NCBI RefSeq assembly: GCF_000155775.1
Contig: NZ_DS989811.1
Span: forward strand, 254,914-318,913
Origin: Glaciecola sp. HTCC2999
GTDB taxonomy: Bacteria > Pseudomonadota > Gammaproteobacteria > Enterobacterales > Alteromonadaceae
DNA: 64,000 nt
Direction of reading: 5' to 3'
In this document: one piece after another, positions 1-64,000 of the stretch
Layout of the letters: each line of letters starts with the position of its first letter
Numbering within the stretch: the stretch's first letter is position 1
Position numbers and translations under genes: made by a program
Notes under the pieces: model-generated
What the model was told of the DNA's origin: nothing
The model's input: only the letters and a program-made list of their open reading frames with translations
Databases searched by the model: none

Positions 1-735
1 ACAGTACGCGATGTTCCCAGTAAGGGGCGAGTACATAGAAGGCCAGCGTTAACTCATGGTCGCATCGTTCATCTACTATCAGATCTTGAGCTTTCCGCTT
101 TTCTCTTATTCGACTGGCATATGTCAATTTTAGACATACGAGAGCAGTTTCCACTAGACCCCGAAAAAACATTAAACATCGCCCAACGATTGGGAATAAA
201 ACATCCAGCGGTGCGTGGCATAAATCAAGTAATGACAACCGATTTGCTATTAGACACTCTTCAATCAGGAAAAATAGTTCCAATAGCTATATCCGTTAAG
301 TACCGCGAAGAATTAGAAGATGAGCGTGTCATTGAAAAACAAGAATTGGAAAAACGATTTTGGGAGGGGGAAGGTATTGACTGGTATGTGTTCACGGAAA
401 ACGAAGTTCCTGCCACCTTGCTTCGAAACATAAAGTGGCTTGTCCCACATATCCACAGTTTTGATTTAGATAGTAATGACCAACTGAACACCTTTGAAAT
501 TATTAACAACGCAATTCAAATGCACTCTGAAGAAAAAATCTCAATTGTCATGAAAATGTTGGACGAACAGCATCAATGTAAAAAAGGTACATACCTAGCG
601 TATTTCAGGCACCTTTGTGCTCAAACAGCTTTTACATGGAATATGACCGAGGTAAGCCATCGAATATTAAAAACAAGTGATCTGACACCGTCTGAACATT
701 GGATAAACAAGGAGTTTGAATATGTTCATGCCTAA
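1..735 (+). CDS. tnsA: TnsA, Tn7-type endonuclease (5' end missing)
   Basis: TnsA is the restriction-like nuclease that cuts the 5' ends of the element and forms the heteromeric transposase with TnsB. The frame is open from base 1, so the ATG at 121 is internal: the codons before it encode GRVHRRP and HLLSDLE, which match conserved TnsA sequence. The active-site Glu is visible residue 30 (SDLE) and the Asp is residue 81 (MTTD), with the same 51-residue spacing as E63 and D114 in Tn7. The catalytic Lys is residue 100 (SVK). The Gln two residues before that Lys in Tn7 (QVK) is Ser here. By alignment about 33 N-terminal residues lie outside the window. The stop codon overlaps the start of tnsB. 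Confidence 0.93.
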   Translation, partial: TVRDVPSKGRVHRRPALTHGRIVHLLSDLELSAFLLFDWHMSILDIREQFPLDPEKTLNIAQRLGIKHPAVRGINQVMTTDLLLDTLQSGKIVPIAISVKYREELEDERVIEKQELEKRFWEGEGIDWYVFTENEVPATLLRNIKWLVPHIHSFDLDSNDQLNTFEIINNAIQMHSEEKISIVMKMLDEQHQCKKGTYLAYFRHLCAQTAFTWNMTEVSHRILKTSDLTPSEHWINKEFEYVHA

Positions 736-2830
736 TGATGTGTTCCAGTTTCTATCCAAAAAAATTAGAGTCCTTTGGTCAAATAGAGAAGCGGTTATAT
801 GGATTGAGTTGGAGAGCGATAAAGCATTACCTTCAGTTTCAACTCGACTTGAATTCGAGCATCAAATGGCAAGTGGTGATTTATCTTTAATTGAAGATCC
901 ATTTATCGAAATTGCAATGACTTTTCCATTAGCGGGTTCAAAAGCAGAAGAAGTTCAAAATAGAGCTTGGGAAGCTATCGAGGACATTGTCACGCGAGAG
1001 CCAGAAATATATCAACGTAAAACACGAGGCCAATTACTCACCAGTGTGCTAAGTGATTCAGGTGCGACTAAACAAACTGTCTATAGATGGCTGCGAAGAT
1101 ATTGGCAGGGAGGAAAATGTAAAAACGCCTTAAGCGGTCGCTTCAATTTATGTGGAGGACCGGGTAAAACCAAAAAACTTGGTGATAAGAAAATTGGCGC
1201 ACCAAGAACCAGAACAGAAGGTGTAGGAGTCAATACAGATGATTCCATCAAGGCAATTTTTAGAGTAGCTATTGAGAAGTGCTTGCTGAATAAAAACAAA
1301 TACGAATTTGACTATGCGTATAACCAAGTATTAATTGCGTTTGGCGTTCCAATTCCATGTAAGCCTGAAGATCTGCTTGATGTACCAACCGAAAGGCAAT
1401 TTAAGTATTTTTACGAGAAAGAATATACGTCCATTGAAGTAACTCGAAGACGAGAAGGTGAAATTAACTACGCTAAAGATCATAGACCAGTATTAGGCAC
1501 GTCAACTTCAGAAGTTGAAGGACCGGGAAGCCGATATCAAATTGATGCAACCATTGCTGATGTATATTTGGTTTCTGCTCACGATAGAGAAAAAATTATC
1601 GGCAGACCTACTCTTTATTTTGTTGTCGATGTGTTTAGTAGAGCAATAGTTGGTATGTACATCGGACTAGAAAATGCTTCTTGGGTAAGTGCAATGGAAG
1701 CTCTTTCAAATTCAATGTTAGACAAAGTAGCTTATTGTAAAGAATTTGGCATCGAGATCACCGAAGATATGTGGCCTACAAGTGGTTTGCCAGAGTCTAT
1801 TATCGGTGACAGAGGGGAAATGTTAGGCAGACATGTCGAAGTATTAAGTAAGAGCTTTAATGTCGCTATAGAAAACACTCCTCCTTATCGAGCCGACTGG
1901 AAAGGTATTGTCGAGCGCTACTTTAGGACAATCCAAGTCAAGATGAAGCCATTTGTTGAAGGTTATGTTACTGGAAATACAATAGGCAAAAAAAAGCATG
2001 GCAAGGATTATAGACAAGACGGTATCCATACTCTGTATGAGTTTACCCAAATGATCATTAAGATAGTTCTGTTCTATAATAACGACCACACCTTAACAAC
2101 ATATGATCCAGACCAAGATATTCCTGATACTTTACCTCATAACCCTTTGATACTGTGGGATTGGGGAATTCAATATAGAACTGGTCGATTACGTAGACCA
2201 CCTGTTGATATAGTAAAAGTAAACTTATTGCCGCACACAGAGGCCAGCGTAACGGAGCATGGATTAAAGTTATTTGGCTGTTATTACACTTGTCTGGAAG
2301 CGTTAGATTGGGGCTGGTTTGAAGGTAACTATCAAGGGCCGAAGAAAGTCACCGTGGCTTATGATTTATACTCAGCCAATACAATTTATCTCAGACCAAA
2401 TGATACTTATTCTTCATTTATCCGAGCAAGTCTTACTGAAAGAAGTCGCTCATATCGAGACTTAACAGTTTGGGAAGTGTGGGAGAAAAATAACGTCAAG
2501 GCAGGTGTTGCAGCAACCTCAAAACTCAAGGCTCGTGCAGGCGCTGTTAATTTAGTTACTGATCTAGAAGTTATATCAAAGCGCTCTAAGTCAAACCAAC
2601 CAGAAAACCCTACCATGACTAAAACCGAAAAAGTCAAAGGCATTAATGACAATAAACGCAAAGAACGACAGGCTGAGAGAAAGTCTAAATCAGAAACTTT
2701 GTTTAATGAACAACCTAAACGTAAGGAAGATAACGTTACGCAGATAGGCGCTAGTGAGTCAAAGCCTAAGAGCTTTAAGCTGCCAACTAAGTTAACAGAT
2801 TTATTAAAGGGAGAAGATGCAGATGAGTAG
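722..2830 (+). CDS. tnsB: TnsB, DDE transposase of Tn7 type
   Basis: TnsB binds the repeated end sites and performs 3' cleavage and strand transfer. The protein of 702 residues has the same length as Tn7 TnsB. The catalytic triad is D275 (QIDAT), D363 (GDRGE) and E398 (IVERY), with the same 88- and 35-residue spacing as in Tn7. A charged, lysine-rich tail (about 610-700) follows the integrase core and probably contacts TnsC. ATG 722 is chosen because AAGGAG lies 8 bases upstream; a TTG two codons earlier is possible. The gene overlaps tnsA by 14 bases and tnsC by 14, which indicates a translationally coupled operon. Confidence 0.95.
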   Translation: MFMPNDVFQFLSKKIRVLWSNREAVIWIELESDKALPSVSTRLEFEHQMASGDLSLIEDPFIEIAMTFPLAGSKAEEVQNRAWEAIEDIVTREPEIYQRKTRGQLLTSVLSDSGATKQTVYRWLRRYWQGGKCKNALSGRFNLCGGPGKTKKLGDKKIGAPRTRTEGVGVNTDDSIKAIFRVAIEKCLLNKNKYEFDYAYNQVLIAFGVPIPCKPEDLLDVPTERQFKYFYEKEYTSIEVTRRREGEINYAKDHRPVLGTSTSEVEGPGSRYQIDATIADVYLVSAHDREKIIGRPTLYFVVDVFSRAIVGMYIGLENASWVSAMEALSNSMLDKVAYCKEFGIEITEDMWPTSGLPESIIGDRGEMLGRHVEVLSKSFNVAIENTPPYRADWKGIVERYFRTIQVKMKPFVEGYVTGNTIGKKKHGKDYRQDGIHTLYEFTQMIIKIVLFYNNDHTLTTYDPDQDIPDTLPHNPLILWDWGIQYRTGRLRRPPVDIVKVNLLPHTEASVTEHGLKLFGCYYTCLEALDWGWFEGNYQGPKKVTVAYDLYSANTIYLRPNDTYSSFIRASLTERSRSYRDLTVWEVWEKNNVKAGVAATSKLKARAGAVNLVTDLEVISKRSKSNQPENPTMTKTEKVKGINDNKRKERQAERKSKSETLFNEQPKRKEDNVTQIGASESKPKSFKLPTKLTDLLKGEDADE

Positions 2831-4469
2831 CTTTGACGGTCCGAAATTTAAAGAAGCTGTGTATATTGAGTCAGAGTTAGAAGAATACGCTGATAACCCT
2901 TTAATCGCGGCATTACCACCGATTATGAGTCCAATTGAAGTTGTTCAGCAACTCAGCCGCAGACCGACTTTCAAAAAAGAAGAAATAGAGCTGGGCGGTC
3001 ACATACGAGTTCACGCCATTAGCCGTTTGACTCGTAGCTTTTTTGTACCTCAAACAGTTCATCTACTACTTGAACAAAAACTGTCTCAGCTAATAAGAAA
3101 AAGTTATCTCGGCAGAAATCCAAAACACGCAGCATTTAAACAAAAGCTTAATGAAGTTAAAAACATAATTACCAATCAAGACTTAACGACATATGTACAT
3201 GATGTTGTTGATTCAACAGCGTCATCAATGGCGATATCTGGTATTTCAGGTGCAGGTAAATCGACAGCTACAAATAATCTACTTAACACTTATGACAGAG
3301 TACTGTATCACCCAGAATACCATATTTTACAAGTGCCGTGGATAAAGGTTGACTGCCCTTACGATGGTTCATTGGCTGAGTTTTGCGAAAGCTTTTTCAT
3401 TGCACTAGATAAACGTTTAAATACTAACTACCGCAAAAAATATACATCTGGCAAACCCAGAATTGGTCAAATGATAGCCAATGTCGCCAACCTATGTTTG
3501 ATTCATGCCGTCGGTTTAGTTGTAATTGACGAGTTTCAGCACATGAATTTGGCTAAGAGCGGTGGCGAAAAGAAAATGATTAATTTTCTGGTGACGCTCG
3601 TAAATATTGTTGAAGTGTCAATTGTACTAATTGGTACTCCAACTGCTTTAAAGCTATTTGCTTCGGAATTCCGTCAAGCGAGGCGAGCATCAGGTGAAGG
3701 TAGTATTGTTTGGGATCGATTACCACTAGATGAAAACTGGGATGATTTTGTCAAAGAACTGTGGCAATACCAATGGCTCAAATCGCCCGGAAAGTTAGAC
3801 GAAGTGATGATCAATGAGCTTTATGAGATATCACAGGGAGTACCTGATATTTTAGTCAAACTATTTTGCTTAGCTCAAGCAAGGGCTATTCTGTTGGCTA
3901 ATTCACCAGAAGATGAATGCCTTTCTGTTGAATTACTAAGAGATGTATTTGAGGAAGAGCTTTCAATAGTAAAACCGATGCTCGATGCTTTAAACAGTAA
4001 AGATAGAACTGTACTTGAGCAGTGCAGTGATATCGTAATTCCTAAAATTGAGGGGGCACTATTAAATACTTTTGATCACCTCAAAGCTGTCCCATTAAAT
4101 AAAAAGGCTAATGTTGAGCTTGGCGAAGCATCTCAATCCGAGGTAGCAAATTCGGCCATACAAACTCTAATGGCTATGGGTATTAACGAAGACATTGTTA
4201 GGCCACTTGTATTGGAGAGTGTTAATAAGAACCCAGAAGTGACGTTAATTCAAATTATTCACCATGCCACTTCCTCGTTAAGCGGGTTAAATCATCCCCC
4301 TGAAAATAAGACCAAAAAAGCAACGTCAAAATATGTGAGTAAAAAAGCGTGGGGAAGATTGGATGATCATGATTTAAGAAAACTGCATGCCAGTAAATCA
4401 GGAACCATGTACGAGCAGTTATGTGATGAAGGTTTTATTTTTCCAGTGCAGAACTTAATGGCGAGTTAA
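2817..4469 (+). CDS. tnsC: TnsC, AAA+ regulator ATPase of Tn7-type transposition
   Basis: TnsC is the ATP-dependent matchmaker that links the target selector TnsD to the TnsAB transposase. The Walker A motif GISGAGKST is at residues 142-150 and the Walker B motif VVIDEF has its Asp-Glu at 238-239. The length of 550 residues is close to the 555 of Tn7 TnsC. A second ATG at 2823 has better spacing to the AAAGGGAG at 2806-2813 and may be the true start; the choice changes only two residues. The first codons overlap the tnsB stop, and tnsD begins 2 bases after the end. Confidence 0.94.
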   Translation: MQMSSFDGPKFKEAVYIESELEEYADNPLIAALPPIMSPIEVVQQLSRRPTFKKEEIELGGHIRVHAISRLTRSFFVPQTVHLLLEQKLSQLIRKSYLGRNPKHAAFKQKLNEVKNIITNQDLTTYVHDVVDSTASSMAISGISGAGKSTATNNLLNTYDRVLYHPEYHILQVPWIKVDCPYDGSLAEFCESFFIALDKRLNTNYRKKYTSGKPRIGQMIANVANLCLIHAVGLVVIDEFQHMNLAKSGGEKKMINFLVTLVNIVEVSIVLIGTPTALKLFASEFRQARRASGEGSIVWDRLPLDENWDDFVKELWQYQWLKSPGKLDEVMINELYEISQGVPDILVKLFCLAQARAILLANSPEDECLSVELLRDVFEEELSIVKPMLDALNSKDRTVLEQCSDIVIPKIEGALLNTFDHLKAVPLNKKANVELGEASQSEVANSAIQTLMAMGINEDIVRPLVLESVNKNPEVTLIQIIHHATSSLSGLNHPPENKTKKATSKYVSKKAWGRLDDHDLRKLHASKSGTMYEQLCDEGFIFPVQNLMAS

Positions 4470-4471
4470 AT

Positions 4472-6001
4472 ATGTTGGCGTATTTTCCAGTACCATATGA
4501 GGATGAACTGCTCTATAGCGTTATAGCTCGATATGCGGTCCATACTGGTCAATTAGAAAATAGGCAAGCAGTATCGAGAGACATTTTTGGCAAACATACT
4601 GCTGTTGCAATTCCAGACCTTCCCAGTCACTTACAAGTGTTTACAGAAAGAGTAAGTGTCGTTTGGAAAGTTGATGTGGAAGAAATTATTAAACGTCATA
4701 CGCTAGCGCCAATATATTTCCCCTTCTTAAATACTCAGCAATCAGCGCAAGTAATTCAGTCAATGTATTCTGAGCAAGGTGGCAGTATCCATACCAGAGC
4801 TGGCATAGCAGCCTCTTCTGTTCAAAAGCCAGAGTGCTTTCGGTATTGTCCACAATGTTATCATGAACAAAAAGAAGACCTTGGAGAACCATACTGGAAC
4901 CGTTTAAATCAAATTGCAGGCGTTAATGTCTGTATCAAACATAGTTGTCTATTACGGACTTCAGACTTACCGCTGCACTCTAAGCAAAAACATTTATATA
5001 AATCAGCATCATTAATTGGTGAAATCACTGAATCTCAAAGCCTAGAAATTACAGATATAGAGCGCCAATTAGTAAACAGATTTGAAGCGCTATTAACTAA
5101 TCCTGTTTTGTCAGGGTTTACTGAACATCAATGGAGTATGTTCTATCTGAATGTTGCCAAAGATCTTAACTTTTCCAGAGGCAACCAAGCTGATCATAAA
5201 AAAATTCGTGAAAAGTTCGAGGCGGACTGGAGCCATCTAGAATCAAAGATTTATAAATTAGATACCAGTGACAATAATTGGCTAATTTGCTTGTTTCGTA
5301 AACACAGAAAATCTTTTCACCCTTTAAGGCATTTAATGGTTTGGTGCTCACTATTGCCCGACATTAGTAATGATGAAATATTCCGTAAAGTTTCAAAACT
5401 TCCCAAAACGTTGAAAGTGCCAAAATCACAAAAGAAAAATACAGAGGTTGTAGAATCAACGTTATTAGAAGCCAAAAGAAAAGAGTGGCTTGAATTACTG
5501 GAGAAGCACAGTGATCTCGGTGTTAAGCAGATAAGAGCGGCTAGTATAGGAGGCGCGTTATACGCTTGGCTTTACCGAAACGACCCAAATTGGCTGATGA
5601 AAAACAAACCTAAAGTCACTGCAAAAGTTGAAAATAGGTATGAGCCAGATTACCTGTCATGGGACAAGGATAATATTGAACTACTTAACACGTTATTAGC
5701 TGAACAACTCGCCAATCCTGAACGTAATCGGCTAAGTAAACATTTTTTCATTAAAAAATTACCCCGCTCAAACTCTGTAGAAAAGCACCTAGCAGATTTA
5801 ACCGCAACTGATAATTGGCTTAATGCACATGCAGAGAGCATTGAGCAGTATCAATCATTTCGCCTTTCTAGAGCGGCCGATAAGTTAAAGGAACAAAATT
5901 TACCAGTGCAAAGGTGGCGACTTCTAAGAATATCGGGTATTCGAAAAGAAAGTCTAACATCCTTACTAGACCAGAAAATAATTGAGCTTGAAGCCTGTTA
6001 A
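4472..6001 (+). CDS. tnsD: TnsD/TniQ family target-selection protein
   Basis: TnsD binds a fixed chromosomal attachment site and recruits TnsC. The N-terminal TniQ domain starts FPVPYEDELLYS and contains a zinc-binding set: the YCPQC pair near residue 130 and a later Cys/His group (NVCIKHSC). Its 509 residues compare with 508 in Tn7 TnsD, and similarity runs to the C-terminus (GGALYAWLYR, QRWRLLR), so this is a full-length TnsD rather than a short TniQ of the CRISPR-associated type. Such proteins usually target the 3' end of a conserved gene such as glmS. That gene would lie beyond the right end, left of this window. The gene ends the tns operon. Confidence 0.93.
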   Translation: MLAYFPVPYEDELLYSVIARYAVHTGQLENRQAVSRDIFGKHTAVAIPDLPSHLQVFTERVSVVWKVDVEEIIKRHTLAPIYFPFLNTQQSAQVIQSMYSEQGGSIHTRAGIAASSVQKPECFRYCPQCYHEQKEDLGEPYWNRLNQIAGVNVCIKHSCLLRTSDLPLHSKQKHLYKSASLIGEITESQSLEITDIERQLVNRFEALLTNPVLSGFTEHQWSMFYLNVAKDLNFSRGNQADHKKIREKFEADWSHLESKIYKLDTSDNNWLICLFRKHRKSFHPLRHLMVWCSLLPDISNDEIFRKVSKLPKTLKVPKSQKKNTEVVESTLLEAKRKEWLELLEKHSDLGVKQIRAASIGGALYAWLYRNDPNWLMKNKPKVTAKVENRYEPDYLSWDKDNIELLNTLLAEQLANPERNRLSKHFFIKKLPRSNSVEKHLADLTATDNWLNAHAESIEQYQSFRLSRAADKLKEQNLPVQRWRLLRISGIRKESLTSLLDQKIIELEAC

Positions 6002-6019
6002 CTACTAAACAGTAGTTAA
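5998..6019 (+). other. Perfect hairpin at the end of tnsD
   Basis: TTAACTACT (5998-6006) and AGTAGTTAA (6011-6019) form a 9-bp stem around the loop AAAC, overlapping the tnsD stop codon. No T-run follows, so it may protect the mRNA 3' end rather than act as an intrinsic terminator. Confidence 0.5.
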
Positions 6020-6352
6020 ATGGAAGAGTTCAACCTACTTCGTAAAGTTTTTCACCAGAGCAGATCACCCAATTGAATTTGGCACCAAACGAATTTTTCA
6101 TTGAGCCAATGATTTGCATACTCCGGTTTTAACAGCGCACCAGTTCGGATTAGATAGTGTCCTAATCCAGTTAAGCAAGCGCACATTCCGACTGAAAAAA
6201 CGCAGTTGTTTTTAAGTTAATTCAACAAACAAATTTTCTTTGAGAATGGATCACTCTGAAGAAAAAATTCAAGATTAGATCCACGCATTTGATATGCTTT
6301 TAATCCATATTTTTCTACCATAAGCCATCAAGCAAAAAGCGAGGGGCGGCTT
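6020..6352. other. Non-coding stretch between tnsD and the cargo
   Basis: No convincing gene was found. The stretch contains an inverted repeat GGATTAG/CTAATCC at 6147-6153 and 6162-6168, and ends with the ribosome binding site GAGGGG just before the ORF at 6353. In Tn7 the tnsE gene occupies this place; no trace of it was recognised. Confidence 0.4.
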
Positions 6353-6670
6353 ATGATCACCTCAGTAAGAAATTGGTATATAGTTGCAGTCATGGATGGG
6401 GAACAATTGGTCGGTGAAGTGTTATACGGTACAGTGCATAATGACCAAACTTTTCGTTTTTTCGAAGGGGACTACGTGACAACATCACGGATCGTGTCGA
6501 TGGATGTTAAAGCTCAGCAAGTAATAACTTCCAGTAACTCTTATTATGTCCTTAAGGGAAGTGGCAAACAGGCCACTATCGATTTAGACGATTTCGAACT
6601 TCTTCGGCATGGTTTTTCACCTGAGCAGATCAGGGTTTTAAACAGCTCATCGCCTCTTTTAGCCCATTAG
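6353..6670 (+). CDS. Hypothetical cargo protein, 105 aa
   Basis: The protein is not recognised. It is small and soluble, with no signal peptide or membrane segment, and has alternating hydrophobic stretches (NWYIVAVMDGEQLVGEVLYG, then TTSRIVSMDV) that suggest a beta-rich fold. A strong GAGGGG ribosome binding site lies 7 bases before the ATG, which supports translation. It is the first gene after tnsD and stands alone, with over 300 non-coding bases on each side except for the short minus-strand gene at 6790-6960. Its position just inside the tns block, where many Tn7-like elements carry accessory genes, is the only hint to its role. Confidence 0.6.
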   Translation: MITSVRNWYIVAVMDGEQLVGEVLYGTVHNDQTFRFFEGDYVTTSRIVSMDVKAQQVITSSNSYYVLKGSGKQATIDLDDFELLRHGFSPEQIRVLNSSSPLLAH

Positions 6671-6789
6671 CTTTGGCACCAACCCAAAGGAATCGAAGCG
6701 CCAATTTCAAGAGTTAAACGCCAGATAAAAGATAACCGGCGGCGGCTGATTTATAACAGGCTGATTTGTAGTAGTTTTACTGATTAGGA

Positions 6790-6960
6790 TTAGATTTTAT
6801 CTGACGGCTGCTTTTCAAGATATAACCAAATCATGGTCAAAATGGTGACTGTCGGTAATGCGACTATCAGTGCTCCTAGTTTATCACTTCGTTTTGCTAG
6901 CTCTGATGCAGCTACTATGACCGTTGCGGTGATCAAATACTTTGTTATTAGCCAACCCAT
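6790..6960 (-). CDS. Short DUF3147-like membrane protein (56 aa, possibly truncated)
   Basis: The minus strand encodes MGWLITKYLITATVIVAASE, then LAKRSDKLGALIVALP, a second hydrophobic segment ending MIWLYLEK, and a stop. GAGG lies 7 bases before the ATG. The sequence resembles the first two membrane helices of DUF3147-type proteins, which as remembered are roughly twice this length; after the stop, all further reading is interrupted by several stop codons. It is either a decayed gene or a genuinely short form. It is divergent from the repressor gene at 7045 and shares its upstream palindrome, so it may be controlled by the same repressor. Confidence 0.55.
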   Translation of the reverse strand: MGWLITKYLITATVIVAASELAKRSDKLGALIVALPTVTILTMIWLYLEKQPSDKI

Positions 6961-6977
6961 ATCATATCCTCAAATGC

Positions 6978-7002
6978 AAAAACCGATTGCCTATCGGTTT
7001 TT
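6978..7002. promoter_or_regulatory. 25-bp palindrome between divergent genes, copy 1
   Basis: AAAAACCGAT (6978-6987) and ATCGGTTTTT (6993-7002) flank the loop TGCCT. The palindrome lies upstream of both divergent genes (6960 minus and 7045 plus), where a terminator would be out of place. It differs from the copy at 8471-8495 at only two central bases. A candidate operator for the BlaI-type repressor; an intrinsic terminator is the alternative. Confidence 0.5.
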
Positions 7003-7044
7003 GTTGTGACAATATAGCCAGCGAATTAAATAGAGTAAAGTGTT

Positions 7045-7428
7045 ATGCAGTTAGGTGAACTAGAAAAGTTAGTGCTTCAACATTTCTGGAATGTCAAAGA
7101 GGCGGACGCAAAGCAAGTACATAAAGTATTGGGGCTTGCGCGTGGTAATTCATTAAATACCATTCAAAGTACGCTTGATAGGCTATTTAAGAAAGAACTA
7201 CTTAAGCGCACTAAACAAGGCCATGCCTATTGTTATTCAGCCAGAGTAGACCGCGAAGGCTTAATCGCTCAGCTTATTTCAAATGTGACCAGTGACTTTG
7301 TAGAAGATGGAGAAAATAGCTTAATAGCCGCTTTTAGTTCCGCTTCAGCACAACTTAATGACGAACAACTCGATACATTAGAAAAAATGATCGAAAAACA
7401 ACGCCAGTTAAGAAAGGAACAGTCTTAA
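7045..7428 (+). CDS. BlaI/MecI/CopY family transcriptional repressor
   Basis: This is a winged-helix repressor of the BlaI/MecI/CopY family. The N-terminal half (1-75) has the family pattern LGELEKLVLQHFW, the helix NSLNTIQSTLDRLFKKELL and the wing residues KRTKQGHAYCYSA. The C-terminal half is helical and probably dimerises. Its 127 residues are normal for the family. The gene is 2 bases from the M56 peptidase gene, the classical repressor/sensor-protease pairing. Because metal-efflux genes rather than a beta-lactamase follow, metal or envelope stress is the more likely signal, as in the CopY branch. The class of ligand is inferred from context only. Confidence 0.88.
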   Translation: MQLGELEKLVLQHFWNVKEADAKQVHKVLGLARGNSLNTIQSTLDRLFKKELLKRTKQGHAYCYSARVDREGLIAQLISNVTSDFVEDGENSLIAAFSSASAQLNDEQLDTLEKMIEKQRQLRKEQS

Positions 7429-7430
7429 TT

Positions 7431-8420
7431 ATGTTAGTTGGAGATATGGCAATCGCTCTAAACTTGCTCAGTGTTGCAGTGCTTGCATTTGTGATCGGTA
7501 TTGCAAGTGTAGCTGTCGTATCTCGTTTTGTGTTGTTCAGACTCAATCAAGTCAGTTTTAATAGTCAAAAATTTATATTGTGGTCACTTGTCAGTGCGCC
7601 TTGGTGGATAGCACTTTCTAGTATCGGTTACTTTATGCCTTACTCTTTAGGGTTTGATAAAGTTTTCAACATAAGCTGGTTCGAAGATTTTGCCCATTGG
7701 CACCATATCGATATTTTCAGTTTTTCAAGTTGGCACGCGTTAACATTACTTTTAGGTTTAATCTATTTAGTATGGCGCGTAATTCGGACTATCTTTGCTA
7801 GAACCAAACAGTCCATCGCATTATCGAGTTTACTAAGCTTTACTGATGCAAAAAACGCTAAAACGACTAATGGTAATCAATATTTCTTGATGCCTGTTAA
7901 AGTACCTGTTGCTTTTACTACAGGCTTTATATCGCCCAAGATCTATGTATCAACCGGACTAAAAACCCAAGTTAGCGATGAACAACTCAATATCATCGTT
8001 AATCATGAACTTGCCCATGTAACAGCAAAAGATCCCTTATTTAAAGTACTATTCACGGCACTTGCCAACTTCTATCCGTCAGGTATAAAACAAAGCTTAA
8101 TCGAGCAATATGTCTTAATGACGGAGAAGATAGCCGATAATGAGGTCACAAAAACATATGACAACCTTGATGTCGCACAGACATTGATTGATGTCGCTAG
8201 ACTTCAAAAAGCACTTCCTACGGATTACGATCAGGCGTCTGCTAGCTACTTCGGACATGATCACACGAGTCTTCGTGTTGAGCGGTTATTAAATCCAATC
8301 AATAAACCGTCACTTACACCTATCATCATTGCGCTAGCACTATTGGCAACTATGCCAGTACTAGCGGCATCCACTGTTGATAGTTTTCATCACTTTATTG
8401 AAACTTTTTTCATCCATTAA
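7431..8420 (+). CDS. M56 family membrane metallopeptidase (BlaR1/MecR1-like, no sensor domain)
   Basis: BlaR1-type proteins are membrane zinc proteases that inactivate the partner repressor when a signal is sensed. The zinc motif HELAH is at residues 192-196, followed by AKDP as in family M56. Hydrophobic segments lie near residues 5-30, 42-65, 95-115 and 285-305. The 329 residues stop soon after the last membrane segment, so the extracellular penicillin-binding domain of true BlaR1 is absent. It starts 2 bases after the repressor gene. It probably senses metal or envelope stress and cleaves the BlaI-type partner; the substrate is inferred from gene pairing. ATG 7446 is an alternative start. 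Confidence 0.85.
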   Translation: MLVGDMAIALNLLSVAVLAFVIGIASVAVVSRFVLFRLNQVSFNSQKFILWSLVSAPWWIALSSIGYFMPYSLGFDKVFNISWFEDFAHWHHIDIFSFSSWHALTLLLGLIYLVWRVIRTIFARTKQSIALSSLLSFTDAKNAKTTNGNQYFLMPVKVPVAFTTGFISPKIYVSTGLKTQVSDEQLNIIVNHELAHVTAKDPLFKVLFTALANFYPSGIKQSLIEQYVLMTEKIADNEVTKTYDNLDVAQTLIDVARLQKALPTDYDQASASYFGHDHTSLRVERLLNPINKPSLTPIIIALALLATMPVLAASTVDSFHHFIETFFIH

Positions 8421-8433
8421 TTAAGGATATGGA

Positions 8434-9765
8434 ATGAGATTTAACCCATATAACAGTAAAAGTAACGAAAAAAAACCGATAGGCTATCGGTTTTTGGCTG
8501 TTGGAATAGCTGTAACAACGGGGCTTGGTTTAACAATGCCTACCCCTTCTTTGGCTAATTCGCAAACTCAGCAGCAAATACAGTCATCACATCAGATTAT
8601 TAATCTGAGTAAGGCTGTGACCATGACCTTAGAGAGTCATCCTGAACTAAAAGCCTTGGTAGCTAAAGAAGCTGTGTGGCAAGGCAATATCGAGCAAGCA
8701 GGCATTGGAGAACGTCCTCAGATAGGTTTAATGATCGAGGATGCGTTAGGGACAGGTGAGCATAGTGCGTTAAAAAGTATGCAATCAACCCTCACATATT
8801 CTTGGTTACTTCAACAAGATCAAATTGATGGCAGAGTCAATGCGGCAAAAAGTCAAGCAAGTTCATTAATCGTAGAGCATAAAATAAAAGCACTCGATTT
8901 ATCTGCGGTTGTTGCAAAGCAATTTGTTGAAATCTTGATAAAGCAAGAGCGCTTGAAACTCAATCAATTAGCGGTATCTCAGGCACAGGAAGTGATTGAC
9001 GCGATTGCCAAAAGAGTAAAAGCAGGCAAAAGTTCTAATGTCGAAATGCGCTTGGCTCAAGCTGAGTTGGTTCGAAGAAATCTCGCTGTCGAAGATTTAG
9101 AGCACGAATTAAAAGCCAGCTATTATCAACTGTCATCCTTATGGGGTAAGCCTCAGGCAGAGCTTAAGTTAACGGGAAATTTAATGCTTAAGCCGGAAAT
9201 TCCATCTGTAGAAAGCCAGCTAAACAAGCTTAAGCAAATCCCGCAAATACAGCAGTTCGCTAATGAACAACGTATCGCCCAGTCTCAAATGGAACTTGCA
9301 CGTATTGAAGCCAAACCTCAGTGGCAATTCACTGCTGGACTAAGACGATATGAAACGACCGATGATTTTGGTTTAGTGGCGGGTATCTCTATTCCTTGGG
9401 GAAGTGAAAATAGAAATGCAGGGACAATAGCTGCCTTACGCGCAAAACAAGATGTGCTGGCAAGTCAGCAACAAGCGTTAATGCAGAAACTTGATGCACA
9501 GCTTTATGTGCTATTGCAAGAAATGGCGCATTCTCACCATGTCATTGAAACGATTCAAGCACAAATTATTCCCGAACTAGAAACCGCATTGACTGAAGCA
9601 GGTCAGGCATTTGATATCGGCAAGCTTAGCTACAACCAGTGGAGTGATATACGTAGAGAGCTACTTAGCGCCCAAAATCAGTTACTTGATGCTTATCAAT
9701 CTTTGCACTTACAACATATTGAAATTCAACGTCTAACTGGCGTGTCCATTAGTGATAGCGAGTAG
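8434..9765 (+). CDS. CzcC-like outer membrane efflux factor (TolC family)
   Basis: This is the outer membrane channel of the tripartite RND pump. A signal peptide with the hydrophobic stretch AVGIAVTTGLGL ends at SLANS near residue 42. Two outer-membrane-efflux repeats follow (about 55-240 and 260-435), with the typical long helices rich in Gln and Ala. The length of 443 matches the CzcC group. AAGGA lies before the ATG. The second copy of the 25-bp palindrome falls in codons 13-21. The gene ends just before the adaptor and pump genes, so the three are one operon. Confidence 0.88.
   Translation: MRFNPYNSKSNEKKPIGYRFLAVGIAVTTGLGLTMPTPSLANSQTQQQIQSSHQIINLSKAVTMTLESHPELKALVAKEAVWQGNIEQAGIGERPQIGLMIEDALGTGEHSALKSMQSTLTYSWLLQQDQIDGRVNAAKSQASSLIVEHKIKALDLSAVVAKQFVEILIKQERLKLNQLAVSQAQEVIDAIAKRVKAGKSSNVEMRLAQAELVRRNLAVEDLEHELKASYYQLSSLWGKPQAELKLTGNLMLKPEIPSVESQLNKLKQIPQIQQFANEQRIAQSQMELARIEAKPQWQFTAGLRRYETTDDFGLVAGISIPWGSENRNAGTIAALRAKQDVLASQQQALMQKLDAQLYVLLQEMAHSHHVIETIQAQIIPELETALTEAGQAFDIGKLSYNQWSDIRRELLSAQNQLLDAYQSLHLQHIEIQRLTGVSISDSE
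8471..8495. promoter_or_regulatory. 25-bp palindrome inside the start of the czcC-like gene, copy 2
   Basis: AAAAACCGATAG (8471-8482) and CTATCGGTTTTT (8484-8495) are perfect inverted halves around one G. The site matches the palindrome at 6978-7002 in 23 of 25 positions. It lies 37 bases into the coding region, so it could be a roadblock operator, or a terminator-like attenuator of the pump operon. Confidence 0.5.
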
Positions 9766-9781
9766 AACCGTGAGCAAACTT

Positions 9782-11014
9782 ATGAAAAATAAAAATATCC
9801 TGTCGTCATTGAGCTTGGCGATTCTTATCTCATTAACAGGTGTCGTCGCACCTAATGTTGTTGCATCATCAGCACCTGCGGCTGAGCAAGCTGAACCAGA
9901 GAAAGGTCCACACCGTGGGCGCATGTTACGAGAGGGTGATTTTGCAATTGAACTATCTATTTTTGAAACAGGTGTGCCACCAGAGTTTCGCGTTTGGGCG
10001 ACTAATGGTGGACAGCCGATAGACCCAAAGAAAGTCGATTTAAACGTAAAATTAATTCGCCTAGGCGATGGTACTGATGATATTAACTTCAATGCTCAAG
10101 GTGATTTTCTTCGCGGTGATATGGTGATTTATGAGCCTCACTCTTTTGTTGTAGCCATTGAAGCCACTTATCAGGGTAAAAAGTACAATTGGCGATATGA
10201 CAACTTCGAAGGTCGCACCACAATTGAGCAGGCAGTTGCCGATGCAATGGAAATCAACACTGAAATTGCAGGCCCAGCAACCATTCACCAAACCATACCC
10301 GCTTATGGCAAATTAAGTTTACCTGTGGACGCTAAGCGAAACATTGCTGCCCGTTTTGATGGTGAAATCACCAAGCTGCATGTTAATTACGGAGAAGCAG
10401 TTAAAAAAGGTCAAACACTGTTTACAGTAGAAAGTAATGAAAGTCTTAAACCCTACGTTATCAAAGCTCCAGCTAGCGGTGTCGTTACTCAGTTATTTGC
10501 AAACGCGGGTGAGCAAACGGGTGGCAGAACCTTACTGACCATTACTAATTTCACTCGCCATATTGCCAAATTAGCGGTTTACCCTTCGGACTATGCCAAA
10601 GTGAAACTGGAAACGCCAGTAACACTAAACGTTGAGGGTCATGAGGAACCCCTTGCAGGTAAAGTGTCATTTATTGAGCCTAGCGTGAGAGATGATCAAG
10701 CTCGATTGGTTTGGGTCGAATTAGCTGATGGTCACTTTTCTGAAGGAAGTTTTGTTAAAGCTGACATAGAAGTTGCAACCATTAATGTGCCACTGGCTGT
10801 AAAACGAGTTGGCTTGCAAGGCTTTAGAGACTTTACGGTCGTTTACGCCAAAGTGGGTGAGCAGTATGAAGTTCGTATGCTTGAGTTAGGCCGAGCTGGA
10901 GGCGAATGGATCGAAGTATTGGGTGGCTTAAAAGCGGGAACCGAATACGTGACCGACAATAGCTACATCTTAAAAGCCGACATTGAAAAGTCTGGCGCAT
11001 CACACGATCACTAG
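9782..11014 (+). CDS. CzcB-like RND periplasmic adaptor (HlyD family)
   Basis: This is the adaptor that joins the inner-membrane pump to the outer-membrane channel. A signal peptide (MKNKNILSSLSLAILISLTG, cut near VVASSA) is followed by an N-terminal domain with GPHRGRMLREGDFAIEL and PPEFRVWA, typical of CzcB-type adaptors. Then come the barrel-sandwich hybrid (GEITKLHVNYGEAVKKGQTL and ASGVVTQLFANAGEQ) and the beta-barrel parts. The C-terminus ends SHDH, a possible metal-binding tail. ATG 9782 is chosen because the signal peptide starts there; GTG codons at 9752 and 9770 are open alternatives. It lies between the channel and pump genes of one operon. Confidence 0.9.
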   Translation: MKNKNILSSLSLAILISLTGVVAPNVVASSAPAAEQAEPEKGPHRGRMLREGDFAIELSIFETGVPPEFRVWATNGGQPIDPKKVDLNVKLIRLGDGTDDINFNAQGDFLRGDMVIYEPHSFVVAIEATYQGKKYNWRYDNFEGRTTIEQAVADAMEINTEIAGPATIHQTIPAYGKLSLPVDAKRNIAARFDGEITKLHVNYGEAVKKGQTLFTVESNESLKPYVIKAPASGVVTQLFANAGEQTGGRTLLTITNFTRHIAKLAVYPSDYAKVKLETPVTLNVEGHEEPLAGKVSFIEPSVRDDQARLVWVELADGHFSEGSFVKADIEVATINVPLAVKRVGLQGFRDFTVVYAKVGEQYEVRMLELGRAGGEWIEVLGGLKAGTEYVTDNSYILKADIEKSGASHDH

Positions 11015-11024
11015 GAGCGTAACA

Positions 11025-14000
11025 ATGTTGGAGTCAATTTTACGCTTTTCAATAAAGCGCAAATTCCTTGTGATGGTGATGGTGTTAGCTGTGTCAGGTC
11101 TGGGTATTTGGAATTTTACCAAACTACCGATTGATGCAGTGCCCGATATCACCAATGTGCAAGTCATGATCAATACCGAAGCGGCTGGTTTTACTCCGTT
11201 AGAAGTTGAGCAAAGGGTAACTTTTCCGTTAGAAACTGCTTTGTCGGGTTTACCGGGGTTAACCTATACCCGCTCAGTTTCTCGTTATGGCTTGTCTCAA
11301 GTAGTTGCAATATTCAGTGACGATACTGATGTCTATTTTGCTCGTCAGCTTGTTAATGAGCGTTTATCAGCGGCACGCGCTGAGTTACCGCAGGGCTTAG
11401 AGCCTCAACTTGGGCCAATTGCGACAGGTCTTGGTGAAATCTTCATGTTCACCGTTGATGCCGAGCCTGACGCGACACATGCTGATGGTACGCCAATTAC
11501 CCCAATGGATTTACGAACCGTACATGACTGGACCATAAGACCACAATTAATGCGAGTGCCGGGTGTAGTAGAAGTGAACCCGATAGGCGGATTTGAGCGT
11601 GAAATATTAGTCGCTTTCAAACCTGAAAAGTTACTTGCTTTTGGGCTGTCACAAGCCGATGTGGTTGATGCAATTTCGAAAAACAATCAAAATCAAGGCG
11701 CAGGCTTTATTGAGCAAAATGGCGCACAGTGGCTGTTAAGACTACCCGGTCAGGTTGCCGACATGGAATCAATTGGTAATATTCCGCTTAAGTCGGTTGA
11801 TGGTTCATCACTTTACATTAAAGACGTAGCCGATATTGAAAATGGCAAAGGGTTAAGAACTGGCGCTGCTACACAAAATGGTCGTGAAGTGGTGATGAGT
11901 ACGGTGTTCATGCTTATTGGTGAAAACAGCCGCACCGTTGCCCATGCCGTGGGAGAAAAGCTCAAGGAAATTAACGCCACTTTACCAGAAGGTATAGTCG
12001 CAACCGCTGTTTATGATCGCACTAAATTAGTAGATAAAACTCTACAAACGGTTCAGCTTAACCTGACCGAAGGGGCGGTTCTGGTAATCGTTGTACTCTT
12101 TGTCTTGCTAGGGAATTTCCGAGCGGCATTTTTAACGGCCTTAGTGATCCCTTTTGCTATGTTAATGACAGTGACAGGTATGGTGCAAACTCGCGTGAGT
12201 GCAAACCTGATGAGCTTAGGTGCGTTAGATTTTGGTTTGTTAGTCGATGGTGCCATTATCATCGTAGAAAATTGTCTTCGCAGGCTAAGTCAGGCGGGAA
12301 ACAATCCTATTCCTTTAAAAGAACGCATGGAATTGGTGTTCGAAGCAACAAAAGAAGTCATACGCCCAGCGCTATTTGGCGTGTTTATTATCACCGCTGT
12401 TTACTTACCCATTTTTGCCTTAGAAGGCGTTGAAGGCAAAATGTTCCACCCAATGGCGATCACCGTGATTATCGCGTTACTTAGCGCTATGGTGTTATCG
12501 GTTACCTTTGTACCAGCTATGGTTGCCTTGTTATTTAAAAAGCCTGTCAAAGAAAAACATAGCCCAATAATTCGTGGTGCTGCGGTTCTTTATAAACCAG
12601 CTTTGAACTGGGTATTAAAAGCCCGTTGGTTAGTGGTAGTTTCCGCAACAGTGTTAGTTGGTTTCTCAGGTTATCAGGCGACTAAGCTAGGTAGTGAATT
12701 TGCGCCTAATCTGGATGAAGGTGATATTGCCATGCACGCGCTGCGAATTCCGGGTACGTCACTGTCTCAAGCAATCGCGCTTCAGGAATCTTTAGAAGAT
12801 AAAATTAAACAAATGCCAGAAGTTGAACGCGTCTTTGCCAAAATAGGCACAGCCGATGTTGCAACTGATGCCGTGCCGCCAAGTGTTGCAGATAACTTTA
12901 TTATCCTCAAACCTCGCGAGTTATGGCCTGAACCTGACAAAACGAAAGTACAAATCGTCGAAGAGTTAGCCGCGCTAGTAGAGCCAATTCCGGGTAACCG
13001 CTATGAGTTTTTACAGCCAATACAAATGCGTTTCAACGAATTATTGGCAGGGGTCAGAGCTGAACTTGCGATAAAAGTGTTTGGTGATGACTTTGATACC
13101 TTGACCACGTTAGGCGATGAAATAGAGGGTGCAATTTCTCAGGTTGAAGGTGCCGTAGATATACAAGTTGAGCAAACCACAGGGTTACCTATGCTTAATC
13201 TTGTACCAAATCGTGAAAAATTGATGCAGTTTGGTATCAGTATTAGCCAAGTACAGTCTCAAGTGGCAACAGCGATGGGCGGTACTGTCGCTGGTAAATT
13301 TTATCAAGGCGATGTTCGCTCTGATATTGTGGTACGCCTTGCAGAATCAAAACGAAATAATATTGATGAACTTCCTTATCTACCGATCAGATTAGCTGAC
13401 GGTCATGCTGTGCCACTTAAAGAACTGGTTGATATTGAGCTTATTTCTGGCGCTAACCAAATTAATCGTGAAAATGGTAAACGCAGAGTGGTGGTAACTG
13501 CCAATGTTCGCGGAAGAGACTTAGGGAGTTTCGTTGGTGATATTAAAACGGTAATTGAAGAAAACGTTGAAGTTCCAGCAGGCTACTGGGTGGAATATGG
13601 CGGCACTTACCAAAAACTACAATCCGCTTCAGATCGTTTAAGTATTGTTGTACCAGTCACCTTAATAATGATTATCGGGTTATTAATCCTTGCGCTTAAC
13701 TCCGTTAAAGATGCCATGATCATCTTTACAGGGGTGCCATTAGCATTAACAGGTGGTATTGCTGCATTGCTGTTGCGTGATATTCCATTTTCAATTTCAG
13801 CAGCTGTTGGCTTTATTGCCTTATCGGGAATCGCCATCCTTAATGGCCTAGTTATGGTGTCGTTCATTAGAGACTTACGTAAAGATGGACTGGCACTTAA
13901 TAAAGCAATATTTGACGGTGCGCTGACTCGTCTTCGCCCTGTGTTAACAACCGCACTAGTCGCATCATTAGGTTTTATCCCAATGGCGTTAAATACAGGC

Positions 14001-14168
14001 ATTGGTTCAGAGGTTCAACGTCCTCTGGCAACAGTGGTCATTGGTGGCATTATTTCGTCAACGATTTTAACCCTGTTTGTCATTCCTGCTTTATACAGAA
14101 TTTTACATAAAGAAAAGGAGTCTATTTTGACTGATGCTGAAATATTGGAGTCACAAGATGCCAAGTAA
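11025..14168 (+). CDS. CzcA-like heavy-metal efflux RND pump (HME-RND)
   Basis: This is a proton-driven inner-membrane pump for divalent metal cations, about 1047 residues with 12 membrane helices and two large periplasmic loops. The TM4 signature reads LDFGLLVDGAIIIVEN, the DFG...DG...EN form of CzcA-type pumps (zinc, cobalt, cadmium, nickel), and not the GAxxDAAIVxxEN form of copper/silver CusA. The N-terminus MLESILRFSIKRKFLV is typical of the family, and AGGAG stands 7 bases before ATG 11025. The end overlaps the HupE-like gene by 11 bases. The exact metal cannot be told from sequence. Confidence 0.92.
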   Translation: MLESILRFSIKRKFLVMVMVLAVSGLGIWNFTKLPIDAVPDITNVQVMINTEAAGFTPLEVEQRVTFPLETALSGLPGLTYTRSVSRYGLSQVVAIFSDDTDVYFARQLVNERLSAARAELPQGLEPQLGPIATGLGEIFMFTVDAEPDATHADGTPITPMDLRTVHDWTIRPQLMRVPGVVEVNPIGGFEREILVAFKPEKLLAFGLSQADVVDAISKNNQNQGAGFIEQNGAQWLLRLPGQVADMESIGNIPLKSVDGSSLYIKDVADIENGKGLRTGAATQNGREVVMSTVFMLIGENSRTVAHAVGEKLKEINATLPEGIVATAVYDRTKLVDKTLQTVQLNLTEGAVLVIVVLFVLLGNFRAAFLTALVIPFAMLMTVTGMVQTRVSANLMSLGALDFGLLVDGAIIIVENCLRRLSQAGNNPIPLKERMELVFEATKEVIRPALFGVFIITAVYLPIFALEGVEGKMFHPMAITVIIALLSAMVLSVTFVPAMVALLFKKPVKEKHSPIIRGAAVLYKPALNWVLKARWLVVVSATVLVGFSGYQATKLGSEFAPNLDEGDIAMHALRIPGTSLSQAIALQESLEDKIKQMPEVERVFAKIGTADVATDAVPPSVADNFIILKPRELWPEPDKTKVQIVEELAALVEPIPGNRYEFLQPIQMRFNELLAGVRAELAIKVFGDDFDTLTTLGDEIEGAISQVEGAVDIQVEQTTGLPMLNLVPNREKLMQFGISISQVQSQVATAMGGTVAGKFYQGDVRSDIVVRLAESKRNNIDELPYLPIRLADGHAVPLKELVDIELISGANQINRENGKRRVVVTANVRGRDLGSFVGDIKTVIEENVEVPAGYWVEYGGTYQKLQSASDRLSIVVPVTLIMIIGLLILALNSVKDAMIIFTGVPLALTGGIAALLLRDIPFSISAAVGFIALSGIAILNGLVMVSFIRDLRKDGLALNKAIFDGALTRLRPVLTTALVASLGFIPMALNTGIGSEVQRPLATVVIGGIISSTILTLFVIPALYRILHKEKESILTDAEILESQDAK

Positions 14169-14853
14169 CATGATTAAAGTATTGACCTATCTGACGATTG
14201 CGCTGTTAGCGCTTCTCAGTATCGAAGCCTTTGCTCACGGAGTCGATGATAAAACCAGAGCATTTTTAGAGCAAAATAGTGGTGTACAGTTTATCCCGTT
14301 TTTATACATAGGCGCTAAGCATATGATAACGGGCTACGATCACTTGTTGTTTTTAGTCGGTGTTATCTTCTTCCTGTATCGCAGCCGTGACGTACTTTTG
14401 TACGTCACCATGTTTACTATCGGACATAGCACAACATTGCTATTTGGCGTGTTAAGCGATATTCAAGTGAATGCTTATTTAATTGATGCCATTATCGGTT
14501 TTTCCGTAATTTATAAGGGATTCGATAATCTAGGTGGCTTTAAGCGTTGCTTCAATTGGCAACCGAATATGCAATGGGCAGTGCTGATTTTTGGTTTGTT
14601 TCATGGCTTTGGGTTGGCAACAAAATTACAAGAATTCAGTCTTGCTGAAGATGGCCTTGTGACCAACTTAATTGCGTTTAATATTGGTGTCGAGCTTGGT
14701 CAATTCGCGGCACTTGCACTGATACTTATTTTGATAAATGCATGGCGGAAGTTGCCGTCATTCCAACGATTTTCAACAATGACCAACACAGCGTTAATGA
14801 GTGCAGGTGTAATGCTAATGGGCTTACAACTCACTGGTTATTTCACCCTTTAA
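14158..14853 (+). CDS. HupE/UreJ family membrane protein
   Basis: This is a polytopic membrane protein of the HupE/UreJ type, a family that includes nickel/cobalt permeases. After a signal-like N-terminus ending IEAFAHG, the motif HMITGYDHLLFLVGVIFFLY and the later FGLFHGFGLA are characteristic, and about six membrane helices follow. ATG 14158 is chosen because TTGGAG lies 8 bases upstream and it overlaps the end of the pump gene, indicating coupling. An ATG at 14134 is also in frame. In this operon it probably moves or buffers the same cation handled by the pump; the direction of transport is unknown. Confidence 0.85.
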   Translation: MPSNMIKVLTYLTIALLALLSIEAFAHGVDDKTRAFLEQNSGVQFIPFLYIGAKHMITGYDHLLFLVGVIFFLYRSRDVLLYVTMFTIGHSTTLLFGVLSDIQVNAYLIDAIIGFSVIYKGFDNLGGFKRCFNWQPNMQWAVLIFGLFHGFGLATKLQEFSLAEDGLVTNLIAFNIGVELGQFAALALILILINAWRKLPSFQRFSTMTNTALMSAGVMLMGLQLTGYFTL

Positions 14854-14888
14854 TTTATTAAAGAATATAGAAAGTAAAAGAGAATTTT

Positions 14889-15413
14889 ATGCAACATACA
14901 GTTAGTACCCAAACACTTATTAAAGCGAGTATCTCAGCGGTCGTTGTCGCGGCTATTGCACTGGTTACCTTTATCTTACCAGCAGAGTACAACATCGATC
15001 CGACAGGTATTGGCAACAAGCTAGGTTTAACAGCACTTGCACAAGCGGCTGAAGTGGAAACGACGTCATTAGAGACAACTAAAGGCACCGATGAATTTCA
15101 AACAATAGAAGTGATCGTCCCTGCGGAACGCGGCATTGAATATAAATTCTATATGAAGCAGCATGAAAAAATGACCTATGAATGGCTTACTGATGGTGCT
15201 TCATTGTATTTCGATTTACATGGTGAGCCAGAAGGCGACACAACGGGATATTTTGAAAGTTACTCCATTGCTACAATTAATGAAATGAAAGGCAGCTATA
15301 CCACGCCATTTGCTGGCTCTCATGGTTGGTATTGGAAAAACAAATCAGATAAGCCAGTTTCGATACAGCTACTGGTCAAAGGGCAATATGAAGTTATCGG
15401 CCTTAAAAAATAA
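14889..15413 (+). CDS. Membrane-anchored periplasmic protein linked to metal RND pumps
   Basis: The protein of 174 residues has one N-terminal membrane anchor (LIKASISAVVVAAIALVTFIL) and a periplasmic domain (about 70-174) rich in aromatic and acidic residues (KFYMKQHEKMTYEW, GSHGWYWKNKSDKPVSIQL). Similar 'transmembrane anchor' proteins are found next to czc-type operons, and no enzymatic motif is visible. It lies 35 bases after the HupE-like gene and before a small periplasmic protein, so it belongs to the same unit. A role in metal sensing or pump accessory function is inferred from context only. Confidence 0.7.
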   Translation: MQHTVSTQTLIKASISAVVVAAIALVTFILPAEYNIDPTGIGNKLGLTALAQAAEVETTSLETTKGTDEFQTIEVIVPAERGIEYKFYMKQHEKMTYEWLTDGASLYFDLHGEPEGDTTGYFESYSIATINEMKGSYTTPFAGSHGWYWKNKSDKPVSIQLLVKGQYEVIGLKK

Positions 15414-15454
15414 CGAATTTAACTTTACGAATTTCATACAAAATGGAGACTAAA

Positions 15455-15787
15455 ATGAACAAACTAATATCAATCGTTGCACTTTGCGGTGCCTTGCTTA
15501 CTGCTAATGTACAGGCACATAGCGATCATGGGGCTATCAGCGGTCAAAAAGCTGTAAGTATCGCTGCAACACATATTCAAAAGATGACATTTAAAGACGC
15601 GGGTTTTGACGTTGGTAAGTTAGATGAGTCATGGAAAAACATTGATAAATCGCAACTTTCGATTGCTAGCGTTGAGGACAATTTCTACGTAGTAAGTGCA
15701 TCTAATTCTAACAATCAAGGTAAGCTTTACTTCCAAATTGCAAAGAATGGTCGTGTTATGGCTGTTAAAGATAAAAACGACTTTTAA
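15455..15787 (+). CDS. Small periplasmic protein (DUF6488/PepSY-like)
   Basis: A signal peptide (MNKLISIVALCGALLTANVQAHS) leads into a mature domain of about 90 residues. Its pattern is PepSY-like: GQKAVSIAATHIQKM, a central DESWKN, then YVVSASNSNNQGKLYFQIAKNGRV. The mature start AHSDHGA is His-rich and could bind metal. GGAG at 15446-15449 fits ATG 15455 better than the upstream ATG at 15443. This is the last cargo gene before the left end of the transposon and is followed by a terminator-like hairpin. The function is unknown. Confidence 0.7.
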   Translation: MNKLISIVALCGALLTANVQAHSDHGAISGQKAVSIAATHIQKMTFKDAGFDVGKLDESWKNIDKSQLSIASVEDNFYVVSASNSNNQGKLYFQIAKNGRVMAVKDKNDF

Positions 15788-15798
15788 CAAAATAAGAA

Positions 15799-15827
15799 GG
15801 CACCTTTTGATAGAAGCAAGAGGTGTC
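15799..15827 (+). terminator. Hairpin terminator after the metal-efflux operon
   Basis: GGCACCTTTTG (15799-15809) pairs with CAAGAGGTGTC (15817-15827) with two G-U pairs, and ACTTTTGTT follows shortly after. It ends the cargo operon before the transposon end. Confidence 0.55.
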
Positions 15828-15934
15828 TATGACTTTTGTTCTATTATCGTTAACAAGAATTTGGAAAGTGGGACAGCAGCTAAGCCTTTAATATAAAAGA
15901 CTTACGAAGCAAATTGAAATTTACCCAGTATTAT

Positions 15935-15956
15935 AGTATGATAGTTTTTTGTTATG
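15935..15956 (+). repeat. TnsB-binding-like end site, innermost (L3)
   Basis: This 22-bp repeat starts AGTATGATAG and continues TTTTTTGTTATG. It shares AGTATGATnnTTT with the sites at 15991 and 16059. Tn7's left end also carries three spaced TnsB sites. Confidence 0.7.
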
Positions 15957-15990
15957 CCTTTGCAGCATAATTTACGATAATAGAATATAA

Positions 15991-16012
15991 AGTATGATAC
16001 TTTGATAATATG
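15991..16012 (+). repeat. TnsB-binding-like end site, middle (L2)
   Basis: This 22-bp repeat starts AGTATGATAC and continues TTTGATAATATG. It lies 56 bp after the first copy and 68 bp before the outermost one. Confidence 0.72.
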
Positions 16013-16058
16013 TTGTTTATTTCAATTCTAAATAAATCAATAAGTTAAGATGTATCTG

Positions 16059-16085
16059 AGTATGATGCTTTATTGTAAATTTACA
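16059..16085 (+). repeat. Outermost TnsB site and left terminus of the transposon
   Basis: The repeat AGTATGATGCTTTATTGT is followed by the terminal bases ending TTTACA. On the opposite strand this reads TGTAAATT then TACAATAAAGC, matching the layout of a Tn7 tip (TGT, five bases, GACAATAAAG). The transposon edge is placed at 16085. Confidence 0.78.
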
Positions 16086-16155
16086 AATTATCCTTAAAAT
16101 ACAAGGTGTTAGTAACCTCTCAATTCTCAGAATTGTCTTTGATTATTAAACATTA

Positions 16156-17886
16156 CTAATGGGTCAGCCATCGTTGCTCAAATACTTCAGCAGTAGTTGG
16201 CTTCGAGTAAAAGTAGCCTTGGATCATGTCAATATTGACACCAAAACATGCGTCTAATTGGCTCTGTGTTTCTATCCCTTCCGCTATAATAGGTAAATTA
16301 AGCGTGTTTAACATCTTACTTACAGCATAAAATAATTTTTCGTCATCTGTAGCGATGGTATCAATAATAGATTTATCAATTTTGATGGTTGAAAAGATGG
16401 GGTTACATAGCTGTGCAATTGATGCGTAGCCGGTCCCGAAATCATCCAGTACAATTTTATATCCAGCATTAGACAGATCTGTCAGTATAGAGTTGGTCTT
16501 TTCATCATCTAGCTGGAGAGATTCTGTGATCTCTAACTTTATATGTTTGGGTAAAACATCATACTTGGTCGCTATCCTATTAAATCTCTCTAAAATATCT
16601 ACACATTTAAGTTGTGCTGGAGAGAGATTAACTGAAATAGCAAAATCATCATCAACAGTGTTGGTCGATCGCCATAAGGATAATTGTCGGCAAACCAATT
16701 CAAACACTTGATACCCAATTTGAATTATAAGCCCTGTATCTTCTGCAACCTTAATTGTTTCGGGAATACTGATTTGAAAGTGTTGCTCTGGTCCCCAGCG
16801 TAATAAGGCTTCGGCACCTACTAGCTTAGATTGTAGTTGTGATATTACGGGTTGGTAAAAAACACTAAAGTATTTATTTTTTAAGGATTTCTTTACTGCG
16901 TCTTCAATATAAATTTTTCGTAAGAACCGGTGTTGGATATCTTCGTTATAAAATTGACACCGATCTCGTCCCTCATCTTTTGCAATGTATAACGCCATAT
17001 CTGCGTGTTTGTATAATGATTCTGCCGATGAAGCGTCGTCTGGATAAATCGCTATACCGATACTTGAAGTGCATTCAATATTCATGTCAGTCAATGCATA
17101 TGGGGTGTTGAGGGTATTCATAAGACGAGGGACAAGCTGTTCTATCTCATGTTTATTCTTAAGGGTCGATATAATACCAAATTCATCCCCTCCTAGACGG
17201 TATACTTTACATTCTTGTCTAATATTATTCTTTATGCGCAGAGCTGCCGCAGTCAACAACTCATCACCAACAGAATGGCCTAAGGTATCATTGATAGTTT
17301 TAAAATGATCAAGGTCGAGTAATAGTAACGCAAACCCACCACTTACAACGCTATGTTGCTGAAACATTTTTTTCAGGTTTCGGTCAAACATGTAACGATT
17401 TTCTAAACCCGTTAATTGATCTATTTCTGCTAACTCTTTTAGCTGCTGATTACTTTCGACCAAGGCTTGTTTAATTTCGTTGCGCTTACGAGATTGTAAA
17501 ATGACACGGATTAATCGACTACTATTGATCTCTGATTTTAAGATAAAGTCTTGTGCACCGGCAATAAGACATTCAAGAGATATAGTCATATCTTCCATAT
17601 TACTGAGAACAACAATAGGTATATTTATTTCAGTAGATGTATTTAGATAGTTTATAAACTCAAACCCTGTGACTTTTGGCATAAAATAATCGACAAATAT
17701 CATGTCAAATCTTTCATTCTCTAAATACTGTAATGCATCTTCAACATTGGCTGTTGCAACGACTTCAATATTACTATTTGCCGCTTTAAGTTGACGCGTC
17801 AGATTCATCCTATCAATGTCATCATCATCAATATTTAATATCCTTAAACTTAACAAATGCTCATGAATAGAAGATTGCATAATCAC
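16156..17886 (-). CDS. Response regulator with GGDEF and EAL domains
   Basis: This is a cyclic-di-GMP enzyme with three domains. The REC domain (about 10-130) has IDDDD and the phosphoacceptor Asp in FVDYFMP. The GGDEF domain (150-310) carries RLGGDEFG, so the cyclase site looks intact. The EAL domain (325-575) has AEALLRW, NLSPAQL and DDFGTGYAS, so phosphodiesterase activity is also plausible. The start may be GTG 17886, which overlaps the upstream stop, or ATG 17880. It is the last gene of a three-gene operon with a kinase and a single-domain regulator. The transposon has inserted 70 bases beyond its stop. Confidence 0.9.
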   Translation of the reverse strand: MIMQSSIHEHLLSLRILNIDDDDIDRMNLTRQLKAANSNIEVVATANVEDALQYLENERFDMIFVDYFMPKVTGFEFINYLNTSTEINIPIVVLSNMEDMTISLECLIAGAQDFILKSEINSSRLIRVILQSRKRNEIKQALVESNQQLKELAEIDQLTGLENRYMFDRNLKKMFQQHSVVSGGFALLLLDLDHFKTINDTLGHSVGDELLTAAALRIKNNIRQECKVYRLGGDEFGIISTLKNKHEIEQLVPRLMNTLNTPYALTDMNIECTSSIGIAIYPDDASSAESLYKHADMALYIAKDEGRDRCQFYNEDIQHRFLRKIYIEDAVKKSLKNKYFSVFYQPVISQLQSKLVGAEALLRWGPEQHFQISIPETIKVAEDTGLIIQIGYQVFELVCRQLSLWRSTNTVDDDFAISVNLSPAQLKCVDILERFNRIATKYDVLPKHIKLEITESLQLDDEKTNSILTDLSNAGYKIVLDDFGTGYASIAQLCNPIFSTIKIDKSIIDTIATDDEKLFYAVSKMLNTLNLPIIAEGIETQSQLDACFGVNIDMIQGYFYSKPTTAEVFEQRWLTH

Positions 17887-18341
17887 GTTATCCCTTTTTT
17901 TGAAGGGGTAGATTCAAGGGCCGGTTTTGGCAAAGATACAATACACCAATAAGCATCAATTAATTCTACTAATTTGGGGAAGAAGCCATCCATGTCACTT
18001 TTTAATATATAGCCTGCTACATGTTTTTCATATGCATCAAATCTGTCTTTTTCATCGTTGGATGTTGTTAGGATAAAAACGACACTTTGATGCAACAAAG
18101 GGTCATTACGTAGTTCATTTAACATTTCGATACCATTCATTTTTGGCATATTAATATCTAATAAGATTAAGAACTGTTTCGTTTTCCCATATTTTCTTAA
18201 TATTTCTAGTCCTTCAATACCATTTTCTGCTCTTATAATTTTATTTAACAGTTTGTGCTTACTTAGGGCACGTTCAATTGATGTTGCATCAATATCATCA
18301 TCTTCGACTAGTAATATTACAACTTCATCATTCGCTTGCAT
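17883..18341 (-). CDS. Single-domain response regulator (Rcp1-like)
   Basis: The protein of 152 residues is one receiver domain: the acidic pair in LLVEDDDIDA, the phosphoacceptor in LLDINMPKMNG, the conserved Thr in FILTTSND and the Lys in YILKSD. No output domain follows, so it acts as a phosphate shuttle or by protein contact. It overlaps the kinase gene by 14 bases and the GGDEF-EAL gene by 4, so the three are translated together. It probably carries phosphate between the kinase and the REC-GGDEF-EAL protein. Confidence 0.9.
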   Translation of the reverse strand: MQANDEVVILLVEDDDIDATSIERALSKHKLLNKIIRAENGIEGLEILRKYGKTKQFLILLDINMPKMNGIEMLNELRNDPLLHQSVVFILTTSNDEKDRFDAYEKHVAGYILKSDMDGFFPKLVELIDAYWCIVSLPKPALESTPSKKGIT

Positions 18342-20586
18342 TTTTCACCTCGTGTAATCTTTGTACTTTAGGCCAATGTAAAATAAAGGTACTGCCATTG
18401 AGGCCATCACTGTCTAAATTAAGCGTCGCTTGATAGTTATTGACAAGTTTTCTGATTATCGATAAACCAATACCACTTCCCTCAACTTTATCTCGTGCAT
18501 TTAAGGTTTGGAAAACTTCAAATACTTTTTCATGATATTTTGGATCGATTCCCGGCCCATCATCTTTTATTATGAACTCTATAAATTCAGATTGGTCCTT
18601 TACAGTAATGTTAAGCATGCCATCCTTTCTATCGTGATGCTTTATCGCGTTAGATACGAGATTGCGTATGATTAATGCTAGGGGTACATGCAATGTCTCA
18701 ATGGTTTGAATGTCAGTATTAATGACACATTTAAATTCTGCTGGTGGATTACTTAACTGAAAAATTTCGAGAATAAATTCTTCGGGGGCAATATTTTTAA
18801 AGTCCCCATGTAAGCGACCCACTCTTGAATAATCCAATAGATCATTTAACAATCTTTCGAGTCGCTCAATTCGATTTTTGATTAATTTTAGATGGCCACT
18901 TGTTTCATCACTAATCGTATCTTTTAAGTCGTCTTCTACCCATGACACTACCTGTGCAATACCACGTAAAGGAGATTTTAAGTCATGAGAAGCAATGTAA
19001 GCGAATTTGTCTAATTCTTCGTTACTGCGAGTTAACGTTTTTTCGAGTTTCTCGTGCTTTATAATTGCTTGTTTTTGTATGCTTATAATTTTTTGCTGGT
19101 TTGCCTCTGATAGCTGGTACGCTTGTCGTTCTTTCACTCTCATCATTAATGCATAAGCAATTAAAAAGCTCATCAACACACCGATAACTAGAATGAATTT
19201 GGGAATAGGGCTTAAGTTATCTTCCATAAACTCCACAGATGGCTGGAGTTTGAGAGTGAGTTGTTGTCCAAGCATTGAGAAAGATTGTTCATGCGATATT
19301 GTATTGAAGGCGGCATGTTTTTTTGCTTCAAGTAAAGTATCTAAAGCAAAACTGCGAAATACATTACCTTCATCGGTATCTAAGCTAATTAAATGTGTTG
19401 CAAATATATCGCTTTCCGTTAAATACGCTGGGATCAAAGTGTTTGTTAAGAAAGTAACTTGGAATGCGCCATAATACTTGTCTAGCTCAAATAATGGATA
19501 TAATACTTGATAAGTAGCGACACTATTATTCATCATATTACCCCAGACGATGAAGGGCTCTTGTTCAGATTTAATTTCTTTTATAGACGGAGTTACCAGA
19601 CTCTGGATAGTGCTTTGTGTATTGGTTGCTATGTTGCTTTCGTCACGAGTTATACTCCACTGTAATTGATTATCTTCATCTAACCAGTTTATGGATAAAA
19701 CGGCATTGTGGCTATTAAAATAGTTGGCCATATTATCGGTTAATACAGTTTTAGGATTATGAATGTTTTCTTTAAATAAGATGGCAAATTGCTCGATTTC
19801 AGCATTTTGAATATTAAAACCCAGTTCTATCGATTTTGTGACTGCTTCCGTTGATTTTTGTATTTGTTTACTCATTAGCTGTATTTGGAATGATTCCAAG
19901 CTTTGCCAAAATCCAAGAAATAAAATCAAGCTAGATGTTACGATGGGAGCGATATGCCATGGTTTATTATGTTCGATATTTTTATTATGTTGAACTTGGA
20001 CTAAGAAAATGACAAGACCCAATATAATAAAATTAAATGCAGTATGTACCGCCATTCCCGACATATTGCCCCATACATATGCGGTATTAATATTACCTAG
20101 ATAGCCAATAAAAGAGAGTAATGCGATAGCGATAACTATCATCACTAGATGCTTTATGATACCCAAGTTAATAGTGCGATTCTCTGCTATTACACTGATT
20201 CCTATTAACACAAAACAAATACTCGTACTCAATCCCATACGACCTGGATTAGGTGAGTGCACTAATAAATAGGCTTCCATAAACAGCTGATCAATTCCTA
20301 AGTTTTGTCCAATGATGTACTGAAAGCCGGTTAGCCCTGCTAAAACGATTAATATTATTGCTAAGGAGATTGAGAGTGTTTTCTTTTGTAAAATGAGAGA
20401 TATTGTTGTTAATGCAGCTAATAAAAAACATATTGCCGTATTGAATTGCATAGGTACAAATGACGAAGATATTTGAATTAGCAACGATTCCTGCAAATAC
20501 CACCCAGTAATGACGGTTAGCGCAATGAATGCAACTACACTCAACAGAGTGATGGGTATCGGTGTTACTTTTGATGGTACAAACAT
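18328..20586 (-). CDS. Membrane sensor histidine kinase
   Basis: This is a histidine kinase with a large membrane part. About eight hydrophobic helices occupy residues 10-235 (from MFVPSK). An extracytoplasmic CHASE-like region (about 250-450) follows, then another membrane helix (ILVIGVLMSFLIAYAL). The HisKA domain has the phosphoacceptor His in YIASHDLKSPLRG. The ATPase domain carries NLVSNAIKH, DDGPGID and GSGIGLSI. The signal is unknown. ATG 20586 is chosen; an in-frame TTG at 20655 would add 23 residues, and neither has a clear ribosome binding site. It heads the operon with the two response regulators. Confidence 0.87.
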   Translation of the reverse strand: MFVPSKVTPIPITLLSVVAFIALTVITGWYLQESLLIQISSSFVPMQFNTAICFLLAALTTISLILQKKTLSISLAIILIVLAGLTGFQYIIGQNLGIDQLFMEAYLLVHSPNPGRMGLSTSICFVLIGISVIAENRTINLGIIKHLVMIVIAIALLSFIGYLGNINTAYVWGNMSGMAVHTAFNFIILGLVIFLVQVQHNKNIEHNKPWHIAPIVTSSLILFLGFWQSLESFQIQLMSKQIQKSTEAVTKSIELGFNIQNAEIEQFAILFKENIHNPKTVLTDNMANYFNSHNAVLSINWLDEDNQLQWSITRDESNIATNTQSTIQSLVTPSIKEIKSEQEPFIVWGNMMNNSVATYQVLYPLFELDKYYGAFQVTFLTNTLIPAYLTESDIFATHLISLDTDEGNVFRSFALDTLLEAKKHAAFNTISHEQSFSMLGQQLTLKLQPSVEFMEDNLSPIPKFILVIGVLMSFLIAYALMMRVKERQAYQLSEANQQKIISIQKQAIIKHEKLEKTLTRSNEELDKFAYIASHDLKSPLRGIAQVVSWVEDDLKDTISDETSGHLKLIKNRIERLERLLNDLLDYSRVGRLHGDFKNIAPEEFILEIFQLSNPPAEFKCVINTDIQTIETLHVPLALIIRNLVSNAIKHHDRKDGMLNITVKDQSEFIEFIIKDDGPGIDPKYHEKVFEVFQTLNARDKVEGSGIGLSIIRKLVNNYQATLNLDSDGLNGSTFILHWPKVQRLHEVKNASE

Positions 20587-20892
20587 AATCAGCAAATACA
20601 AAAAAGGGCTATTAATTGAGTGTAGGAGACTTTTTGAGATTCGCAAGTATGACAAAGATTTAAAGTAAATATGTAATTGGATGTGATAAGTAATTTGATG
20701 TGATATGAATAAGGGCGGAAGAAATATAACGTTTTGGCATTATGAACCAATTAATTTAACCCAGTGCATAAAACTAAGGGTGAAGGTCAAAATTAGATTA
20801 ATTTGTAAATGACAAAAATAATTTGAACTAATCCTCAGAACATCGCTCTATTAAAGTGTATGTGTTTTATAGTGTGTTCCTATGTTAAGTTT

Positions 20893-20920
20893 AACCCCGC
20901 GTTTAGCGGGGTTTTTTTTT
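20893..20920 (+). terminator. Strong intrinsic terminator on the plus strand
   Basis: AACCCCGC (20893-20900) and GCGGGGTT (20906-20913) enclose GTTTA and are followed by a run of T. Both flanking genes are on the minus strand, so the terminator serves no visible plus-strand gene. Confidence 0.8.
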
Positions 20921-20946
20921 GAGTTGTTAAAAGATCTCGTACCTAT

Positions 20947-21534
20947 TTAATATTGTTGAATAGCACTTTTTGCTGCCGTTAAGCTTTCTTCCTTGCTTGG
21001 CATTGCTAGCCCTTCTGCATAAATGAACTCAACTTCAGTTATCCCTAAAAAGCCAAAGAAATCTTTCAAATAATTGGTTTGTGTATCCATTGGTGTTCCT
21101 TGGTAAACGCCACCACGAGCCGCAACAACAATGACTTTTTTATGTTGTAAAAGACCTTTAGGGCCTTCTGCAGTGTACTCGAACGTCACACCAGCTCGAG
21201 CAATACGATCGACCCAAGCTTTAAAGGTTGATGGTACGCCAAAATTATACATTGGCATACCAATGACGATCGTGTCTGCGCGTTTTACTTGTGCTATATA
21301 GGTATCCGATATTTCAGCCAAAGCCTGTTGAACCTCAGTACGCTCATTCGGTTCAGTCATCCACGCACCCATTTCGGCGCTGGTTAAATGGGGTAGCTCA
21401 TGGGTTGATAAGTCTTGTTTATCAACAGTTGCTTGATATTTTAGGCTTAAATGCTGCACTAGTTGATTGGCTAATTCCGAAGAATTACCATTATCTTGGT
21501 TTAATGATGTGTTGATGAGTAATATATGTTTCAT
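20947..21534 (-). CDS. azoR: FMN-dependent NADH:quinone oxidoreductase / azoreductase
   Basis: AzoR is a flavodoxin-fold enzyme that reduces quinones and azo compounds with NADH and FMN. The protein opens MKHILLINTSLNQDNGNSSE, the FMN phosphate loop. MPMYNFGVPSTFKAWVDRI and the AARGGVYQGT loop are both typical of AzoR. Its 195 residues fit the family. ATG 21534 is chosen because TATGGAG lies just upstream; an ATG at 21546 is in frame. The gene stands alone, divergent from gnd. Confidence 0.9.
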   Translation of the reverse strand: MKHILLINTSLNQDNGNSSELANQLVQHLSLKYQATVDKQDLSTHELPHLTSAEMGAWMTEPNERTEVQQALAEISDTYIAQVKRADTIVIGMPMYNFGVPSTFKAWVDRIARAGVTFEYTAEGPKGLLQHKKVIVVAARGGVYQGTPMDTQTNYLKDFFGFLGITEVEFIYAEGLAMPSKEESLTAAKSAIQQY

Positions 21535-21546
21535 GTTGAACTCCAT

Positions 21547-21871
21547 AATTTCTTCGTAACAATGAGGTTGATGAAGTTAATCATAGTGCCTTATTTTGTC
21601 GAAATAAAGATATATGAATGGCTATTATCAACCTAAATAAATATTAGAATGGTTTGGTGATGTAATAAAAAACCATAAAAATTTTTTAATTGTAATGACC
21701 GGATAATCTTCATCACATAATGAAGATACGCGTTGTGATATGGGGATGATTAAAAGAGTATGTAATTACGCTCGACATGAAGTGTTCTTTTATTGCGCAA
21801 TCTCCTTAGACAATAGCATTATACGAGTAAAAAAAGTATCATATATACACTATTTGGATTTAGGGCAACTC
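21547..21871. promoter_or_regulatory. Divergent intergenic region between azoR and gnd
   Basis: This AT-rich stretch must hold both promoters. A perfect 8-bp inverted repeat, ATCTTCAT and ATGAAGAT around CACATA, lies at 21706-21727 and may be an operator. The ORF reading through from 21740 into gnd lacks gnd family sequence before 21872, so it is taken as leader. Confidence 0.4.
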
Positions 21872-23344
21872 ATGAAAGAATTATCAGATATTGGTTTAGT
21901 TGGTTTAGCCGTTATGGGTGAAAATCTCATCCTTAATATGGCTTCTAAAGGCTTTACAGTCACGGCATATAACCGGAGTTACGACAAGGTTGAGAAGTTT
22001 CTCAATGGTCGTGCGCAGGGTGAAACAATCCGTGGAGCAAAAGATATTCCTGAACTAGTCGCTTCTTTGTCTTCTCCCCGAAAAGTCATGTTAATGGTAA
22101 AAGCGGGACAACCAGTCGATGACTTCATTGAGCAACTGATTCCATATTTAGATGCCGGAGATATCATTATCGATGGAGGTAACACTCATTACCCTGATTC
22201 AAATCGACGCACAGCCTATTTAGCTGAGAAAGGTCTGCATTATATTGGCACTGGTGTATCTGGTGGTGAAGAAGGGGCGTTAAAAGGGCCCTCTATTATG
22301 CCTGGCGGTGCCGCTGCTGCATGGCCTCATGTGAAAGATATTTTCCAATCAATCTCTGCCAAAGTGGCTGATGAGAATGGTGATTTAACGGTTCCATGTT
22401 GTGATTGGGTTGGGGATGACGGTGCGGGCCATTTTGTAAAAATGGTACATAACGGTATTGAATATGGCGATATGCAACTTATTTGTGAGGCATATCACAT
22501 ACTGCACGATTTAGTTGGTCTGAATGCGGATGAGATCGGTGATGTATTTGAGGCATGGAGCAAAACTGAACTAGATAGCTACCTTGTCGATATATCGATT
22601 GACATTTTCCGTTATAAAGATGAAGACGGCGCGCCTTTAATTGAAAAAATCCTCGATACTGCAGGGCAAAAAGGGACTGGAAAATGGACTGGCGTAACTG
22701 CACTTGAATTAGGTGTGCCACTGACGTTAATTACTGAGTCTGTATTTGCTCGCTGTATTTCGGCACAAAAAGAAGCTCGAGTTCATGCTTCAAGTATTCT
22801 AACAGGGCCCAAAGTCCCCAAATTTGTCGGTGATAAAACTACATTTATAGAAAGTATTCGACAAGCGCTGTTAATGGCAAAAATGATTTCTTATGCACAA
22901 GGTTATGATTTGATGACTGAAGCGGCGAAAGAGTTCGGCTGGGATCTTAACTACGGCGGTATTGCATTAATGTGGCGTGGTGGTTGTATCATTCGTTCAG
23001 CGTTTTTAGACAATATCAAGACTGCATATGACAACAATCCAGAGTTATCTAATTTGTTATTAGATCCTTATTTCAGTGAGACAGTCATTAAATCTCAGTC
23101 GGGTATTCGCCAGGTGATCGGTAATGCAACCGTTGCTGGGATCCCAGTACCTTGCTTAAGTGCTGCATTAACGTATTTCGATAGCTTAAGAACTGCTCGT
23201 TTACCTGCTAATTTATTACAAGCGCAACGAGATTACTTTGGTGCTCATACTTATGAGCGTCTGGACGGGCCGCGAGGTGAATTTCACCATACCAATTGGA
23301 CAGGGCGTGGTGGTGACACTGCATCGACCACTTACGATGTATAA
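21872..23344 (+). CDS. gnd: 6-phosphogluconate dehydrogenase, decarboxylating
   Basis: The enzyme oxidises 6-phosphogluconate to ribulose 5-phosphate with NADP+ in the pentose phosphate pathway. The N-terminal Rossmann motif GLVGLAVMGENLILNMA is at residues 8-24, followed by AYNRS. The active-site signatures VSGGEEGA, HFVKMVHNGIEYGDMQ and WRGGCIIRS are all present. The length of 490 is normal. ATG 21872 is chosen because AGGG lies 7 bases upstream and the family sequence starts there. It is single-gene, ends at a strong terminator, and lies next to a glucan locus whose product feeds the same pathway. Confidence 0.95.
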   Translation: MKELSDIGLVGLAVMGENLILNMASKGFTVTAYNRSYDKVEKFLNGRAQGETIRGAKDIPELVASLSSPRKVMLMVKAGQPVDDFIEQLIPYLDAGDIIIDGGNTHYPDSNRRTAYLAEKGLHYIGTGVSGGEEGALKGPSIMPGGAAAAWPHVKDIFQSISAKVADENGDLTVPCCDWVGDDGAGHFVKMVHNGIEYGDMQLICEAYHILHDLVGLNADEIGDVFEAWSKTELDSYLVDISIDIFRYKDEDGAPLIEKILDTAGQKGTGKWTGVTALELGVPLTLITESVFARCISAQKEARVHASSILTGPKVPKFVGDKTTFIESIRQALLMAKMISYAQGYDLMTEAAKEFGWDLNYGGIALMWRGGCIIRSAFLDNIKTAYDNNPELSNLLLDPYFSETVIKSQSGIRQVIGNATVAGIPVPCLSAALTYFDSLRTARLPANLLQAQRDYFGAHTYERLDGPRGEFHHTNWTGRGGDTASTTYDV

Positions 23345-23395
23345 TATTTAGATATTCGTCTTCATGGATGTGAGCATTCATAAGAATTGTTAATT

Positions 23396-23430
23396 AAAAG
23401 GTCACTTGAGTAATCAGTGACCTTTTTTTT
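23396..23430 (+). terminator. Intrinsic terminator after gnd
   Basis: AAAAGGTCACT (23396-23406) pairs with AGTGACCTTTT (23416-23426), loop TGAGTAATC, followed by further T residues. Confidence 0.88.
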
Positions 23431-23638
23431 AATGTTAACTTACATTGAATTCACATATATATTACTGAAATTGATGCGTTAATAAAGTGAGTCATCATCA
23501 GTATGAAATCCTTTACACCTCCAGATAACACGTTGTTTCTCGTTTTTGTTTCATATAAAAATTAAGTGTATATTAGAATTTCAGTTACTTTTTTTTAACA
23601 AAGTATTGATATTTTTTGTTAACAACTTATACTGGCTG

Positions 23639-23695
23639 TGGAAGCGCTTACATTTATGTTTCCATTTTTTGGGAGATAGATGTAAGCGCTTACAT
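23639..23695 (+). promoter_or_regulatory. Paired LacI-type operators before the GH16 gene
   Basis: TGGAAGCGCTTACA (23639-23652) and the perfect palindrome ATGTAAGCGCTTACAT (23680-23695) share the core AAGCGCTT typical of LacI-family sites. Their centres are 42 bp apart, four helical turns, so a tetramer could loop the DNA. They probably bind the LacI-type protein encoded at 41479. Confidence 0.75.
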
Positions 23696-23733
23696 CAAAC
23701 TAAGCGCGTTTTTCTTACTAGGGTTGAACACAC

Positions 23734-26700
23734 ATGAAAAACAGAATGACAAATATAACAAGATTTGGTGCAGTGCTATCTGTACTCACGTTAGCCGCTT
23801 GTGGCGGTGGAACGGAAACGAAGACTGACCTTAATGCAGTCAATCCAACCGTGCCAGTAGATGATTGGCGTCTGGTATGGAGTGATGAATTTGATGGAAC
23901 AGCTATTAATGCAAATAATTGGACGCATGAAGTCAATTGTGAAGGTGGCGGTAATAATGAGAGACAGTGTTACACCGATACCGCAGAAAATTCATTTGTA
24001 AGCGATGGCACACTTAAAATTGTAGCTAAACCAGCTGCGGAAGGTGCTGAACAGCCTTATACCTCTGCTCGCATGACGACACAAAATAAAGTCGATATTC
24101 AATACGGCCGTATTGAAATGAGAGCTAAATTACCTAAAGGTCAAGGTTCTTGGCCGGCATTTTGGATGATGCCTACTGATTCTGTATATGGTGGATGGCC
24201 GAAGTCTGGCGAAATCGACATTATGGAAGCAGTCAACCTAGGTACTTTACGTGCTGATGGTACCGAAGAAACTAATATTTACGGTACTATTCATTATGGT
24301 AAAGATGGTGCGGAATCAGGGCAGTCGCATGATCCAGGTATGAACCCTGGTGATGATTTTCATACCTATGCTATCGAGTGGCAAGAAGGTGAGATCCGTT
24401 GGTACATGAATGATGTTCTTTATGCGACGCAACGTCAATCTCAATTAAAATCAAACGGTAGCGGTTTATCTCATCGAGGTTGGTACGCGAAACTGTACGA
24501 TGTTGCTACTGGCCAATTAGAGACTGATTACAGCAGTGCACCATTTGACCAAGATTTTTACATGATCCTCAACTTAGCTATTGGTGGAGATTGGGCTGAA
24601 AATGTTAATGAAGGTGGTATCGACGCCGATGCATTTTCTGATGGTCAAACACTAGAAGTTGATTATGTTCGTGTTTATAAATGTACGGCCGATTCAATAA
24701 CTGGTAGAGGTTGTGATACTGTTGCTCAAGGTTATGACACCCTAGTTGAAGACGGTGGTTTATTAGTACCAGGTACGGCGCCAGCACCATCTCTTGATGC
24801 AGGTGCACCAAATCCAATTACTATCTTTGATGATACTGTAAATGTCAATTGGGTTGCATGGGAAGGTAGAGATAGCCCTGTCAGTCCTATTCCAGAGTTA
24901 GTTGCTGATGATGCTGACCGTGGTAATGTCTATGAGTTTGCTGTTCAAAATGGCAATGAAGGTGCGGTGTTTGGTTTTATCACTCGTTCAGCATTCTTAT
25001 CAGCAGATCCAACTTCACCTTCGCGTCCTGCTCCGCATAATGCTTTAGGTATGATTGAAAGTGGATATATTACATTTGATGTAAAAGTGACAACCGCGCC
25101 CTCTAATCCTGATGCTGTTTGGATGTTTAAAACTGAAGCTGATGATAGAAATGGTGGAGAATGGGCTACACCATTAACTGATTTTGGTGATGCACCCGTC
25201 GTAGGTCAATGGACAACTTACGAGGTACCATTACAAGCTATTTCAGATGCAGGCGTAGATATTTCTTTATTAGACGTTATCATGGTTTTCCCTGAGTGGG
25301 GCAAAGGAGAAGGTTCTGTATTCCGTCTGGATAATGTAGCAATCTTAAATGGAGACGAAGTAACTGGCACTCCTGATGTAGTTTATGCTCCTGCAGAATT
25401 TACTGAAGCGTTTGGCGGTGCGACGATATCTGAAAATACATATTTGTATCCAACTGGAGCAGAAGTGTGGGGTGGATTTGCGAACTTAAATGAAGATATC
25501 TATCCAATGTCCTTCCCGAATGGTGGTTCTGTATCATTTAAAGCTTCTATCCCGGGTGACGGAGCTGATGTTGATGTTCGTTTTGTATTTGAAAAAATGC
25601 CACATCCAGATGTTGATCCAACATTTGGTACCGACGTGGTTACTGTTACAGGTGCAACTGAAGCAATTTATACATTAACTATTCCTGCACAAGACGCAGC
25701 TAATACTTACAGTTCATTCTTGTTGTATTTAAATACCAAAGACTCACCTGTCACTATTACTGAGGTAGTTGTAACGCAAACTGGTACAACAGGAGCAGGC
25801 GTGCCTGATACTGTTTATGATCCTGCAGCATTTACCGAAGCATTTGGTGGCGCGGTCGCTGATACAGTAACTAATACTTATTTGTATCCTACTGGAGCTG
25901 AAGTATGGGGTGGTTTTGCAAACTTAAATGACACAATCTACCCGATGGCGTTCCCGAATGGTGGATCTGTAACATTCAATGCATCTATTCCAGGTGATGG
26001 TAGTGATGTGGATGTTCGTTTTGTATTTGAAAAGATGCCACATCCAGATGTTGACCCAACATTTGCTACGGATGCAGTCACTGTTTCTGGCGGTACAACA
26101 CAATCATATACAGTTGAATTTGCAGCTCAAGATGCAGCTAATACCTATAGCTCATTCTTGATGTATTTAAATACTAAAGATGCTCCAGTTATCGTATCTG
26201 ATGTAGTTGTTACAGCTACTGGTGTCAGTGGTGGCGGTGTCGCTGCTGATGTAGTTGCTGACCCAGCTACATTTACAGAAGCCTTTGGTGGTGCAGTTGC
26301 AGATACAGCTACGAGTACTTATTTGTATCCAACAGGTGCAGAAGTTTGGGGCGGATTTGCTAACTTAAATGATACTATTTATCCGTTAAGCTTTCCTAAC
26401 GGTGGTAAATTAACCTTTACCGGTGCTATCCCAGGCGCAGGCTCTGATGTTAACGTACGTTTTGTGTTCGAAAACATGCCTCATCCAGATGTTGATCCAA
26501 CATTCGGTACTGATCCGGTAACGGTTTCAGGCAACGCAGAAACAACTTATACAATTGAATTACCAGCGCAAGATGCTGCTAATACATACAGTTCTTTCTT
26601 GTTATACCTGAATGACCGAGACTCACCTGTTATTGTTAAAGATGTAGTTGTTACTCAATATGCAATTGGTGATGTAACATCTCCAAGCACACCTGTTACT

Positions 26701-28473
26701 GATGGCGGCACTGACGGTGGCACAGATGGTGGTACTGACGGTGGCACAGATGGTGGCACTGATGGTGGCACTGATGGTGGCACTGATGGCGGTGGTGAAG
26801 CTTCACCTAATGCTGACATGCAACCGTTTGCAGACTCTGGTGCTGTAAAAGATGGTGATACATATACTGTTCCTACAGCAGCTCAAACATGGGCAGGTTT
26901 CGCTAATGATAACGCTGATTTATATCCACTTAGTTTTGTCAATGGCGGTAAGATAACATTTACTGCAGCGATTCCAGATGGTGGTGCAGACGCAGATGTG
27001 CGTTTCCGTTTCGAAAAAGCAGCGTATCCAGATGTTGACCCAGCGTTCGATGCAGGTATTGTTACTGTAACAGGCGCAACAGCAACTACATATACGATTG
27101 ACATCGAAGCTCGCCCAAGTGATGAAACATATAGTTCATTATTAATGTATGTTGATACACGCGACACTCCAGTGACTGTTACTGATATTTTAGTTACTGA
27201 AAACCCTGCTCCAGGTGAGCCAGAGCCTTCAGCATTAGCTGTGATGGTTCCATTTGCTGATTCTGGCGCATTAAAGGACGGTGATACATATACTGTCCCT
27301 ACGTCAGCTCAAGCATGGGCCGGTTTCGCTAATGATAACGCTGATTTATATCCATTTAATTTTGCAAATGGCGGTGAGATAACATTTACTGCAGCGATTC
27401 CAGAAGGTGGTGTAGATGCAGATGTTCGATTCCGTTTCGAAAAAGCAGCGTATCCAGATGTAGATCCTGCATTTGATGCGGGTACTGTCACGGTATCAGG
27501 CTCAGAGGCGACATATACAATCACTGTTCCAGCACAAGATGCGGCGAATAACTACAGCTCATTATTAATGTATGTTGATACACGTGATGCTGCTGTTGTA
27601 ATCACCAATATTGTTGTAACAGGTTCTGAAGTAGCCGAACCAGTAACATCAGCACTAGCTGTGATGGTTCCATTCGCTGATTCTGGCGCATTAAAGGACG
27701 GTGATACATATACCGTCCCTACGTCAGCTCAAGCATGGGCTGGTTTCGCTAATGATAACGCTGATTTATATCCATTTAATTTTGCAAATGGCGGTGAGAT
27801 AACATTTACTGCAGCGATTCCAGATGGTGGTGTAGATGCAGATGTTCGATTCCGTTTCGAAAAAGCAGCGTATCCAGATGTAGATCCTGCATTTGATGCG
27901 GGTACTGTCACGGTATCAGGCTCAGAGGCGACATATACAATCACTGTTCCAGCACAAGATGCGGCGAATAACTACAGCTCATTATTAATGTATGTTGATA
28001 CACGTGATGCTGCTGTTGTAATCACCAATATTGTTGTAACAGGTTCTGAAGTAGCCGAACCAGTAACATCAGCACTAGCTGTGATGGTTCCATTCGCTGA
28101 TTCTGGCGCATTAAAGGACGGTGATACATATACCGTCCCTACGTCAGCTCAAGCATGGGCTGGTTTCGCTAATGATAACGCTGATTTATATCCATTTAAT
28201 TTTGCAAATGGCGGTGAAATAACATTTACTGCAGCGATTCCAGAAGGTGGTGTAGATGCAGATGTACGTTTCCGTTTCGAAAACGCACCTTACCCAGATG
28301 TAGATCCTGCATTTGATGCGGGTACTGTCACGGTATCAGGCTCAGAGGCGACATATACAATCACTGTTCCAGCACAAGATGCGGCGAATAACTACAGCTC
28401 ATTATTAATGTATGTTGATACACGTGATGCTGCTGTTGTAATCACCAATATTGTTGTAACAGCTGCAGATTAA
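23734..28473 (+). CDS. Large modular GH16 laminarinase lipoprotein
   Basis: This is a beta-1,3-glucanase on the cell surface or outer membrane. The lipobox LTLAACGGG places the acylated Cys at residue 23. The GH16 domain (about 44-320) has the catalytic motif EIDIME with E160 and E165. A beta-sandwich module (about 355-545) follows. Next come three ~145-residue repeats (APAEFTEAFGG type, residues ~550-985), an Asp-Gly-Gly-Thr linker (~990-1022) and four ~140-residue repeats (VPFADSGA type) to the end. All seven share the pattern WAGFAN...DADVRFRFE...YSSLLMY and are probably glucan-binding. The last three are almost identical in DNA. At 1579 residues it is far longer than a plain GH16. The TonB receptor follows after 25 bases. 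Confidence 0.93.
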   Translation: MKNRMTNITRFGAVLSVLTLAACGGGTETKTDLNAVNPTVPVDDWRLVWSDEFDGTAINANNWTHEVNCEGGGNNERQCYTDTAENSFVSDGTLKIVAKPAAEGAEQPYTSARMTTQNKVDIQYGRIEMRAKLPKGQGSWPAFWMMPTDSVYGGWPKSGEIDIMEAVNLGTLRADGTEETNIYGTIHYGKDGAESGQSHDPGMNPGDDFHTYAIEWQEGEIRWYMNDVLYATQRQSQLKSNGSGLSHRGWYAKLYDVATGQLETDYSSAPFDQDFYMILNLAIGGDWAENVNEGGIDADAFSDGQTLEVDYVRVYKCTADSITGRGCDTVAQGYDTLVEDGGLLVPGTAPAPSLDAGAPNPITIFDDTVNVNWVAWEGRDSPVSPIPELVADDADRGNVYEFAVQNGNEGAVFGFITRSAFLSADPTSPSRPAPHNALGMIESGYITFDVKVTTAPSNPDAVWMFKTEADDRNGGEWATPLTDFGDAPVVGQWTTYEVPLQAISDAGVDISLLDVIMVFPEWGKGEGSVFRLDNVAILNGDEVTGTPDVVYAPAEFTEAFGGATISENTYLYPTGAEVWGGFANLNEDIYPMSFPNGGSVSFKASIPGDGADVDVRFVFEKMPHPDVDPTFGTDVVTVTGATEAIYTLTIPAQDAANTYSSFLLYLNTKDSPVTITEVVVTQTGTTGAGVPDTVYDPAAFTEAFGGAVADTVTNTYLYPTGAEVWGGFANLNDTIYPMAFPNGGSVTFNASIPGDGSDVDVRFVFEKMPHPDVDPTFATDAVTVSGGTTQSYTVEFAAQDAANTYSSFLMYLNTKDAPVIVSDVVVTATGVSGGGVAADVVADPATFTEAFGGAVADTATSTYLYPTGAEVWGGFANLNDTIYPLSFPNGGKLTFTGAIPGAGSDVNVRFVFENMPHPDVDPTFGTDPVTVSGNAETTYTIELPAQDAANTYSSFLLYLNDRDSPVIVKDVVVTQYAIGDVTSPSTPVTDGGTDGGTDGGTDGGTDGGTDGGTDGGTDGGGEASPNADMQPFADSGAVKDGDTYTVPTAAQTWAGFANDNADLYPLSFVNGGKITFTAAIPDGGADADVRFRFEKAAYPDVDPAFDAGIVTVTGATATTYTIDIEARPSDETYSSLLMYVDTRDTPVTVTDILVTENPAPGEPEPSALAVMVPFADSGALKDGDTYTVPTSAQAWAGFANDNADLYPFNFANGGEITFTAAIPEGGVDADVRFRFEKAAYPDVDPAFDAGTVTVSGSEATYTITVPAQDAANNYSSLLMYVDTRDAAVVITNIVVTGSEVAEPVTSALAVMVPFADSGALKDGDTYTVPTSAQAWAGFANDNADLYPFNFANGGEITFTAAIPDGGVDADVRFRFEKAAYPDVDPAFDAGTVTVSGSEATYTITVPAQDAANNYSSLLMYVDTRDAAVVITNIVVTGSEVAEPVTSALAVMVPFADSGALKDGDTYTVPTSAQAWAGFANDNADLYPFNFANGGEITFTAAIPEGGVDADVRFRFENAPYPDVDPAFDAGTVTVSGSEATYTITVPAQDAANNYSSLLMYVDTRDAAVVITNIVVTAAD
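26698..26796 (+). repeat. 12-bp tandem repeat encoding an Asp-Gly-Gly-Thr linker
   Basis: About eight units of GATGGTGGCACT with third-position changes encode a flexible linker between the two types of C-terminal module in the GH16 protein. Confidence 0.85.
27229..28473 (+). repeat. Three near-identical 420-bp tandem repeats inside the GH16 gene
   Basis: Units begin at 27229, 27649 and 28069 and each encodes one VPFADSGALKDGDTYTVPTS module. The first two are almost base-for-base identical. The third differs mainly near 28262-28295, where it encodes ENAPYPD instead of EKAAYPD. This indicates recent duplication or gene conversion. Confidence 0.93.
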
Positions 28474-28498
28474 TCGGTATAGCATAGAGAGTATAAAG

Positions 28499-31400
28499 AT
28501 GAAAACTTCAATGTTTCAAAAAACAAAAATAGCAGCAACCATGTCATTATTGATGGGTTCTGCAGCTATAGCTATGCCAGCTGTAGCACAAGAAGAAGCG
28601 GGTGCAAAAGTGGACGATGATGTAGAAGTCATTGCTGTTCGCGGTATTAAAGCGAGCTTGATTAATTCAAGTGCCCTGAAGCGTGACGCTTCAGGAGTAG
28701 TTGATGCGATCTCTGCAGAAGAAATGGGTAAATTTCCAGATACTAACCTAGCAGAATCTCTGCAGCGCATTACTGGTGTATCGGTAAGTCGTGCAAATGG
28801 TGAAGGTAGTCAAATCACAGTTCGTGGTTTTGGTCCTAGCTTTAACTTGATTACGTTAAATGGTCGTCAAATGCCAGGTGCAGGTTTTACCCGTTCTTAT
28901 GACTTGGCTAACCTTTCTTCAGAAGGTGTTAGTGCGTTAGAAGTTTATAAAACTGCACGTGCTGATTTACCCTCAGGTGGTTTAGGTGCAACGGTAAATA
29001 TTGTTACCACTAAGCCTTTGAATAGCCCTGGCCAGAAGTTCTCGGTATCGGCGAAAGGTATGTATGACACGTCAAATGAAGTAGGCGACGACGTCACACC
29101 AGAGTTTGCTGCTATATACAGTAATACTTTTGCAGATGATAAGTTTGGTGTTGCCGTTTCTTTCTCACATCAAGAAAGAAGTTTCCAACAGCAAAGCTCG
29201 CAGATTGATGGATGGCAAGCTAATGTAAGTCTTCCTGGTTCACCATTAAGCGCAATTGATAATCGTGCAACTGATGTCGATGGCAATCCAATCGGTATGT
29301 TCTCACAAACAAATGTAAACCTGACAACAGGTCAAAAAGAGTTGCAACAGGTTGCACCTCATTTTTTCCCACGTAACTTAGGTTACAACGTTGCTGATTT
29401 TCAACGTGAAAGAACAAATGGTCAGTTAACTTTACAATTCGCCCCATCAGATAATATTGTAACAACGTTAGACTATACAATGTCTGAAGCCATTACATCT
29501 TCTGATGCTACAGCTTTTGGTGTATGGTTTAACTATGGTGGAAATATAGATTCTTACGAACTAGACCAGAACGGTACAGTTTCTGAGTTTAATGAAACAG
29601 CAAATGATTACGCACATACAGTTCGCCGTGGTGTTACCCAAGTTAAAGCCGAATCATTTGGCTTCAATCTTGAGTGGGAAATTAATGATAGTTGGTCTTT
29701 AGAATTTGATGCACATAATTCCACGAATGAGTTTGATGATGGTTATGATAAAGGCACTGGTAATAATGGTTTCATCATCCTTGGTCCAAATAATTTAGTA
29801 TCGAAAACGTATTCTTATGACTTACAGCAACAGATTCCACAAATGGAATTATTCTGGCCAAATGATGAAGTTGAAGCCTTACCTAGCGATTTTGATTCAC
29901 AGTTCGGACAATTTTTCCATAACCCTGGCAAGGCTGAAGTCAGTCAGTATCAGTTGGATGTTGAATATCTACCTGATTTTGATCTGCCAATCAGTTCAAT
30001 AAATTTTGGTATAGCCTTTACTGATCAGTTACTTGGCGGGACTTCAGGTTTCTCTGGCAACCAAGGTGTTGTCGGTTATGAAGGTGTACAGGGCATGTTA
30101 CCGGATAGTATGTTTACACGAAACGGTACCGGAGATTTCTTAGATCAATTCTCTGGTGGTGGTGCAAACTTACTGACAGATTATTACTATACTTATAGCT
30201 ATGATGAAGCGTTAACACGTCACTTAAATTTCTATTCAAGTGATGTATTCCAAGTGGATGCATATGCAAATGGTATTACCGGTGAGTCCTATGTACAAGA
30301 AGAAACACTGAGCTTGTATGCTTCAACCTCATTAGATTTTGAAATACAAGATAAGTATGCTGTACAGTTAAATTTAGGTTTACGTTACGAAGAAACTGAT
30401 GTGACTTCAACAGTACGTCAACGTGTACCTGTGTCTGTAGTGCAACAATCATCAACCGAATGGATTACTAAGTTCGACGAGTTAGGCGCAAGCTTTAACG
30501 TACAAACGGGTGCGCATGATTTATTGTTACCAATGATCGACTTCAAAGTAGACTTATCTGATGATATTGTCGCTCGTGCATCATGGGGTAAAACCATATC
30601 TCGTGCTCCTCTAGGTAATCTAGCTGGTGTATTGAGTTTGTCTGCTAACCCTAAGCCTGGTGCACGTACTGGTGGTAATGGTAACCCTAATCTACAACCT
30701 TTTGAGTCTACAAACTTAGACTTGTCATTAGAGTATTACTATGCAGAAGGTAGTTATGCTGCAGTTGGTTACTTCAAAAAAGATGTTAAAAACTTCATCA
30801 GCTTTGATACGACCACTGAAACGTATGATGGCTTGTTCGATGTAATCGGCAGTGATCGTTACAACACGGCAGTATCTCAGTTACAAGCTAATGGTGATTC
30901 AGATCCAGATGTAAACGCAATCTATGACCAAATGATTGCTAATGGTGGTGCGGGTGTAGAAGGAACTGAAATTACTGGTTTAGCCGGCGATCCATTAGTC
31001 GAGTGGTTAGTTTCCATTCCACAAAATACGGATGCTAAAGCGGTTGATGGTATTGAAGTTGCTGCTCAGCACTTGTTTGGTGACACTGGTTTCGGTTTAG
31101 GCGCTAATGCAACCTTCGTTGAGGGTGACGTAGAATTTGACGTATTCAGTTTAGATCCACAAGCACCGTTAGTTGGTTTGAGTGATTCTGCTAACTTCCA
31201 AGCTTTCTATGAGAAAGATGGGTTATCAGTTAAACTCACTTATGCATGGCGTGATTCTTACCTACTCGGTGTAGGTCAAGCAGGTGGTTCTGGTGATGCG
31301 CCTCCTCAGTTTGCCCGTGAATTCGGTCAGTGGGATATGAGCGTAAACTATGATGTTACTGATAATGTAACCGTCTTTTTTGAAGGCGTAAACTTGAATA

Positions 31401-31501
31401 ACGAAACAGAAGAAGCATACGGTCGTTTTGAAGAGCAGTTTTTATTTGCTCGTCAGTACGGTCCACGCTACTTGTTAGGTGTTCGTCTTAAATCACTATA
31501 A
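28499..31501 (+). CDS. TonB-dependent receptor for glucan oligosaccharides
   Basis: This is an outer membrane receptor that imports oligosaccharides with energy from TonB. The signal peptide ends AMPAVAQEE. The plug domain (about 40-165) reads VRGIKASLINSSALKRDA, KFPDTNLAESLQRITGVS and ITVRGFGP, the pattern of the large proteobacterial TonB receptors for carbohydrates. The beta-barrel ends with the aromatic-rich YGPRYLLGVRLKSL. The length of 1000 is normal for this group. It is 25 bases after the GH16 gene and ends at a terminator, so GH16 and receptor form one operon under the operators at 23639-23695. Laminarin-derived oligosaccharides are the likely cargo. Confidence 0.92.
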   Translation: MKTSMFQKTKIAATMSLLMGSAAIAMPAVAQEEAGAKVDDDVEVIAVRGIKASLINSSALKRDASGVVDAISAEEMGKFPDTNLAESLQRITGVSVSRANGEGSQITVRGFGPSFNLITLNGRQMPGAGFTRSYDLANLSSEGVSALEVYKTARADLPSGGLGATVNIVTTKPLNSPGQKFSVSAKGMYDTSNEVGDDVTPEFAAIYSNTFADDKFGVAVSFSHQERSFQQQSSQIDGWQANVSLPGSPLSAIDNRATDVDGNPIGMFSQTNVNLTTGQKELQQVAPHFFPRNLGYNVADFQRERTNGQLTLQFAPSDNIVTTLDYTMSEAITSSDATAFGVWFNYGGNIDSYELDQNGTVSEFNETANDYAHTVRRGVTQVKAESFGFNLEWEINDSWSLEFDAHNSTNEFDDGYDKGTGNNGFIILGPNNLVSKTYSYDLQQQIPQMELFWPNDEVEALPSDFDSQFGQFFHNPGKAEVSQYQLDVEYLPDFDLPISSINFGIAFTDQLLGGTSGFSGNQGVVGYEGVQGMLPDSMFTRNGTGDFLDQFSGGGANLLTDYYYTYSYDEALTRHLNFYSSDVFQVDAYANGITGESYVQEETLSLYASTSLDFEIQDKYAVQLNLGLRYEETDVTSTVRQRVPVSVVQQSSTEWITKFDELGASFNVQTGAHDLLLPMIDFKVDLSDDIVARASWGKTISRAPLGNLAGVLSLSANPKPGARTGGNGNPNLQPFESTNLDLSLEYYYAEGSYAAVGYFKKDVKNFISFDTTTETYDGLFDVIGSDRYNTAVSQLQANGDSDPDVNAIYDQMIANGGAGVEGTEITGLAGDPLVEWLVSIPQNTDAKAVDGIEVAAQHLFGDTGFGLGANATFVEGDVEFDVFSLDPQAPLVGLSDSANFQAFYEKDGLSVKLTYAWRDSYLLGVGQAGGSGDAPPQFAREFGQWDMSVNYDVTDNVTVFFEGVNLNNETEEAYGRFEEQFLFARQYGPRYLLGVRLKSL

Positions 31502-31516
31502 GTGTAAACTAGTATC

Positions 31517-31549
31517 AAGCCGCTAATATCCTTAGCGGCTTTTCTTTTT
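31517..31549 (+). terminator. Intrinsic terminator after the TonB receptor
   Basis: AAGCCGCTAA (31517-31526) pairs with TTAGCGGCTT (31532-31541), followed by TTCTTTTT. Confidence 0.88.
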
Positions 31550-31631
31550 CTGTCATTCGAGTTATGTTCTTATATCACTGAATAGCAAGTTGTTAGTCGC
31601 ATGACACAAACGGAAAGTAAGGTTTAATCAT

Positions 31632-33195
31632 ATGTCACAAGAAATTAAACATATCGTCATTGTAGGCGGTGGCACAGCTGGTTGGATTACCGCCGGTGTC
31701 ATTGCGGCCGATCATTTGTCACATACCCCTGAGGGTATAAAAGTGACGTTAATCGAATCTCCCGATGTCCCTATTGTTGGTGTTGGCGAGGGTACCTGGC
31801 CTACGATGCGCGGTACTTTACGTAAAATGGGGATCAGTGAAAGCACTTTGTTTCGTGAGTGTGATGCGTCATTTAAGCAAGGTGCGAAATTTGCTAAATG
31901 GGTAACAGGCACTCCTGAAGACTATTATTATCACCCACTAGTTCTGCCAGAAGGTTATGGCGAAATTAATCTTGCACCCTATTGGTATCAACATTTACCG
32001 AATGTGCCATTTGCAGACGCTGTCTCCTTTCAAGGTCATTTGTGTGAAAAACATTTAGCCCCTAAACAAATTACAACGCCTGAATATGCCCATGTTGCCA
32101 ACTACGCTTATCATTTAGATGCGGGTAAATTCTCAGGCATGTTACAACGTCACTGTACTACTAAGCTCGGTGTCAATCACATCCTTGACCATGTTACTGG
32201 GATCATTAGTGCTGACAATGGTGATATAGCTGCACTAACAACAGCAAATAGCGGTGAGTTATCTGCGGATTTGTTTATTGATTGTACCGGTTTTAAATCG
32301 ATGCTACTCGGTGAACATTACGGCATAGATTTTCTGGATAAGAAGCACATATTATTCAATGACAGCGCGCTTGCTACTCATGTACCGTACCTTAATGCGG
32401 ATGATCCGATTGCTTCTCATACCATCTCTACCGGTCAAAAGAACGGTTGGACCTGGGATATTGGTTTGCCGACACGACGTGGGATAGGGCATGTTTATTC
32501 TTCTGCACATACGACTGATGCTGAAGCCGAAATTGAATTACGGGATTATATTCGTGAATCTATTGGTGATAAGGCGGACGAATTATCTATTCGCAAAATT
32601 GAAATTCGCCCTGGACATCGAGAAAAGTTTTGGCATAAAAATGTAGTTGCCGTGGGGCTCTCTGCTGGATTTTTAGAACCTTTAGAGGCTTCAGCACTGG
32701 TACTGGTTGAGTTATCGGCGCAAATGATTTCAGAACAGCTACCAGCAACCCGACCATTAATGGATGTGGTCGGGTGCTAAACGCTTCAATGAAAAGTTTT
32801 TATATCGTTGGGACCGGATCATCGATTTCTTAAAACTTCATTATATTTTAACTAAACGAACAGACACCCAATATTGGATTGATCATTGTCAGCCTGAGAG
32901 CATCCCTGAACATTTACAAGAAATGATGGCTTTATGGGAATACCACAGTCCGTGGCATCAAGATTTCACGCAAACTGATGAGATATTTCCATCAGCCAGT
33001 TATCAATACGTGTTATACGGGATGGGCTTTGCGACAAAAACGAAAGCAACGCAAACACGAGCAGATACGCAATCACAAAAAGCGCAACAAGCCTTTTTGC
33101 GCAACGAGCAACTTACCGCAAAATTAGTTAAAGGTCTCACAACCAATCGTGAATTGATTAATACGATTTGCCAGTATGGATTACCGGCTAATTAG
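31632..33195 (+). pseudogene. Tryptophan 7-halogenase family flavoprotein, frameshifted
   Basis: Flavin-dependent halogenases of this family are common beside TonB receptors in marine bacteria, where their substrate is unknown. The first part (31632-32780) has the FAD motif GGGTAGW and the family motif GEGTWP, and continues to SAGFLEPLEAS. It then stops at TAA 32778 after MDVVGC. The expected continuation AKRFNEKFLYRWDRIIDFLKLHY lies in the next frame (32764-33195). Dropping one G from GGG at 32772-32774 restores a reading frame of about 520 residues, the usual length. It is either a real frameshift or a homopolymer error. SapC follows 38 bases later. Confidence 0.85.
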
Positions 33196-33233
33196 TGTAA
33201 AATAACAAGATTATTAAGAGTATAGAATTACCC

Positions 33234-33965
33234 ATGGCAAATCATCAATTATTAGATAACATTACGCATAAAGACACCAAGGTCAATCGAAGCTTCCACC
33301 CACAATTTGGCGATAATGATTCATATGCGCAAGTTTTTGTTCAAGAATTACGTTTAGCACAGGTCGATTATCCGTTGTTTTTTCGTAAAAATTCACAAAC
33401 TGATAAGTTTGAAATGATAGCTATGTTTGGGTTTACTGCACAAGAAAATTTATTCTTAGATGTATCAGGCTGGCATGCGAGTTATGTCCCTATGAGTATT
33501 CGTCGACGTCCATTCTTAATTGGGTTTCAAGAGCAGGTAGTTGATGGCGTGGCACAAGATAACGTGGTTGTGCATATCGATATGGATAGCCCTCGTGTCA
33601 GCACTACTGCAGGTGAGCCAATCTTTTTATCGCAAGGTGGACAAAGTGAGTACTTAGTCGAGATGAGCGAGGTACTCGGTGGTGTGCACAATGGTCATCA
33701 AGATAATGCTAAGTTCATTGACGCCTTAGTCGGTTTATCATTGCTTGAGTCGGTAGAGATCAAAGTCGAGCTGAATGATGGCTCCAAGAATGAATTACAA
33801 GGTTTATATACGATTAATGAAGAAGCGTTTTTAGCTTTGGACAACTTGGATTTCTTGAGTCTAAATGGTCAAGGTTACGTTGAAGCAATCTATATGTTAC
33901 TCGCATCAATGGGGAATTTGAGTGATCTTATTAAACGTAAAAATGCGACGCTAAGTCAGTCATAA
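33234..33965 (+). CDS. SapC family protein
   Basis: The protein of 243 residues matches the SapC family, first named from an S-layer-associated cluster and often found in TonB-receptor loci of marine bacteria. Visible family features are HPQFGDNDSYAQ, LRLAQVDYPLFFRK, MIAMFGFTAQENLFL and RRRPFLIGF. There is no signal peptide or membrane helix, so it is cytoplasmic. It lies between the halogenase and the cupin gene, and its stop codon directly touches the cupin start. Its biochemical role is unknown. Confidence 0.88.
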   Translation: MANHQLLDNITHKDTKVNRSFHPQFGDNDSYAQVFVQELRLAQVDYPLFFRKNSQTDKFEMIAMFGFTAQENLFLDVSGWHASYVPMSIRRRPFLIGFQEQVVDGVAQDNVVVHIDMDSPRVSTTAGEPIFLSQGGQSEYLVEMSEVLGGVHNGHQDNAKFIDALVGLSLLESVEIKVELNDGSKNELQGLYTINEEAFLALDNLDFLSLNGQGYVEAIYMLLASMGNLSDLIKRKNATLSQS

Positions 33966-34952
33966 ATGGATTTTGGTCAACCTATACGTGAAATCACAAC
34001 AGCGTCACCAGCTTATCTCACTGCAGAACTATTAGCTGGGAATGAACCTGTAGTGTTGCGCGGGCTAGTCAATGACTGGCCAGTATCCCAGTGTATTTCA
34101 GACCGTGCAATGGCCGATTATTTATTACGCTTCGCTCAACCTACGCCTCTCCATACTATGGTAACCCCTCCAGATCAGCAGGGTCGTTATTTTTATAATG
34201 ATGATCTGACTGGATTTAACTTTACGCGACAAAGATTGTCCTTGGCACACGTGTTAGCGCAGATATTGAGTGCCGATGGAACTGGATATTATGTAGGATC
34301 TACGTCGATCGATGCTGCGTTACCAGGTTTTCGCAAATCGAACGAACTTGTACCTTTGCAAGACAAGCCGCTATATAGTTTCTGGTTATCAAATCAAAGT
34401 CGAGTCTCTGCACATTATGATGTCACTGATAATGTCGCCTGTGTAGTTCATGGAACGCGGGAATTTACGCTATTTGCTCCAGAGCAACTAGATAATTTGT
34501 ACATAGGACCATTGGATTTCACTCCAGCGGGACAACCCTGCTCGTTAGTGGATTTTCATCAGCCTGATTTAGACAGGTTTCCTAAATTTAGACAAGCAAT
34601 GAATAATGCCTTTACTGCGACTTTGGGCGCGGGAGATGCGATTTTCATTCCAAGCTTGTGGTGGCATCATATTGAGTCCACAGCACCGTTAAATTTGATG
34701 GTCAATTATTGGTGGCGCCAAGCACCTGCTTATTCACTGGCTCCACAAGATGCACTGCTATTAGCGTTAGCCAGTATTAAAGGTTTACCAAAAGCACAAC
34801 GTCAGACGTGGTCCAAAATGTTTGATTACTATGTGTTTAACCCAAAAGGTCAATCTCATATTCCAAGTGCTATTCAAGGAGTATTAGGGGAATTAGATGA
34901 TATTCAGGTGCGCCAGATAAAAGCGAAGTTGTTTCAAAAATTAAATCGCTGA
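33966..34952 (+). CDS. Cupin-like (JmjC-type) protein
   Basis: The protein of 328 residues resembles cupin-like 2-oxoglutarate/Fe(II) oxygenases of the JmjC type. The metal motif HYDVTDN (first His and Asp) is present, and the distal His lies in IPSLWWHHIES. The N-terminal PVVLRGLVNDWPVSQ is typical of the family. The substrate is unknown. The ATG follows the SapC stop with no gap and no clear ribosome binding site, so translation is coupled. It completes the halogenase-SapC-cupin set found in carbohydrate loci of Alteromonadales and Caulobacterales. Confidence 0.88.
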   Translation: MDFGQPIREITTASPAYLTAELLAGNEPVVLRGLVNDWPVSQCISDRAMADYLLRFAQPTPLHTMVTPPDQQGRYFYNDDLTGFNFTRQRLSLAHVLAQILSADGTGYYVGSTSIDAALPGFRKSNELVPLQDKPLYSFWLSNQSRVSAHYDVTDNVACVVHGTREFTLFAPEQLDNLYIGPLDFTPAGQPCSLVDFHQPDLDRFPKFRQAMNNAFTATLGAGDAIFIPSLWWHHIESTAPLNLMVNYWWRQAPAYSLAPQDALLLALASIKGLPKAQRQTWSKMFDYYVFNPKGQSHIPSAIQGVLGELDDIQVRQIKAKLFQKLNR

Positions 34953-35097
34953 GGTCATTTACGACAAGCATATAGCTCACTTTTAATTAGTCAAGCAATT
35001 TAGTTCAAACCGACATCTACTATGTCTAGAGAGGTGTCATTTTATCAACATTACACTTAGTTATAGATAATAACTTATTTTTAAAATAAATTTAATT

Positions 35098-36165
35098 TTA
35101 TTGGGAAGATAATATACGTGCCTGAGGATCGACTGCAGCACAACCTTTTCCCGTAGTAGGATTCCTATTGCATTGATAAACACGCACATAATCAATGATA
35201 AGCTGTTTTGGAAACTGAGTGCTATCAATCCCTTTATCATTGGCATTTTCTGGCCACTGACCACCAATCGCTAAATTCAACACTATATGAAAGCGTTCAT
35301 TAAACGGAGCATCATTTGGTGCTGTGGTCCATTCTCCTGACTCGCTTTGTGTTCGAGTAAACCAAAGACTGCTTTGTTGAGTTAAGAAATGATAATTATC
35401 AACATACCAACGTATTTCGCCTTGTTCCCATTCGATGGCGTATTCATGAAAGCCATCAGCCGGATTTATGTTATTAGGAAGGACGACTCCGGCACCTGTG
35501 TAGGTGTTATTTGGCCATTTAGCTCCATAATGTAGAGTGCCATGTATACGTGTTTCTGGCGTAGTATTTGACGCATTTTTAGCATCTGACATAGTCCCCA
35601 GATTGACAGCTTCCATGATATCTATTTCACCAGATGCAGCCCATGTACCATAAACATTATCTGTTGGTAGCATCCAAATCGCAGGCCATGTACCTTGCCC
35701 TTTGGGTAGTTTAGCGCGAAATTCAAAACGTCCGTAGATCCAGTCCCCTTTACCTTTCGAACGTACTCGCCCGGATGAATAGGGGAGTGTGCGTGTATTT
35801 TCTTTAGAATATTCCGCGTGGTTTTCGGTGAGTGCAGGACCTGTAGTGTCCCCCTTTACAGCTTGAAGAACTAATAATCCGTTATTAATAAAAACGTTTT
35901 GCTGTGATGGAGTATAACACTGTTGTTCGTTGTTACCGCCGCCCCAACAATTGTATTCGATGGACCATTTATGAGTATCTAAAGAACTGGCAGAAAAGTT
36001 ATCCTGCCATATCAGTTGCCAATGCTCACTAGGTGTAATGGGTGTGAGTGTTGCTGCATCGACCGGTAATGCCTTGTTCGCGGCCGTTAAGTCAGCTTGA
36101 CTTAACGGCGCAAACACACACACACCTAGGCCTAATGCCGTTGAGAGTGTTCCTTTTCTCAACAT
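35098..36165 (-). CDS. Secreted GH16 laminarinase
   Basis: This is a single-domain beta-1,3-glucanase of 355 residues. A signal peptide (LGLGVCVFAPLSQA) precedes the GH16 domain (about 45-340), with EIDIME giving the catalytic E180 and E185. The sequence around GQGTWPAIWMLPTDNVYG matches the GH16 domain of the gene at 23734. There is no lipobox motif of the usual form and no binding modules, so it is probably periplasmic or released. It is the last gene of a minus-strand operon after the transporter and GH3 genes, 6 bases from GH3. It would cut imported laminarin oligosaccharides. Confidence 0.93.
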   Translation of the reverse strand: MLRKGTLSTALGLGVCVFAPLSQADLTAANKALPVDAATLTPITPSEHWQLIWQDNFSASSLDTHKWSIEYNCWGGGNNEQQCYTPSQQNVFINNGLLVLQAVKGDTTGPALTENHAEYSKENTRTLPYSSGRVRSKGKGDWIYGRFEFRAKLPKGQGTWPAIWMLPTDNVYGTWAASGEIDIMEAVNLGTMSDAKNASNTTPETRIHGTLHYGAKWPNNTYTGAGVVLPNNINPADGFHEYAIEWEQGEIRWYVDNYHFLTQQSSLWFTRTQSESGEWTTAPNDAPFNERFHIVLNLAIGGQWPENANDKGIDSTQFPKQLIIDYVRVYQCNRNPTTGKGCAAVDPQARILSSQ

Positions 36166-36171
36166 ATAAAT

Positions 36172-38706
36172 TTACTCACATGTCATTGTTTGTTCTGAAG
36201 GTGCCTTAAAACCAATATCAGATAAGATAATATTGGCACTATTTGCTGTACTTAGCGCAAACACATTGGTGATTTGTGTCAAATCAATACCTGCTTTTGT
36301 AAAACAGCTGGTTGCAACAGAGACATTACCCCATGTATCAAGTGGTAATGTACTTAATACTTGGTTTATATCGACTTGTGCTTTGCAATTGGTATCACTT
36401 AAGCAGTTCATACCAAGGTAAACGGGCCCATCTGGCTGTTTAACAACATTCACCTCCATAGAGAGCGCCATGTCCGTAGCGACATTCGCTAGGTCTACGG
36501 CATTTGCAGTATTAAATAACACAGCACTTGGTCCATTACCTGTAAATGTAAGCTGGAAGCTATCTTCTTGTACATTACGATCATAAGTTCGATAGTTCAC
36601 ATTAGGTAAATTGACAGTATTAGACATGACACTGTTTGCTGTTCCATTTGACACCAATGCTAAGTTCCATGGTGATACAACGGCACGGTTATAAATCATA
36701 TTTGATGCATTAGCAGATGTATCAATATCTAATTCATCCAGCATCGCTGTTAATACATTTTCATCACCGTAACGTAAGCCAAATCCATAAGGCAATAGTG
36801 GATCATAATCTGCGTCGCCTACATTAACGATTTGGTCAGGTGTTTTTGGCCATGAATATGATAATTTACCATGGAAGTCATAATTCACACTGCCATCTGC
36901 TTTTGCCATAATGACATCGGCAACACCGTTGCCTTCAGAACCTGGTAACCAAGCTGCAACAAAGGCATCAGAAGCGTTTAGTTCTGGGTTAACCCACATA
37001 GCACGTCCACTGATGAAGATCGAAACTACAGGAATGCCTTGTGCTTTAAGGCGCTTCAAAATAGCTAAATCTGTTTTATTACCTGGTTGATATTCGACTG
37101 ATGGACGATCGCCCACGCCTTCTGCGTAAGGTTCTTCACCAAACACCACAATGGCGACATCGGGCTTATCAGTAAAACTACCGTCGGCGCTTAATGTGAC
37201 GTTCCCTCCTGCGGTATCCACTGAGGCTTTGATCCCATCATAGATAGATGAACCACCAGGGAAATCGTCATTAGTATTGTTTGTACCTTGCCACGTAATG
37301 GTCCAGCCGCCAGATTGTTTACCGATGTTATGAGCAGCATCACCTGCAACCAGGATATTGGCAGTTGGATTAAGTGGCAGTACATTATTGTTTTTTAGTA
37401 AAACTAACGATTTACGTACAGCTTCTCTAGCAACTGCACGATGATCAGGATGTCCAATCAATTCCATTTTCCCAGAAAATGCACGTTTTGCAGGACTTGG
37501 GCGGTCAAAAATCCCAGCACGGGCTTTGACACGTAATATACGAGTCACCGCATCATCAATACGGCTCATTGGGATTATGCCATCTTTAATTTGTTGTAAG
37601 GTGTTGTCAAATAAAGCGCGCCATGATTGAGTAGGCGCCATAAAAATATCAAGACCCGCATTAATTGCTTGTGGGCAACTTTCATTGGCACACCCTGCAA
37701 CTTGGCCATGTCCATTCCAATCACCTACGACAAACCCGTCAAAACCCATGCGTTCTTTAAGTACTTGGTTAAGTAAGTATTCGGAACCATGAATCTTATC
37801 GCCTTGCCAGCGGTTAAAGGATGCCATAACAGATTGAGAACCCGCTGTTAGTCCACCCACATAACCTTGAGCATGAATACGAAATAACTCTTCTTCACTA
37901 CTGGTATTATTACCTTGGTCAACACCATCTTGAGTCCCACCATCACCGACGAAATGTTTTACAGTGCTTAAAACTTTATCTTCGGCTAGGAAATTCTCAC
38001 CTGCACGGCCTTGTAAGCCATGTACGATTGCAGCTGAATAAGCACGCACAATGTCAGGATCTTCTGAGTACCCTTCATAGGTACGGCCCCAGCGATCATT
38101 ACGCACGACCGCGACGGTCGGTGCAAAAATCCAATCAATGCCTGTCGCCAAAACTTCTTTTGCAGTGGCATGCGCGATGCGCTCAATCAAATCGGGATCG
38201 TTTGCAGCACCAAGACCAATGTTATGAGGAAACAATGTTGCACCGACCACGTTATTGTGTCCATGCACGGCATCAGTACCCCAAATCGTAGGTATGCTTG
38301 AACCGTCTAATGAATCATCAATTGATGCTTGATACATTGCTTCGGCTAAATCAATCCAATCTTGGGGTGTGGATTGTTTGTTGTTATTTGGATATGCACC
38401 ACCGCCATTAAGGAATGAACCAAACCCATACTTACGCATGTCTTCAACGGTAATATCTCGGATTTCCGGTTGGATCATTTGGCCCAATTTCTGCTCTAAC
38501 GTCATTTCGCTGAGCATTTTGGCTACAAAAGCTTCAATTTCAGCATCTTTCTTTACTTCAATATCAAGTACCGGCCATATTTGCTCTAAAGCAGTTTCTT
38601 GAGATGGTTTAACCGCTTCAACCTGTTCTAACTCTGTTTGACCACATGCACTTAAACTTAAAGCGATGATAGTTCCTAAAATTGCGCGAGGCATAGTGTT
38701 AAGCAT
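36172..38706 (-). CDS. GH3 beta-glucosidase / exo-glucanase lipoprotein
   Basis: The enzyme releases glucose from beta-glucan oligosaccharides. The lipobox LSLSAC puts the acylated Cys at residue 21. The GH3 barrel (about 55-400) has KHFVGDGGT and the nucleophile D329 in VVGDWNGHG. The second GH3 domain (430-640) and a C-terminal galactose-binding-like domain of ExoP type (about 680-840) follow. The length of 844 is typical of the 1,3/1,4-beta-glucan glucohydrolase group. It sits 14 bases after the sugar transporter and before the GH16 in one operon. Confidence 0.92.
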   Translation of the reverse strand: MLNTMPRAILGTIIALSLSACGQTELEQVEAVKPSQETALEQIWPVLDIEVKKDAEIEAFVAKMLSEMTLEQKLGQMIQPEIRDITVEDMRKYGFGSFLNGGGAYPNNNKQSTPQDWIDLAEAMYQASIDDSLDGSSIPTIWGTDAVHGHNNVVGATLFPHNIGLGAANDPDLIERIAHATAKEVLATGIDWIFAPTVAVVRNDRWGRTYEGYSEDPDIVRAYSAAIVHGLQGRAGENFLAEDKVLSTVKHFVGDGGTQDGVDQGNNTSSEEELFRIHAQGYVGGLTAGSQSVMASFNRWQGDKIHGSEYLLNQVLKERMGFDGFVVGDWNGHGQVAGCANESCPQAINAGLDIFMAPTQSWRALFDNTLQQIKDGIIPMSRIDDAVTRILRVKARAGIFDRPSPAKRAFSGKMELIGHPDHRAVAREAVRKSLVLLKNNNVLPLNPTANILVAGDAAHNIGKQSGGWTITWQGTNNTNDDFPGGSSIYDGIKASVDTAGGNVTLSADGSFTDKPDVAIVVFGEEPYAEGVGDRPSVEYQPGNKTDLAILKRLKAQGIPVVSIFISGRAMWVNPELNASDAFVAAWLPGSEGNGVADVIMAKADGSVNYDFHGKLSYSWPKTPDQIVNVGDADYDPLLPYGFGLRYGDENVLTAMLDELDIDTSANASNMIYNRAVVSPWNLALVSNGTANSVMSNTVNLPNVNYRTYDRNVQEDSFQLTFTGNGPSAVLFNTANAVDLANVATDMALSMEVNVVKQPDGPVYLGMNCLSDTNCKAQVDINQVLSTLPLDTWGNVSVATSCFTKAGIDLTQITNVFALSTANSANIILSDIGFKAPSEQTMTCE

Positions 38707-38720
38707 AATATCTGCTCCAA

Positions 38721-39959
38721 TTACTTATCTGTTTTAATTTTGTGACCGGATAAACCGTAGTATGCGATGAAGAGGTAACACAACGCTGGTAATAAAAATG
38801 ATAACTGCACGCCAATACTATCAGCAAGTACACCTTGTAACAGAGGTAGTAATGCACCACCGACAATCGCTAAACATAAAACACCTGAACCTTGAGCGGT
38901 GTGTTTGCCTAAGCCTGTAACCGCTAGAGAAAAGATGGTTGGGAACATGATCGAGTTGCACAGGCCAACAAGTAAAATAGACCACATGGCAAAATGACCT
39001 GTTGTGGTAACCGCGAGAATAATTAGAATAACGGACATAACAGAATTAAACACAAGTACTTTACCTGCAGCAATAAATTGCATGACATAGGCACCGACAA
39101 AGCGGCCGACCATAGCACCACCCCAATAAAAGGCAATTAATTTAGCTGCTTGATGTTCACCTATACCGGCGATTTCTGGGAGGCTAAAGAAGTTCACTAA
39201 GAAACTACCGATAGCCACTTCTGCACCCACATACACGAAAATACCGACAGCGCCTAATACTAAGTGAGGGTATTTTAATACAGCTGAATAGTTACCCGCT
39301 TCACCGTCATCGTCATTTTGAATGTTAGGCAGTTTTAAGTATGCAAATACAGCAGCCAAAATAACTAATGCTAATGCAAGCATCACGTACGGTAGTTGCA
39401 CGGCTGTCGCGTCACCTGCTGCAGGTTCAACGCCGCCTGAAAATAATAATGAAGCTCCAAAGAACGGCGCAATGGTTGTTCCGAACGAGTTAAATGCTTG
39501 GGTCATGGTGAGACGTGAAGACGCCGTTTTGGGATCACCTAAGGCACTCACATAAGGATTAGCTGACACTTGTAAAATTGTAATACCCGACGCGAGGATA
39601 AATAATGCTGCTAAAAACAAACCATAGATGCCGGCTGTCGCTGCAGGGTAAAAGAGTAGACAACCTAACGCTGCGATAGTTAACCCTAAGACAATTCCTT
39701 TTTGGTAACCAATCGACGAAACTAGACGACCTGCAGGCAAAGATACGATAAAATACGCGCCGAAGAAACAAAATTGAATCAACATGGCTTGCGTATAATT
39801 GAGATCAAAAGCCCCTTTTAAATAAGGGATTAGGATGTCATTAAGACAAGTAATGAATCCCCACATAAAAAATAGTGATGTAAGCGCATAAAGTGCAAAC
39901 TTATAGTTTCCTTGAGGATTCTCCCCAGATTGTGTTGTTGTAGGTGTAGAAATAGCCAC
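38721..39959 (-). CDS. FucP-type MFS sugar transporter (glucose/galactose)
   Basis: This is a major facilitator symporter of the FucP/GluP type with 12 membrane helices in 412 residues. The N-terminal [27 protein letters not shown] is the family hallmark, and [10 protein letters not shown] follows helix 5. It probably takes up the glucose released by the GH3 enzyme in the periplasm. It is the first gene of the minus-strand operon with GH3 and GH16, divergent from the GH1 operon. The shared operator at 40013-40030 lies just upstream. Confidence 0.9.
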
Positions 39960-40012
39960 AATAATGCTCCAAAGGTATTGATTTTTTATATTATAAACAT
40001 TAAATTAACAAA

Positions 40013-40030
40013 AATGAAAGCGCTTTCATT
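40013..40030. promoter_or_regulatory. LacI-type operator in the divergent promoter region
   Basis: The perfect palindrome AATGAAAGCGCTTTCATT lies between the divergent transporter (39959, minus) and GH1 (40115, plus) genes. Its AAGCGCTT core is shared with the sites at 23639-23695, so one regulator, probably the LacI protein at 41479, may control all three units. Confidence 0.8.
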
Positions 40031-40114
40031 GCTAGTGTGTTATCTTTTTAAAAAATATTCATACTGCTTTGTTAATAAAATATTACAACAGTTACACAGA
40101 ACAATTGGTTGACC

Positions 40115-41464
40115 ATGACAAAATTAACTTTACCTTATGACTCAAAGATGTTTGACGAAGACTTTATCTTTGGTGTCGCCACCTCATCATTCCAAATTGA
40201 AGGGGCACGTGAAACACGTTTAGATTGTATTTGGGATACGTTCTGTGCTCAAGAAAACACTATTTCGGATCGTTCCAACGGGGATGTTGCTTGTGATCAT
40301 ATCGCCCATTGGCAACAAGATATTCAGTTAATTTGTGATTTAGGTGTAGATGCGTATCGCTTTTCAATTTCTTGGCCTCGTGTCATGCATGCTGATGGTA
40401 CTCTTAATGAAACAGGCTTAGCCTTTTACATAGAATTGATTGACGCATTGAAAGCGAAAGGTAAGAAAATATTTGTCACTATGTATCATTGGGATCTTCC
40501 TCAATACCTTGAAGATGAAGGTGGTTGGCTAAATCGCGATACTGCTTATGCATTTGCTCAATATTGTGACTTGGTGTCACAGCGCATTGGCGATAAAGTA
40601 GATGCTTACACGACATTAAACGAACCTTTTTGTGCTGGTTATTTAAGTTATGAAATGGGGGTGCATGCGCCAGGTTTAACTGGGCGTAAAAATGGTCGTC
40701 AAGCTTCTCATCACTTGTTATTAGCACATGGGTTAGCTATGCAAGTTCTGCGCAAAAACTGTCCGAGTGCCGATGTCGGGATCGTGATAAATGTCCACCC
40801 TGGTTATGCATTAACAGATTCAGCCGAAGATATTGAAGCGACGAAAATGGGTACCGACTATTTATTTCATTGGTATATTGATCCATTGCTTAAGCAATCT
40901 TACCCTAGCGTCATGGATAAATTATCGCTAGAAGAACGTCCAGATATTCTTGAAGGAGATATGGCGTTAATTGCACAACCACTCGATTTTATTGGTATGA
41001 ATTACTACACGCGTAACGTGTATAAGATGGGGGATGACGGTTGGTTCGAAATAGTCACGCCTGAACCTGGTAATTTAACAGAAATGGGCTGGGAGATTGT
41101 CCCTGAGGCCATGACTAAAATGCTCATTGAATTAGATCAACAATATGATCTTCCTCCCATGTATATTACAGAGAACGGCGCAGCGATGCCCGATGTGCGT
41201 CAAGGTAACCGAATTGCTGACCAAAACCGGATTGATTATTTTCAGTCTCATTTTGTAGCAGTAGAAGCTGCCATGGAAGCGGGCGTCAATATCAAAGGTT
41301 ATTTTGCGTGGAGTCTAATGGATAATTTTGAGTGGGCACTAGGTTATAGTAAGCGCTTTGGTTTGATTTACATCGATTATGAGACCCAAGAACGCGTTTG
41401 GAAAGACAGCGCGATTGCATATAAAAATATGTTAGCATCAAGAGCACTTGTTACCCACGAATAA
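40115..41464 (+). CDS. GH1 beta-glucosidase
   Basis: This is a cytoplasmic family 1 beta-glucosidase of 449 residues without a signal peptide. The acid/base E170 is in TLNEPF and the nucleophile E353 is in YITENGA. The N-terminal FIFGVATSSFQIEGA and the C-terminal SLMDNFEWALGY are family signatures. ATG 40115 is chosen over a TTG at 40109, as GH1 sequence begins shortly after. It probably hydrolyses laminaribiose and short glucosides carried in by the sugar porter. It is followed after 14 bases by the LacI regulator and then the transporter. Confidence 0.94.
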   Translation: MTKLTLPYDSKMFDEDFIFGVATSSFQIEGARETRLDCIWDTFCAQENTISDRSNGDVACDHIAHWQQDIQLICDLGVDAYRFSISWPRVMHADGTLNETGLAFYIELIDALKAKGKKIFVTMYHWDLPQYLEDEGGWLNRDTAYAFAQYCDLVSQRIGDKVDAYTTLNEPFCAGYLSYEMGVHAPGLTGRKNGRQASHHLLLAHGLAMQVLRKNCPSADVGIVINVHPGYALTDSAEDIEATKMGTDYLFHWYIDPLLKQSYPSVMDKLSLEERPDILEGDMALIAQPLDFIGMNYYTRNVYKMGDDGWFEIVTPEPGNLTEMGWEIVPEAMTKMLIELDQQYDLPPMYITENGAAMPDVRQGNRIADQNRIDYFQSHFVAVEAAMEAGVNIKGYFAWSLMDNFEWALGYSKRFGLIYIDYETQERVWKDSAIAYKNMLASRALVTHE

Positions 41465-41478
41465 ACAGAAGAATCATC

Positions 41479-42486
41479 ATGGCCACGATTTATGAAGTAG
41501 CAGAACTGGCAGGTGTATCACTTGCGACCGTATCCAGAGTAATGAACGGTAACGTAAAAGTCAGCGACAAAAGTCGCAGTAAAGTACAATCTGCTATGAA
41601 AGAGTTAGGTTATCAGCCTAACATCATTGCTCAGTCCTTAGCTTCAAATAGAACTAACCGTGTGGGTGTTTTAGTATCAGAGCTCAGCGGTCCTTTCTTT
41701 AGTTATATGCTTGCAGTCGTCGAGTCGGCTCTTCGTGAAGAGGGTAAGCATGCCATTATCACTGCAGGCCACTCTAATGTCGAAAAAGAAAAAGATGCTA
41801 TTGAATTTCTTTTAGGCTGTCGTTGTGATGCGCTTATTCTTCATATTGATGCTGTATCGGACGAATATCTACTTAAACTCCGCGAACGAAAAGTACCATT
41901 TTCGTTAATTAATCATCATATTGATGATATCGCCGAATGTTGTTTTACGATGGATAATGAACAAGGCGGCTATCTCGCTACTAAGTCAGTGATTGATGCG
42001 GGTCATACACAAATTGCTTATATCTCTGGTCCTGAATTTAAAGAAGATGCACAATTGCGTTTACAAGGGCATCAACGTGCTCTAGCTGAGGCAGGAATTG
42101 CATTTGATGATAATTTCCATTACCGTGGAAATTATAATGAAGACGGTGGTAAAGCGGGTTTTGATGAGCTTTCCTCACAACAGTTCACTGCATTAATCTG
42201 TGCCAATGATGAAATGGCGACTGGTGCCATGTATTCTGCGCGCAAGCACGGGTTATCATTACCCAATGACCTATCTATCGTCGGGTTTGATGATCAAGTT
42301 TTTGCTCGGTATACCTATCCGACGTTGTCTACTGTGAAAAACCCAATTGCAGAGCTGGGAAGTATGGCTGCTAAGTGGGTCCTCAAAGAGGTATATGAGA
42401 TAAACACAAATGAGCCAATTAGTAATGTGTTTGAACCGACTCTAATTAAGCGAGATTCACTTCAATCTATTCAAGGAAATCAATGA
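41479..42486 (+). CDS. LacI family transcriptional regulator
   Basis: The protein of 335 residues has an N-terminal LacI helix-turn-helix (TIYEVAELAGVSLATVSRVMNG), the hinge helix near QSLASNRTNRVGVL and a periplasmic-binding-type sugar domain (about 60-335). AATCATC spacing gives only a weak ribosome binding site. It lies inside the GH1-transporter operon and overlaps the transporter start by 4 bases. The operators with core AAGCGCTT at 23639-23695 and 40013-40030 are its likely targets, and a laminarin breakdown product is the likely inducer. Both points are inferred from context. Confidence 0.92.
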   Translation: MATIYEVAELAGVSLATVSRVMNGNVKVSDKSRSKVQSAMKELGYQPNIIAQSLASNRTNRVGVLVSELSGPFFSYMLAVVESALREEGKHAIITAGHSNVEKEKDAIEFLLGCRCDALILHIDAVSDEYLLKLRERKVPFSLINHHIDDIAECCFTMDNEQGGYLATKSVIDAGHTQIAYISGPEFKEDAQLRLQGHQRALAEAGIAFDDNFHYRGNYNEDGGKAGFDELSSQQFTALICANDEMATGAMYSARKHGLSLPNDLSIVGFDDQVFARYTYPTLSTVKNPIAELGSMAAKWVLKEVYEINTNEPISNVFEPTLIKRDSLQSIQGNQ

Positions 42487-44048
42487 TGTCATCATTACCA
42501 CGTAGTACTTTGTTTATCACGATTGTTGTTGCGTTGGGTGGATTTGTATTTGGTTTTGATGCTTCGGTCATCGCCGGTACCGTGAATTTTATTACCCAAG
42601 AGTTTAACTTAAGCACTTGGGAGCAGGGGTTAGTGGTCAGTGCGCCTACTTTAGGGGCGTTATTAGCTATGTTCTTTGCCGGTCCAATTAGTGATCACTA
42701 TGGTCGCCGGCAAACCTTGTTATTTGTCTCCTTACTTTATGTGATGTCTGCAATATTTTCTGCACTAGCAACAAGCTTTGAAATGCTATTAATCGCTCGG
42801 TTTGTAGGTGGGTTAGCTTTTTGTTCATTGATGATTGCGCCTATGTATATTGCCGAGATCAGCGCGCCTGAGCATCGTGGTAAGCTAGTGTCAGTGAACC
42901 AATTTAACATTGTATTGGGATTATCAGCCTCGTATTTTACCAATTATGGTTTGTTAACGTTAAGTCAATCTGATGCCAGCTGGATCAGCTCGCTAAATAT
43001 CGACAGTGATGTATGGCGCTGGATGTTAGCACTTGAAATTGTGCCGGCATTGTTATGGTTTGGTTTACTTTTTGGGATCCCTGAAAGTCCTCGATGGCTG
43101 AGCACCAAAGGGCGTTATAGTGAAGCGAAAGCGAATTTAGCACGTTTATCATTTACGGACGTTGAGGGTGAATTTGCCGATATCAAAGCTACATTAAGTA
43201 CTACTACATTATCCTTGGTTGAGCGAGTGAAAGGATTATGGTCATCTCGTTTGCGTTGGCCGATTGTTATCGGTTTGGTGATTGGGATGGTGCAGCAGCT
43301 GACAGGTATTAATGTCATTTTCTTTTATGCGCCGACTATTTTTGAGCAAAGTGGTGTGGGGACCGATGCTTCCTTTGTACAAGCGATCGGTGTCGGGGTT
43401 ATCAACGTAATATTTACGGTCGTAGCCATGATTGCTATTGACAAATTTGGTCGTCGTCCGCTGCTGTTGATCGGGTTAAGTGGTATTTTGGTGAGTATGT
43501 TAGTGTGCGCTTATGGGTTCTCTCAAGCTCAATATTATTTAGATAATGAATCAATAGCGGCTATTGTTGAGCAGTCAAATCTTTCGCAACTGCAATTATC
43601 TGTTTTACTTGATCATGTTTATGCTTCTGATGTTGCTTTTAAAGAGGCGTTAATTAATACGCTGGGCAATACTGATTATCAAACTTATCAAGGCTTATTA
43701 CTGCAACAAGGCACGCATCTTAATGCTACGTTGATTTTAGTCGCGATATTAAGTTTTGTGGCATTCTTTGCTATGTCATTAGGGCCGGTCATGTGGGTGT
43801 TGTTTGCTGAGATATTTCCAAATGAGTATCGAGGGGTTGCGATTTCATTTGTGACAGTGTTTAACAGCCTCTGTAGTTTCTTAATGCAGTTCTTATTTCC
43901 TTGGGAATTAGCTACTTTTGGGGCTGCGTTTACCTTCTTTACTTATGCTATATTTGCGTTGATTGGGTTGGTTTTTGTATTGCGCTATTTACCAGAAACG
44001 AAAGGAAAAACACTTGAGCAAATACAAAAGGACTTTCAGCACACCTAA
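42483..44048 (+). CDS. MFS sugar porter
   Basis: This is a 12-helix transporter of the sugar porter family. The N-terminus GGFVFGFDASVIAGTVNF, the helix 2-3 loop DHYGRRQ and PESPRWL after helix 6 are signatures, and GIPESPRW and PETKGKTLEQI mark the central loop and C-terminus. The length of 521 exceeds the usual 460-480, because a stretch of about 60 residues (near 340-410) is inserted between helices 9 and 10 and faces the periplasm by topology. It probably imports glucose or short glucosides for the GH1 enzyme. It overlaps lacI by 4 bases. Confidence 0.9.
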   Translation: MMSSLPRSTLFITIVVALGGFVFGFDASVIAGTVNFITQEFNLSTWEQGLVVSAPTLGALLAMFFAGPISDHYGRRQTLLFVSLLYVMSAIFSALATSFEMLLIARFVGGLAFCSLMIAPMYIAEISAPEHRGKLVSVNQFNIVLGLSASYFTNYGLLTLSQSDASWISSLNIDSDVWRWMLALEIVPALLWFGLLFGIPESPRWLSTKGRYSEAKANLARLSFTDVEGEFADIKATLSTTTLSLVERVKGLWSSRLRWPIVIGLVIGMVQQLTGINVIFFYAPTIFEQSGVGTDASFVQAIGVGVINVIFTVVAMIAIDKFGRRPLLLIGLSGILVSMLVCAYGFSQAQYYLDNESIAAIVEQSNLSQLQLSVLLDHVYASDVAFKEALINTLGNTDYQTYQGLLLQQGTHLNATLILVAILSFVAFFAMSLGPVMWVLFAEIFPNEYRGVAISFVTVFNSLCSFLMQFLFPWELATFGAAFTFFTYAIFALIGLVFVLRYLPETKGKTLEQIQKDFQHT

Positions 44049-44106
44049 CGAATGAGATAAAAATATCAAGTAATCGAGATATTTTCACTCATCTGAGTTG
44101 ATAAAT

Positions 44107-44129
44107 GTAATGTGATATTATAACATTTC
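44107..44129 (+). promoter_or_regulatory. Zur box before the zinc receptor gene
   Basis: The 23 bases at 44107-44129 run GTAATGTGATA followed by TTATAACATTTC. They match the gammaproteobacterial Zur consensus (GAAATGTTATA, W, TATAACATTTC) apart from two positions in the left half. The site is 31 bases upstream of the receptor start and implies repression by zinc. Confidence 0.8.
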
Positions 44130-44159
44130 TTTTAATATATTTATTAGAAGAACTTAGTC

Positions 44160-46637
44160 ATGCAAAAAACGTTAGGAAAAATGTTTGTTGTCGGTGCAAT
44201 GATAACGCCAGCTCATGCATTCGCTACCGATATCACCGGTACTATATTAGATAGTCAGTCTCAACCTATTCCAGGTGCGGTGGTTGAAATTATCAACACT
44301 CAATACTCTGCAGTCGCCGATGCGGATGGCAAGTTTTCCTTGTCTAACTTGCCAGAAGGACCCGTTGAACTCCATATTACGGCGCCAAATTTTATCCATC
44401 AATCCATTGATTTAACTGTCCTAGCAGATAATCAAACGCTTGATGTTGCACTCCAGCCTAGTAGCCTCGAAGTGATTGACGTTTATGCGACACCATTTCA
44501 CGCATCGGTCATTGAATCATCGTTACCTGTGACAGTCCTCGCTGGTGATGCATTACGCTTAGCCCAGACGTCTACTTTAGGTGAAACACTCAATTCTCAA
44601 GTGGGCGTGCATTCAACTTACTTTGGTGGTGTAGCCAGTAGTCCGATTATTCGTGGTTTAGATGGACCTCGAGTGTTGGTGACCCAAAATGGATTAGATG
44701 CGTCTGATGCTTCTCGTGTCGGTGCGGATCATGTGGTTGCTGCTGAGACTGCAACCGCTCAACAAATCGAAGTATTACGAGGTCCTGCTACTTTATTTTA
44801 TGGTAGTGGTGCGATTGGTGGTGTGGTGAACGTAGTAGACCAACGTATCCCGACAGCAGCCGAAACACAAGGGCGTTTTCTAGCCTCTACCAGTACAGTT
44901 AACTCAGGTAAACATTTATCTGGTGCTGGTCAGTTTGCGATTAATGACAATGTTGTATTGTATGCTGACGGTGTGTGGCGTGATGCTGATGAATATGAAG
45001 CGGATAAGGTCATTGAAGAGACGCAATCTGATACCACTGCATTTACCCTTGGAGCGAGTTATTTGCTTGAAAACGGTTTTGTAGGGGTATCGTATGAACG
45101 TACCGAACGTCAAAATGGGTTGCCAGGTCATGATCATGGTCACGAAGAAGATGGCGCACATGATGAAAGCCATGACGATCACGACGAACATGATGAAGAT
45201 GCTCATGATGTGTATAGTGATCTCCAACAAGATCGTGTTCAGTTACTCAGTGACTTATATTTTGAAAACCAGTTATTCAGCAAGGTATCAACCAAGCTAG
45301 CCTACACCGATTATACTCATGCAGAAATTGAAGAAGGCGAAGTCGGTACCCGTTTTAATAATGAAACGCTTGAAGCGAAAATGACTTTCTTGCATCAGCC
45401 GATTAATGGATGGAAAGGCGGCCTTAGTGTACATGCGAAACACACTGATTTCGCTGCAGTTGGTGAAGAAGCATTCACGCCAGCATCAAAAACAGAGATG
45501 TTTGGTCTGGCGTTAATGGAAGAAAAGCATATTGGTGATGTATTAGTACAATTTGGTGCCCGAGTTGAAAGTGTGTCTATTACTGCTGATGGGGTTGAAT
45601 ATGATCCTGAAATTTTTGTAGCAGGGCATTATGACGAACACCATGAAGATGAACACCACGACGAAGAGCATGATGAGCACAGCGACCATCTAGTCATTTA
45701 TAACATCGAAAGGCATTTTACGCCTGTAAGTGTCTCACTAGGCGCTGTATGGGAGTTTACCGATGGTTATAATCTAGGCCTGTCGGCTTCTCGTTCACAA
45801 CGTGCGCCAAGTGCCGCTGAATTGTTAGCAAATGGTCTTCACATTGGGACAGGTAACTATGAAATAGGTGCCATGTACGAATTACATGAGCATGATGGTG
45901 AGACTGAGTTAGCATTAATTGAGAATTTCTCAGAATTAGAAACATCTAATAACCTAGATTTGACCTTGAGAAAGTTCTCTGGCGATATCGGCTTTGTTTT
46001 TAATCTGTTTTATAACAAAGTGGATAATTACTACTATGAGAATGATTTAGGATTTACCATTGATGCTGGCCATGATCATAGTGTTGAAGACGAGCATGAC
46101 ATGGGTCTTGCTGATGACCATGACGAGCTTTTTGACGAACACGATGATGCTCATGGGGATGAAGACCATGTGCTTGAAGAAGAGGGTTCACCGGTCTTTT
46201 TATTCAAGCCCCAAGACGTTGAGCTTTATGGATTTGAAGCACAAATGAAATATCAAGTAAATGCCAATTTACACGTTCAAGCACAAGCGGATTATATTCG
46301 AGGCAAACTGCAAAATGGCGGCGATTTAGCTCGCATACCGCCAAAACGTCTCAGTACTCGTATCAGTTATTCGGGTGATACTTGGGATACCGCGTTGTCA
46401 GTTAAGCATACGTTCAAACAAGATAAAATCACATCTCTTGAGACGGCAACGGATGCGTTTACTATGGTCGATGTGAGCGCAAATTGGTATTTATCCCAAG
46501 GTAACTTAGATTACACTGTGTATGGGAAAGTTGAGAATCTGACCGATGAGCTAGCTTATGTGCATCAGTCATTCTTGAAAGAAATTACGCCATTACCTGG
46601 TCGCAATTTTGTGATTGGTGTACGTGGTCAATTCTAA
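44160..46637 (+). CDS. TonB-dependent zinc receptor (ZnuD type)
   Basis: This is an outer membrane receptor, probably for zinc. The signal peptide ends AHAFATD. A CarboxypepD-reg-like domain (about 25-100) precedes the plug (about 115-225; PIIRGLDGPRVLV) and a barrel ending RNFVIGVRGQF. Three loops very rich in His, Asp and Glu (near residues 322-345, 490-515 and 640-680) match the His-rich loops of ZnuD. The Zur box upstream supports zinc control. The gene follows the sugar operon but has its own promoter region and a terminator, so it is not part of the glucan system. Confidence 0.9.
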   Translation: MQKTLGKMFVVGAMITPAHAFATDITGTILDSQSQPIPGAVVEIINTQYSAVADADGKFSLSNLPEGPVELHITAPNFIHQSIDLTVLADNQTLDVALQPSSLEVIDVYATPFHASVIESSLPVTVLAGDALRLAQTSTLGETLNSQVGVHSTYFGGVASSPIIRGLDGPRVLVTQNGLDASDASRVGADHVVAAETATAQQIEVLRGPATLFYGSGAIGGVVNVVDQRIPTAAETQGRFLASTSTVNSGKHLSGAGQFAINDNVVLYADGVWRDADEYEADKVIEETQSDTTAFTLGASYLLENGFVGVSYERTERQNGLPGHDHGHEEDGAHDESHDDHDEHDEDAHDVYSDLQQDRVQLLSDLYFENQLFSKVSTKLAYTDYTHAEIEEGEVGTRFNNETLEAKMTFLHQPINGWKGGLSVHAKHTDFAAVGEEAFTPASKTEMFGLALMEEKHIGDVLVQFGARVESVSITADGVEYDPEIFVAGHYDEHHEDEHHDEEHDEHSDHLVIYNIERHFTPVSVSLGAVWEFTDGYNLGLSASRSQRAPSAAELLANGLHIGTGNYEIGAMYELHEHDGETELALIENFSELETSNNLDLTLRKFSGDIGFVFNLFYNKVDNYYYENDLGFTIDAGHDHSVEDEHDMGLADDHDELFDEHDDAHGDEDHVLEEEGSPVFLFKPQDVELYGFEAQMKYQVNANLHVQAQADYIRGKLQNGGDLARIPPKRLSTRISYSGDTWDTALSVKHTFKQDKITSLETATDAFTMVDVSANWYLSQGNLDYTVYGKVENLTDELAYVHQSFLKEITPLPGRNFVIGVRGQF

Positions 46638-46657
46638 GCGATAATAGCATCGACAAG

Positions 46658-46685
46658 AAAGGGAGCATTTGCTCCCTTTTTTATT
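46658..46685 (+). terminator. Intrinsic terminator after the zinc receptor
   Basis: AAAGGGAGC (46658-46666) pairs with GCTCCCTTT (46671-46679) around ATTT, followed by TTTATTT. Confidence 0.88.
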
Positions 46686-46722
46686 TAGGTGTCGGTATTG
46701 GCTGACCAGCACAATCCTATCA

Positions 46723-47301
46723 CTACACTGGGATCTGAGTGCTTACCATATCGTCGCGTAATTTAAGCTCATTATAAAAACCACTCAGCGCAGGTAAATC
46801 AGAAAAGTCATGTAACTGTCTGACCATTAGCCATTCAATAGATGTCACTAAGCTGATGGTCATATAATTCCAATTTGACGATGTAATCATGCCTGTTGTA
46901 ATCAAATTTTCCAGAAAGGTAAACGACCTCTCGATACGTTCTCTTTGTAGATTGAAATACATCTTTGATTCATTGGTATCAAAACCTGAGTGGCTTAATA
47001 AAAAGAGTTGAATATAAGAGTCAGTAATCGCATCAATGATTTTGATTATATTTAGATCATGATAACTCAGTGCTGGTATATCTAATTTGTCATGTAGATA
47101 TTGCGCGATGAGTCCAGAATCACATAGTACTTCGCCCTTATCTTCGAACATAGGGATTTTCATTGTTGGATTAACTTGGCTTAAAATGGCACGTCCTTCA
47201 GGCGTTGACGTTGGTGCATCGATAAACTCATAGTCTTGCTCGCCTAATAATATGCGTAAACGACGCACATAAGGAGAGGTAAATGATCCATACAATTTCA
47301 T
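46723..47301 (-). CDS. Glutathione S-transferase family protein
   Basis: This is a GST of 192 residues. The thioredoxin-like domain opens MKLYGSFTSPYVRRLRILL, with the Ser/Tyr region of bacterial GSTs, followed by NPTMKIPMF and the glutathione-binding CDSGLIAQYL. The C-terminal domain is all helical. ATG 47301 is chosen because AAGGA lies 9 bases upstream and family sequence begins there; a longer reading frame to 47394 would overlap the protease gene. The substrate is unknown. It begins 3 bases beyond the end of the metalloprotease gene, and co-transcription is likely. Confidence 0.9.
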   Translation of the reverse strand: MKLYGSFTSPYVRRLRILLGEQDYEFIDAPTSTPEGRAILSQVNPTMKIPMFEDKGEVLCDSGLIAQYLHDKLDIPALSYHDLNIIKIIDAITDSYIQLFLLSHSGFDTNESKMYFNLQRERIERSFTFLENLITTGMITSSNWNYMTISLVTSIEWLMVRQLHDFSDLPALSGFYNELKLRDDMVSTQIPV

Positions 47302-47303
47302 AC

Positions 47304-50243
47304 TTATATGTTCCTTGTTGTAGAGTGAGCTAAAAATGTGAAAGGGGGATAACGACGAGTCGCTATCAATACTAATGCGAGTAAAGCAAACCAACTCATA
47401 CTGCCACCGGAGCTACCACTAGAATTTGCCGGTGGAGTCGGTGTCGTTGCTGGCGGCGCTGTTACGGTGACAGTCAGTGTACCAGAAGTCGTTGCTTCAC
47501 CGTCGCTCACTTCATACGTAATTACTTCGTTACCAGTAAAGTCGGATGCGCTCACATAGCGAATACTGTTACCTTGGATGGATACGCTGCCTGAACCTGA
47601 CGTACTGACGGATGAAATACTTAAGCTATCATTATCAGCATCTGAGTCGTTGGTCAGTACCGCAATGGTAATAGTATTTCCCGATGTTGTTGAACCTGTA
47701 TCTGGTTGTGCTACTGGTGCGTTATTCACTGGTGTAGCGAGAACCGTCACCGTCAAGGTGCCTGTCGCAGTCTCAGTACCATCAGTAATGCTATAGGAGA
47801 TGGTTTCAGTGCCATTAAAGCCAGCTGCTGGAGTATAAACTATCGTATCACTGTCGAGTGTTGCTATACCAGTACCATTAGCTGTTGCCGAAACAACCGA
47901 GACTACATCATTCGTGTCGGCATCGGTATCATTACTGATCACATCAATATTATTTGTATTTGAATCTTGTTCAACAGTGGCACTGTCATCGTTTGCAATA
48001 GGCGCATCATTGACTGCTAATACAGTAACATCAGCACTAAACGTTTCACTGTTAGTACTGTTGGCTGTCGCACTGACATTGACATTTAACGTCCCATTGA
48101 AATTAGCACTGGGTGTCACAGTGTTATCTTCAACAGTATAATTAGTGCCAGGTAGCACCGTTAACGTTGAGGGTGTTAGACTGAATGTAAAATCTGCAGT
48201 CGTCAATGTTAGTGATGTGTCTTCCGCGGTAGATAAGCTGTTTTGGCCCGTGATAATTATTGGCGCAGGTCCATCAATATCAGATGAAAAGACCCCTTCT
48301 GATGTGCTAAAGAACACGTTATCACTACACATGACTCGAATGTTTTGGAAAGGTTGCTCCCCATCAGTTTGGGGAAGGTTAACGATAGCACTGCCATTAT
48401 TGGCGACATCTGAAGCCAATATGACATCATATGAGCCTCCGGTATTATTGGATAATTCAATATTCACACTGGTACAGTTTATGGGGGCTTGGTCTGTCCC
48501 AGCTACATCCCATGTAACTGTTAGTGGATTGCTGGTAATCACGTCATCTCGTGTGGGTGATGTAACTTGAAATGGTGCGCCAGTATCGATGACGGTGACT
48601 TGCATAGCATCAGAAGCACTCCCGCCTTGATTATCTCTCACAGTAAATTGAAAGTTCATAGTACGGTTGGTCGTTGCCATCGCTTCGCCATAAGCTGTTG
48701 TGCGTTGTAACGCATTGCTTTTTCGAGGGAAAAAGCGTGATGGAGATGCCGTAGGTGTTCTTGAACGAAATAATGGGCCACTTCCTTCGTCGGTTTCATC
48801 ATCCAGTTGAGAGGTGCTGGCCGGTCCTAAATCATATTGTTCCCAAGCATAGCTCAGCGTATCACTGGTATTTTGATCAGTCGCACTCCCGGTAAGCACA
48901 AAAGGTGTACTGGCTGGAATAATTTTATCATCGCCGGCATCTGCCACCGGTTGAATATTACCTTGATCCGTTCTCACACCACAGTTTGGTGCAAAAGTTA
49001 AATTATCTTCTATTGTTTTTGCCATTTCATTTAGAGAGTGGACATGATAATAATCATCAACTTGAAAAGAGATATTCTGATCTGAACAGATACCGGCATA
49101 AGACATGATAGTCGAACCTGCGCCGACTTCATAGGCGGCATTGGCTTCTCGATTACCACCAGCACAACTACCAGATGTCCCATTAAAGCTATGATTTGCA
49201 CCAAATTGATGGCCGATTTCATGCGCGACAAAGTCAATCCAAAAGGCATCGTTGGTAGGCTGATTACTTCCAGTGATCCCATTGGCTTTATATTCGTCCC
49301 AGCATAGAGAGCCAAGAACTGCTAATCCGCCACCGTTAGTATTAACAATATGACCGATATCATAATTAGCACTTCCGATACGATCATCCGTTTCGACCTG
49401 GTTAATATCACCATCATCTGCATCATTATTGAACGGGTCGGTTGTAGGATCAGTAAAAATCAGTAAATCATTGTTCGCGATTAATTGAAACTGTACCCCT
49501 AATTCGACGGCAAATAATTCATTTAGGCGATTCACCATAATGACAATTTCTGCCATCGCGCTGGCAACGGTACCACCATGAAATTCGGTATATTCGCCAG
49601 CTGCGGTCATGGCTAACCGATATGTGATTTGTTTTTGAGGTTGATCTGGTTCGGATGTTTTTTGTGCTTTGATTGTGTCTCGACCCAAATCACGATTTAC
49701 ATTGAATAGTTTTGGGGCATGTTTTGTATACCCCAATTGCGCTTGTTGTTTGGTTATAGGAGTAATGACATAACTACGATAGGTGTTTTCGGTGTGGCGA
49801 ATGGGATCCACAAATACTCGTCTGAGTTGTTGGTTTACTTCTGCCTCAAACATTGCACTCATACCCGAAGGCGTTAAAGTAAAGCGTCCGCTGAGTGCTG
49901 GATTACTGATGCTAACGCCTGAGAACGCTCGAATATCGGGGAATTTTGCTGCTAAGGACTCCGGCATGATCTGCGCGTCGCTTAGTCGAAATGTATGTAA
50001 ATCACCGTTGGGTGAAGGTACTGTAATCGTGCGATAGCCTTCATTTACCAGTGTGTCTTTGAGTTGAGCTTCGGCTAAATTAAATTGAGTTAAATGGGTA
50101 TCTGACTCGATATTCTTAGCACTTTTCAGTGGTGACCAAACCGAGCTTGTCGTTGCCATTTGTGCAAAGCTGTTGCTTGATAGTGTGCAAGCGATAAAGA
50201 AGGATAGTATCGTTAGTTTTTTCATATTATTGTATTTATCCAT
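47304..50243 (-). CDS. Secreted reprolysin-like (M12-type) metalloprotease with cadherin-like repeats
   Basis: This is a secreted zinc protease of 979 residues. A signal peptide near residues 7-28 (MKKLTILSFFIACTLSSNSF) and a propeptide precede the catalytic domain. That domain has the metzincin motif HEIGHQFGANH at 341-351 and the Met-turn STIMSYAG (M380). An Ig-like stretch (about 430-660) and two or three cadherin-like/tandem-95 repeats (660-940; VVSVVSATANGTGIATL type) follow. The C-terminus has Gly-Gly-Ser, a hydrophobic helix (WFALLALVLIA) and Arg-Arg, which is the GlyGly-CTERM sorting signal. Unusually it continues 15 residues beyond (YPPFTFLAHSTTRNI). The start is either residue 1 or the Met at residue 7. 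Confidence 0.85.
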   Translation of the reverse strand: MDKYNNMKKLTILSFFIACTLSSNSFAQMATTSSVWSPLKSAKNIESDTHLTQFNLAEAQLKDTLVNEGYRTITVPSPNGDLHTFRLSDAQIMPESLAAKFPDIRAFSGVSISNPALSGRFTLTPSGMSAMFEAEVNQQLRRVFVDPIRHTENTYRSYVITPITKQQAQLGYTKHAPKLFNVNRDLGRDTIKAQKTSEPDQPQKQITYRLAMTAAGEYTEFHGGTVASAMAEIVIMVNRLNELFAVELGVQFQLIANNDLLIFTDPTTDPFNNDADDGDINQVETDDRIGSANYDIGHIVNTNGGGLAVLGSLCWDEYKANGITGSNQPTNDAFWIDFVAHEIGHQFGANHSFNGTSGSCAGGNREANAAYEVGAGSTIMSYAGICSDQNISFQVDDYYHVHSLNEMAKTIEDNLTFAPNCGVRTDQGNIQPVADAGDDKIIPASTPFVLTGSATDQNTSDTLSYAWEQYDLGPASTSQLDDETDEGSGPLFRSRTPTASPSRFFPRKSNALQRTTAYGEAMATTNRTMNFQFTVRDNQGGSASDAMQVTVIDTGAPFQVTSPTRDDVITSNPLTVTWDVAGTDQAPINCTSVNIELSNNTGGSYDVILASDVANNGSAIVNLPQTDGEQPFQNIRVMCSDNVFFSTSEGVFSSDIDGPAPIIITGQNSLSTAEDTSLTLTTADFTFSLTPSTLTVLPGTNYTVEDNTVTPSANFNGTLNVNVSATANSTNSETFSADVTVLAVNDAPIANDDSATVEQDSNTNNIDVISNDTDADTNDVVSVVSATANGTGIATLDSDTIVYTPAAGFNGTETISYSITDGTETATGTLTVTVLATPVNNAPVAQPDTGSTTSGNTITIAVLTNDSDADNDSLSISSVSTSGSGSVSIQGNSIRYVSASDFTGNEVITYEVSDGEATTSGTLTVTVTAPPATTPTPPANSSGSSGGSMSWFALLALVLIATRRYPPFTFLAHSTTRNI

Positions 50244-50410
50244 TCATTGTGGTGCAAACTGACTAATTTTATTTGGTTGCGTGATCTTGTCATTAGCTCA
50301 TTTGACGAATAATTTATCTAGACATGATGCAGTATAGATGAATTCCTGTTAGTTGCTATTTCCGAATACATTCTGTACTACGTTAACGGATTTCCAAATA
50401 ATAATAAAGA
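50244..50410. other. Non-coding gap upstream of the metalloprotease
   Basis: This AT-rich interval probably carries the metalloprotease promoter. No operator, hairpin or short gene was recognised in it. Confidence 0.4.
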
Positions 50411-50875
50411 TTAGGCGGTAATATCCGCAAATTGAGCACGTAAAAGTTGGCTAAGGTCATGAGGCGAGATCCCTATTTCTAGACCTCGTTTTCCTGCGCT
50501 CACATGTATGATATTAAGTAATGTGGCGCTCTTCGCTATGATGGTCTGGAGTGAGGTCTTTTGTCCTAATGGACTAACGCCTCCCATGATATAGCCAGTT
50601 TTATTTGTCACTACATGAGGGTCGGCCATACGCGCTTTTTTAGCATTGACCACTTTGGCTAATTTTTTGAAGGATAGGGTGTCGTTAACGGGGATAATGG
50701 CAACAACCAGTTGTTTATCACATTGAATGACAAGCGTCTTGAATACCGAGATAGGGTCGAGTTGAAGTTTTTGCGCAGCCTCTAAGCCGAAGGACTGCGC
50801 ATTGCTATCATGCTCATAGCTTAAGGTAGTAAAGGTTACCTTAGCTTTGTTTGCCGCATTAATAGCGGGTGTCAT
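50411..50875 (-). CDS. ybaK: YbaK-type aminoacyl-tRNA deacylase
   Basis: This is a 154-residue protein of the YbaK family, which hydrolyses mischarged Cys-tRNA(Pro) to protect translation. Family features are KVTFTTLSYEHD, VFKTLVIQCD and the GGVSPLGQK loop, and the conserved Lys is in VFKTL. It is a cytoplasmic trans-editing enzyme without a ligase domain. It follows the glyoxalase-type gene by 6 bases on the minus strand, so the two are likely co-transcribed. Confidence 0.92.
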   Translation of the reverse strand: MTPAINAANKAKVTFTTLSYEHDSNAQSFGLEAAQKLQLDPISVFKTLVIQCDKQLVVAIIPVNDTLSFKKLAKVVNAKKARMADPHVVTNKTGYIMGGVSPLGQKTSLQTIIAKSATLLNIIHVSAGKRGLEIGISPHDLSQLLRAQFADITA

Positions 50876-50881
50876 GTCGAA

Positions 50882-51322
50882 TTACCACTCGCCCGTGTTT
50901 GCCATACTCGCCCATGGCTTTTGTGGTGCTAAATGTTCGCCTTCTTGAAGAAGTTCGATAGAGATCCCATCGGGTGAACGCACAAATGCCATATGTCCAT
51001 CACGAGGTGGGCGGTTGATGGTGACACCGCCATCTTGGAGACGCTGACAAGTCTCATATATATTCTCAACACGATAAGCGAGATGGCCAAAATTACGTCC
51101 GCCGGTGTAGTCTTCTGGATCCCAGTTATACGTCAGTTCTAATAGAGGAGCTTTAGCTTCCTTCGCGCGTTCCACATCGTCCGGTGCCGCTAAGAAAATT
51201 AGGGAAAACCGGCCCTTTTCACTATCCATTCTGTGGACATTCACCAAGCCCAACAGTTCACAATAGAAGTGTAATGATGCTTCTAAATCTTTTACTCGGA
51301 CCATGGTGTGTAAATAACGCAT
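50882..51322 (-). CDS. Lactoylglutathione lyase (glyoxalase I) family protein
   Basis: This is a VOC-fold protein of 146 residues. The N-terminal repeat reads [25 protein letters not shown] and the second repeat has [17 protein letters not shown], then [13 protein letters not shown]. The metal-binding residues expected for glyoxalase I (His in LHT, Glu in LLELTYNW, His in FGHLAY, Glu in SIELLQ) are all present, so activity on methylglyoxal-glutathione hemithioacetal is likely. It stands upstream of ybaK with a 6-base gap. Confidence 0.88.
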
Positions 51323-51390
51323 AATAATATTCCTTAATTGATTTTTTGTTTAATACTACCCCATCTTAGAATCATGCGTCATCAATTAAT

Positions 51391-51924
51391 CTAGCGACGG
51401 ATAATATCGGTTCTTTGCGGTTGTAAATTATCACGCGCTTTACCTTTTATTTTTTCCCAAGTGCGATAACCGCCGATCCCCAAAATACCGAGAATAATCG
51501 GCATAAACAGTTCTGTATTCATGGATGGTAAAGTATAGAAGTTACTAAGCGTGTCGATTTGCTCGCTCGTTGCATTTTGAAAGGCAGCATCGCCTAAAAT
51601 GGCATTGATGTCTAGATTCAGCATGATGATCCAACTGCCAATCGGCCGGAGTAGGGCTTCATATGCCAAGCCTAATGCACCAATCCATATAATGGCAGGC
51701 CGAGCGCCGGCAACAAAAATACTGGGATGCTGTGCTTGAGTCATATTGATTTGTAATTGCATGTGCTGTTCTTTTAGCTCAGCAGTCAAGCGTTTGAGCT
51801 CAATTTGGTTTTTCTCGATATCGATTTTACCGCGTTCTTCGTCACTGGTGACGAGCTCGTCAATGCCGTTTGATAGTTTATCAATCAACCCGCCAATGAC
51901 GGGTACTGATTCTAATATGCTCAT
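51391..51924 (-). CDS. Phage-type 3TM holin family protein
   Basis: The protein of 177 residues resembles the three-helix holins of phages and gene transfer agents. An amphipathic N-terminus (MSILESVPVIGGLIDKLS) and a coiled-coil stretch rich in Lys and Glu are followed by a hydrophobic region with PAIIWIGALGLAYEALLRPIG and a second one (LFMPIILGILGIGGYRTWEKIKG). GGAG stands 6 bases before ATG 51924. No phage structural or lysozyme genes lie nearby, so it is either a relic or a domesticated holin. Its minus-strand neighbours are yebG upstream and the glyoxalase gene downstream. Confidence 0.72.
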   Translation of the reverse strand: MSILESVPVIGGLIDKLSNGIDELVTSDEERGKIDIEKNQIELKRLTAELKEQHMQLQINMTQAQHPSIFVAGARPAIIWIGALGLAYEALLRPIGSWIIMLNLDINAILGDAAFQNATSEQIDTLSNFYTLPSMNTELFMPIILGILGIGGYRTWEKIKGKARDNLQPQRTDIIRR

Positions 51925-52030
51925 GATGACTCCCATAATTCATTCACTTTATTCGGATCGAGTATAGGAGTTATTTAAGTAGACGTAGTACAGTTTTATG
52001 CTTCGGATCAATAGATGTATATGACGAACG

Positions 52031-52315
52031 TTATGCTTCGTTGATTGACACCACATCGGCACTTTCAGATTGAAGCACCTCATCGGCATCTACACCGCGA
52101 AATAGTTTTGCTACACCATCTTTATTTTTAGATAGTACGATAGATAACTCTTCACATAACGCTTCATCTATTTCGATGCCTTTGGCACTGATGTATTGCG
52201 CTAAATTATCGGCAATAGTGAGCATTTTATCGTATTTATCAGCTTCTTTTTTGTCGGTAGTCACCAGTTTATCTACCCCTTTATGTTGTACTACATATTG
52301 TGTAATTACGGCCAC
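52031..52315 (-). CDS. yebG: YebG family SOS protein
   Basis: The protein of 94 residues matches YebG, a DNA-damage-inducible protein of unknown function. Its N-terminus MAVITQYVVQHKGVDKLVT and the later IADNLAQYI are typical. A LexA box at 52371-52386 lies about 55 bases before the start, with a second box 31 bases further. It is divergent from umuDC and probably shares the damage response. Confidence 0.9.
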   Translation of the reverse strand: MAVITQYVVQHKGVDKLVTTDKKEADKYDKMLTIADNLAQYISAKGIEIDEALCEELSIVLSKNKDGVAKLFRGVDADEVLQSESADVVSINEA

Positions 52316-52370
52316 GGTTGCGCTCCAATGATTAGTCGAATGGGGTGCGTGTAATTAAATACACACTACA

Positions 52371-52386
52371 CTGTATAAATTAACAG
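52371..52386. promoter_or_regulatory. LexA (SOS) box, yebG side
   Basis: CTGTATAAATTAACAG fits the LexA consensus CTGT-N8-ACAG exactly and lies between the divergent yebG and umuD genes. Confidence 0.88.
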
Positions 52387-52417
52387 TAAATGTTTACTTT
52401 TGCAATGACGATCTATA

Positions 52418-52433
52418 CTGTATATAAATACAG
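52418..52433. promoter_or_regulatory. LexA (SOS) box, umuDC side
   Basis: CTGTATATAAATACAG fits CTGT-N8-ACAG with an AT-rich centre close to the ideal alternating sequence. It lies 36 bases before the umuD start. Confidence 0.92.
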
Positions 52434-52469
52434 TTATTTTGTAATGGGTTTTATAGTGAGGTATAGGTC

Positions 52470-52886
52470 ATGCTACAAGTGATACCGCTCGCAGCTCAGG
52501 CAGGTATTGCCGGATTTGAATCACCCGCTGCTGAATATAAACAGCTAGGGTTAGATTTAGATGAGTTATTAATTGAGCATCCAACGGCCACATTTATTGG
52601 GTTAGCAAAAGGTGATTCTATGGTCGGTTATGGGATTTTTGATGGGGATTTATTGCTCGTTGATCGCGCGGCACACCGTTCTTCATTAGATATTGTAGTC
52701 GCAAATTTGAACGGAGTGTTTGTATGTAAACTCTTTGACCGTAAAGCTTTAGTATTATTATCGGCGGGGGATGATCACGCGCCGTATGTGTTAGGGCCTG
52801 GTGATATATTTGATGAAGAAGGTATTGTTGTGCGCTCGGTGCGTATGCATCGGTATTCTAAGATGGTGAATAAATGTTTGCCTTAG
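52470..52886 (+). CDS. umuD: UmuD, SOS mutagenesis protein
   Basis: UmuD is cleaved with help from RecA to UmuD', the active partner of polymerase V. The self-cleavage bond is Ala14-Gly15 (IAGFESPAAEY). The catalytic dyad is S50 (KGDSMV) and K87 (VCKLF), the same 37-residue distance as S60 and K97 in E. coli. The N-terminal arm before the cleavage point is 14 residues against 24 in E. coli. A LexA box lies 36 bases upstream, and the stop overlaps umuC by 13 bases. Confidence 0.93.
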   Translation: MLQVIPLAAQAGIAGFESPAAEYKQLGLDLDELLIEHPTATFIGLAKGDSMVGYGIFDGDLLLVDRAAHRSSLDIVVANLNGVFVCKLFDRKALVLLSAGDDHAPYVLGPGDIFDEEGIVVRSVRMHRYSKMVNKCLP

Positions 52887-54136
52887 TGGATGCGAATAGC
52901 TTTTATGCATCAGCTGAAAAAGTATTTGATCCGAGTATTCGTCGTAAGCCGGTGGTCGTGCTGACAAATAATGATGGTTGTATTTGTGCCATGTGTGATC
53001 GTGCCAAACAGACCGGAGTTAAAAAATTTGGCCCTTATCATGAAGTCAAAGACAAACTTGCTAAGTTTGGGTGTGTGATCCGCTCTTCTAATTATGAATT
53101 GTACGATGACTTATCCAGTAAAATGATGGATGTTGCCGCTCGTTTTGCCCCTGAGCAGCATGTGTATTCGATTGACGAGTGCTTTCTACGCTTTGACGGG
53201 TTCACACCTGACAATGGATGGGAGCCCTATGGTCAAGATATTCGTCGGGCGATATGGCGCGAGGTGCGTTTACCGGTTGGAGTGGGGATAGGTGCGACAC
53301 CGACATTAGCCAAAGCAGCTAGTCATGCAGGGAAACGATTAACTGGATTCACCCGAGGTATTGCTGTGATTGATACGCCTCAGCTACGCGAACAAGTATT
53401 ATCACAAATGGCGACTCAAGATGTCTGGGGTATTGGAAAGCGGATTGCAAAACGTTTAAGTATGATGGGGATTAATACGGCGTGGCAGCTGGCAAACTAT
53501 TCTCCAAAAGCGATGCGTAAACAGTTTTCAGTTGAAATCGAGCGGACGGTTCGCGAGTTAAATGGCGAAACCTGTTTAGCTTGGGATGATACTCGGGCGG
53601 CAAAAAAACAAATATTTTCTACGCGTGCGTTTGGTGAAAAAGTCACCGATTATATAAGCCTACGTCAGTCATTGTGTTTGCACGCAGAGCATGTCGGTGC
53701 TAAAGCTAGGCGTCAAGGGAGTGCTATCCATGCGATGCAGTTTTTTGCGCGTTCGAACCCGTTTCAGCCTGATCATTATTATCATAAGTCTCATGTCCAT
53801 CGATTTTCTGTACCGACAGCAGATACGACGCAACTGGTATTAGCTGCGACTCACGCGGCACAGCAAATATATCAACTTGGTGTGATTTTTCATAAATCAG
53901 GTGCTGGTGCGATTGAGTTAGTACAAAATGAATTTGTACAAACTGATTTATTTGAATATAGCCAAGATAAGCCTAAACTCATGGCATGTATGGATCATAT
54001 CAATCAAAAATATGGTACTCATACTGTAGGGTTGGCGGCTAAAGGCATTATGCCAAAATGGCGAATGCGGCGTGCTTATTTATCACCTCAGTTTACGACG
54101 CGCTGGTCTGATATACCCAAAATACGATGTGAATAA
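52874..54136 (+). CDS. umuC: UmuC, Y-family DNA polymerase V subunit
   Basis: UmuC is the catalytic subunit of the translesion polymerase V. The N-terminal palm motif FALVDANSFYASAE and the second acidic pair in YSIDECFL carry the metal-binding residues. GIGATPTLAKAASHAGK and the helix-hairpin-helix region (VWGIGKRIAKRL) follow, and the little-finger domain completes the 420 residues. The C-terminal family pattern (LMACMDHINQKYG, then KWRMRRAYLSPQFTTRW) is also present. It is coupled to umuD by a 13-base overlap and controlled by the SOS box at 52418. Confidence 0.95.
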   Translation: MFALVDANSFYASAEKVFDPSIRRKPVVVLTNNDGCICAMCDRAKQTGVKKFGPYHEVKDKLAKFGCVIRSSNYELYDDLSSKMMDVAARFAPEQHVYSIDECFLRFDGFTPDNGWEPYGQDIRRAIWREVRLPVGVGIGATPTLAKAASHAGKRLTGFTRGIAVIDTPQLREQVLSQMATQDVWGIGKRIAKRLSMMGINTAWQLANYSPKAMRKQFSVEIERTVRELNGETCLAWDDTRAAKKQIFSTRAFGEKVTDYISLRQSLCLHAEHVGAKARRQGSAIHAMQFFARSNPFQPDHYYHKSHVHRFSVPTADTTQLVLAATHAAQQIYQLGVIFHKSGAGAIELVQNEFVQTDLFEYSQDKPKLMACMDHINQKYGTHTVGLAAKGIMPKWRMRRAYLSPQFTTRWSDIPKIRCE

Positions 54137-54219
54137 CGTCAAATATAGTGCATAGACTATATCTTCTAGATTGATATAAATGCTAATGTCTTGGATATAA
54201 TAATTAAGAGTTGAACACC

Positions 54220-54819
54220 ATGCATAATAATCCAATAAAAGGTTTTATTTTTGATTTAGACGGTACATTAGTGACTAGTGATCTTAATTTTACCAAAATG
54301 AAAGAAAGGGTAGGTTGTCCTATCGCTGAAGATATCCTTGAATACATTAGCCATATCGAAGATGACCAAAAACGTATAGCAGCGGAAGCGGCTGTTGTTA
54401 ATATGGAAATAGAAGATGCATTGATCGCTAAATGGATCCCAGGAGCCCAACGTTTTATTGAGAAATTATATTTGCGCAACATACCCATGGCCATCGTGAC
54501 TCGGAATTGCAAAGCGGCCACGTCGATCAAAATAGACAATAATAGGATTCCAATTAAGTCGGTGATAACGCGTGAAGATGCACCGAGTAAACCGGATCCT
54601 ACGGCATTACAAATGATTGCCCAAGAATGGTGTATGGAACCTAGTAATATAGTATATGTGGGAGATTATATTTATGACATACAGGCAGCGAATCTAGCCA
54701 AAATGCGTGCTTGGTCATTTGGATTTGATGCTCAAGGTTATACGCATAACAAAGTTGATAGGTATTTTGACTGTTTTACCGAGCTATATAATATAGCGGA
54801 ACTCGTTGCACTAGAATAA
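54220..54819 (+). CDS. HAD family phosphatase
   Basis: This is a haloacid-dehalogenase-type hydrolase of 199 residues. Motif I FIFDLDGTL holds the nucleophile Asp, motif II is in MAIVTRN, motif III is the Lys in KPDPTAL, and motif IV is VGDYIYDIQAA. The helical cap lies between residues 20 and 85. The group resembles phosphoglycolate phosphatase-like enzymes, but the substrate cannot be told. ATG 54220 is preferred to an in-frame TTG at 54211. It stands alone, convergent with the GspE-type gene. Confidence 0.88.
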   Translation: MHNNPIKGFIFDLDGTLVTSDLNFTKMKERVGCPIAEDILEYISHIEDDQKRIAAEAAVVNMEIEDALIAKWIPGAQRFIEKLYLRNIPMAIVTRNCKAATSIKIDNNRIPIKSVITREDAPSKPDPTALQMIAQEWCMEPSNIVYVGDYIYDIQAANLAKMRAWSFGFDAQGYTHNKVDRYFDCFTELYNIAELVALE

Positions 54820-54861
54820 ATGCTTAACCAGCCTAGATAGTAATGATAATCTCCAAAATCA

Positions 54862-57120
54862 CTATTCTAAACCGCCTAAAATCTGAATTTGCTTGATATC
54901 TGTTATTCCGGACAATAGCTTTTTGATCCCATCTTGCATCAAAGTTCGCATACCATCATTAGCAGCTTGCCTAGCGAGTTTAGATACATTGGCGGATTTA
55001 TAAATGAGACTACGTAGCTCTGGGGTCATGGTTAATAGTTCATGTACAGCGGTTCTACCTTTATAGCCAATGTCATCACAGCATTCACAGCCTACTGCAT
55101 CATATACGATGATTTGATCTTGTAAATTAAGTTCAGCAATAATGCTGTCACCATATTGACGGTAAATAAACTCAATCTCTTGTGATGTCGCGTTATGAGG
55201 AATTTTACATTCTGGACATAAGGTACGAATAAGGCGCTGTGCCAAAATACCCACACATGCATCGGAAAAATTGACAGGGTCAATCCCTAAATCTAATAAC
55301 CTAGTGATAGTTTCAGGAGCTGAATTGGTGTGTAGTGTTGATAATACCAAGTGACCAGTGAGAGAGGCTTCAATAGCCACATGTGCAGTTTCTTTATCTC
55401 GCATTTCACCAATAAGAATAATATCAGGATCAGCACGTAAAAATGCACGTAAGGTACTGGCGAAGGTCACGCCGATTTTTGGATTAACTTGGACTTGTTG
55501 CAAACCAGATTGCGTGATCTCAACAGGATCTTCTGCCGTCCAGATTTTTTTATCACGGGTATTTAAGTGTCCTAATGTGGCATGGAGCATGGTCGTTTTA
55601 CCAGAACCAGTAGGACCTACAACAAGCATAATACCATGAGGTTTACAGACCGCTCTCTTAAGCATAGATAGGTTTTGTTCAGACAAATTCATTTTGTGTA
55701 TAGGTAAAGCTCCACCGTTCGTTAACATTCGCATGACGACACCTTCACCTGCTACCGTTGGGATTGTTGCAACACGGACTTCAAAAAGCTGATCAGATAT
55801 TTTAAACGTGAGTTTGCCGTCTTGAGGTATCCGTTTTTCAGCGATATCAAGGTTTGCCATGATTTTAATGCGAGCAATAACCGCATTATGATGTGAAGCT
55901 GGGATGTTATTTAAATCACGACAAATACCATCGACACGCATTCGAACATGAGTGGCGGCAGATTTATCCGGATCAATATGAATATCTGATGCGTTAAGAC
56001 GTTTAGCTTCATGTAAGATCCTAGATACTAGACGTACCACCGCTGGCGTATCATCGGAGAGGGTTTCTAGATCTTCATCTACAGTATTAGTGCTGGTACT
56101 AATTTCATCTAGGATATCTGACATATCACCTAGACCAAACATACCAGCAGGTTCGCCTAAAAATTGTAAAATATGGGTAGGGAAGCCAACTGCAATGCAA
56201 CAAGACTCAATACACAAAGCGCGTTCAATTTCCCTGATAAGTGTCATATTGTTCGGTTGAGCCATCAAAATAATAGGTTTGTCATCATTTGCAGCAATAA
56301 TCGCAACATGATTACGCTTCAAGTAAGAAACATTTAAATGATGAGCTGTGGAATAGACATGATAATGTTCAGAGTCATAACTGATATAGGGGAGTTGGTA
56401 GTACACTGAAAGTGAAATACCGATAATGTTATGGCTTATACCATGTTCGCTGACCAGTCTTGGGAGCAGAAAGGTAATATCATCATTGAGATAATTATCG
56501 ATATCTAAAGACTCTAAGGCCTTTTCTGTGATGAGACCATGATGAATTAATGTATCAAGTGGCCGCTTTGTACCGCCAAGATCATATCCAAAAGTGTGAC
56601 CTAATAATTCAGCAACATCTTCACCAAGAGAGATATCATAAGTAAAATTATCAATTGTATTAATTAACTGTAAGACGCCTACTAGTGTGTCTTGTTGGAG
56701 TATGGGAATACATAATATATTACGGGTCATCTCAGTACATTGTTGATCAAATTGATCGTTAAACCTAAGGTAAGGATTTATCGCACTTAGTACTTTTTCA
56801 TCATAAGGATCTGAGACAATCAGCGGATGTTGAGATAAAGCGACATAGCCTGCAATTGAGGCTGGTGAAATAGGTAGATGTATATGAGGGGCAAATGATG
56901 TTGAATTAAAATGCAACGTCAAAGATTGTTGTTGTTTACGATATTGGAAAATATAGACACGCTCAACATTGAAAATGCTAATTAGGATTGCTTCCAATTC
57001 AGTAAAAGCAGCAGATAACGTATCATGCCTATCCAACACTAATCGCACTTTGTGTAAAGGGGCAGGAATATGATGAGCGAAGGGACTAAAGATATGAGAA
57101 GAAATAACAATCACCTGCAA
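54862..57120 (-). CDS. GspE/PilB-type ATPase with N-terminal GAF domain
   Basis: The protein of 752 residues joins a GAF domain (about 30-180; CIPILQQDTLVGVLQLIN) to a middle region resembling the MshEN/GspE N-terminal domain (185-330) and a C-terminal secretion ATPase (365-750). The ATPase has Walker A GPTGSGKTTMLHATL, the Asp box, Walker B LRADPDIILIGEMRD and the four-Cys zinc finger (CPEC and CECC). It could power a type IV pilus or type II system, but no pilus genes are nearby. The GAF domain suggests control by a small ligand. It ends the block before the S10 operon. Confidence 0.88.
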   Translation of the reverse strand: MQVIVISSHIFSPFAHHIPAPLHKVRLVLDRHDTLSAAFTELEAILISIFNVERVYIFQYRKQQQSLTLHFNSTSFAPHIHLPISPASIAGYVALSQHPLIVSDPYDEKVLSAINPYLRFNDQFDQQCTEMTRNILCIPILQQDTLVGVLQLINTIDNFTYDISLGEDVAELLGHTFGYDLGGTKRPLDTLIHHGLITEKALESLDIDNYLNDDITFLLPRLVSEHGISHNIIGISLSVYYQLPYISYDSEHYHVYSTAHHLNVSYLKRNHVAIIAANDDKPIILMAQPNNMTLIREIERALCIESCCIAVGFPTHILQFLGEPAGMFGLGDMSDILDEISTSTNTVDEDLETLSDDTPAVVRLVSRILHEAKRLNASDIHIDPDKSAATHVRMRVDGICRDLNNIPASHHNAVIARIKIMANLDIAEKRIPQDGKLTFKISDQLFEVRVATIPTVAGEGVVMRMLTNGGALPIHKMNLSEQNLSMLKRAVCKPHGIMLVVGPTGSGKTTMLHATLGHLNTRDKKIWTAEDPVEITQSGLQQVQVNPKIGVTFASTLRAFLRADPDIILIGEMRDKETAHVAIEASLTGHLVLSTLHTNSAPETITRLLDLGIDPVNFSDACVGILAQRLIRTLCPECKIPHNATSQEIEFIYRQYGDSIIAELNLQDQIIVYDAVGCECCDDIGYKGRTAVHELLTMTPELRSLIYKSANVSKLARQAANDGMRTLMQDGIKKLLSGITDIKQIQILGGLE

Positions 57121-57186
57121 TAAAAGAGATTATAGACCTATTTAGTTAAAATATAGATGAATAAAAATAAAAGACCTAACAATAAC

Positions 57187-57214
57187 TTGCAATCTGTACT
57201 CCAAAGTGTATAAT
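57187..57214 (+). promoter_or_regulatory. Sigma-70 promoter of the S10 operon
   Basis: TTGCAA (57187-57192) and TATAAT (57209-57214) are separated by 16 bases. The GC-rich discriminator TCGCGCCC follows, as in growth-rate-controlled promoters of the translation machinery. Confidence 0.85.
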
Positions 57215-57221
57215 TCGCGCC

Positions 57222-57744
<523 letters not shown>

Positions 57745-57762
57745 CAAGAGAGGGTTTTAACA

Positions 57763-58401
57763 ATGGCGATTGGTCTAGTCGGTCGTAAAGTAGGTATGAC
57801 TCGCATCTTCACTGAAGATGGTGTGTCAATTCCTGTGACCGTTATCGAAGCGACCCCAAACCGCGTTACTCAGTTACGTACTGAGGAAACTGACGGTTAT
57901 CGTGCACTACAAGTTACTGCTGGCACTAAAAAAGCCAACCGAGTAAACAAAGCTGAAGCAGGTCATTTTGCTAAAGCTGGCGTTGAAGCGGGCAGTGGTT
58001 TGTGGGAATTCCGCCTTGACGATAGTGAAGGTGAGAACATTGAAGTCGGCAGTGAAATCACTGTTGAGTTATTCAATGACACAAATAAAGTTGACGTAGT
58101 GGGTACCTCTAAAGGTAAAGGTTTCCAAGGTGCTATTAAGCGCTGGAACTTTAGTTCACAACGTATGACTCACGGTAACTCATTATCACACCGTGCACCT
58201 GGTTCAATTGGTCAAAACCAATCACCAGGTAAAGTATTTAAAGGTAAGAAGATGGCAGGCCAATTAGGCAACAAACGTGTCACAACTATCTCTTTAGAAC
58301 TAGTACGTGTTGATGTTGAGAACAACCTTTTATTAATTAAAGGTGCCGTACCTGGCGCAACTGGCAGCGATGTTATCGTTCGTCCAGCTGTTAAAGCGTA
58401 A
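57763..58401 (+). CDS. rplC: 50S ribosomal protein L3
   Basis: L3 is an early-assembly 23S rRNA-binding protein near the peptidyl transferase centre. The protein of 212 residues opens [16 protein letters not shown], and carries the loop [14 protein letters not shown] and the methylated-Gln region [15 protein letters not shown]. It follows rpsJ after 18 bases and precedes rplD. Confidence 0.98.
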
Positions 58402-58418
58402 GCTTGGGGAGTAAACTG

Positions 58419-59024
58419 ATGGAATTAACATTAAAAGACGCAAATAGCGCTCTTGAAGTATCAGATGCGACCTTCGGACGTGAATTCAACGAAGCACTTG
58501 TACACCAAGTCGTAGTTGCATTCGGTGCCGGCGCTCGTCAAGGTACAAAAGCACAAAAGACTCGTTCTGAAGTACGTGGTGGTGGTAAGAAGCCATGGCG
58601 TCAAAAAGGAACAGGCCGTGCGCGTGCTGGTACTATCCGTAGCCCAATCTGGGTTGGTGGTGGTCGTGCATTTGCTGCGAAGCCTCGTGACTTTGATCAG
58701 AAAGTAAATAAAAAGATGTACCGCGGCGCAATCCGTAGCATCTTATCAGAATTAGTTCGTCAAGAACGTTTAATCGTCGTTGAAAAATTTGGTGTGGAAG
58801 CGCCGAAGACTAAAGAATTATTAAATGCATTAAGCACTTATGATTTAAACGATGTGTTAATTGTGACTCCTGAAGTCGACGAGAACTTATTCTTAGCGTC
58901 ACGTAACTTATATAAAGTTGACGTACGCGATGTACAAGGTATTGACCCAGTAAGCTTGATTGCATTTGAAAAAGTGTTAATTACTGCAGACGCTGTGAAA
59001 CAACTTGAGGAGGCATTAGCATGA
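58419..59024 (+). CDS. rplD: 50S ribosomal protein L4
   Basis: L4 lines the peptide exit tunnel and, in enteric bacteria, represses this operon. The long loop has [23 protein letters not shown] 58419 gives 201 residues, the same length as in E. coli, and GGGGAG lies just upstream; the in-frame extension to 58404 is not needed. The stop overlaps rplW by 4 bases. Confidence 0.97.
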
Positions 59025-59320
59025 ACGAAGAACGTTTATTAAAAGTGCTTTTAGCACCTCACGTTTCAGAGAAGTCTACATTAGCGGCTGAGACGAACAA
59101 TACGGTTGTATTTAAAGTAGTAAAAGACGCGAATAAAGCAGAAATTAAAGCTGCTGTAGAGAAACTTTTCGAAGTAGAAGTTAACTCTGTTCGTACTGTG
59201 AATTGTAAGGGTAAAACCAAGCGTCACGGTCAGTCTTTCGGCAAACGCAGTGACTGGAAAAAAGCATATGTTGTGCTTAAAGAAGGTCAAGACATCGACT
59301 TCGTCGGTGCAGGCGAGTAA
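59021..59320 (+). CDS. rplW: 50S ribosomal protein L23
   Basis: L23 lies at the exit-tunnel mouth and docks trigger factor and SRP. The protein of 99 residues has [12 protein letters not shown] near the start and [18 protein letters not shown] in the extended loop. It overlaps rplD by 4 bases, and rplB follows after 14 bases. Confidence 0.98.
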
Positions 59321-59334
59321 GAAGGGGATTAGAA

Positions 59335-60159
59335 ATGCCATTATTGAAAGCTAAGCCAACTTCTGCCGGTCGTCGTCACGTTGTCCAGGTTGTTAATCCT
59401 GATTTGCATAAAGGCGCGCCACATGCACCTTTACTTGATAAAAAGAGCAAGTCTGGTGGTCGTAACAACAATGGTCGTATTACGGTACGTCACATCGGTG
59501 GTGGTCATAAGCAACACTATCGTATCGTTGACTTTAAACGTAATAAAGACGGTGTTCCAGCCAAAGTCGAGCGTCTAGAATATGATCCAAACCGTTCTGC
59601 AAATATCGCATTAGTGCTATATGCAGATGGTGAGCGTCGCTACATTTTAGCTCCTAAGGGACTAAAAGCAGGTGATGCAATTCAATCTGGAGCTGATGCA
59701 CCTATTAAATCAGGAAATACATTACCAATGCGTAATATTCCTGTAGGTACAACAGTTCATGCCATCGAAATGAAGCCAGGCAAAGGTGCACAAATTGCAC
59801 GTTCTGCTGGTGCTTATGCGCAAATGCTTGCGCGTGATGGAGCTTATGTGACTCTACGTCTTCGCTCTGGTGAAGTTCGTAAAGTATTAGCTGATTGCCG
59901 TGCCACTATTGGTGAAATCGGTAATGCTGAACACATGCTTCGTTCATTGGGTAAAGCGGGTGCAACTCGCTGGCGCGGTGTGCGCCCAACTGTTCGTGGT
60001 GTTGCCATGAACCCAGTTGATCACCCACATGGTGGTGGTGAAGGTCGTACCTCTGGTGGCCGTCATCCAGTATCGCCTTGGGGCGTTCCTACCAAAGGTA
60101 AGAAAACCCGAAGTAATAAGCGTACCGATAAACTTATCGTACGTCGTCGAAATAAATAA
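59335..60159 (+). CDS. rplB: 50S ribosomal protein L2
   Basis: L2 is a large-subunit core protein needed for subunit joining. The protein of 274 residues has [19 protein letters not shown] and the catalytic-site-proximal [15 protein letters not shown], ending [17 protein letters not shown] stands before its ATG. Confidence 0.98.
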
Positions 60160-60174
60160 CAGCGAGGATTCACC

Positions 60175-60450
60175 ATGCCACGTTCTCTCAAGAAGGGTCC
60201 TTTCATTGACCTACACTTGCTGAAGAAGGTAGAAGCTGCAGTGGAAAAGAGCGACAAAAAACCAATTAAGACTTGGTCTCGTCGTTCTATGATCATCCCA
60301 GATATGATTGGGTTGACCATTGCGGTCCATAACGGTCGCCAGCATGTACCTGTGTTCGTCTCTGACGAAATGGTCGGCCATAAGTTGGGCGAATTTGCGC
60401 CAACGCGTACTTATCGCGGCCATGTCGCTGATAAGAAAGCCAAACGATAA
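60175..60450 (+). CDS. rpsS: 30S ribosomal protein S19
   Basis: S19 contacts 16S rRNA in the head of the small subunit. The protein of 91 residues starts [20 protein letters not shown] and has the conserved [20 protein letters not shown] and [10 protein letters not shown]. Confidence 0.98.
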
Positions 60451-60462
60451 TAGGAGATTAAA

Positions 60463-60795
60463 ATGGAAGCATTAGCTAAACACCGTTTTGCTCGTACATC
60501 GGCTCAAAAGGCACGCTTGGTAGCAGATCAAATTCGCGGTTTACACGTCGAAAAAGCGTTAGAAGTTTTAACTTACAGCAACAAAAAAGCTGCTGATTTA
60601 GTTAAAAAAGTGTTGGAGTCGGCTATTGCCAACGCCGAACACAATGATGGCGCTGACATTGACGAGTTAAAAGTTGCGAAAATCTTCGTTGACGAAGGTC
60701 CAACTATGAAGCGTATCAAGACACGAGCTAAAGGTCGTGCCGATCGTATTTTTAAGCGTAGCAGTCACATCACTGTGGTTGTGGCGGATAACTAG
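60463..60795 (+). CDS. rplV: 50S ribosomal protein L22
   Basis: L22 reaches into the exit tunnel beside L4. The protein of 110 residues has [18 protein letters not shown] at the N-terminus and [20 protein letters not shown] in the beta-hairpin that lines the tunnel. AGGAG precedes its ATG, and rpsC follows after 9 bases. Confidence 0.98.
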
Positions 60796-60804
60796 GAGTA
60801 GATT

Positions 60805-61509
60805 ATGGGACAGAAAGTTCATCCTACCGGAATACGCCTGGGTATCAGCAAACCATGGACATCAACCTGGTACGCTAATACAGCAGACTATGCCGATAAT
60901 TTGTTTAATGACCATCAGGTCCGTCAATATTTGACTAAACAATTAAAGAGCGCGTCACTTTCTAAAATTGTTATCGAACGCCCTGCAAAGAGCATCAAAG
61001 TAACAATCCACACAGCCCGTCCAGGCGTTGTGATTGGTAAGAAAGGTGAAGACGTAGAGAAGCTTCGCAATCACGTATCTAAGTTAGCCGGTGTGCCAGC
61101 TCAGATCAATATTGCTGAAGTACGTAAACCCGAGCTAGACGGTCAGTTAGTTGCTGACAGCATTTCTAGCCAGCTTGAACGCCGTGTTATGTTCCGCCGT
61201 GCTATGAAGCGCGCAGTACAAAACGCCATGCGATTAGGCGCAAAGGGTATCAAAGTAGAAGTTAGCGGTCGTTTAGGCGGCGCTGAAATTGCTCGTTCAG
61301 AGTGGTATCGTGAAGGTCGTGTACCATTACACACTTTCCGTGCTGACATTGATTATGCAACATCAGAAGCGAACACTACTTACGGTATCATTGGCGTTAA
61401 AGTATGGATCTTCAAAGGTGAAGTATTAGGTGGATTACCACTTACTCAAGAGCAGCCAGCTGCTCCAGCACCTAAGAAGAAAGGCCGCAACGCTAAGCGA
61501 GAGGGCTAA
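60805..61509 (+). CDS. rpsC: 30S ribosomal protein S3
   Basis: S3 is a small-subunit protein at the mRNA entry channel. The KH domain holds the [11 protein letters not shown] loop, and [17 protein letters not shown] opens the protein. The 234 residues end in a Lys/Arg-rich tail ([12 protein letters not shown]). It lies 2 bases from rplP. Confidence 0.98.
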
Positions 61510-61511
61510 TC

Positions 61512-61925
61512 ATGTTACAACCAAAGCGTACGAAATTTCGTAAGATGCATAAAGGCCGTAACCGTGGTCTTGCTATTGCTGGTAGCAAAGTAAGCTTCGG
61601 TACTTTTGGTCTTAAATCTGTCGGTCGTGGTCGTATGACTGCACGTCAGATTGAAGCAGCTCGTCGTGCTATGACTCGTCACGTTAAACGTCAAGGTAAA
61701 ATTTGGATTCGAGTTTTTCCTGACAAGCCAATTACTGAGAAGCCTCTTGAAGTGCGTCAAGGTAAAGGTAAAGGTAACGTTGAGTACTGGGTATGCCAAA
61801 TTCAACCGGGTCGTGTGTTATATGAAATGGAAGGTGTTCCAGAAGCATTAGCACGTGAAGCGTTTGCATTAGCAGCGGCAAAACTGCCATTTAAAACAAC
61901 CTTTGTAACTCGAACGGTGATGTAA
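61512..61925 (+). CDS. rplP: 50S ribosomal protein L16
   Basis: L16 binds near the A-site tRNA and is needed for late large-subunit assembly. The protein of 137 residues has [12 protein letters not shown], the conserved [20 protein letters not shown] and [13 protein letters not shown]. It overlaps rpmC by one base. Confidence 0.98.
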
Positions 61926-62116
61926 TGAATGCGACTGAACTAAAAGCAAAAAGCGTAGCTGAATTAAACGAAGAATTATTAAATCTTCTTCGCGAACAGT
62001 TCAACTTACGCATGCAATATTCTACTGGACAGCTTGAAAAAACTGACCAACTAAGAAAAGTGCGTCGTAGCATCGCGCGTGTTAAAACCATTTTGACCCA
62101 AAAGGCTGGTGAATAA
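61925..62116 (+). CDS. rpmC: 50S ribosomal protein L29
   Basis: L29 is a two-helix protein near the exit tunnel. Its 63 residues contain [15 protein letters not shown] and [14 protein letters not shown]. Both its start and its stop share one base with the neighbouring genes. Confidence 0.97.
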
Positions 62117-62367
62117 TGACTGAACAAACTATTCGTACAGTACAAGGTCGTGTGGTCAGCAACAAGATGGATAAAACCATTACTGTTGCAGTTGAGCGTA
62201 AAGTGAAGCACCCTATCTATGGGAAATTCATTAAACGTACAACTAAACTACACGCACATGACGAAGCTAACGTGTGTAATGAAGGCGATTTCGTGTCAAT
62301 CACAGAATGTCGTCCTCTTTCTAAGTCCAAAAACTGGATGTTAGTTGACGTAATTACTAAAGCGTAA
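62116..62367 (+). CDS. rpsQ: 30S ribosomal protein S17
   Basis: S17 is a primary 16S rRNA-binding protein. The 83 residues show [18 protein letters not shown], the conserved [14 protein letters not shown] and [11 protein letters not shown]. It is the last gene of the S10 operon. The spc operon (rplN onward), which usually follows in gammaproteobacteria, is absent here. Confidence 0.98.
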
Positions 62368-62394
62368 TCTACGCCTTAGACATTGCAAATGAAT

Positions 62395-62427
62395 AAAAGC
62401 CGTTGTGCCTAGCACAACGGCTTTTTT
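62395..62427 (+). terminator. Intrinsic terminator of the S10 operon
   Basis: AAAAGCCGTTGTGC (62395-62408) pairs with GCACAACGGCTTTT (62412-62425) around CTA, followed by more T residues. Confidence 0.92.
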
Positions 62428-62457
62428 GTATGGCTAGATTTAATGTTTATTTAAGAT

Positions 62458-62485
62458 AAAAAAAACTCAGCTTATGAGCTGAGTT
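62458..62485 (-). terminator. Intrinsic terminator of the convergent minus-strand gene
   Basis: On the minus strand AACTCAGCT and AGCTGAGTT form a stem around CATA, followed by eight T residues. It lies 49 bases beyond the stop of the gene at 62534. Confidence 0.85.
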
Positions 62486-62533
62486 CTAACACTTATGCAT
62501 GTAGGGTACACAAGTTTATGTCATTGATTCTTT

Positions 62534-62995
62534 TTAAATCATGTAACTAGAACCATCAGGGGCAGTAAATTCTCGCTGTGTTGCAAGTTCTACTTGTATA
62601 TCTTGAATACCAGCACAATGAGTTTGGCCACGAGTACCATTTCGATTAAATTGTATTTCAACATGTAAATCGTTCTCTTTTAATATAATTGATTCTGGTG
62701 TTTCTTTATGACCAGATAGGGCAACAAATTGCTTTGGATGTTTAAAACCACAATGTGACCCATCTTTAAAAAACGCCATAACATGACGGAAATAAACTAT
62801 ATATTGTTTAACATCTGCATGAGAACCGTTATCTAATGGGAAGCGTTCATCCAGCATTTGTGTGACCAACTGTGGGTTTACCATTAATTGGTAAGCACTT
62901 TGCCAGCGTATATTTCCAATAGTTGTAAAATGACCAATATTAGCAATTTGTGCAGGTGTTTGAGTTTGTTGTAAGTTGAATGCTGGCATGTTCAT
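62534..62995 (-). CDS. Hypothetical protein, 153 aa
   Basis: The family is not recognised. The protein is soluble, with no signal peptide or membrane helix, and is rich in His, Gln and aromatic residues. Visible stretches are SAYQLMVNPQLVTQMLDERF, KQYIVYFRHVMAFFKDGSHC and HVEIQFNRNGTRGQTHCAGI. The start ATG is preceded by AGGAGAAAC, a good ribosome binding site, and a terminator follows, so it is a complete single-gene unit. It is divergent from the HTH regulator at 63196, with overlapping palindromes between them, so it may be a target of that regulator. Confidence 0.75.
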   Translation of the reverse strand: MNMPAFNLQQTQTPAQIANIGHFTTIGNIRWQSAYQLMVNPQLVTQMLDERFPLDNGSHADVKQYIVYFRHVMAFFKDGSHCGFKHPKQFVALSGHKETPESIILKENDLHVEIQFNRNGTRGQTHCAGIQDIQVELATQREFTAPDGSSYMI

Positions 62996-63133
62996 AGTGT
63001 TTCTCCTGATGAAATATCATCATTGTGTAAAATAAGTGTTTAAATTCGGTGCACGATGTGACTAGTTAAAAAGTCATTGTCGCCGCTTGATTTAAATAAT
63101 AGAATAAAAATTCAGATAATTTCACAATAAAAA

Positions 63134-63154
63134 TTACACAGTGTAAATTTTACA
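63134..63154. promoter_or_regulatory. Two overlapping palindromes between divergent genes
   Basis: TTACACAGTGTAA (63134-63146) and TGTAAATTTTACA (63142-63154) are both perfect 13-bp palindromes and overlap by five bases. They lie 42 bases before the HTH gene and may be its autoregulatory operator. A half-site, TGTGTAAAATAA, is at 63024. Confidence 0.55.
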
Positions 63155-63195
63155 AAAACAACGAATGTCGAAAAATATTTCAAAAGGTATGCAAT

Positions 63196-64000
63196 ATGAA
63201 ATCTGTGCTTGGAAACAACAGTGGTAGCCTAGGACGTAAAACACATTTGTTGGGTACTAAAGTGCGTAATTTACGAAAGCGAAATAACCTGACTCTAGAT
63301 GATTTATCATCCCGTTGTATCCGCTTCGATGCAAATAATGCGCCCTCTGTGTCATATCTGTCCATGATTGAACGAGGTAAGCGTGTACCTAGTTGGGATA
63401 TGTTAGATGTGATTGCCCAGGTGTTTCAAAAAGAGCCAAGTTGGTTTTTAGATGACGAACCTGAGCAAGATGATATTATTATTGATAAAGGTTCTCATGG
63501 CGGGATTTCAGGTATGCCATTGGAACCAAGCTTTTTATTTACAAACGATATTTTACAAATTGCTATCCCTGAAATGCTCTCGCAAACAGGGATCAGCGGA
63601 CGTCAGTTTGCCCATTTGCTCATCCGAGCTCACCAAGAACATCATCAAAACCATTTTCCTGATCTAGAAAAAGCTGCCGAAGAAGTTGGAATGAAGCGTA
63701 TGCCATTATCCTCTCAGGAATTAATGATTTTAGCACAACAACAAGGTCTCACGATTAAATGGTTTTCACGCTTGCCCAAAAGCTTTGCTATGGAGTACGG
63801 AGTCCAAAACACTTCTGTAGTGACTTCCTATTTGGGCCCCAATAATACAGTGTACTTAAATAAACTGCTGGAAAAATATGAGCGGCGTTTAAAATATGAT
63901 ATTGCTGTGCATATTGGACATAGCGTATTACATAATAATGATGGATTAAAGAGTGTGTTAGTTACCGGCCTTAACCAATACTCTGTTATGCAAGGTGGCA
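63196..64000 (+). CDS. HTH (XRE) regulator with DUF3612-like C-terminal domain, cut by window end
   Basis: The frame is open from ATG 63196 to the last base, so the C-terminus is missing. The N-terminal XRE helix-turn-helix (about 20-80) reads LGTKVRNLRKRNNLTLDDLSS, then YLSMIERGKRVPSWDML. A long C-terminal domain begins near residue 110 (FLFTNDILQIAIPEMLSQTG) and includes IGHSVLH, reminiscent of the short-chain-acyl-type XRE regulators. AAAAGG precedes the start. It is divergent from the unknown gene at 62534. Related regulators are often found beside glyoxylate-pathway genes, but the target here lies outside the window. Confidence 0.75.
   Translation, partial: MKSVLGNNSGSLGRKTHLLGTKVRNLRKRNNLTLDDLSSRCIRFDANNAPSVSYLSMIERGKRVPSWDMLDVIAQVFQKEPSWFLDDEPEQDDIIIDKGSHGGISGMPLEPSFLFTNDILQIAIPEMLSQTGISGRQFAHLLIRAHQEHHQNHFPDLEKAAEEVGMKRMPLSSQELMILAQQQGLTIKWFSRLPKSFAMEYGVQNTSVVTSYLGPNNTVYLNKLLEKYERRLKYDIAVHIGHSVLHNNDGLKSVLVTGLNQYSVMQGG

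Follow-up and report, generated by a model that had tools for sequence, protein, structure and literature searches.

The genome of Glaciecola sp. HTCC2999 (G000) contains an ordinary, well-bounded, new Tn7 element of the TnsABCD type, and region 15935-16085 of the window (the whole stretch of 64,000 nucleotides analyzed) is almost certainly its cargo-side (left) end. The element spans 16,323 bp, from window position -237 to 16085; the window is located on contig C7 of the host genome (2.56 Mb, 82% complete) and starts inside tnsA. The right end was retrieved, inverted, just outside the window (-237; L001:18677), where glmS, its TAA stop codon, 25 bases, TGTAAATTGACAATAATGTATCATACT, three sites 20 bp apart, and tnsA follow one another. 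Indeed, TGTAAATTGACAATAATGTATCATACT and the left terminus are equal at 24 of 27 bases. A sequence-only reading of the window had proposed a Tn7-type left end and had suggested a search for an inverted copy of its repeats with a TGT terminus upstream of tnsA, and for an empty site in a related genome; the former was found as TGTAAATTGACAATAATGTATCATACT and the latter as an uninterrupted site in the same-genus genome G009. Features of the Tn7-family TnsABCD elements present here are TGT...ACA termini in inverted orientation, with several TnsB sites that are spread at the left end and close together at the right end, a heteromeric transposase of TnsA and TnsB, an AAA+ regulator TnsC, a selector of the TnsD/TniQ kind, and a position about 20-25 bp beyond glmS, with the tnsA side facing this gene (Table 1).

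Table 1. Coordinates of the features of the G000 element and its left junction in the window
Feature	Position	Strand	Evidence
tnsA, 3' part (full gene L001:18792-19649, 285 aa)	1..735	+	Pfam TnsA N and C domains; Tn7 TnsA 1t0f, E 1e-55
tnsB, DDE transposase, 704 aa	716..2830	+	Tn7 TnsB 7pik, E 4.4e-147
tnsC, AAA+ regulator, 550 aa	2817..4469	+	Tn7 TnsC 8glu, E 4.9e-93; Walker-type segments
tnsD (TniQ/TnsD), target selector, 509 aa	4472..6001	+	Pfam TniQ and TnsD; Tn7 TnsD 8glu, E 1.8e-45
DUF6957 ORF	6353..6670	+	Pfam, barely above cut-off
Metal-efflux cargo	7045..15787	+	Pfam/NCBIfam matches; 6794-15787 block match in G041
Left-end putative TnsB site L3 (inner)	15935..15956	+	Matrix score 26.6
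Left-end putative TnsB site L2 (weak, self-palindromic core AAAGTATGATACTTT)	15991..16012	+	Matrix score 11.1
IHF consensus WATCARNNNNTTR (AATCAATAAGTTA), between L2 and L1	16035..16047	+	Perfect fit; same position in relatives
Left-end putative TnsB site L1 (outermost)	16059..16080	+	Matrix score 21.7
Left terminus ...ACA (TGT read inward)	16083..16085	+	Flush 5-bp duplications at same terminus in relatives
AATT common to both junctions (probable remnant of 5-bp AAATT duplication)	16086..16089	+	Junction comparison
Downstream half of split glmS terminator-like hairpin (...TTAGTAACCTC)	16086..16119	+	G009 alignment, fold

Ends of the element and TnsB sites

The left end carries AGTATGATNNTTT on the plus strand at 15935, 15991, and 16059, as noted in the sequence-only reading. 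These repeats are far above chance, as AGTATGATNNTTT matched four times in the window against a chance mean of 0.05, and none of 100 shuffles reached four matches. The fourth match (16553-16565, minus strand) lies outside the element, within a GGDEF/EAL gene. The left terminus consists of TTTATTGT-AAATTT-ACA and ends at 16085. The earlier placement of ACA at this base holds, whereas the spacers of eight and five bases proposed with it do not, six bases being counted; with eight spacer bases, the exact terminus had no match in the G000 genome itself. In addition, AGTATGAT was not found beyond the site arrays on either strand of window 1 to 15900. Bases 15788-16085 were retrieved from G000 alone among 196 genomes (G000 included), with two others giving short matches of 38-58 bases.

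The scoring of putative TnsB sites relied on a matrix of 20 positions, for which 18 right-end sites from G001, G007, and named relatives served as training set; it contains no G000 sites, the G001 right-end sites being almost equal to the G000 ones. The score of L2, in left-end orientation, comes from a matrix that also includes the G000 right-end sites. A scan of 82.9 kb gave six hits of at least 12, with right-end sites at -229, -209, and -189, two oppositely oriented left-end hits (15934 and 16058), and a hit at 15983 (score 13.9) that represents the middle repeat in the wrong orientation. Simulated sequence gave 1.34 hits of at least 12 per 82.9 kb and a top single score of 25.4 across 50 runs. 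As the simulated best reaches this value, the proof lies in the pattern of positions and orientations and not in any single score. Indeed, the left sites are spaced by 56 and 68 bp and the three right-end sites by 20 bp, and one pair of end arrays only occurs in the 82.9 kb scanned.

Target site and target duplication

Past glmS, the uninterrupted sequence of G009 reads GAGGTTACTAATTTATCCTAAAAATACAGGGTGTTAGTAACCTC. Joined with one AATT removed, the G000 flanks align to it over 66 gapless columns (36 on the glmS side of the junction and 30 beyond it); the G009 DNA analyzed further downstream did not match the downstream flank of G000, the homology of the empty site amounting to about 70 bp. The joined flanks fold into a predicted hairpin of -18.4 kcal/mol (-20.9 kcal/mol for G009), whereas the two halves apart, each with its adjoining transposon sequence, reach only -4.9 and -10.3 kcal/mol. 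From the gapless join and this fold, the insertion in G000 looks like one that splits a putative glmS terminator, i.e. a terminator-like hairpin. Ten same-genus glmS loci, G000 included, were compared. A three-site right end adjoins glmS in G000, G001, and G007 (the contig of the latter ends there), and G006 possesses a right end with a single site after glmS.

The junctions of G000 read AAATT/TGT (right) and ACA/AATTA (left), with AATT alone abutting both ends. Probably, the duplication was the 5-bp AAATT, and its left copy is short of one A, in the run of ACAAAATT, through mutation or assembly error; alternatively, a 4-bp duplication is possible. The AATTA that the sequence-only reading had put forward as target duplication does stand at 16086-16090, but it had to be rejected, as the right junction reads AAATT and, by the letter of that reading's own test, the AATTA copy that should lie beside the other end is absent. 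Perfect flush 5-bp duplications were seen by eye in seven of the eight close relatives of which both ends were seen, namely Colwellia NORP29 (GACCG), C. polaris (GCCGC), V. metschnikovii (GCTGA), V. halioticoli (TCAGG), Endozoicomonas (GATGT), G007 (TAGAA), and G407 (GCTGG). The close relatives were located without a duplication criterion; C. polaris, Endozoicomonas, G006, G007, and G407, five of these eight, have their two ends on different contigs. The remaining one, G006, is without a perfect 5-bp duplication, and its two ends may come from different copies. Similarly, Tn7 in plasmid R721 has GTGCG on both sides. A left-end finder was further applied to 17 of 18 distant elements (G090 left out), up to 60 kb each; perfect 5-bp duplications were found in 11 of the 17, which is a biased count since this finder scores the duplication, and a convincing left end was not found in the other six.

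Transposition genes and cargo

TnsA to TnsD of the element were matched to Tn7 proteins of solved structures, and the tns reading frames are open. The TnsB segments beginning at 273, 362, and 396 hold what we take to be the DDE residues. Similarly, the segments with the active site of TnsA, the zinc residues of TnsD (cysteine/histidine), and the Walker motifs are kept. The element resembles Tn7 of plasmid R721 (NC_002525.1) in its tnsABCD order, homologous proteins, TGT...ACA ends, and close right-end sites, with a TnsB that is 38% identical. Both have three spread left sites, spaced by 56 and 64 bp in Tn7 versus 56 and 68 bp here; four right-end sites are given for Tn7 in PMC13370975, versus three here. 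The use of glmS as target is common to both, according to PMC2918618, which also states the position of Tn7 insertion past glmS. Tn7 of R721 has TnsE, whereas none was seen among the 13 main ORFs of the G000 element (ten scanned with Pfam and the three pump genes with NCBIfam). A genome-wide search with the TnsE model PF18623 gave no match, but control searches were equally without match. As tnsE is missing from most clades according to Benler et al. (PMC8649781), its absence from the G000 element would be usual. Furthermore, no Cas family was found among the 13 main ORFs. The I-F3 CAST Tn6677 (VchCAST) differs by RNA-guided targeting and a distant TnsB (E 3.3e-12), whereas the G000 element has TnsD.

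A palindrome, GAGCTATTC...GAATAGCTC (L001:18754-18782; window -160 to -132), is located between the right-end TnsB array and the start of tnsA. It is shared by eight aligned elements and covaries, with 97.7% of cells paired and two-sided changes in five of 11 pairs. Possibly, it is an operator or an RNA hairpin. As a DNA operator would covary alike and prototype Tn7 has, by eye, a similar palindrome between its right-end sites and tnsA, it is not claimed to be new.

The cargo encodes a BlaI-type repressor, an M56 peptidase, a TolC-like outer membrane factor, a CzcB-like adaptor, a CusA/CzcA RND pump (TIGR00914, 1434 bits), HupE/UreJ, a 174-aa ORF without family, and DUF6488. The pair of BlaI-type repressor and M56 peptidase genes (window 7045-8420) is located directly upstream of the metal RND pump operon, and not of a beta-lactamase. 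The earlier claim that the cargo is mobile has independent support, in that window 6794-15787 (9.0 kb) is 89% identical to a stretch of G041, which belongs to another genus of the family, and this similarity ends at 15787, short of the first TnsB site at 15935. In the 25 kb of G041 examined, no match to tns genes or ends was found, and this genome is not among the 21 of 196 relatives with a TnsB match at E 1e-100; therefore, the cargo block exists outside this element too. Elsewhere in the window, a large lipoprotein-like ORF (23734-28473) has, by eye, a start like that of family-16 glycoside hydrolases and repeated C-terminal modules.

Related elements and alternative readings

Relatives with the same end motifs and a TnsB that is 66-97% identical occur in Colwellia, Endozoicomonas, Vibrio, Terasakiella, and the same genus (L038-L045, G001, G007), and those of five named genomes have the same ends and flush 5-bp duplications. 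The 3' end of glmS precedes the right end in five of six full named loci, as judged by eye; the V. halioticoli locus does not adjoin glmS, and a TnsB of equal identity is present in a plasmid record of V. halioticoli. An order-wide search with the end pattern gave matches in 10 of 394 genomes, with G407 as the only one besides G000 to have both ends. Locus L088 (G095) contained two adjacent site-like matches, and the matches in seven other genomes, consisting of a lone core each, look like chance and were discarded.

Some of the loci retrieved are of a different make-up. Genome G001 (G001:C1; L029/L067/L068/L070) carries a sister element at the same glmS site, with a TnsB that is 97% identical, shared tnsABCD genes, and different cargo. 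Its left end gave two weak matrix hits only (11.1 and 10.7) in 80 kb, and with up to three mismatches allowed, the pattern matched the right end alone in this one-contig genome; the G001 element is one-ended and probably a stranded Tn7. Genome G021 (L115, L133, L146) has two candidate left ends, both with GTTAT, at element-oriented positions 20581 and 25967, i.e. 5.4 kb apart, and a tandem insertion at one attTn7 is possible. In G006, in which no TnsB was found at E 1e-100, the single-site right end after glmS (L033:3584-5269; G006:C150) is followed by an ORF that by eye resembles an AFG1-type ATPase, perhaps eukaryotic; this contig may be chimeric or contaminated.

These loci bear on the question whether the G000 element moved as a whole. 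A composite island, with a left and a right end stemming from two insertions at the same attTn7 and 16.3 kb that never were one transposition unit, would account for the imperfect 5-bp duplication of G000, and it would be in line with the attTn7 of G021 having been revisited and with the G001 element sharing tnsABCD without a left end being found. However, the 82.9 kb scanned hold a single pair of end arrays, AATT abuts both termini and removal of one copy restores a gapless empty site, and a single A lost from the left-junction run accounts for the rest, which makes such an island improbable. Far less probable still, to the point of being negligible, is that the repeats belong to the flanking chromosome, as operators or by chance, instead of being transposon ends. 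The fourth AGTATGATNNTTT in the neighbouring gene speaks for the latter reading, but the empty site of G009 contradicts it, as do the inverted partner array beside tnsA and the same ends in related elements.

IHF consensus in the left end

The consensus for integration host factor (IHF), WATCARNNNNTTR, was taken from PMC10201428. It matched nine times in the window, versus 9.55 times expected in shuffles; being common by chance, only its position and recurrence count. A perfect match on the same strand, at -50/-51, was present in six of nine close left ends (G000, Colwellia NORP29, V. halioticoli, V. metschnikovii, Endozoicomonas, and G407) and absent at this position from C. polaris, G006, and G007. 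Some of these ends are near copies by eye (V. metschnikovii with G407, and G006 with G007), so that the independent count is smaller. At the two positions, about 0.0002 matches are expected per end by chance, and the spacer around the consensus has diverged among the relatives, as judged by eye. None of nine close right ends contained the consensus, this set differing from that of the left ends in that G001 and Terasakiella are included; the right ends of G006 and G007 were scanned separately, on a single strand, and had no match either. Among the distant left ends, a perfect consensus at -50 was found in one of 11 (G035), the other ten being without it at that position. In G178, the sister of G035 on a distant TnsB branch, the match at -50 has a single mismatch. 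G185 has a perfect match at -25, which lies inside its TnsB repeat and hence recurs in its right end, besides a match with one mismatch at -59.

The I-F3 CASTs, including Tn6677/VchCAST, share with the G000 element an IHF consensus in the left end, located between L1 and L2, according to PMC10201428 and PMC13370975. The left end of prototype Tn7 lacks the consensus, the best match having two mismatches, which fits the absence of an effect of IHF on prototype Tn7 reported in PMC10201428. In the titles and abstract openings of the full-text literature matches listed, no IHF sites were reported for CRISPR-free Tn7 elements. In G000, genes score above the cut-offs of both the ihfA and the ihfB model. 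A TnsB tree of 21 rows, from which G006 and G407 are left out, gives full support to the close clade. The IHF label requires four changes on this tree, and 78 of 500 shuffles were as low; as this is not significantly fewer than in shuffles, gains and losses cannot be ordered.

The match at 16035-16047 could be a functionless chance match in AT-rich DNA, in view of a frequency in the window that equals that of shuffles and of the absence of the consensus from prototype Tn7 and, at that position, from three of nine close and ten of 11 distant left ends. This is possible but rather doubtful, given the same strand and distance in six of nine close left ends and in the distant G035, the single mismatch in G178, and the low number of matches expected at -50/-51 within a spacer that has otherwise diverged. 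Whether IHF would bend the left end of G000, bringing L1 and L2 together as in I-F3 CASTs, is in our estimate roughly evenly poised. An equally balanced case can be made for a broader reading, in which IHF-assisted folding of the left end would not be restricted to CASTs. Tn7 elements that target glmS and are free of CRISPR, in marine gammaproteobacteria and on a distant TnsB branch, would then carry a site 50 bp inside the left terminus that was gained or lost several times; according to such a history, the bend would help to pair spread left-end TnsB sites but would be replaceable, and prototype Tn7 would represent a lineage doing without. The left-end IHF consensus is a modest novelty and the one point worth an experiment.

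Proposed mechanism and significance

The element is best explained as a 16.3-kb transposon that was inserted at attTn7 by the TnsD pathway. As in the known Tn7 pathway, TnsD would bind the conserved 3' end of glmS and recruit TnsC. TnsA and TnsB would then cut out the element, and its TGT/ACA ends would be joined about 25 bp past the stop codon, with the tnsA side facing glmS. In this process, TnsB would bind the three close sites of the right end and the three spread sites of the left end. In addition, IHF may bend the left end between the outer two TnsB sites, uniting L1 and L2, as in the I-F3 CASTs. The activity of the element and the binding of TnsB and IHF are inferred.

The G000 element represents an exactly bounded member of the Tn7 family, with both ends, the empty site of a relative, and a cargo block that is also present in another genus. 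Furthermore, close relatives with and without the IHF consensus, such as Colwellia NORP29 and C. polaris, which are sisters on the TnsB tree, make a role of IHF in the pairing of unlike ends testable outside CRISPR-associated elements.
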